Positions 1 through 25,443 of a DNA stretch of 25,443 nucleotides are shown here, piece by piece. Both the position numbers and the translations under genes were made by a program. This DNA comes from a virus: the IMG/VR virus record IMGVR_UViG_3300000101_000015, positions 35,858 to 61,300 of that record, one strand, 5' to 3'. Positions within the stretch are counted from its first letter, which is position 1. The number at the start of each line of letters is the position of its first letter. The notes under the pieces were generated by a model. The model had not been told where the DNA came from and searched no databases. It was given only the letters and a program-made list of their open reading frames with translations.

Positions 1-1
1 T

Positions 2-3000
2 GTAGTAGCTGATCAAAAAGCAAGAGAAAGTGTTTCTCCAGAAACTGTAATGCAAGAAGAAATAGTTGACATTGAGCAGGTTTTACAAGAAGCAGAAGTT
101 CCAGAAATAGAAGTTGATCAAGATAATGAAAACTCTGATGTTCTTAGAAATATCCTTGAACAACAATATATTATATATAGATCTAATGAAGTTTCACAAA
201 CTCCACTGACATATGATGAGTGGAAGAAAACTGGTGATGCTCTAAAGATTACACTTGCTTTTGATGCTATAAAAAGAGTATGGGCTAAAGGATATAAAAT
301 ATCTGTAGAAGAGTATGGTGTTCAAAGTGAGAGAACAAGAATACCAACAATAGAAGAAGTTAAAAATGAAAAAGGATTTCAAGAATTCTTAGATAGTAGA
401 GAAGGTATTGAAGACCCAACTATTCAAAAAATATTAAGTGATTTAGATTTAACTTATGATATTTTTACTAATAGAAATATAGATACTAAAAGTAATTTAA
501 AACCAATCAAAGGTGGTGACGGTGTAATGTTTAGAGTTATACCAAAAGATGTTGCTGGTACAGATGAAAAACTTTATCAAATACTAAATAACACTGGAGC
601 GGAATTAACAGCCATTCAATTAGATTTAATTGATGGATTTGGTGTTTATAATACTAAACAAAAAGCCATAGAGCAATTTAACATATTAGAAGAAAAATAT
701 TCTGATGGTAAAACTTTTAAATTTGATGGGTTAAATCTTGTCAAAGGTCAATTTGTTTATGATAAAATAACAGGGGAAGCATTTAGAATTACAAGAACTC
801 CTTTAGGTACTAAATTAACTTTAGTGTCATCTGAGGATTATGGTAAAGCTGAAAGAAAAAATCCTATAAGATATGAAACTGAATTAGATTTTTCAGAAAG
901 ATTTTATATAGAGAAATTAATTATTGAGAAAGTAGACGCTGGAGCTGCAAAGGTGAAAGCAGATGATGCTGTTGCAATATATGCCAGGGAAGGTAAGAAT
1001 GAAAGTAAAGAGTCTGCTAAAGAGCGTTTAAATTATATAGTTGCTAACTTAGATGAAGAAGGTGTATCAAAACTTACAATCAAGGTTTCTCTAAATAATG
1101 AGCTCTTGCCTTCTGACTATAGTATGAGAGGTGCTATGATTCCTAACCCTTATATAAAAGACAAAGGAGAAAAGTATAACTTAGAGATTGCTATAACAGA
1201 TCCTGATATGTTAAAGGACATAAATGAAGGTTTAGTTGCTGAGGGTTTAAAAGCAATAGATCCTGCTTTGAATGGAACATTTGCTCATTTAAGTAATGAC
1301 CGTTTTATATTTGAAGTATCTCAAGGTAAAGTATTTACACCTGCTACTATGTCTATTGATTTAGCAAAACAAGTATTTGTAGTAGGTAAAAATCAAACTA
1401 TAGAAGGTCAATTAGAAAAAGCTAAAAATAGTTGGGCTGATAATGACGCATTAATTAGTTTTATAGATGGTATATATTCTGAAGGTCAAACAGAAGTAGA
1501 CTTAGTTTCAGTTATAGGAAATGGATTTAGACTCAATAAAGTAGATGGTTATGCTGATTATGATGGAGCTAATCCTATGGTTACTTTACAAGAGTTTTAT
1601 GATAAAGGATTAACATCCAATGGTGCTGGTGGTATAATTATTTATGATAACACTAGAAGTGCAGATGGCAAAACAATTGATGGTAAACCTAATGCAATAA
1701 CTAATATTGCTGATGATGATTTAAACAAAGCATTACTGGATGAAGCTGAAGCAGGATTAAAAAAGAATGGAAGCTGGCAAAAAATGATTGGAGATAACTC
1801 AATGGGTTATCAAGAAAGATATCAGTATGCTATAAAACAATCAAACGGAACATGGACATTAGCCACTGCTAAGACTGTAGGTCAAGATCCAGCAGTAATA
1901 GAAAATTGGATGTCTTCAATGATGGATCAAGTGTTGTTGATGAAAGAAGGCATAAAGAATGACAAAGGTGGTTTTACAACTAAACCTTCTATTGGACCTA
2001 CTGGCAACTACATTAACGGTGCTACAAATGCTTCTATTGGTGCAGAGGTTGATCTTTTTAATAAAACAAATAATGAAGGTATTAGGATAGCAATGAATCC
2101 CGGTACAAATTTATTTATTACAGTAGCACCATTTGGAAAGATAAGAGCTGTAGTAGAAACAAACCGTACAAAAACGGGTGTAGTATATTTAACAGTAGAA
2201 GATATTAAGGCTGAAAGTAATCCTATGGTTAACTTGAAGAACTTAATGGACAAGGTAAATACAAAGATGGCTGAAGTGGGGTCACCTGCAAGAATTGCAT
2301 TGCCTCAGTTTAGTACATCATTATCTTTAAATGCAACTGTTCAAACAATGATGGAGTCATTGGCAACTAAACTAACAACAAAAGTTAGAAGAAATGCTAC
2401 ATACATTTTCCAAGCAACATCAGCTAAAAGAGAAGCATCAAATAATAAAGCTGTTAATGTATCTCAAACACCTGTTGATCAAGCAGAAGCAAACACAAAG
2501 AAGCTAACTGACTTAGGAGATAGTATCACAACAGACGCTATATTCCAACAGACAGAAGTCTTTACAGATGCAGAAGGTAACCCTATTCCAAAAGGACCTG
2601 AGCTAACCGCAACAAATACTGCAGCAGTAGATTTGACATCTCTTGCTCAAAAGCCTTTAGATCAACTCAATTCTAAAATGAAAGAGATTGAGCAAACCAT
2701 AAAGGATGAAGTTGGACCACGTGGTTTAGCAGAAGCATTAAGAAAAAATGAAGTATACCAAAAATTAAAAATAGCTAGAGATAAGTTAATAGCAAACAAA
2801 ATTGCTTTATCATTTACAGAGTCTGATATTAAAGACTTAGAAGAATTCACTGTATGGGCACAGAATAACCTTCCTAGCTTTATTACTATAGAAGATATAC
2901 GTGCTCTAGGATCCAATATGTTAAGAGGTGGAATCAGAGTAGGTGGCTTTGCATTAAACTTAAATGCATTGGCTGGAGGATTGAAGATAGGTGGAACAAT

Positions 3001-6000
3001 CTATACTGGTTCTTCTAATCCATTTAAATACCATGAAGCGTTTCACTCTGTTTACAGATTATTACTTACTCCTGAAGAGCAAGAAAATTTAAGATCTATT
3101 GCAAGAAAAGAAGTAAGAGCTAAACTCAGAGCAGAAGGAAAGTCTTTTGTAAAAGAAATACAAAAATTTAAGAACTCTGCTGAACAGTATGATAGTCTTA
3201 GTAAAAAAGAATTGGAGAACCTATACTATGAAGAGTATATGGCTGATCAATTCCAGTTGTTTAAAAATAACGCTACAGATAGTTCTACAAGTTCAGAAGT
3301 CAAATCATTCTTTACAAGATTACTAGAATGGATTAAGGGTGTTTTTAGTAAGTATACAAAAAATGAACTTAGTAAATTATTTGAAAACATTGATGCAGGT
3401 AAATATGCAAATGCTCAAGCTGTATCTAATGATTTTACAGATAACTATAGTAACGGTGTTACAATAGCCAATGCAATGATCCCTTATAAGTCATTACAAG
3501 TAGGGGTAACAAAAGGTGAATTATATTTAGAAAGCTCTGTTGCTAATAATATAGTCTTATCTATGGCAGCTATGTATATAGAAAGACAAAAAGATAACCC
3601 ATCAGAATCTGAGATTGATAGAATGAATGGGATTATTTCAGACTTTGCTTGGTTATATAATAAAGATAATGAGGCAAACATTGAAAGCATAAGCAATCCG
3701 GATAAAGCAGAATTGTTATCAAAGCTGACTGATGCCTTTTTGGATTCACAAACTTATGATGACAGGACTCAATCTCCATTTTATAAAGCAGCATTTTCTG
3801 TATTAGATACTATTGATTTTCAAAAAGCTGTTGAAGAGGATCTTGCAGAAGAGTATGAACAAGAAGAAGGTCTTAGAAATGTAACTCAGTTTGGTAAGGA
3901 AACATACTTGAATGGTAGTTTTAGTTCTTTATCTACATACATGAGAAAGTATTTAGCAACCATTACAAGAGAAGAAGGAGATATATTTGGAAATCAGTTT
4001 ATAACTAGAGATGACGGAAGAGAAGAAAAACTTATAGTACCAATAAATGTATACAATACATACAATGGTATAATGAAAGCTGTTACTGGTAGAACTGAGC
4101 CAATTGAAATACTACAATCACTTGCAATTTTTGCAGATAGTAATCCAGATACCAAGGCTGCAGTAAGCAAAATATTTAATGACCTAGGTATAAACTTGGG
4201 TGATCAAATATCTGAAGAGCTTTTACCAACTACAATTACAAATAGTATTTTGTTTAATCAATTAAAAGCGTTTGTTAACTTTAAGGTTGAATGGTTATTC
4301 CAGAAAGCAGATAAAGCTGGTAATGTTATAACATTTTCTGCAGCGGAAAGAGATGATGCAAATACCCAATTGAGTTTGTGGAGCCAAGCATTTACTACAT
4401 TTCTACAAGAGTGGAAAATTAGACCTCAAGGTAGAGACAATGCTGTAAGTTCTGTATCAGGTTTTAGAAGAGTGTTGTTAAGTGGTCAAACATTTAATAA
4501 ACAACAGTTAACTGATCAAGCCAATAATATATCAAAGCTTGTTTATGATACTACTGGAATAAAGTTATCTCCATTGTATGTGAAGTATAGCATATTAAAA
4601 AGCAATGGTGTAAACAACAATGATGCAGATCAGCAACTTTTATTAAGTCTAAATACAGAGGCAGAAGCCATAACTGCAGAGCAGCTTTATTTCATACAAG
4701 AAATAATAGCAAATAAAAAGAATGCTCATCAGTTATATAGTGATGAAGAAGGTGCTGCTGGTAGACTTAAAATGATGGCTGTTAATAATGCTATATTTGA
4801 TGAGACTATAGGGTTATCAGTATTTAAAAATGTTAATGGTGATTTAGTTAATACACACCAAAAGCCAACCTTTCATTTAAAAAGAGTGGCTGCATTAAAC
4901 AACCTAAGTGAAATAGATAGATTGCTGTTAAAACCATATCTGAGAGATAATTATTTATTAAACAGTGAAGAGTTTCTAGCTATGTCTGCATCAAACTTGC
5001 TTAAAATTAAAAGAGTTTCTGGTGTAGCTGAAGTAGAAACATTGGATAGAAACGCAGATTATGATCAATATATTAGTGGTGTATTAAATACAACAGAATA
5101 TGGAAGCTTTACAGCAACTCAATTTTTAACAAACTTAATAAACAACTATACTTTAGATTTTAATACAAAGTCTTTAGCGTTAAAGAATACAATAGTAAAT
5201 GATGAAACTCAACAAGTAGAACAAATTGGAACTGCTCCTGTACAGATTAGAGTTTTAGAAAGCTCTAATACAGATGATAAGATATCACTTCCTGTAATAC
5301 AAGCGGTTTCAAATGTTATTGATAAAGCAATTACACCAGAAGCTATTGATATAGCCTATGGTTTTGTTAAGAATGAATATAATAGAATTGTACGTGAACA
5401 AGGTGAAGAAGGTATTCAAGATTCATATAAAGGTTATGAAGAAAGAAAAAATACATTCTTTAATAATAGTGACTTAATTTCTGATGAACTTAAATTAGGC
5501 TTAGAAGAATCAGCAAAGGCTAACCTTGAAGGTAAAACATTTACCTTTGAAGAAGCTTTATCTAATAACGAGAGTGGTGATAAAGACTTTAGAAAACAAT
5601 TAGAAAACAGACTTAATGCAAAGTATGATAGATTTAAAAGTTTGTATGACAGATTAAATATAGATAGTAAAATATCTAAAGAAATTAAATCCGGTCTTGT
5701 TCAAGATAAAACAGGAGATGCTAGGGCTAAGGCTGTTGAAGCATCTGCAAAACTAAACATGAGATTTGATAAGGACTACAACCTTAAACAAATATTTTTA
5801 AATGATTATTTAAATACCAAGTCTATAAATGAATTGCTCTTAGGTGATCAAGCTTTAATTTTAAAAGATGCGGTTGATCAAATTAAAAGAGCTAAAGGTC
5901 AGAATGCAGCATATGATAATGTCTATACTTCTTTAACAAGTGAGAAGTTAGGGGTAACTTCTGCTACAGAAGAGATATCAGTTCTTACGTTTACTGATCC

Positions 6001-9000
6001 TGTATTAGAATCATATTTTACAGGTAAAGATATAGAACGTGCAGATGCACAGATGTATATAACTACAAAAGCATTTAGACATTTTTGGTTTGGGTTAGGT
6101 AAACTTACTCAACAACAAGCTGATGTAATTACTAAAATAGAAAAGGGAGAAGAAATTACTACTGAAGATATATTTGGTGAGAGTGGTTTAATTGCTACTG
6201 ATGGTATGTTAAACTCTAAGAAGTTTGTACACTTTGATGGTGAGTCATTTATCAAAATGTCTGCCTTTGTATTAACTCCAGAATACACATCTATAAATAC
6301 AGGTAAGAAAGATGATAACGGAAATACAGTTTGGGCTGAGCATCCTTTAAGACCTGAGCTTCATAAGTTAAGACAAGATCTAGAACGTCTGGAAACAACT
6401 ACAGGTAATGTATCAATAGCAACTCCTGTCTCAGCACAGAAGATGGCTAAGAAAAATATTCAATCTTTGACTAGTAGTATTACAGAACCTTCTAGTACTA
6501 TTAGTGCAAAGGACTTTGGATTACAAGTAATAAATCCTAGTAATAAGAATAAGGTAACTGAAGTAAGTCAGATTAAAATATTGGCAACAAATGAACAGAA
6601 TGATAAACAGCCAATTATTCTTGAAGGATATCCGGGTGTAACAAATATTGCTGATGTTAAGAGACTATATAATGATGCACTGAAAAAAAGAATTACTCTC
6701 AAGTATAAAAATAAAAGAAACCTAACTTTTTCTTTTGATGGTTTGATGTCTGAGTTTAGTGTGAGTAAAGAAAGAAATAAACTTACTCCTGACTTAGCAG
6801 CATTTATGACTTATGCAGTTAATTCATTAAAGGCATCCAAGTCAAGCGGTACAATAATGGAATTCTTTTCTATTGATCCTATTTCAGGAGAACCTAAATT
6901 TGATTTTAATAATCCACTAGCAGCGCCAAAGGCTCAACAATTATTTTTGAGTTACTTTACAAAAGACGTATTCCAAGAGAAAATACCAGGGCATGGTTTA
7001 GCTTTAGTATCTGACTTTGGTAATACAGTATTTAGACGTGTCTATAGTGTAGAAGAGGTAAAACAAAAAGATGGCACATTCAAATACTTGCCACTAAAGC
7101 ATGAAGTAATAAGAGAAGATGTAGCTAAACGTATGAGTGGGTTAGAGGCATTTGATTACTCTTTATCAACTTTATCAGGAATGACAATACCAAAAGAAGG
7201 AATTGTAATTGTTGATAGATTAAGATATGGGTTACAAGAGTTTAATGCTAAAGGAGAGCCAACAGGTTTACGTTATTCTGAAGGTATGATGCCAGCTCAC
7301 TTAAAAGATGTATATGAAAAGATACAATTAAAAGGAGGGTCTATACCAGATGTAATTGCAAAAATGTTTGCTGTACGTATTCCATCACAGGATAATCATT
7401 CTACTATGAATATTAAGCTTGTAGATTTTATGCCAGTATATTATGGCTCTTCTGCAATGTTCCCCGCTGAATTGATTGAAGTATCAGGAGCAGATTTTGA
7501 TATTGATAAAGTATATACTCAAATTAAAGAATACTATTATTCTCAAGATGACAGAAAGTTCTATGCTTATGGAGAAACAAAAGGGAGAGAGTATGCTGAT
7601 TATGTTGAATATATTAATAATGAAGTTCAAAAAGACAATTCATATTCTGAGGCAGTAAAATCATTTAAAGTCCAAGGTTCAAAACTTGAGGATTCTTATG
7701 ATGATAGTGAGCTTCTAGACACACCGTTTACTGATAGTGGTTTAAAAGCAGTAACAAGATTGGGATTACCTGCAACAAAAAAAGCATACAACACATATAA
7801 AGAATCATATGGTGAACCTTATTTAGCACCATATAACAATATATCTTTGGATATGAGGTTTGCATTAATGGGTAATGAATCTGTACAAAACATTTCTGTT
7901 ACACCTGCATCACTACTTGCTGTAGAACAATCATATGAATATTTAAAAAGGTTTGCGCCTAATTATGTTGCTAGTATGGATGGTGCACAAGTTGATGTTG
8001 ATGATGCATACGGTAAAACAATTTCATTTATAAATAATAAAGGGGCAGCTATTGGAAGAGCAGTATCACCTAATTTATATTTAAGTTTACTTTCTGAATA
8101 TAAAGTAAAAATAAATCCTGAGCAGGCCTTTGTCTTTTTAGGTAAAGAATATACTGGGTTTGATCAACCTCTAAATAAAGATGGTCAAAGAAAGCAAGAT
8201 GAAATATCTGCTGTAATAACTATGCTTACTGATAATTCTAAAGAGAATTATATGTCTAAGCTAGGGATGCACCGTCAAGCAGTACCCCTTGCCACTAACT
8301 TAGTAGCTTTAGGGATGCCTTTAAAAGAAGCTATTCTTTTATTAAATGTTAAAGAAGTAAGAGATCTATTTGAGAAGGCTGCAAATAAAGAAAATAAATT
8401 TGATCCAAGTTTTGCAAGTCTTGTTAATGAACGTTTGTATGATTTAAAAGAACAAAAGAAACTTGGCACTCTACCAGCTGTAGAACGTGAAGAGGGTTCA
8501 GTATTCAGTAAGAAAATTGATGAACAATCACTGGGTCAAATGATTGAATCTGGTGCATCTGCACAACAGGAGATGGAGATATTAGATATTATATCTAAGA
8601 TTAATAAGATTTCAAGTTTTACAGGTAAAATGAATTCATTAACTGGTATATCTGGTAGTGCAGGTTTAGGAAAAAACTTTGCTTCTATTGCTAAGACAAG
8701 AGCAGATCTTGTAGAGATAGGTGCAATAGAGGAGAAGGGTGTAAAACCTGATATGGATATATCCCGTATTCTAGAAAATAGTTTTGTAAAACAAAATTTA
8801 AATATCTTTAATGAGATAACAAATGAGTTATTGCCAGTTACATTCTTAACTGCAACAGATGGATTTACTGAATTTTATAATAAATTAAAAAAGTCTTTAG
8901 GAACAGAGTCAAATAAATTTACTGAAGAGACAGAACAAAAAATTAAAAATGATATGCTTTCTTATTTTACAATAAAAGCATATATGAATAATACAAAAAA

Positions 9001-11419
9001 TACATTAAGTAAAGGTGCCGGTACATTAAGTAATCAACTTATATACCCCATAGTAGGTGCTCAAAATATTTTTGATTCAGTTAGAAGATTAAATGCTGCT
9101 GATAAAGATAATTTCTTTTTAAAATCATTTATTACACAGCTTCCAATTAGTGCTGAGACTAACATTAAAGGATTAAACTTGTTAGAAGCAAACACATGGA
9201 GAAATTTAAATAAGCTACAAAACATAGACTTACAAACTTCATTTGCTAAACTATATGGTAACCCTAACACAAGAAGAGATGCTATGACCATAGTAAATTA
9301 TATTATGGTTAAAGATGGTTTACAACTAGCAAGTCAAAGTTTATTGCAAGCAATATCACCATTTGTTTTAGATGGTTATTTACAGCAAATAACAAATGCA
9401 AAAGAGTCTCTTCTAAATGATAACAACTATGAAGAAACATTTGGATTAAGCAAAGAGGAATTGTTTAGTGAGTTTGAGACAGGCTACTTAACGTCTAATG
9501 TTAATACACTTAAAATTGTAGGCAGAGAAATATATACTGATATAGCAAACCAGTCTACAGTTCAAGGAACTCTTAAAGGTCAGATTAAAATTACAGAAGC
9601 AGATGGCAAAAGAAAGCTAACTCTGAAGAAGAGAACAAACAAAGCTGATGAGTCATTTGAATATGATAATCAGCCTGCAGTAATAAGAATCTATACTGAA
9701 GCAGAGCAACAGAGTGGTAAAATGAAAAAGTCATCTAGACTTTATAAACTCTTACCTAAAGACACAGAAGGCAACTTAGATCAATCAAGTTATCAGTATA
9801 TTGAAGTTCCAGCAATGGGATCTAATTTTCAGAATGGTATAGGGTTTATGTTTGGTCCTAGAGATACCTATGCTGAAGTTAGAGAAAACATAACAAATAA
9901 AGGATCAATTGCATTTGGTCAGGATATAGATATGCTAGGTGTTAACCAAGATATTGCTTTAGATGCTGCCTTAGATAATATGGAGTTTGACAGAAAGAAT
10001 TCATTACCTGCTCAAGCTTTAGGTATGGAAAGTGCAAATGTATCTGCTACAGAAGACAGTGTAGATTTTCAAATAGATTCATCTGTTCCTCCAGTTAACA
10101 TTGCACAGGTAGATGCTAATACATTTTTGGAAAGCATAACAACTCCTACAGAACAAACTAGTGGTGTTGAAGCTGAGATTAAAAGATTAGAGGCGGAAAG
10201 AGATAAGGAGTTATTGGCTAATAATAAGTTAAAATTACAGGATTTAAAAACAAAGGTTTCTAATAAATTTGGCACATTACAAGATTCTAAAGCAGAACTA
10301 TTAGAAAAGTATAAAGGAAATGAGGTTATTGAGTTTATAATCAACAATCTTTATGATGTAAATCCAGGAAGTAATGCGTATGTAGATTTAGATGAATGGC
10401 GCTCTTCTGAAATATCAAAATTTAACTTAAAAAGTAATAAGTTAGAAGAAGCAGTTATTTTTAACTTTCCTGAGCTAACAAAAAAAGAACTTACTAATAT
10501 TTTATCTCCTGTTAGTGAAAGTATTTTTCTAGAACACAAAGCTGCTTTAGTAGCTGAAGCAGAAGGTCTTTCTGGACTTCCTGATAATTTATCAGAATTA
10601 AATGCTGAAAAGATCATCACTAAATACGAGAAACTAATAGCTAAAGCTAAACAACAACAAACTAGTAAGGTTGAAATATCTTCTAATGCTAAAGGTTTAG
10701 CAGCAGCGCTTACTAATCCTACGGAATTAGCTAAGTCTAAAGGTAACCTTGCAGAGTCTTACCCTATAACTTTTAACGGTAAAAACTATAAAGATGTTGA
10801 GGCAGCTTATCAGGCATTAAAAGATAAGTCTGAAGCTAGGACTAAACCCACTAAGGAAAATAGTAATAACTATAGGTTGATGGTAGATTTAATATCAGCT
10901 AAATTAGAGCAACACCCTAGGTTAGTTTCTTCAATAACTGAAAAAGGAGGTGTTGATTGGATAAGTTCTTCTACTCACCAACCTACTAAACAAAATACAG
11001 TTTGGGAAACGGGTGGTCAAGATTGGTTTATTGAATCTTTAGCTGATGCTTATAGATCTACTCAACCAGCAACACAATCAAGAGAACAAGCTAATATTAA
11101 AACAGAGTCAGAAGGTGTTGTAGTAGCTGAAGATAACATGCCTAAATTAACTGCAAAACAAGATGAACAATTAGATTTATTTGAAGCAGCCTTGGAAGAC
11201 AAGTATCCATTAATAACGGAATTCTATAATGAAACAATTAATGCTCCATATATAGCAGATGAATTTTCAGAGATGAGAAAAAATCTAGCTGACAATAAAA
11301 TTGTATCTTTGGAGAGCCTGATAGCGCTGTATGAAGATCCTACATTAACATATAAGGGTAAAACTGAAGAGGAAAAAACTAAGAATTTCTTAGATGAAAT
11401 TAAAAGATGTAATTTATAG
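2..11419 (+). CDS. Giant crAss-like virion RNA polymerase multidomain protein (5' partial)
   Basis: The frame is open to the left edge: codons from base 2 run without a stop into the first ATG at base 50, so the true start probably lies outside the window. Residues below count that ATG as 1 (3,789 aa). Domains in order: a long unassigned N-terminal part (1-990); a zincin motif HEAFH at 995-999 with EEYMAD at 1061-1066; long helical segments; an RNA polymerase core at about 2100-2800 with the metal loop DFDID at 2482-2486; a charged helical, probably coiled-coil stretch near 3400-3450; a NADAR-like domain at about 3543-3685; and QLDLF at 3707-3711. Proteins of this family are packaged in the virion, injected, and transcribe early phage genes. 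It is longer than the phi14:2 protein (about 2,180 aa as I recall), so several functions appear fused here. The stop is 3 nt before the next giant gene, so the two are surely co-transcribed. The polymerase call is strong; the other domains are motif-based inference. Confidence 0.85.
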   Translation, partial: VVADQKARESVSPETVMQEEIVDIEQVLQEAEVPEIEVDQDNENSDVLRNILEQQYIIYRSNEVSQTPLTYDEWKKTGDALKITLAFDAIKRVWAKGYKISVEEYGVQSERTRIPTIEEVKNEKGFQEFLDSREGIEDPTIQKILSDLDLTYDIFTNRNIDTKSNLKPIKGGDGVMFRVIPKDVAGTDEKLYQILNNTGAELTAIQLDLIDGFGVYNTKQKAIEQFNILEEKYSDGKTFKFDGLNLVKGQFVYDKITGEAFRITRTPLGTKLTLVSSEDYGKAERKNPIRYETELDFSERFYIEKLIIEKVDAGAAKVKADDAVAIYAREGKNESKESAKERLNYIVANLDEEGVSKLTIKVSLNNELLPSDYSMRGAMIPNPYIKDKGEKYNLEIAITDPDMLKDINEGLVAEGLKAIDPALNGTFAHLSNDRFIFEVSQGKVFTPATMSIDLAKQVFVVGKNQTIEGQLEKAKNSWADNDALISFIDGIYSEGQTEVDLVSVIGNGFRLNKVDGYADYDGANPMVTLQEFYDKGLTSNGAGGIIIYDNTRSADGKTIDGKPNAITNIADDDLNKALLDEAEAGLKKNGSWQKMIGDNSMGYQERYQYAIKQSNGTWTLATAKTVGQDPAVIENWMSSMMDQVLLMKEGIKNDKGGFTTKPSIGPTGNYINGATNASIGAEVDLFNKTNNEGIRIAMNPGTNLFITVAPFGKIRAVVETNRTKTGVVYLTVEDIKAESNPMVNLKNLMDKVNTKMAEVGSPARIALPQFSTSLSLNATVQTMMESLATKLTTKVRRNATYIFQATSAKREASNNKAVNVSQTPVDQAEANTKKLTDLGDSITTDAIFQQTEVFTDAEGNPIPKGPELTATNTAAVDLTSLAQKPLDQLNSKMKEIEQTIKDEVGPRGLAEALRKNEVYQKLKIARDKLIANKIALSFTESDIKDLEEFTVWAQNNLPSFITIEDIRALGSNMLRGGIRVGGFALNLNALAGGLKIGGTIYTGSSNPFKYHEAFHSVYRLLLTPEEQENLRSIARKEVRAKLRAEGKSFVKEIQKFKNSAEQYDSLSKKELENLYYEEYMADQFQLFKNNATDSSTSSEVKSFFTRLLEWIKGVFSKYTKNELSKLFENIDAGKYANAQAVSNDFTDNYSNGVTIANAMIPYKSLQVGVTKGELYLESSVANNIVLSMAAMYIERQKDNPSESEIDRMNGIISDFAWLYNKDNEANIESISNPDKAELLSKLTDAFLDSQTYDDRTQSPFYKAAFSVLDTIDFQKAVEEDLAEEYEQEEGLRNVTQFGKETYLNGSFSSLSTYMRKYLATITREEGDIFGNQFITRDDGREEKLIVPINVYNTYNGIMKAVTGRTEPIEILQSLAIFADSNPDTKAAVSKIFNDLGINLGDQISEELLPTTITNSILFNQLKAFVNFKVEWLFQKADKAGNVITFSAAERDDANTQLSLWSQAFTTFLQEWKIRPQGRDNAVSSVSGFRRVLLSGQTFNKQQLTDQANNISKLVYDTTGIKLSPLYVKYSILKSNGVNNNDADQQLLLSLNTEAEAITAEQLYFIQEIIANKKNAHQLYSDEEGAAGRLKMMAVNNAIFDETIGLSVFKNVNGDLVNTHQKPTFHLKRVAALNNLSEIDRLLLKPYLRDNYLLNSEEFLAMSASNLLKIKRVSGVAEVETLDRNADYDQYISGVLNTTEYGSFTATQFLTNLINNYTLDFNTKSLALKNTIVNDETQQVEQIGTAPVQIRVLESSNTDDKISLPVIQAVSNVIDKAITPEAIDIAYGFVKNEYNRIVREQGEEGIQDSYKGYEERKNTFFNNSDLISDELKLGLEESAKANLEGKTFTFEEALSNNESGDKDFRKQLENRLNAKYDRFKSLYDRLNIDSKISKEIKSGLVQDKTGDARAKAVEASAKLNMRFDKDYNLKQIFLNDYLNTKSINELLLGDQALILKDAVDQIKRAKGQNAAYDNVYTSLTSEKLGVTSATEEISVLTFTDPVLESYFTGKDIERADAQMYITTKAFRHFWFGLGKLTQQQADVITKIEKGEEITTEDIFGESGLIATDGMLNSKKFVHFDGESFIKMSAFVLTPEYTSINTGKKDDNGNTVWAEHPLRPELHKLRQDLERLETTTGNVSIATPVSAQKMAKKNIQSLTSSITEPSSTISAKDFGLQVINPSNKNKVTEVSQIKILATNEQNDKQPIILEGYPGVTNIADVKRLYNDALKKRITLKYKNKRNLTFSFDGLMSEFSVSKERNKLTPDLAAFMTYAVNSLKASKSSGTIMEFFSIDPISGEPKFDFNNPLAAPKAQQLFLSYFTKDVFQEKIPGHGLALVSDFGNTVFRRVYSVEEVKQKDGTFKYLPLKHEVIREDVAKRMSGLEAFDYSLSTLSGMTIPKEGIVIVDRLRYGLQEFNAKGEPTGLRYSEGMMPAHLKDVYEKIQLKGGSIPDVIAKMFAVRIPSQDNHSTMNIKLVDFMPVYYGSSAMFPAELIEVSGADFDIDKVYTQIKEYYYSQDDRKFYAYGETKGREYADYVEYINNEVQKDNSYSEAVKSFKVQGSKLEDSYDDSELLDTPFTDSGLKAVTRLGLPATKKAYNTYKESYGEPYLAPYNNISLDMRFALMGNESVQNISVTPASLLAVEQSYEYLKRFAPNYVASMDGAQVDVDDAYGKTISFINNKGAAIGRAVSPNLYLSLLSEYKVKINPEQAFVFLGKEYTGFDQPLNKDGQRKQDEISAVITMLTDNSKENYMSKLGMHRQAVPLATNLVALGMPLKEAILLLNVKEVRDLFEKAANKENKFDPSFASLVNERLYDLKEQKKLGTLPAVEREEGSVFSKKIDEQSLGQMIESGASAQQEMEILDIISKINKISSFTGKMNSLTGISGSAGLGKNFASIAKTRADLVEIGAIEEKGVKPDMDISRILENSFVKQNLNIFNEITNELLPVTFLTATDGFTEFYNKLKKSLGTESNKFTEETEQKIKNDMLSYFTIKAYMNNTKNTLSKGAGTLSNQLIYPIVGAQNIFDSVRRLNAADKDNFFLKSFITQLPISAETNIKGLNLLEANTWRNLNKLQNIDLQTSFAKLYGNPNTRRDAMTIVNYIMVKDGLQLASQSLLQAISPFVLDGYLQQITNAKESLLNDNNYEETFGLSKEELFSEFETGYLTSNVNTLKIVGREIYTDIANQSTVQGTLKGQIKITEADGKRKLTLKKRTNKADESFEYDNQPAVIRIYTEAEQQSGKMKKSSRLYKLLPKDTEGNLDQSSYQYIEVPAMGSNFQNGIGFMFGPRDTYAEVRENITNKGSIAFGQDIDMLGVNQDIALDAALDNMEFDRKNSLPAQALGMESANVSATEDSVDFQIDSSVPPVNIAQVDANTFLESITTPTEQTSGVEAEIKRLEAERDKELLANNKLKLQDLKTKVSNKFGTLQDSKAELLEKYKGNEVIEFIINNLYDVNPGSNAYVDLDEWRSSEISKFNLKSNKLEEAVIFNFPELTKKELTNILSPVSESIFLEHKAALVAEAEGLSGLPDNLSELNAEKIITKYEKLIAKAKQQQTSKVEISSNAKGLAAALTNPTELAKSKGNLAESYPITFNGKNYKDVEAAYQALKDKSEARTKPTKENSNNYRLMVDLISAKLEQHPRLVSSITEKGGVDWISSSTHQPTKQNTVWETGGQDWFIESLADAYRSTQPATQSREQANIKTESEGVVVAEDNMPKLTAKQDEQLDLFEAALEDKYPLITEFYNETINAPYIADEFSEMRKNLADNKIVSLESLIALYEDPTLTYKGKTEEEKTKNFLDEIKRCNL
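2945..3270 (+). other. Zincin-type metalloprotease domain inside the giant polymerase protein
   Basis: H995-E-A-F-H999 (bases 3032-3046) is an intact HExxH zinc-binding motif. About 62 residues downstream, EEYMAD (1061-1066) could supply the third ligand (E1061 or E1062), as in gluzincin-like proteases where an E near an AD pair completes the site. The stretch just before it is Gly-rich with alternating hydrophobic residues, which fits the beta strands that precede the active-site helix. All predicted catalytic residues are present, so it may be active. A possible job is maturation of the giant protein or cleavage of a virion or host protein. Limits are approximate. Confidence 0.65.
6380..8330 (+). 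other. RNA polymerase catalytic core (double-psi beta-barrel region) with DFDID metal loop
   Basis: The core centres on SGADFDIDKVY, with the three aspartates D2482, D2484 and D2486 at bases 7493-7507. It corresponds to NADFDGD of cellular RNA polymerase beta-prime and to the DxDxD loops of YonO and RNAi-type polymerases. Upstream, AVRIPSQ (about 2441-2447) followed by VDFMP matches the spacing of the conserved R-x-P segment before the loop in beta-prime-type barrels. An earlier segment with SAQKMAKK near 2127 may belong to the other barrel. Downstream, MLTDNSKE (about 2727) and the following helix are the kind of conserved block seen after the barrels in this family. The motif is read directly; limits are inferred. 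Confidence 0.8.
10681..11085 (+). other. NADAR-like (YbiA-type) domain at the C-terminal end of the polymerase protein
   Basis: Residues about 3543-3685. The pattern follows NADAR proteins such as YbiA: YPITFNGKNYKDVEAAYQ matches the strand-turn-helix that carries the conserved Glu (E of VEAAYQ; the usual following His is Ala here), then a helix containing AKLEQHP, which resembles AKFEQH of YbiA, then WETGGQDWF, which resembles the Trp-Gly-Gly segment before the last helix. NADAR proteins act on ADP-ribose-type substrates, including removal of ADP-ribose from nucleic acid bases in some systems. The leading segment GLAAALTNPTELA is typical of phage versions as I recall them. Whether it is active is unknown. 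Confidence 0.55.
11168..11182 (+). other. QLDLF sliding-clamp-binding-type motif
   Basis: Residues 3707-3711 read QLDLF, an exact match to the bacterial beta-clamp-binding pentapeptide consensus QL(S/D)LF. It lies in an acidic, polar segment just after the NADAR-like domain and about 80 residues before the C-terminus, a plausible exposed linker. A short motif can arise by chance, so function is inferred. Confidence 0.35.
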
Positions 11420-11422
11420 AAT

Positions 11423-14400
11423 ATGGGAAAGTGTCATAACAAAAACTTAATAGAGTATAAAGCATTAAAGCAGGTTTACAAAACTGATATTATTACTAAT
11501 AATGTAATCAATCAATATCAAGGACTTGCTAACAATGATAATATACCTACTACTCTTCAAGCTAAGAATATGCTTGCTGATAAAAAAACTTTGTATAATA
11601 TAAAGCAAAGAGAATTTGGTACAGCTATTCTTAATAATTTAAGAAGATTAAAAATTATACATAGTTTTGAGGGGACATACTATATTAATAATACAGATCA
11701 AGAAACATTACAACCTAGTACGTCACTAGTTGAGTCTAATATAAGAAGGTTAAATAAATACCTTGAGGTAAATAACATTCCTTCTGAAACAGTAAACGTT
11801 AGTGCTACTAAGAAAACCTATGCTGTATCTATAAACAGTGATATGTTTTCTGCAAAAGATATGCTTGAGTCTTCTAGGTCATGGGATATGCCAAGATCAA
11901 GAAAGGTCATAATGCATCTAATGAAAATGTTTCCTGGTATTAATGTAAGGTTAGAGTCAGTTAAAGATGCTCAAGAATTATATGACTCACTACCTCAATG
12001 GAAGAAGTCAAAGGTTTCCTTTTCAGAAATTAATAGTTTTTATGTAAACGGTACAGCAGTATTAATAAAAGGGAGAGTTACAGATGAGACAGCAATAGAG
12101 GAAGTACTACACCCATTTATAGATGCAGTAAAAGTAGATAATGAGGTTTTGTTTAATTCTTTATTGGCAGAAGCAAAGAAGAATTTTCCAGAGATGACTC
12201 AACAAATTCAGGATGCGTACAATAACAAAAGAAGGTTTACTGAAGAAGACATACAGTTAGAAATAGTAACACAAGCACTATCAAGACATTTTAATAATGA
12301 ATATGAGAGCACACCAACAAAATCTTTTATGGACAAAGTCCTTGAGTTTTTAGAGTGGTTTGCAGATATTATTAAAAACCTCAATGAGGTAATTACAGGA
12401 AGAGAAATTAAAGTAGATAACATATCTGAAAAAGCAACACTTACAGACATTGCAAAGTTGCTGAATACAGATGGTATATCTTTTAAATTAGAAAGTTCTG
12501 TAAATGGAAGAGTAAGGTATAACTTATCTCCTAAGAAACAAAAGATAGTAAACACACAAAAAGCTATTGGTGGGCCACTTCAAAAAAGAATGGTTGATAG
12601 ATTGCTTCATTCTGTAAATGAAACAAAAGCAGAAGTAGATACGTTAACTGCTACTGAGTCAGTTAATTTTAATAGTGATGATCTTGTAATATTAAATAAA
12701 CTAGATGGTAAGTATTATAACCTTACTAAAAAGAAAGTATTTAGATCAGCAAAAGAAGCATTGGGTAGACCAGAAACTCCACAACAACAACTGATAAAAA
12801 ATGATGTTAGTACAATGCTTGATGCTATTGCTTCTAATGAAAATTTTGATAGTATAAAAGGAGACCTTTTAAATATAAATGAAGAAACAGGTAAAATATC
12901 TTTTGATAATTTAGTTGCTCAGATAGAAGTAATAAAAGATCCAGGAGACATAATGCTTACTAACGTTGTGTTTCATGATCAAGTTACTGAAATTGCATCA
13001 AAAGCAGACATAGTAATAATTACTACAGCAGGACAACTAAAGTTAATACAGATACAAGCAAACGATAGTAATGTTCTTACAACAAATCCTAAGACATGGT
13101 TACAGGGTATATTTACTAAGACTAGTGACATGGGAATTATATATGGAGATAAAAAAAATCCATACAATGTAGAAAAAATAACACTTGAAGAAGGCAGTCT
13201 ATATGCAGAAACTACCGGAACTAAGTCTCTGACTTTAAGAACATTAGATTCATTAGAGGTTAATGTTCTTAAAAGAATGGTAGAAAACATGGGCTATGAA
13301 TTAGCTTATGGAATAGGGAATGTGTCAAGCGTCCTTATGTCTTACAGTAAAAACAACATCAGGTTTGATGGTCACATGCCTCACGGATACAAACAAAATG
13401 TAGAAAAGGTTAATGCAATAATCCCTTCTGTTGATACAGTGTTGTCTCAAGAAGAGATATCAGACAATGTAATTAAAGATGCAGAAGAGCAAATATATAA
13501 TGCTGAAAAAGATATAGAAGGTGCTGAGAATTTAGCAAGTACTATTGATCCAATTGACTACCCTGCACAAAGTACAATTCAAGGTGCTTTAGATACATAT
13601 GAAAAAGCCCTACTAAAAACAACACAAGTTGAAGATTTAGTTAGGTCAAATATATATAGAGATAGAACACAAGAAGAAGTTAAGGAGGCAGTTACTAGTA
13701 CTCTAGGGTATATAACAATAGCAAGAGCTGAAGGACCGGTTGCAGCATCTAGAGTATATACACAGCTATTGCAAGATTCTTTAAGACAAATGAAGTCTTT
13801 TAAGGAGTATGCACAAGACCCTAAGAATCAAAGTCAAAAAGAGTATATAACATATGTTCTAAACTTTAATAGGTTTCTTTCTACATTTGAAGGGCTCCAT
13901 ACTTTAGAAGCTAACAGTGAACTAAATGCAACACAAAGATCTTTAGTTGGTAGTATCAAAATAGAATTGACTCAGTTGTTGGGTACAGATACAGTTTCTC
14001 AAACAGGCAAAGGTAGAGGTATAGTTAAGACAGCTATATTGGATTATGTTGCTGCAGTTATAAGAGCTAATAACCCAAAGGGAGGTAAGACTGATGCACA
14101 AACTGTTATTCAATCACACTCAGGAGATACGTTAACACTAGATGATTTAGATAGACTATTAACTCTTGTTCCAGATATTAACAGTTCAGAATTATATGCT
14201 AAAGATTTAGCAACATCAAAAGATGTTATCCTTGCAACCATGGATAAAATCTATAAAAGGAAAAGACAAGAGTATTTAGATAAAGTTGATGCAAGAAAAA
14301 AAGATATAATAAATTCAGGTAAAACATTACTTGAGCTGTCTTCTGAGAAAGATTTACAAAAGCTATATGACTTTATGCTTGAGTATAATGAGGATGGTGA

Positions 14401-17188
14401 TTTTACAGGTTTCTATGTTCAACGTGTTGGACAACAATACTATTCTAAAAAGAATGCTTTAAGGAGTGAGCTCTATGATGCTAACGGTAAACCATATAAA
14501 TACTTTCCTATATACTCATTGATAAATGCTAACCCTGAACATGTACAATATAATAAGGACTTGTATTTAAAGAAAAGAGCATTTGCTGATTTCATGCAAT
14601 CTGAAAGATATGAAGAAGGTAGTCTTATTGATGGTCAATATCATAAAGTAACAGATGAGTTTAATGCTATAAGAAAAAACTTTGAATATGCACAGCCTTG
14701 GGCAAATGGAGAAGGTGTTACTTGGTTAAAGAAACCGGGTGTTAATAAAAATGCTTATGATGTATATAAAGCTAAATACTATTATAAAGTAGACTACACA
14801 AAAACATTTAAGGATGCAAATAATGACCCTACCGGAGCAATAAAAGAGGGTGAAGATTTTTCTGCACTTAGACCAGAGTATACTGAAGTATTAGATACTA
14901 ACACAGACACAGGTGAATCTTTATTAAGTGAGAAGTATGAGAAGATAATGAACCCAACAGATCAGCTGGGTCAGGCACAGAAGAATTTTTATTTAAAGTA
15001 TAGAGAACATTATGAAGATGGTTTGCTTCAGAAACTTCCTAAAGCACAGAGAGATCAAATGCTTGGTAAGGTTCCTGTAATAGCAAATAACTTTGTTGAT
15101 GAAGTAATGGCCAAGCCTGAATTTTTTACAAGGCTAATTCCAAAGTTTCTAACAAGTATTAAAGAAGTGTTTACTGAAACATCAGAACAAAAACAAGTTC
15201 TAATAAATGAAGAAGGTCAATTAGTTGATACTATGCCTGTTTTCTATACAGGTAACCCTAGAGTTGAAGGAGCACTTGAAGCAATATATGAACAGATACA
15301 GGCTTTAAAAGATCAAAGAACTGCAGGTGCTATAAACATTAATCAATATAAAAAAGAAAGATCAAAGCTAGAAGCACAGGCATCCAAGTTAAGATCACAA
15401 CCTACTCTGGGTGAGGTTAGTAAAGACATGACTAAAAGTTTGGTTAAGTTTGCGGCTATGGCTGAGAACTTTGAGGTAATGGGTGAAATAGAAGACACAT
15501 TACAAGCTATGCTTAAAGCTATTGAAATGAGAACTTATAAGAAACCAGGTACTCAACTTGAGCTTCTTGGTAAAGTTGTTGACACAGCAGGGAATATTGT
15601 AAATGCTGCAGTAGGAAAACAAAACACACAAGGCTTGCAAAGTAATGCTGCACAAAGAGCACACCATTGGATGAAAATGGTTTACTATGACAATGATAAA
15701 ATTACAAAAGGAACTGTAGATAAGATTGCAGGAGGACTAATTAATGCATCTTCTTTAGCCTATGTTGCATTTAACGTATTTGGTAACTTGAATAACTTAA
15801 CGTTAGGTCAAATTAACAACTATATAGAAGCAGCGGGCGGATTATTTTATAGTGCTGGTGATTATACTGAAGCTACCAAGATGTTTTATACTGAAGGAAC
15901 AAAGGGTTTAATAGAAAGATCAGCAAGTGCTATAGGATCAGGCGCAGATTTTGTAGGAAGAGTAGCAACTTTAAATGCAGTTCAGTTAAAGAAAAAAGGT
16001 TATGATGAAAATAGACCTTTAAATAAATATGAAGCATTAGTTCAATACTTCCGTATGATGGATAATGATGCAGATATAAGAGAGCAATTTGGTCTTGGGG
16101 ATGGTGAAGGTATATGGTCAAGATTTACAAACTTTGGTTACTCTCTTAACCAGGGTGCTGAATATAAAGTACAAAGTACTGTTGGTATGGCAATGCTATT
16201 AGGTACTCAAATTTCTAATGGTGAAGATTCATTAAATCTTGTAGATGCTTATGACTTTGACCCTTCAACAGGAGAGGTTAAATTAAAAGAAGGATACAAC
16301 ACAGTAATAGATAAGCTGTCTGGAGAAGAGATGACTTATGATGATAGGTTTAGATATGACTTAAGAAACAATATACGTGAAGTAAATAAACAAATTCACG
16401 GTAACTATGCTAGAGAAGACAGAATGGTTATTCAAAATAACTTTTTAGGAATTTTGCTTGCACAGTTTCACAAGTGGGTAATGCCTGCTTACAGAGCAAG
16501 GTTTCAATCAGCATACTACGATCAAAACTTAGGATGGTTAGAAGGTAGATATAATTCACTAGGAAAATTTATAGTTCATATTGCTAAAACTGCAGTTGTG
16601 GGTGAAAAAGGATTTAAAAAGTTTGGATTAAAAAGCTTAGGTCAAACCTTCAAGCAAGAATACGGATTGATTGAAACAAAAGATGGTTTTAATTATGACG
16701 AGGGTAAAGCAAACATGCTACTTAAAAATGTTTATAGGACTTTAGGAGAAGCAATGATATTAATTATTGTTGGTATCATGAATGAAATAGTAAACGGAGG
16801 TGATGATGAGGATGATATGATTACTAGAAAACTAAAAAATTATGCGGCCTATCAAACAGATAGAACATATAAAGAGATGGTTTTATTTAGTCCAATACCT
16901 GGCATGGGTGGGTATGAACAACTTTACCAAATGCTTAAGTCACCAATAGCCTCTACTAGAACATTAGGGGAAATAGGTGAAGCACTTTCAATGACTGTTG
17001 GAACAGGAGTTGGTTTATTATTCAATACTAAAGAAGAGTTTCTAGAAAACAGCAAATATGTTTATCAAAATAAGCCTAAAAAAGGTCAATGGAAGATTGG
17101 AAAAAACTGGAAAGATGTTATTCCGGTTTTATACACAATTCAAAAGTGGTCTAACTTTGAAAAAATGGATGATTTTTATATTAAATAA
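11423..17188 (+). CDS. Giant virion cargo/ejection protein with degenerate zincin and nuclease domains
   Basis: 1,921 aa, starting at an ATG 3 nt after the polymerase stop; no Shine-Dalgarno is seen, so translation is probably coupled to the upstream gene. Residues about 200-290 resemble a zincin, but the motif is EEVLH (226-230) rather than HExxH. Residues about 505-640 resemble a PD-(D/E)XK nuclease, but QIQ (543-545) stands where D/E-x-K is expected. The middle (about 690-1400) is mostly helical and charged. The C-terminal third has hydrophobic helices near 1435-1460 and 1773-1790 (LGEAMILIIVGIM) and Gly-rich segments, as expected for a capsid-internal protein that crosses or contacts the host envelope during injection. 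In crAss-like phages the genes beside the RNA polymerase encode packaged cargo proteins. No single catalytic activity can be assigned. Confidence 0.8.
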   Translation: MGKCHNKNLIEYKALKQVYKTDIITNNVINQYQGLANNDNIPTTLQAKNMLADKKTLYNIKQREFGTAILNNLRRLKIIHSFEGTYYINNTDQETLQPSTSLVESNIRRLNKYLEVNNIPSETVNVSATKKTYAVSINSDMFSAKDMLESSRSWDMPRSRKVIMHLMKMFPGINVRLESVKDAQELYDSLPQWKKSKVSFSEINSFYVNGTAVLIKGRVTDETAIEEVLHPFIDAVKVDNEVLFNSLLAEAKKNFPEMTQQIQDAYNNKRRFTEEDIQLEIVTQALSRHFNNEYESTPTKSFMDKVLEFLEWFADIIKNLNEVITGREIKVDNISEKATLTDIAKLLNTDGISFKLESSVNGRVRYNLSPKKQKIVNTQKAIGGPLQKRMVDRLLHSVNETKAEVDTLTATESVNFNSDDLVILNKLDGKYYNLTKKKVFRSAKEALGRPETPQQQLIKNDVSTMLDAIASNENFDSIKGDLLNINEETGKISFDNLVAQIEVIKDPGDIMLTNVVFHDQVTEIASKADIVIITTAGQLKLIQIQANDSNVLTTNPKTWLQGIFTKTSDMGIIYGDKKNPYNVEKITLEEGSLYAETTGTKSLTLRTLDSLEVNVLKRMVENMGYELAYGIGNVSSVLMSYSKNNIRFDGHMPHGYKQNVEKVNAIIPSVDTVLSQEEISDNVIKDAEEQIYNAEKDIEGAENLASTIDPIDYPAQSTIQGALDTYEKALLKTTQVEDLVRSNIYRDRTQEEVKEAVTSTLGYITIARAEGPVAASRVYTQLLQDSLRQMKSFKEYAQDPKNQSQKEYITYVLNFNRFLSTFEGLHTLEANSELNATQRSLVGSIKIELTQLLGTDTVSQTGKGRGIVKTAILDYVAAVIRANNPKGGKTDAQTVIQSHSGDTLTLDDLDRLLTLVPDINSSELYAKDLATSKDVILATMDKIYKRKRQEYLDKVDARKKDIINSGKTLLELSSEKDLQKLYDFMLEYNEDGDFTGFYVQRVGQQYYSKKNALRSELYDANGKPYKYFPIYSLINANPEHVQYNKDLYLKKRAFADFMQSERYEEGSLIDGQYHKVTDEFNAIRKNFEYAQPWANGEGVTWLKKPGVNKNAYDVYKAKYYYKVDYTKTFKDANNDPTGAIKEGEDFSALRPEYTEVLDTNTDTGESLLSEKYEKIMNPTDQLGQAQKNFYLKYREHYEDGLLQKLPKAQRDQMLGKVPVIANNFVDEVMAKPEFFTRLIPKFLTSIKEVFTETSEQKQVLINEEGQLVDTMPVFYTGNPRVEGALEAIYEQIQALKDQRTAGAININQYKKERSKLEAQASKLRSQPTLGEVSKDMTKSLVKFAAMAENFEVMGEIEDTLQAMLKAIEMRTYKKPGTQLELLGKVVDTAGNIVNAAVGKQNTQGLQSNAAQRAHHWMKMVYYDNDKITKGTVDKIAGGLINASSLAYVAFNVFGNLNNLTLGQINNYIEAAGGLFYSAGDYTEATKMFYTEGTKGLIERSASAIGSGADFVGRVATLNAVQLKKKGYDENRPLNKYEALVQYFRMMDNDADIREQFGLGDGEGIWSRFTNFGYSLNQGAEYKVQSTVGMAMLLGTQISNGEDSLNLVDAYDFDPSTGEVKLKEGYNTVIDKLSGEEMTYDDRFRYDLRNNIREVNKQIHGNYAREDRMVIQNNFLGILLAQFHKWVMPAYRARFQSAYYDQNLGWLEGRYNSLGKFIVHIAKTAVVGEKGFKKFGLKSLGQTFKQEYGLIETKDGFNYDEGKANMLLKNVYRTLGEAMILIIVGIMNEIVNGGDDEDDMITRKLKNYAAYQTDRTYKEMVLFSPIPGMGGYEQLYQMLKSPIASTRTLGEIGEALSMTVGTGVGLLFNTKEEFLENSKYVYQNKPKKGQWKIGKNWKDVIPVLYTIQKWSNFEKMDDFYIK
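12020..12300 (+). other. Degenerate zincin domain in the second giant protein
   Basis: A beta-rich lead-in (FYVNGTAVLIKGRVTDETA) is followed by EEVLHPF, which has the layout of a zincin active-site helix with the first zinc His replaced by Glu226. The second His (H230) remains, and E280 in LEIVTQALS sits where the third ligand and following helix are expected. The fold looks preserved while the standard HExxH site is lost. It could be catalytically dead or bind metal in another way. Confidence 0.45.
12930..13330 (+). other. Degenerate PD-(D/E)XK nuclease-like domain in the second giant protein
   Basis: The segment ASKADIVIITTAGQLKLIQIQ (bases about 12994-13057) has the strand-turn-strand layout of Cas4/RecB-type nucleases. 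D529 matches the conserved Asp, and 14 residues later QIQ (543-545) lies where D/E-x-K belongs. The later helix SLEVNVLKRMVENMGYEL resembles the family's helix with a Q-x-x-x-Y type motif. The key acidic and Lys residues are missing, so if the fold is right it is probably inactive. Inference from pattern only. Confidence 0.35.
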
Positions 17189-17220
17189 GACAAATTTACA
17201 GATTTAAACCTAGTGAGTGT

Positions 17221-17247
17221 CATACTATTTGTTTATATTATAGTATG
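17221..17247. repeat. Perfect 8-bp inverted repeat upstream of the holin-like gene
   Basis: CATACTAT (17221-17228) and ATAGTATG (17240-17247) are exact reverse complements around an 11-nt AT-rich spacer. It sits 31 nt before the holin-like ATG in the 90-nt gap after the giant gene. There is no following T-run, so it is not a standard terminator. It could be an operator or an mRNA hairpin. The rest of this gap shows nothing else clear. Confidence 0.4.
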
Positions 17248-17278
17248 TACCTGGGGAAACAGCAAATGAAATTTAACA

Positions 17279-17692
17279 ATGACAACTAAACTCTTATTAG
17301 TGAGCATAACAGCATTCTGCACGTACTTATGTACGTACTTTTTTGATTTATCAATGGAAAACATGGAACAATACCTGGCGGTTTGTTCAGTATTATGGTT
17401 AGATGGCATTTTTGGAGTGTGGGCAGGCTGTAAAAGAGAGGGATTTAAAACATATAAAGCCTTAAGAATAACAAAGAACACCTTTACATGGCTGGCAATT
17501 CTGACAGTCATACTTATGATAGAAAAAGGTTTTGATGGAACAGGCTGGCTATCAGAAGTAATTGTAGTTCCCTTTATGGTACTTCAAATTATAAGTGCCC
17601 TAAAGAATGCGTCAATGGCAGGTCTGATAAAAACAGATGAGCTTAACAAAATTCTAGATAGGATTGATAATCATAAAGGATTAAGAAAATAA
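17279..17692 (+). CDS. Putative holin (holin 4/toxin-secretion-like small membrane protein)
   Basis: 137 aa with four hydrophobic segments at about 4-22, 31-48, 68-82 and 90-108, and a charged C-terminal tail. The block LDGIFGVWAGCKREGFKTYK, followed by RITKN, matches the pattern of the Bacteriophage_holin_4 family, in which an Asp-x-x-x-G helix is followed by a basic loop with a conserved Ser/Thr-Lys and then a Lys before the next membrane helix. Holins form lesions in the inner membrane and time lysis. It follows the giant genes after 90 nt and is followed by a terminator, so it is probably the last gene of that transcript. No endolysin is seen next to it. A second holin candidate lies at 22352. 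The family call is by pattern only; a membrane protein is certain. Confidence 0.6.
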   Translation: MTTKLLLVSITAFCTYLCTYFFDLSMENMEQYLAVCSVLWLDGIFGVWAGCKREGFKTYKALRITKNTFTWLAILTVILMIEKGFDGTGWLSEVIVVPFMVLQIISALKNASMAGLIKTDELNKILDRIDNHKGLRK

Positions 17693-17850
17693 GTACTGAA
17701 AATACATGTAAGAGTTGTGATAAACCCATGACATATTATGGAGGGACCAAGATAGATGGCCCCTTTTTTTATTGCCATTTATGTGACTTAGTATTATTTA
17801 TCTATCCTTCACAAGAAGAACACTCTAGTATATTACGTGCAAAGTCTTGA
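17680..17850 (+). CDS. Possible small zinc-ribbon reading frame without an ATG (or -1 frameshift extension of the holin)
   Basis: The frame contains CKSC (bases 17707-17718), DKPM, a Gly-rich turn, and FFYCHLC (second CxxC at 17773-17784), a classic two-knuckle zinc-ribbon layout with 18 residues between the pairs. There is no ATG before the first pair; the given start is an ATT. The frame is -1 relative to the holin, whose end reads AAA-TAA after a run of four A, so slippage of one base back at the stop would fuse the ribbon to the holin C-terminus. Against it: the terminator lies inside this frame, and its last 49 nt overlap the 3' end of nrdA on the other strand. Chance is possible, but the pattern is good. 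Confidence 0.3.
   Translation: MKKISTENTCKSCDKPMTYYGGTKIDGPFFYCHLCDLVLFIYPSQEEHSSILRAKS
17742..17770 (+). terminator. Rho-independent terminator after the holin-like gene
   Basis: AGGGACC (17742-17748) pairs with GGCCCCT (17758-17764) with one A-C mismatch, with a 9-nt loop, followed directly by seven T (17764-17770). It lies 50 nt after the holin stop and before the convergent nrdA gene. The opposite strand has no T-run after the same stem, so it acts only rightward. Confidence 0.7.
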
Positions 17851-19427
17851 GCAGAACTTTTACTAAACTGATAGTATAAAGTTTTAACTCCTTCCTCCCA
17901 GGCATACATATAAAGTTTATTAATATCCTTTGCTGACACAGACGGATCAATCATTAAGTTTAAACTTTGAGATTGATCAATATACTTTTGTCTTTGAGCT
18001 GCTTGCAATACAATCTCTTTAGGAGATATCTCAACAAAAGATTTAAACACTTCTTTATTAGGAAAGTTTAAGTGTTGCACACTCCCATCTTTCTTAAGTA
18101 TAGATTGCCAAGTCTTAGTATTATTTAAACCATGCTTTTCTAACTGTGCCTCTAGGAAAGGATTCTTATACACTGTCTTAGACTTAGCAAGATCCTTAAT
18201 AAAGTAGTTGGACTTGATAGGCTCTATCCCCATGCTCACAGCTCCATGAATGAAAGAACTAGATTTAGTAGGAGCAATGGCCATAAGAGTAGTATTAGCA
18301 TAACCATCCCTAATAGAATTGTATCCATGCTCTGTATGTAACTTTCTTGATGCTATCTCACTCCTGTCTTTAAGTGTTCTAAATATTTCACTGTTTAAAC
18401 CTTTAGCTTGTAGTGAGTCAAACTCAATAAGTTTTGATTGAAATAATGAATGGTAACCCATAACACCTAGACCAACAGCTCTGTGATTTTTTGCAAAATT
18501 ATAAGCTCTCTTCATACCAGGCATTGTTTCTGCCTTAATAATAAACTCATCCATTACTGCATTAAGAAAATACACATATGTTTCTACAGCATCTGTTTCT
18601 TTAATCTCATCCCAGTGCAACAGGTTAATGGATCCTAAGCAACACACAAAGGAGTTATAACTATCTGTAGGTAATTGTATCTCAGAGCATAAATTTGATG
18701 CAGTGATCTCAAGACCTAATTCTTTATAAGGAGAATTGTTATTAGAGTTATCTTTAAACATTATGTATGGAAAACCAATCTCACTTCTGTTTTGAATAAT
18801 CTTGGCCCATACTTTACGTTTGCTTTTGTCCCCGGCTTTCATCTCTTCCATCCATGCATCACCAACTGTGACACCATATTGAAGATTCTGAATAGGGTTA
18901 CCATCTGTTCCAATATCTAAGAACTCTAGAATGTCAGCATGCTCTACAGGTAAGTACACTGCACATGCTCCACGTCTTGCTTCAGATTGTTTACATACAT
19001 CTACTACAGTATCATATATCTTAGCATAATGAACTGGTCCATCTGCAAATCCTCCTGTAGAAATAGGAGCACCTCTTTCTCTAATGTTTCCTAAGTAAGC
19101 TGAAGTTCCACCTCCATACTTAGACATCATTCCAATTTCACGGCCAGCATTTAATATACTGTCCAAGTTGTCATCTACATTAGATCCGTAACAACTGATA
19201 GGTAATCCTTTTGCTTTACCAAAGTTAATCCACACTGGAGTTGACAAAGAGTAATACCCTTTGGCCATGTAGTGTTCAAACTTTTCTGCAAATCCTTTTA
19301 TATTCAAATACTTTTCTGCTTTAATAGCAATGTCTTTGATTCTTTGTTCAGGGGTTTCTGTTATATAACCCCTTGATAAAAATGTGCGGCTATCTTCATT
19401 CAGCCAGTAATAGTTATTATATTCCAT
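17802..19427 (-). CDS. nrdA: Ribonucleoside-diphosphate reductase, class I, alpha (catalytic) subunit
   Basis: 541 aa. The large subunit converts ribonucleotides to deoxyribonucleotides for phage DNA synthesis. Key residues are all visible (E. coli equivalents in brackets): C79 in PISCYGS (C225), N245, C247 and E249 in NLCSE (N437, C439, E441), C262 in VCCLGSINL (C462), the Tyr pair Y518-Y519 (Y730-Y731) and the C-terminal CSSC, C536 and C539 (C754, C759). It is about 200 residues shorter than E. coli NrdA because it begins near the catalytic barrel and has no N-terminal ATP-cone, so dATP feedback inhibition through that domain is absent. It follows nrdB by 12 nt on the same strand, so the two form an operon. 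The gene faces the holin gene. Start chosen at MEYNNYYW, the first ATG after the nrdB stop. Confidence 0.95.
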   Translation of the reverse strand: MEYNNYYWLNEDSRTFLSRGYITETPEQRIKDIAIKAEKYLNIKGFAEKFEHYMAKGYYSLSTPVWINFGKAKGLPISCYGSNVDDNLDSILNAGREIGMMSKYGGGTSAYLGNIRERGAPISTGGFADGPVHYAKIYDTVVDVCKQSEARRGACAVYLPVEHADILEFLDIGTDGNPIQNLQYGVTVGDAWMEEMKAGDKSKRKVWAKIIQNRSEIGFPYIMFKDNSNNNSPYKELGLEITASNLCSEIQLPTDSYNSFVCCLGSINLLHWDEIKETDAVETYVYFLNAVMDEFIIKAETMPGMKRAYNFAKNHRAVGLGVMGYHSLFQSKLIEFDSLQAKGLNSEIFRTLKDRSEIASRKLHTEHGYNSIRDGYANTTLMAIAPTKSSSFIHGAVSMGIEPIKSNYFIKDLAKSKTVYKNPFLEAQLEKHGLNNTKTWQSILKKDGSVQHLNFPNKEVFKSFVEISPKEIVLQAAQRQKYIDQSQSLNLMIDPSVSAKDINKLYMYAWEEGVKTLYYQFSKSSAQDFARNILECSSCEG

Positions 19428-19439
19428 AATTAATTGGTT

Positions 19440-20420
19440 TTAGAATAAGTCATCTTCTGTGATGCTTTTACTCTTCTTGTTGTAGTCTACACTCTTTTTA
19501 TAGAAGAAGTCTCCTTCTTTGGTTCCTAATATCTCTATATCAAACCACTCAGTGGACCTTAATAGTTCTGAGTCAACTTCAAAGATTGACTTCATACCTA
19601 TCTTCTCTAGAGAATTATTAAACCTGTTTTTTATAAAGTTCTGAATAGTTTCCTTAGATAGAAACTTTAGTTCACCTTTTTCAAAGATCCAATCTAGTAT
19701 ACCACACTCAGCAGTATAAGCTTTTTTACAAGCAGAATAGATTAGTTCTTCAAACTCTTCATCAAACCATTCAGGATTTTCTTTCTTAATGATGTTGATG
19801 ATCTCAACTCCAAAGTTACCGTGTATCTCCTCTTCTTTTGATGTTGCTTCTACAACATTAGATATGCCTTTAAACACATTCTTTTCTTTATTGAAGCTCA
19901 TCATAATCAAGAACTGGCTAAATAAGCTTACATGCTCTATAAATAAAGAAAACAGTAGTACAGATTTAGTATACATCTTATCATCTCTAGAACGTGTACC
20001 ATCTAGGTACTTCTTTAAGTACTTAAGTCTACCTGCAATAGCAGGCACTTCAATAACACTTTGAAATTCTTTTTCAAGTCCTAGTATTCTAAGCAGCCTA
20101 GCATAAGCATCTTTATGTCTAACTTCTGATTCAGCAAATGTCATTCCTACATCTCCTACCTCAGTAATAGGCATGCGTTTGTACATATCAGCCCAAAATG
20201 TTTTCACATTAACTTCTATTTGTGCAATAGCCAACATAGTCTTTTTAATAACATCACGCTCTGATGGCGTAATGGTTACTTTAAAGTCTTGTATGTCCTC
20301 TGTAAAGTTAAATTCTGTATCTATCCAGTAAGAATGTCTGATGGCATCTTTATATGCTAGGAGTTGTGGGTACTCATATGGTAATATATTTGTTCTAGGT
20401 TTAAAAATGTCTCTGTTCAT
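19440..20420 (-). CDS. nrdB: Ribonucleoside-diphosphate reductase, class I, beta (radical) subunit
   Basis: 326 aa, ferritin-like four-helix di-metal protein that generates the radical used by NrdA. Visible metal ligands: E99 and H102 in ESEVRH, E162 in LFIEH, E197 and H200 in EEEIH. The radical Tyr is Y106, four residues after H102, as in E. coli Y122. The position of the first ligand, Asp84 in E. coli, appears to be Glu69 in QIEV. The C-terminus (ITEDDLF) is a polar tail of the type that docks into NrdA. The gene starts 24 nt downstream of a terminator-like hairpin, so it may be controlled by attenuation or have its own weak promoter. The AT-rich leader shows no Shine-Dalgarno. Confidence 0.95.
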   Translation of the reverse strand: MNRDIFKPRTNILPYEYPQLLAYKDAIRHSYWIDTEFNFTEDIQDFKVTITPSERDVIKKTMLAIAQIEVNVKTFWADMYKRMPITEVGDVGMTFAESEVRHKDAYARLLRILGLEKEFQSVIEVPAIAGRLKYLKKYLDGTRSRDDKMYTKSVLLFSLFIEHVSLFSQFLIMMSFNKEKNVFKGISNVVEATSKEEEIHGNFGVEIINIIKKENPEWFDEEFEELIYSACKKAYTAECGILDWIFEKGELKFLSKETIQNFIKNRFNNSLEKIGMKSIFEVDSELLRSTEWFDIEILGTKEGDFFYKKSVDYNKKSKSITEDDLF

Positions 20421-20440
20421 TATATAATTTGTTAAGGATT

Positions 20441-20473
20441 AAAAAGCCGCATCCCTCAAAGAAGAATGCAGCT
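20441..20473 (-). terminator. Rho-independent terminator or attenuator between the 62-aa gene and nrdB
   Basis: On the minus strand AGCTGCAT pairs with ATGCGGCT (plus-strand arms 20466-20473 and 20445-20452, one mismatch), followed by five T (20445-20441). It lies 46 nt after the 62-aa gene's stop and ends about 20 nt before the nrdB ATG. No clear promoter fits in the 20 nt that remain, so readthrough or attenuation is likely if nrdB depends on upstream transcription. Confidence 0.55.
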
Positions 20474-20518
20474 GGTAGATAAGTATAATTTATAAAAAAT
20501 ATACCTGATAAAAAAATC

Positions 20519-20707
20519 TTAGAACTTAATATTTACAAATGATATTGTTAAAAATATTAAGCCTATTTCTAAACCACTGACCCAGCGGTATTTATCATCT
20601 TCACACAACACTTCACAGTTTACAGTTTTTAAACCAAGTAATGTTTCAGTTGGAAAAAACTCTATGTTAAATCTATTCTTAAAAACTAAGGGATTTACTT
20701 TACTCAT
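20519..20707 (-). CDS. Small conserved-looking protein with one C-terminal membrane helix
   Basis: 62 aa. The first 40 residues are mixed polar with two Cys (CEVLC); the C-terminal part (about 45-60) is a hydrophobic helix (GLEIGLIFLTISF) ending in a basic residue, so the protein is probably tail-anchored in the inner membrane. It is the first gene of the leftward transcript from the divergent control region, ahead of nrdB-nrdA. I do not recognise a family. The upstream promoter-like boxes and downstream hairpin support it being a real gene. Confidence 0.6.
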   Translation of the reverse strand: MSKVNPLVFKNRFNIEFFPTETLLGLKTVNCEVLCEDDKYRWVSGLEIGLIFLTISFVNIKF

Positions 20708-20763
20708 AATTAATATATTAAGGTTTTTGTCAGAATTATTTGTATATTACATGTATACTTATC

Positions 20764-20797
20764 TTGCTGACACAAGACAAATATACCATTATATTTG
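20764..20797 (+). promoter_or_regulatory. Bacteroidota-type promoter for the rightward structural arm
   Basis: TTG (20764-20766) is followed after 23 nt by TATATTTG (20790-20797), an exact TAnnTTTG box. Transcription would start near 20804, giving a leader of about 49 nt before the ATG at 20853. A weaker second candidate is TTTG at 20814-20817 with TAAAATTG at 20839-20846, which would start almost at that ATG. Confidence 0.45.
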
Positions 20798-20812
20798 ATT
20801 AGGTTAATCAAA
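20778..20812 (-). promoter_or_regulatory. Bacteroidota-type promoter for the leftward small gene/nrdB/nrdA arm
   Basis: On the minus strand TTTG (20812-20809) is followed after 23 nt by TATATTTG (20785-20778), an exact TAnnTTTG box. The spacing is at the long end of the TTG-N17-23-TAnnTTTG range reported for flavobacteria. Transcription would start near 20771, giving a leader of about 64 nt. Host sigma factor use is assumed. Confidence 0.45.
20794..20812. promoter_or_regulatory. Palindromic operator-like site in the divergent promoter region
   Basis: TTTGATTA-GGT-TAATCAAA: two perfect 8-bp arms (20794-20801 and 20805-20812) around 3 nt. It overlaps the -7 box of the rightward promoter and the -33 box of the leftward promoter, so a dimeric repressor here could block both. 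No regulator gene is in the window. Confidence 0.45.
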
Positions 20813-20852
20813 ATTTGTATATTATTAGTATAGCACTTTAAAATTGAAAACA

Positions 20853-21017
20853 ATGATTAAGAAATTGATACATGTACTTTGGACATTTAGTCCTCAAGAC
20901 TATTGGAAATGGGCTTGGTCAAAGACTGAGGTTGATGAAAAAGTTATAGCAGGTGTAAAAGAAACTAAAAGGAGAACTAAGGCGGTTGTTAAAGCTGTCA
21001 AAGGAAAAACTAAATAG
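20853..21017 (+). CDS. Small basic protein, first gene of the rightward operon
   Basis: 54 aa. The N-terminal half is Trp-rich (YWKWAWSK) and the C-terminal half strongly basic (many Lys/Arg). No family recognised. It is supported by its position just after the divergent promoter and by its stop TAG being followed at once by the ATG of the next gene. The basic tail could bind nucleic acid, but that is only composition. Confidence 0.5.
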   Translation: MIKKLIHVLWTFSPQDYWKWAWSKTEVDEKVIAGVKETKRRTKAVVKAVKGKTK

Positions 21018-21119
21018 ATGAGACAAGTTTGTATATTAATACAATGGCTTTCAAGAGGTAAGATTTGTTTGGGTCATTGCCGTCAAGGATTATGTAAAAA
21101 AACTAAAAGTAAATTATAA
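21018..21119 (+). CDS. Very small Cys-containing basic protein
   Basis: 33 aa, beginning immediately at the preceding stop (TAG-ATG) and ending in TAATG, so its stop overlaps the next start by one base. Four Cys are present, three in the segment ICLGHCRQGLC, which with a His could hold a metal. No family recognised. The coupling at both ends is the main evidence that it is translated. Confidence 0.45.
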   Translation: MRQVCILIQWLSRGKICLGHCRQGLCKKTKSKL

Positions 21120-21268
21120 TGGGAGACTGGGCATTAGAGATAGCATTTCACTGGCCGCATGATAGGTTGGCTTTAGGTTGGGATTATATTGCTCCAGATG
21201 GAGAGTATAATTATACAACAATGAAACTATATTTATTATTTGCTACATTAACATTAGATATATCATGA
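21119..21268 (+). CDS. Small Trp-rich protein of unknown function
   Basis: 49 aa, starting within TAATG and ending in ATGA, so it overlaps both neighbours (1 nt and 4 nt). Residues 3-31 are aromatic-rich (GDWALEIAFHWPHD then LGWDY), and the C-terminus is a hydrophobic stretch (MKLYLLFATLTLDI) that may be a short membrane or packing helix. I do not recognise a family with confidence. Confidence 0.5.
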   Translation: MGDWALEIAFHWPHDRLALGWDYIAPDGEYNYTTMKLYLLFATLTLDIS

Positions 21269-21495
21269 AGAAATATAAAGGAGGAGGAGGTCTAAAACCT
21301 CAAAAAATGACAAGACAAAAGACTAAGTTGTTATGTAAAATGGTTGACGGTGGTCAAACAGGAGACATAATGATGGATTCTTTACAACAAAAAATGACAT
21401 TAGGCAGTAATGCTAAAAGGCTTGCAAAAAAAGCTGATGGCTCTGAACAAATGCAATCATATAAAATGGGTGGGTGGACTCACTCTGGAAAATAA
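21265..21495 (+). CDS. Small basic Gly-rich protein of unknown function
   Basis: 76 aa, basic, with YKGGGG near the N-terminus and SYKMGGW near the C-terminus. It starts in a 4-nt ATGA overlap with the gene before and ends 3 nt before the next ATG. The Tyr/Lys-GG motif is reminiscent of the GG-rich small proteins at 22772 and 23069, which suggests a shared role, perhaps minor virion components. No enzyme motif seen. Confidence 0.6.
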   Translation: MKKYKGGGGLKPQKMTRQKTKLLCKMVDGGQTGDIMMDSLQQKMTLGSNAKRLAKKADGSEQMQSYKMGGWTHSGK

Positions 21496-21498
21496 GAT

Positions 21499-22347
21499 AT
21501 GAATATTTTAACTGACATATTAAGTTTAATAAAAAGAGGTAAGTTTACTGATGTAGCTAGCAATGATGATGTTATTGTATTAGGTATGTGGAATGAAAAA
21601 CCAGAAATGACTGGTGTAGCATCTCCTATTCCTTACAAGTCAGTTAAACTAATCAAAGTAAGAGATCTGGCTAAGTCAGAAAACTGTGATTATACAAACG
21701 TTCCTGCTATACCAGCGGGAGGTACTGTTGGTATATATAAAGGAAATGTAATAGATCCTACAACTAAGAAATGCACTGTTTCTTTTAGGAGCCTAAAGTC
21801 TTTAAGTAGTAATTTAACTTTAGCTGTTTCAGCAGATGATAATTATATAGAGATTACAACAGAAGGTGAACCTAATCTAGCAGCTAATGTAGGAACAGGT
21901 GCTGGTATATGGAAAAACAAAATAGGTGAGACACTTAACTTTAAGTCATTAAAACCAGGAAATAATATATCATTTACTGAAGCAGCAGATGAAATAACTA
22001 TTTCTAGTTCACAATCTTTACCATATACATCTTTTGTACAATTATTATCTCAAGATGGTTCAGTACCACCTACAGGTCCTATTTTAGAAAACTCTGCAGG
22101 TATAACTATTAATTGGGTGTATAATCAAGCTGGACAGTATGTAGCTACATATTCTACACCTTTAGCAGATATAAATAAAACAGCAATAACATGTTCTCAA
22201 ACTACAAAAACATCAAGCGGAGGTGTAATAGTAAGTGTTACTAGTAGCTTTGCAACAGGTTTTAACATAACAACTATTAATACTAGCAATCAAGGAGTTG
22301 ATAGTCAACTTTTAGGAGCTGTATTAGAAATAAGAATTTACCCATAA
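21499..22347 (+). CDS. Probable tail appendage/fiber protein (short)
   Basis: 282 aa. The first 20 residues form an amphipathic helix, then a globular part, then a segment GIWKNKIGETLNFKSLKPG followed by NNISFTEAADEITISS, the pattern common in phage tail-fiber shafts. The C-terminal 100 residues are Thr/Ser-rich beta strands (for example TITCSQTTKTSSGG-like composition) ending in EIRIYP, as in small trimeric fiber tips. The NNI...ITISS element also occurs three times in the larger appendage gene at 23880, so the two probably share fold and location. The start follows the previous stop by 3 nt. Confidence 0.6.
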   Translation: MNILTDILSLIKRGKFTDVASNDDVIVLGMWNEKPEMTGVASPIPYKSVKLIKVRDLAKSENCDYTNVPAIPAGGTVGIYKGNVIDPTTKKCTVSFRSLKSLSSNLTLAVSADDNYIEITTEGEPNLAANVGTGAGIWKNKIGETLNFKSLKPGNNISFTEAADEITISSSQSLPYTSFVQLLSQDGSVPPTGPILENSAGITINWVYNQAGQYVATYSTPLADINKTAITCSQTTKTSSGGVIVSVTSSFATGFNITTINTSNQGVDSQLLGAVLEIRIYP

Positions 22348-22351
22348 TATT

Positions 22352-22768
22352 ATGCCAAATTTTATAACAAAATTATTTTCAAGCGGTGCAACTAAATTAG
22401 TTGAAGGAATAGGTGGTGTCTTAGATGAGCTTATTACATCTAAAGATGAAAAGCTTGCTGCTGAATTAAAAATAAAAGAGTTGATAGCCAGACATGAAGT
22501 TGAAATGGAAACAGAAATAACTTCAAGGTGGGCCTCAGACATGAATTCAGATTCATGGCTCAGCAAAAATGTGAGACCTATGGTTCTTATATTCTTAGTT
22601 GTATCAACAGTAATATTAGTATTTATAGACGCTGGAGTTATAGAGTTTATAGTAGAAGACAAGTGGGTAGACTTACTACAATTAGTTTTAATAACAGTAA
22701 TTGGTGCTTACTTTGGTGGAAGGTCAATGGAAAAAGTAAAAAATAGCAGTAATAAAAAAAAAGATTAA
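22352..22768 (+). CDS. Holin, 3TM family (GTA-type)
   Basis: 138 aa. The N-terminal region (about 1-65) is amphipathic and charged (GIGGVLDELITSKDEKLAAELK, split helix), followed by WLSKNVRPM (69-77), the hallmark of the holin 3TM family, membrane helices at about 75-98 and 104-122, and the ending GAYFGGRSMEK typical of that family. Holins permeabilise the inner membrane at the end of infection. It lies within the structural operon, 4 nt after the appendage gene and 3 nt before the next gene. No endolysin or spanin is visible nearby; it may lie outside the window. Confidence 0.8.
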   Translation: MPNFITKLFSSGATKLVEGIGGVLDELITSKDEKLAAELKIKELIARHEVEMETEITSRWASDMNSDSWLSKNVRPMVLIFLVVSTVILVFIDAGVIEFIVEDKWVDLLQLVLITVIGAYFGGRSMEKVKNSSNKKKD

Positions 22769-22771
22769 GAT

Positions 22772-23053
22772 ATGGCAAAAAAAAATATAACACCAAATAA
22801 AGAGCGTATGTATTCATATGCTAAAAATGGTGGTCTTAATGGATTTAGAAACGGTGGAAGTGTTTTAGATAAAAAACAAATAGGGGGAATTGCTAAAGCT
22901 CTTAAACCTATTATTAAAAAAGCAAGTTCATCACTTAAGAATCTTGCAGGTGAGTGGGTTGATAAAGGAAAATTACCTATAAAAGAATCAACAATAGATG
23001 CTTTTTTAAATGAGACACCAAAAAAAGTAGTAAAGAAAAAAATTAAAAATTAA
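22772..23053 (+). CDS. Small basic GG-rich protein, paralog A
   Basis: 93 aa, pI clearly basic. Residues 6-32 (ITPNKERMYSYAKNGGL, then FRNGGSVL) match residues 37-64 of the gene at 23069, so the two share a module. After the module comes an amphipathic Lys-rich helix region (IAKALKPIIKKASSSLKNLAG) and a Lys-rich C-terminus. Function unknown; the position among virion and lysis genes suggests a minor structural or DNA-associated protein. It starts 3 nt after the holin stop. Confidence 0.6.
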   Translation: MAKKNITPNKERMYSYAKNGGLNGFRNGGSVLDKKQIGGIAKALKPIIKKASSSLKNLAGEWVDKGKLPIKESTIDAFLNETPKKVVKKKIKN

Positions 23054-23068
23054 ATAAAATTAAAAGCT

Positions 23069-23287
23069 ATGTCAAACAATATGAAAAAGAAAAGTGGTCA
23101 GGCACTTTTTAATAAATTAAAAGGAATGGGTTACAAGCAAGTAGGTGGTGAAAGCTACGGTGCAGGTAACGGTGATATGACACCAGCCAAAGAAAGAATG
23201 AATTCATACGCTGATGGCGGTGGACTTATGGGTTATGCAAAAAGAGGTGGTTGTGTTTTATCAGGAATGAATAAAAAAGGAAAATAA
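23069..23287 (+). CDS. Small basic GG-rich protein, paralog B
   Basis: 72 aa. Residues 37-64 carry the module TPxKERMxSYAxxGGLxG followed by GGxVL, shared with the preceding gene. Its N-terminal half differs (QALFNKLKGMGYKQVGG). It ends in a basic tail and is 2 nt from the next gene. No known family recognised. Confidence 0.6.
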   Translation: MSNNMKKKSGQALFNKLKGMGYKQVGGESYGAGNGDMTPAKERMNSYADGGGLMGYAKRGGCVLSGMNKKGK

Positions 23288-23289
23288 TC

Positions 23290-23514
23290 ATGGGAAAAAA
23301 GATATCATTTCCTCTAGGGGACGGCAAGGTAAAGAATGGATATTTTGATCCAACTTCTATACCATCAAAAATTCAGGCAAAGAAAAATGCTACAGCTACA
23401 GCAACTAGAATGCGTATGGCAGCACGGGGTGTTGAAATAAAACGTACATCTACTAGAGCTGCAGAGCCAGTTCAATCAGAAGCATTTAAAAGCGGATATA
23501 GAAAAGGTAAATAA
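23290..23514 (+). CDS. Small basic protein of unknown function
   Basis: 74 aa, rich in Lys, Arg, Ala and Thr (for example ATATATRMRMAARG), with a helical middle and a basic C-terminus ending GYRKGK. It starts 2 nt after the previous stop. It lacks the GG module. The composition suits a protein bound to DNA or to the capsid interior, but no motif proves it. Confidence 0.6.
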   Translation: MGKKISFPLGDGKVKNGYFDPTSIPSKIQAKKNATATATRMRMAARGVEIKRTSTRAAEPVQSEAFKSGYRKGK

Positions 23515-23524
23515 ATAAAATACT

Positions 23525-23869
23525 ATGGCAATATTAACTGCACAACAAATAACACAAGTAGGTTTAAAACCTACTACAGTAACTCCAGCAGTGGCTGGAG
23601 ATAAACTATCAAATACAGGAAAGCAATTTTTTCACGTTGAAAATGGAGGAGCTGCAGCATTAACTGCTACCGTAATACCTGTAGTAACAACAGTAGTAGA
23701 TCCTTTATTAGGAACTTTAACTAAAGAGAATGCTGTATTAAGTTTATCTGCTGGTGAAGAAGGTTTTTTAGGACCTTTTGAAGTTGATGCCTTTAATGAT
23801 GTAGATGGTAATATAACAATAACATGTACGGCACAGACTAGCGTTAAGCTATCTGCACTATACTTATAA
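23525..23869 (+). CDS. Probable capsid decoration or minor structural protein
   Basis: 114 aa, nearly all beta-rich. It opens with MAILTAQQITQVGLKPT, then FFHVENGG, a long Ala/Thr/Val strand region, and GEEGFLGPFEVDAFND before the final strands. This layout (MA.TAQQI...GL.PT...H..NGG...GPF) is what small phage decoration or auxiliary capsid proteins show. It would be made in large amount and attach to the outer shell. The call rests on the overall pattern and position next to an appendage gene. Confidence 0.55.
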   Translation: MAILTAQQITQVGLKPTTVTPAVAGDKLSNTGKQFFHVENGGAAALTATVIPVVTTVVDPLLGTLTKENAVLSLSAGEEGFLGPFEVDAFNDVDGNITITCTAQTSVKLSALYL

Positions 23870-23879
23870 AAAACAAAAA

Positions 23880-25443
23880 ATGGGTTCACTACTGCAAGAC
23901 GTAATTGGTTTATTTGCCAAGAAAAAATATGCTCCAAAACCGTATGATATAGATACTGATGGTAAGGATGATTATTTAATTCTATCTTCAAAACAAGATA
24001 GTGCATTAAATGTTATGGCATATTTGCCAAAACTTGACCAAGAACTAATATCAATATATGATCTTGTTGCTGCTATTACTACTTCTACTAATACTACATA
24101 TGATTATAGTAGTGCAGAATTTAAAGGTGGTGTTGATTTAATACTTACCGGATCAGATGCTACTATAGATATAGTAAAGCTTTATGGTGGTACTAATATT
24201 AGTATAACTGATGATGGTTCTAATAATGTAACTATAAGTAGTACAGATCAATTTGTTGGAACTGTTACTAGTGTAGATGCTGCTACTAATGGAAATGCAA
24301 TTGCAGTCTCTGGAGGTCCTATCACAACTGCTGGTGTTCTTACATTTAATTACTTGGGTAATGCAACTCAGTATGTTAATGGTGCTGGAGACTTAGAAAC
24401 TTTCCCAGTTTTATTTACTAATTGGAGAATTAATGACGGCTTTGCAACAGGTAGTGTTACTGACGGTGAAGTAGTTCAATTTCTAGGTGGTAATAAAATA
24501 GCTACATCACTTACATTAGCAGGAGGTAATCCAGAAAAATTAACTATTAGTCACATTGATACAACTAGAGTAGATACAGCATCATCTGAATCACCTGCAT
24601 TTGGTACTTCATTTGAGGTTGTTGACAAAATAATTCAAGATGCAACTGGGCATCCTGTACAGGTAAACTTTAAAACAGTAACTCTACCAACACCTGCAGC
24701 AGCAAGTAATACTACATATGATTTAGGTGGTCAAGCAAGCGGTGCTGCTGGTGTAAACTATTCTATAGATTTAAGTGGATCAGACGGCTCATTAGATAAA
24801 GTAATTCTTGAAGCTGGTAATAACATTACATTAACAGATCAGGGTAATGATACAGTAGAAATAAGTTCTATAGATAATAATACAACATATACTCTTAGTG
24901 GTCAACAGTCTGGTGGTACAAACTATGCAGTCAACTTAGAGGATTCAAACAGTGTTCTTAGTACATTATTTTTAAATGCAGGAACTAATATAACATTAAC
25001 ACAAGCAGGTAATGGAGTAACTATAGACGCTTCTGGTGGTTCTGGTTCCGTTACTAGTGTTGGTTTATCAGCACCTCCTGCATTTGTTGTTTCAGGATCT
25101 CCTGTAACAGGGTCAGGTACTCTTTCATTTTCAGGTGCAGGTACTGCACAACAATATATAGATGGTACAGGAACTTTACAAACATTCCCTTCTGTAGGGA
25201 CAGGGACAGTAACAAGTGTAGGGCTTGCTATGGATGGAAATGCAGTTAGTGTTAATGGTACGCCAGTAACAACCAGTGGAGTTTTAGATATATCTTGGAT
25301 TGGATCAGCTAGTCAATATGTAAATGGAGAAGGTAATTTAGTTGCTTTCCCTACTATCCCTTCTTCAGTACCAGTTATGTCATCTACTGTTACCGGAACA
25401 GGTAAACTATGGGATGATACAGTACAGCTTGAAGCAGCCGAGG
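23880..25443 (+). CDS. Repeat-built tail appendage/fiber protein (3' partial)
   Basis: About 521 codons are seen; the frame is open at the right edge, so the C-terminus is missing. The N-terminus (SLLQDVIGLFAKKKYAP) is an amphipathic helix like that of the 21499 gene and may anchor the protein to the virion. The rest is made of two repeat types. Type A (about 50 aa: GTVTSV, then VSGxPxTTxGxL, then QYVNGxGxLxxFP) occurs at residues 127-176, 389-437 and 442-491. Type B (about 50 aa: TTYxL, then LxxGxNIxxT, then IS) occurs at 72-121, 278-330 and 335-385. Such Gly/Ser/Thr-rich beta repeats form the shafts of fibers that contact host cells. The start follows the decoration-like gene by 10 nt. Confidence 0.75.
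   Translation, partial: MGSLLQDVIGLFAKKKYAPKPYDIDTDGKDDYLILSSKQDSALNVMAYLPKLDQELISIYDLVAAITTSTNTTYDYSSAEFKGGVDLILTGSDATIDIVKLYGGTNISITDDGSNNVTISSTDQFVGTVTSVDAATNGNAIAVSGGPITTAGVLTFNYLGNATQYVNGAGDLETFPVLFTNWRINDGFATGSVTDGEVVQFLGGNKIATSLTLAGGNPEKLTISHIDTTRVDTASSESPAFGTSFEVVDKIIQDATGHPVQVNFKTVTLPTPAAASNTTYDLGGQASGAAGVNYSIDLSGSDGSLDKVILEAGNNITLTDQGNDTVEISSIDNNTTYTLSGQQSGGTNYAVNLEDSNSVLSTLFLNAGTNITLTQAGNGVTIDASGGSGSVTSVGLSAPPAFVVSGSPVTGSGTLSFSGAGTAQQYIDGTGTLQTFPSVGTGTVTSVGLAMDGNAVSVNGTPVTTSGVLDISWIGSASQYVNGEGNLVAFPTIPSSVPVMSSTVTGTGKLWDDTVQLEAAE
24093..25352 (+). repeat. Two families of coding repeats in the appendage gene
   Basis: Type B units at 24093-24242, 24711-24869 and 24882-25034; type A units at 24258-24407, 25044-25190 and 25203-25352. 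The order is B-A-unique-B-B-A-A. Conservation is at protein level, with many synonymous differences between copies, so the duplications look old and selected rather than recent. Confidence 0.75.

Follow-up and report, generated by a model that had tools for sequence, protein, structure and literature searches.

The analysed stretch of DNA, referred to as the window, is 25,443 nucleotides long and corresponds to bases 35858-61300 of a partial, 61.3-kb IMG/VR record (IMGVR_UViG_3300000101_000015; G000), which encodes an RNA polymerase (RNAP) block as well as virion structural proteins. Its left part is occupied, on the plus strand, by a frame (2..11419) which is uninterrupted, as originally claimed, and represents the 3' part (residues 1069-4873) of the ORF of a giant virion RNA polymerase (vRNAP) from an uncultured crAss-like phage. 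This ORF begins further upstream, outside the window: in full, it spans positions 32655-47276 of G000, with an ATG at 32655, and 1068 has to be added to a window residue number to obtain that of the full protein. The window begins within the gene, the base just before it (G000:35857) being a single ambiguous one (N). The full protein has 4,873 aa, and the length of at least 3,800 residues, initially proposed, was therefore an underestimate; the DFDID, HEAFH and QLDLF motifs, listed at the same time, are all present in the frame. Uninterrupted counterparts with the same architecture are found in L006/L007 (4,524 aa), L009 (4,616 aa) and L008 (3,798 aa, open at the 5' end): a misassembly of separate genes is not credible, because independent contigs carry the uninterrupted protein. 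Whole-protein searches against Pfam and PHROGs yielded nothing useful, and a single-sequence PDB search gave no result.

The RNAP core, of the phi14:2 gp66 type, is located at 5675..9247 (+). By tblastn, the central 800 residues match annotated crAss-like RNAPs, with E values down to 4e-12. When a profile derived from 22 divergent giant vRNAPs ("giants" in the following) was used in hmmsearch, PDB 6VR4, the structure of phi14:2 gp66, was the single convincing chain (E=9.7e-98, about 990 residues). The core includes a RIPxQ motif (7376-7390, +) and the catalytic DFDID (7493-7507, +; window residue 2498): in the RIPxQ...G-DFDID block the I, the P, the G and the three Asp are invariant, the Arg nearly invariant. 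The original prediction hinged on double-psi barrels near DFDID. The AlphaFold2 model of 5675-9247 (pTM 0.75) agrees with it: the best PDB match found by Foldseek is again 6VR4 (E=1.3e-26), with QDE-1 and further polymerases of the two-barrel type coming next, the barrels being assigned through this overall fold match to 6VR4/QDE-1, not barrel by barrel. A crAss-type polymerase is thus strongly supported and, as judged from profile and modelled fold, the giant protein is a crAss-like virion RNA polymerase of the gp66 family. It shares with gp66 the polymerase family, the fold and the catalytic DxDxD, and differs from it in size, gp66 being a protein of 2,180 aa without fused protease part or cassettes. 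RNAPs of giant size, reaching about 6,000 aa, have been published as a hallmark of the crAss group (PMC10136315). The phi14:2 homologue was found by MS/MS, according to its record; by analogy with such virion homologues, the window polymerase is probably injected into the bacterium.

Upstream of the core, a zincin-like metallopeptidase region is found at 2702..3400 (+). It contains HEAFH (3032-3046, +; window residue 1011) and, downstream, an EEYMADQF helix (+), presumed to provide the third zinc ligand. HEA[F/W]H and the EExxA[D/E]xF helix are common, with some variation, to 12 of the 13 aligned giants, and are kept across giants otherwise about 16% identical; the protease originally proposed is, on this conservation, a predicted one with its Glu ligand helix in place. 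L024 features a HEAAH close to the C-terminus, probably unrelated to the zincin motif of the other giants. When N-terminal regions were compared to the proteins of phi14:2, cr4_1 and Lbo-JY46, the sole match was that of the protease region in crAss phage cr4_1 (tblastn, E=1e-6). There, gp26 (Suoliviridae; annotated as hypothetical) is similarly a giant of 4,491 aa, whose HEAFH and DFDID are located at 2002 and 3433, respectively; unlike the window protein, it has several internal cysteines and no NADAR-like cassette. In the jaberico record, ZnMc is noted in the equivalent subunit. An RNAP-protease fusion is therefore already known in crAss phages, and is not new; fusions of zincins to the RNAPs of N4-like phages are also described (Iyer et al. 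2017, PMC5512222).

Downstream of the core, at 10157..11089 (+), the protein contains an in-frame insertion of 933 bp (311 codons), flanked by AGAACAA repeats (10150-10156 and 11083-11089, +) and absent from L005, a 99%-identical strain (99.3% over 3.8 kb upstream of the insertion, 97.6% over 8.3 kb downstream). The insertion is missing from L007 and L009 as well. The insert is composed of two cassettes. Cassette 1 (10172..10657, +) is a charged, helix-rich-looking segment, with 91% amino acid identity in L010 vs 41% for the RNAP core. Cassette 2, the NADAR-like second half, is found in about 20 other giants, mostly at the C-terminus; it precedes the catalytic motif in L026 and L044, while in L045 it occurs outside any vRNAP, in a separate 434-aa ORF (L045:9842-11146) with a HELLH motif of its own. 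The same site accommodates no cassette in L005 (TTPTEQANIK), one in L011 (TTPTEQTSKVE-NADAR) and two in the window: a fixed multifunctional architecture is ruled out by the cassette-free L005.

The NADAR-like cassette of the window is 99% identical to that of L020 (dS 0.02) and 77% to that of L024 (dS 0.53), vs 70% and 16-18%, respectively, for the RNAP cores, whose dS in these pairs is about 1 or saturated. The same holds for most pairs, with cassette dS of 0.02-0.7 vs core dS of about 1 or saturated; cassettes 50-77% identical are found between giants with cores about 16% identical. These sequence comparisons indicate that the NADAR cassette has moved between lineages.

The assignment of cassette 2 (10664..11065, +) to the NADAR/YbiA fold is supported by several tests. 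In hhalign, its profile matches the NADAR alignment with a probability of 96.3%; the AlphaFold2 model has a pLDDT of 85.6, and its top Foldseek match in PDB is E. coli YbiA (2b3w; TM 0.53, but a weak E=0.74), a Phytophthora NADAR being found at rank 15. In an alignment of 25 sequences, a Glu (10799-10801, +) and a Lys (10820-10822, +), aligning with the catalytic E..K pair of NADARs, are invariant and seven residues apart, which is the spacing reported for NADARs (PMC11543638). A His (10976-10978, +) is also invariant. Phage NADARs are reported to carry a His at the third catalytic position (PMC11543638, PMC11125620), to which that of cassette 2, similarly placed, would be equivalent. Fold, Glu/Lys spacing and His are thus shared with the NADAR family (YbiA, gp30.3, DarT1-linked; PF08719), from which the cassette differs in being embedded in a polymerase rather than free-standing, in the replacement of the WG and GxNxLG motifs by WE and GGQxWF, and in scoring below the curated Pfam cutoff: the best member reaches E=0.037 for PF08719, related genomes have no match, and the YbiA-like part is not named by a Pfam search on protein slices. 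T4 gp30.3 alone aligns to cassette 2 with a direct hhalign probability of 0.4%, a value which, for one sequence, says nothing, and no match to the cassette was found in any record of an isolated phage.

The motif replacements and the blindness of Pfam would fit a cassette that has become inactive and serves as mere linker or structural filler. We regard this as unlikely: active-site Glu and Lys are invariant in all 25 sequences, dN/dS is about 0.25-0.35 for most pairs (higher for L023 and L034), and independent cassettes of canonical NADAR type are found in other giants. As predicted from profile and model, the NADAR fold of cassette 2 is real. The original prediction of a YbiA-like part thus stands as to fold, not as to its being a fixed part of the protein, since it varies among strains and is missing in L005. 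Free bacterial homologues of the cassette are found in cyanobacterial and Chloroflexi bins (L056, L058, L059), fused to DUF4326, and, with a different C-terminal extension, in L060. DUF4326 has been linked with NADAR in ADP-ribose networks (PMC9503650); by their sequence, the fused homologues may be undescribed defence or ADP-ribose enzymes.

Both cassettes of the window start with CAAACTAGTNNNGTTGAA: joint 1, CAAACTAGTGGTGTTGAA (QTSGVE), is located at 10154..10171 (+), joint 2, CAAACTAGTAAGGTTGAA (QTSKVE), at 10658..10675 (+). Elsewhere, too, cassettes begin at a joint conserved at the nucleotide level, CCAACAC[A/C]ACAAACTAGTGAGGTTGAA, which is found ahead of many unrelated cassettes. An exact scan of viral contigs returned 100 stretches, many in giant vRNAPs before unrelated sequences, while part of them, including several of the matches outside giants, are due to chance; since the motif was derived from one DNA pattern, other joint types are undercounted. 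Among the matches listed, isolated phage records contain the 27-bp joint in part, with up to 24 bases, and nowhere in full. Between carriers, the RNAP cores are 21% identical (pairwise median), and the cassettes behind the joint include NADAR-like (E=0.003), GNAT-like (E=9e-4) and DUF7831 (E=1e-36) domains. In further giant proteins, from L118, L129 and L138, the same 27-bp joint is immediately followed by canonical-looking NADAR cassettes.

A joint located between modules, in a chain also containing a protease, may be kept for the sake of the protein: QTSEVE would be a cleavage site, at which the embedded zincin cuts the polyprotein into effectors, in line with the autoprocessing of polyvalent proteins proposed by Iyer et al. 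(PMC5512222). Conservation at the DNA level makes this improbable. A scan for PT[P/Q]QTSEVE, with every codon allowed, found 28 loci, all with near-identical 27 bases. Over 18 distinct contexts, third-position bases are conserved too (CCA, ACA and ACT in 18/18, AGT in 16/18, GTT in 17/18), and codons agree beyond codon usage, with a product of p values of about 1e-33; this measures conservation of the DNA, not independent events, the contexts being related by descent at the joint. Moreover, the joint is missing from many giants in which the protease motif is present, e.g. L007 and L009. The shared 27-mer might also act as a misjoin point, and among IMG/VR contigs the two-cassette order is unique to the window: differences in cassettes would then be assembly chimaeras, formed at a repeated short sequence. 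This appears very improbable, as the one-cassette state is found in four contigs from four metagenomes (L011-L014), reading frames are open across the joints, and standard assemblers use k-mers longer than the 27-mer. Transfer of real cassettes is preferred to both readings, and the nature of the joint suggests that they are joined by short-homology recombination.

The vRNAP gene is followed by that of a second giant cargo protein, of 1,921 aa (11423..17188, +), homologous to the crAss "RNA-polymerase subunit" encoded downstream of the RNAP (cr128_1, tblastn E=8e-18). The gene order is the same in cr4_1: the giant RNAP is followed there by a partner of 1,803 aa, with a single Cys, at residue 3. 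An isolated cyanophage, Leptolyngbya phage Lbo-JY46 (L063), whose record has no order-level crAss taxonomy, also has a homologue of the 1,921-aa protein (E=8e-15).

These two giant proteins of the window have one Cys each, at the ends facing each other. The only Cys of the 4,873-aa vRNAP is third from the end (KRCNL*; codon at 11408..11410, +), that of the second cargo protein is residue 4 (MGKC; 11432..11434, +), the two codons being about 21 bases apart. A Cys is found within the last 5 residues of 37 of the 42 vRNAP ORFs, otherwise poor in Cys; their Cys content would predict 0.12. Each of the 32 downstream partners within reach has a Cys at residues 3-5, and 30 of them have no other. When a vRNAP has an N-terminal Cys and the upstream ORF is readable, the latter has a single Cys, near the C-terminus in L033, L034, L036, L026 and L091, not within the last ten residues in L042 and L043. 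In the window, L006 and L044, the vRNAP has no N-terminal Cys and the upstream neighbour no Cys at all. The pattern extends to cultured phages. The virion protein gp66 of phi14:2 has, like the window protein, a Cys-paired neighbour, in its case on each side: g067 ends with NTIC, gp66 begins with MACK and ends with QECK, g065 begins with MSCK. cr128_1 largely follows the rule. Bcn18 and jaberico, examined after the rule had been formed, both agree with it. In Bcn18, residue 2339 of 2341 is the sole Cys of the protease subunit, the RNAP has Cys 5 and 2404, plus one internal, and the only Cys of the partner is at 5; the C-terminal Cys of the RNAP is 8-9 residues from the end in both Bcn18 and cr128_1, where extra internal Cys are present. 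In jaberico, the only Cys of the protease subunit is at 2017 of 2018; the RNAP, which is fused to its partner and has no separate one, features Cys 3, three internal Cys and no terminal one. A partial exception is crAss002 gp33, whose first Cys is residue 35, instead of 3-5.

A DNA-level reason for these cysteines is ruled out by cr128_1 and Bcn18, where the protease-bearing subunit, although encoded on the opposite strand, has its sole Cys at the end as well. The positions in vRNAPs and partners, which share no other sequence strictly, could reflect a packaging tag or a metal or scaffold contact, each end being recognised separately at loading, e.g. by the portal or a zinc site; protein ends are indeed a frequent place for tags. 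This reading, which we find rather unlikely, does not explain why Cys are confined to ends facing another protein of the RNAP block, why vRNAPs fused at their N-terminus have no N-terminal Cys while their upstream neighbour is then Cys-free, or why the jaberico RNAP, fused to its partner, has no C-terminal Cys. Fusion removes the Cys and separation restores it, as expected for a bond between proteins: a disulfide probably links the terminal Cys of the vRNAP to the N-terminal one of the cargo protein that follows. Disulfides are known to be present in the tails of crAss001, and partial unfolding is required for the cargo to leave (PMC10172136).

Taken together, the data suggest the following model. 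The protease-bearing cargo part and the polymerase, separate proteins in cr128_1 and Bcn18, form one polypeptide here. The linker that connects the polymerase core to a conserved C-terminal tail would be a slot for exchangeable domain cassettes, inserted in frame by short-homology recombination between co-infecting phages at a short DNA joint (about 27 bp, ...CAAACTAGTGAGGTTGAA). The window strain has two cassettes there, the charged segment and the NADAR-fold domain, the latter probably acting early in infection to remove or destroy host defence marks based on ADP-ribose. The vRNAP has no Cys other than that at its very end, which is probably disulfide-bonded to the N-terminal one of the next cargo: giant subunits, linked head to tail in the virion, would exit one after another through the narrow tail and come apart in the cytoplasm, a reducing environment. 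The way in which several very large crAss proteins traverse a tail less than 50 A wide, and their order, is an open question (PMC10172136). As a whole, a crAss vRNAP with fused protease, cassette slot, joint and disulfide-linked cargo is the best explanation, and one we hold to be reasonably probable. It is more tentatively, and with some doubt, that we extend it to crAss-like phages in general, as packaging giant polymerase subunits as a disulfide train and also using the polymerase to carry anti-defence domains, exchanged between distant phages by way of a short, dedicated DNA joint.

Parts of this arrangement have precedents. Polyvalent proteins of phages and conjugative elements are described by Iyer et al. 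2017 (PMC5512222) as large, probably injected, and combining a zincin with effector domains; the window protein, too, is large and associates a predicted zincin with unrelated effector domains. A single injected protein with several activities, as envisaged in the original prediction, would match this idea. The RNAP involved is, in contrast, of the single-subunit T7 type, and neither a nucleotide-level cassette joint nor a terminal cysteine rule is found in the accessible part of that article. As in the exchange of C-terminal cassettes of polymorphic toxins, a conserved carrier receives unrelated effector modules; here, however, the carrier is a virion RNA polymerase, the joint consists of a short stretch of DNA within a single ORF, and no immunity genes are seen. 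A literature search of limited coverage found no published description of the cysteine pattern or of the cassette joint, and these two features, a nucleotide-level cassette joint and Cys located almost only at protein-protein joints, appear to be new. The rule of one cysteine per joint, already holding in cultured isolates, makes cargo linkage directly testable, while the shared joint provides a nucleotide handle to collect the effector repertoire that is probably injected by these phages; it comprises NADAR, acetyltransferase-like and DUF7831 domains, among others, and for many of its members no function is known.

QLDLF, proposed as a clamp motif, is located at 11168..11182 (+; window residue 3723). 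It is present in the window, L020, L110 and L139, reads ALDTF in the sister strain L005, and is absent in most giants: with its Q not conserved, it hints weakly at a beta-clamp motif. Two different holin-like proteins are encoded at 17279-17692 and 22352-22768 (+), matching PF05105/phrog_199 and phrog_3427. The large (541 aa, short) and small subunits of a ribonucleotide reductase are found on the opposite strand, at 17802-19427 and 19440-20420 (-), coinciding with a GC skew switch; a 541-aa ORF is present at the place of the large subunit in L007 and L008 as well. Finally, a Cys-free, repetitive, fibre-like ORF (23880-25442, +) runs off the end of the contig.

Follow-up and report, generated by a model that had tools for sequence, protein, structure and literature searches.

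Putative promoter elements between the reductase module and the structural genes of an uncultured crAss-like phage

The divergent region and its relatives

The stretch of DNA analysed here (the window, 25,443 nucleotides) comprises bases 35858-61300 of an IMG/VR virus record of 61,300 bases. On its minus strand lies a ribonucleotide reductase module, in which an ORF of 62 aa comes first (20519-20707), followed by the genes for the small subunit (19440-20420; PF00268, E 6.1e-57) and the large subunit (17802-19427; PF02867, E 8.2e-99); many relatives have an ORF of 62-63 aa in the place of the first of these. On the plus strand, a 54-aa ORF (20853-21017) is the first gene past the second of two predicted promoters that are described below, and after it come genes of holin and tail type. 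The minus-strand genes of one relative have matches to DnaB-type helicase, primase-like, UDG, dATP/dGTP diphosphohydrolase and chaperonin proteins, and the plus genes include those for terminase, portal, capsid and tail. Among 20 minus ORFs of a relative, there was no match to a sigma factor family. A preliminary description of this DNA had placed divergent promoters between metabolic and structural arms. The present analysis supports this placement, with the reductase as the metabolic arm on the minus strand and the structural arm on the plus strand. The locus is probably a divergent control region, with the reductase module on its minus side and a structural and lysis block on its plus side.

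The terminase of a relative (G002) has about 24-25% identity to many crAss-like records, and the capsid protein of the same relative is closest to those of Leptolyngbya phage Lbo-JY46 and Cellulophaga phi17:2. It is by these terminase and capsid matches, rather than by a phylogeny, that we class the phage, which is uncultured, as crAss-like. The plus strand of the window also encodes giant proteins (3805 and 1921 aa), which have no match in Pfam nor, for the one protein searched there, in the PDB. A protein of 3789 aa at 50-11419, likewise without a PDB or Pfam match, contains the sequence SGADFDIDK, which we take to resemble the DxDxD motif of polymerases.

With the reductase small subunit as query, the best 80 of 502 stretches encoding a relative were taken, and these, together with the window, make up a compared set of 81 sequences. 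In 52 of the 81, the 11-mer TTTGTATATTA lies within 1 kb upstream of the reductase, in 26 distinct segments. Among the remaining 29 sequences, three are truncated (L025, L036 and L056) and 26 have a co-directional open frame of 118-141 codons upstream, so that these 26 represent another genomic context. Since the 52 divergent records were chosen for holding TTTGTATATTA, they display the co-occurrence of this motif with the divergent layout and give no unbiased rate. Within these 52, drawn from the best 80 of 502 and the window, a box of the form TAnnTTTG precedes the reductase module in 44, a mirrored pair of TATATTTG boxes is found in 14, and a perfect 8-3-8 palindrome in 9. A separate scan for the box pair, with a pattern that itself fixed nearly all letters of the arms, returned 18 records in six haplotypes, and a further pattern scan returned 45 records, from which no rate was drawn since the box was fixed by construction.

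The small subunits of L005-L008 are 97-98% identical to that of the window (19440-20420), yet their context is different and co-directional, and L027, L029, L038, L040, L076, L078 and L079 share the upstream region and the palindrome of the window with a protein that is only 90-91% identical. This mismatch between protein identity and upstream region suggests that the reductase module has been exchanged between phages.

The reductase-side box and the symmetries around it

The box ahead of the reductase module is TATATTTG at 20785-20778 on the minus strand, with a predicted start at about 20773. It has the form TAnnTTTG, which the available text of PMC9723704 gives as the consensus of the Flavobacterium sigma-A -7 box, located from -12 to -5. 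Across diverged clades the box reads either TATATTTG or TATCTTTG, and its TAnnTTTG form is retained in the two main clades, where its distance to the motif of the type found at 20814 is 35-36 or 48 nt. It thereby matches the -7 element of the sigma-A promoters of Bacteroidetes, which have TAnnTTTG at -7 and TTTG at -33, and in most relatives the box is followed by a conserved ORF. It is, by these comparisons, a conserved host-type -7 element, from which we infer a promoter for the module. The likeness to the Bacteroidetes promoters ends further upstream, where a TTTG would be expected about 19 nt upstream of the box, but even a TTG is found at 17-22 nt in none of 30 distinct boxes. The -33 TTTG is reported, in the accessible part of PMC2483708, to be non-essential and yet required for full activity, and from this follows that the missing TTG weakens the assignment of the box to the sigma-A class without overturning it. 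The enrichment of TAnnTTTG upstream of minus genes is mild: the pattern occurs in 12 of 54 regions, where 5.3 would be expected, and takes rank 40 among 2104 gapped patterns, and this counts against a strong promoter claim.

The most enriched 7-mer upstream of the minus genes is GGCTTTT (9 against 0.94). Between the 62-aa ORF and the small-subunit gene, the minus strand contains a terminator-like hairpin of 13 pairs followed by a T-rich stretch (20445-20473), which could attenuate transcription of the reductase.

A mirror image of the minus box, TATATTTG at 20790-20797 on the plus strand, might serve as a host-type plus promoter in one subclade only. The preliminary description had correctly reported the two boxes on opposite strands, and had also stated that they overlap; they are 4 nt apart, and the overlap would be one of promoter footprints, with mutual exclusion of polymerases possible in principle. 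The two boxes together make up a perfect 8-4-8 inverted repeat, CAAATATA-CCAT-TATATTTG (20778-20797), which went unlisted in that description. Among 300 copies of the window generated by a first-order Markov model, 8 contain opposite TATATTTG boxes at most 12 nt apart, which makes the pair moderately unusual. TATATTTG as such occurs nine times in the window, against 3.4 expected, and most of the occurrences are within genes. In an alignment that did not fix the letters of the arms, both boxes are kept in 14 of 15 upstream regions.

Consider now the case in which the mirrored -7 boxes constitute a bidirectional host promoter, a single polymerase site used in both directions, with starts at about 20773 and 20802 and with competition between its two orientations. 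Bidirectional promoters that arise through -10 symmetry are, according to the available parts of PMC10268837 and PMC12825309, established in enterobacteria, and the present locus is similar to those of the Grainger group in having two mirrored core boxes, divergent genes and possible competition. Symmetry of the boxes is perfect in 14 of the 52 records. In the scan for the box pair, whose pattern fixed nearly all letters of the arms, the arms stay the same and the 4-nt spacer varies, and in four scanned genomes intergenic mirrored pairs occur at this locus and nowhere else, one per genome where present. Moreover, a second lineage (L013 and L028) has over its reductase promoter a mirrored pair of its own, CAAAGATA-ATA-TATCTTTG, in which the box is a different one, and this makes the mirrored -7 box a more interesting symmetry than the 8-3-8 palindrome. 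However, the starts predicted from the box geometry are 29 bp apart, whereas bidirectional promoters are defined, in the accessible text of PMC10268837, by divergent starts 7-25 bp apart; the boxes here are separate where those of the Grainger group overlap, and they read TAnnTTTG and not TATAAT. No mirrored pair at all is present in 36 of the 52 records. For the plus box, a conserved combination of -7 and -33 was not found in the relatives: the box is confined to a subclade, of 15 aligned sequences only two, those of the window and L004 (identical there), have a TTG 23 nt from it, and a better-kept candidate for the plus promoter lies 24 nt downstream. A bidirectional promoter is therefore an unlikely account of the pair.

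The 8-4-8 dyad could, instead, be an operator, by which a phage or host regulator covers the -7 box of the reductase and represses or times the module. The dyad sits exactly over that box, and across the six haplotypes its arms are invariant, being largely fixed by the search pattern, and its 4-nt spacer is free to vary. Such an operator is nevertheless rather improbable, given that the dyad has a single intergenic copy per genome where it is present and is missing from most relatives, and that no candidate regulator was identified.

The arrangement proposed in the preliminary description was one of two interlocked host-type promoters, each with a TTG as its -33 element, jointly silenced by one repressor bound to an 8-3-8 palindrome. 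Every letter that this model needs is present in the record: a TTG lies 23 nt from each box (20764-20766 on the plus strand and 20811-20809 on the minus strand), and TTTGATTA-GGT-TAATCAAA at 20794-20812 is a perfect palindrome letter for letter. As -33 elements, neither TTG is supported, since the one for the plus box is limited to the window and L004, and the one for the minus box is part of the CAAAA flank of the motif at 20814, which in the other clade is separated from the box by 35 nt. The palindrome is, by Markov comparison, unremarkable as such: perfect inverted repeats (arms of 8, loops of 0-6) number 9 in the window, and 30 Markov copies have on average 6.0, with a range of 1-13. It is perfect in 10 and broken in 8 of the 18 records that keep both boxes, and the broken haplotypes, three of the six, retain only 5 or 6 of the 8 pairs. 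The left part ATTAGGTT is retained in two of these three haplotypes, and the right arm, which is the most variable stretch, is different in every one of them. Absence of the palindrome from close relatives had been named in the preliminary description as a refutation of the proposal. By this test the palindrome fails, and the symmetry that would be expected of a repressor operator is not kept between relatives. The palindrome is rejected as a conserved operator, and the switch operated by a single repressor is left without evolutionary support. A regulon is likewise rejected, as the exact palindrome occurs once in the 61.3-kb record, and ten relatives give only scattered matches with two mismatches, where a reversed control gives some matches too. 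We regard the interlocked arrangement, taken as a whole, as very improbable.

An RNA hairpin or terminator was also considered and rejected; the hairpin formed by the palindrome is weak (-4.0 kcal/mol, z -0.46), no terminator is predicted there, and no Rfam family was found in the region of the palindrome (best E 0.91, below gathering). Besides the window, 9 IMG/VR records have the exact palindrome adjoining the phage motif. The palindrome itself is real, but its occurrence is limited to the closest relatives, and it is unlikely to be the switch; it and the plus TATATTTG box would be additions at the level of a subclade and, at most, modulators.

A repeated motif ahead of the structural genes

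In the aligned upstream regions, conservation reaches the farthest in a block of the form TTTGTATATTA-ttNN-TATAG and not in the box pair. On the plus strand of the window (20814-20833) this block reads TTTGTATATTA-TTAG-TATAG and lies 39 nt before the start codon (ATG) of the first plus gene; we refer to it as copy 2, a predicted promoter of late type. The corresponding copy 1 (20739-20758, plus) reads TTTGTATATTA-CATG-TATAC, and a third exact copy of TTTGTATATTA (21028-21038, plus) is followed 91 nt on by a 49-aa ORF. As their selection by TTTGTATATTA requires, each of the 52 divergent relatives has this 11-mer upstream of the reductase.

There are 5 copies of the 11-mer in the record of the window and 19 in four assembled genomes, this record included. 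Every one of the 19 copies is intergenic, lies on the structural strand and is located 21-114 nt before an ATG, although intergenic DNA amounts to only about 5-6.5% of the sequence. Ten relatives together have 42 copies, 40 of them on a single strand, compared with 7 matches to the reversed pattern, and one record is without any copy; three of the ten relatives are among the four genomes, so that the counts of 19 and 42 overlap. The motif is also recovered when the k-mers of 70 regions upstream of plus genes are ranked without guidance, with GTATATT, TGTATAT, TATATTA and TTTGTAT among the top 7-mers. A position-weight scan detects extra, weaker intergenic copies on the plus strand, and its lowest-scoring hits are mostly in genes, as they would be by chance. 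Sites of E. coli sigma-70 type (10 against 5.6 expected in the AT-rich region) were uninformative.

Late promoters of phages form a general class in which the motif is phage-specific. The element at 20814 is like this class in that the same short motif precedes several structural genes on one strand. What sets it apart from the late promoters of named phages is its sequence, TTTGTATATTA, which at up to one mismatch has no clear excess over the control in phi14:2, cr50_1, phi17:2 and Lbo-JY46 (the counts for Lbo-JY46 are 20 and 7 against 13 and 8), and from this the motif appears to be specific to the present clade. Among the weaker copies from the position-weight scan is a variant, TTTGTAAATTATAAAT, which three genomes have 24-25 nt ahead of a gene of conserved length, 188 aa (at 10626 in L002, with equivalents in G002 and G007). 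In L002, a TTTGTATATTA site also lies ahead of a plus gene of 745 aa (6436-8673) with a match to the VWA domain (PF00092, E 9e-6), for which the named phages contain no relative. The available text of PMC8375218, PMC10136315, PMC7886860 and PMC10770324 deals in part with virion polymerases and early genes, and a crAss-like promoter motif does not appear there, and a literature search, mostly without subscription papers, found no such motif described.

The element at 20814, which the preliminary description missed, is most probably the actual plus promoter. Of the two host-type promoters proposed there, the minus one persists as a conserved -7 box, but the plus one does not, as relatives keep TTTGTATATTA at 20814 and not the box at 20790. 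The placement of the motif before structural genes suggests that it is a promoter that acts late.

Tandem copies and a proposed order of transcription

The distance from copy 1 at 20739 to copy 2 at 20814 is exactly 75 nt. The same tandem spacing is found in the other clade (L011, L044 and L058), where the upstream copy reads TTTGTATATTG and where the minus box, despite the identical spacing, is shifted 12 nt from its place in the clade of the window. Copy 1 is aimed straight through the reductase promoter, and from this follows that transcription in the late phase should occlude that promoter. By a permissive pattern, a late-type copy stands head-on to the minus box at a distance of 12-60 nt in 32 of the 52 records; in the other 20 no late copy faces the box, and occlusion is thus no general rule. 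In L021 and L050 the tandem copies are about 416 nt apart, and in G005, from which L021 is taken, the two are separated by a plus ORF of 94 aa, which suggests that copy 1 may be what remains of the promoter of a lost gene.

The arrangement that we find the most probable, with considerable room for doubt, is a host-type reductase promoter that lies between tandem phage promoters of late type and that can be occluded by late transcription. In the early or middle phase, the host polymerase would read the reductase module leftward from 20785-20778. In the late phase, the TTTGTATATTA-N4-TATA copies at 20739 and 20814 would fire rightward into the structural block, and the transcription that starts at copy 1 would run across the promoter of the reductase and occlude it, so that nucleotide synthesis would be turned off as the virion genes are turned on. 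The timing would in this case be set by which transcription machinery is present, and not by one repressor on the palindrome. It is also conceivable, though we think it a good deal less probable, that the locus is a one-way switch without any repressor, in which the mirrored host-type -7 box serves early, for the reductase and weakly for the plus block, after which a late machinery of the phage, starting from copy 1, runs through the box and shuts the reductase promoter, and copies 1 and 2 switch the structural block on.

The locus illustrates how an eye-catching palindrome can turn out to be a passenger beside a conserved promoter. Few isolates of crAss-like phages have a known transcription programme, and a well-supported 11-base motif before structural genes is a concrete element that can be tested. 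The motif poses the question of which machinery reads TTTGTATATTA, the host polymerase together with a phage factor or a polymerase of the phage. If the one-way switch described above is correct, TTTGTATATTA-N-TATA would be the first late promoter motif described for this environmental crAss-like clade.
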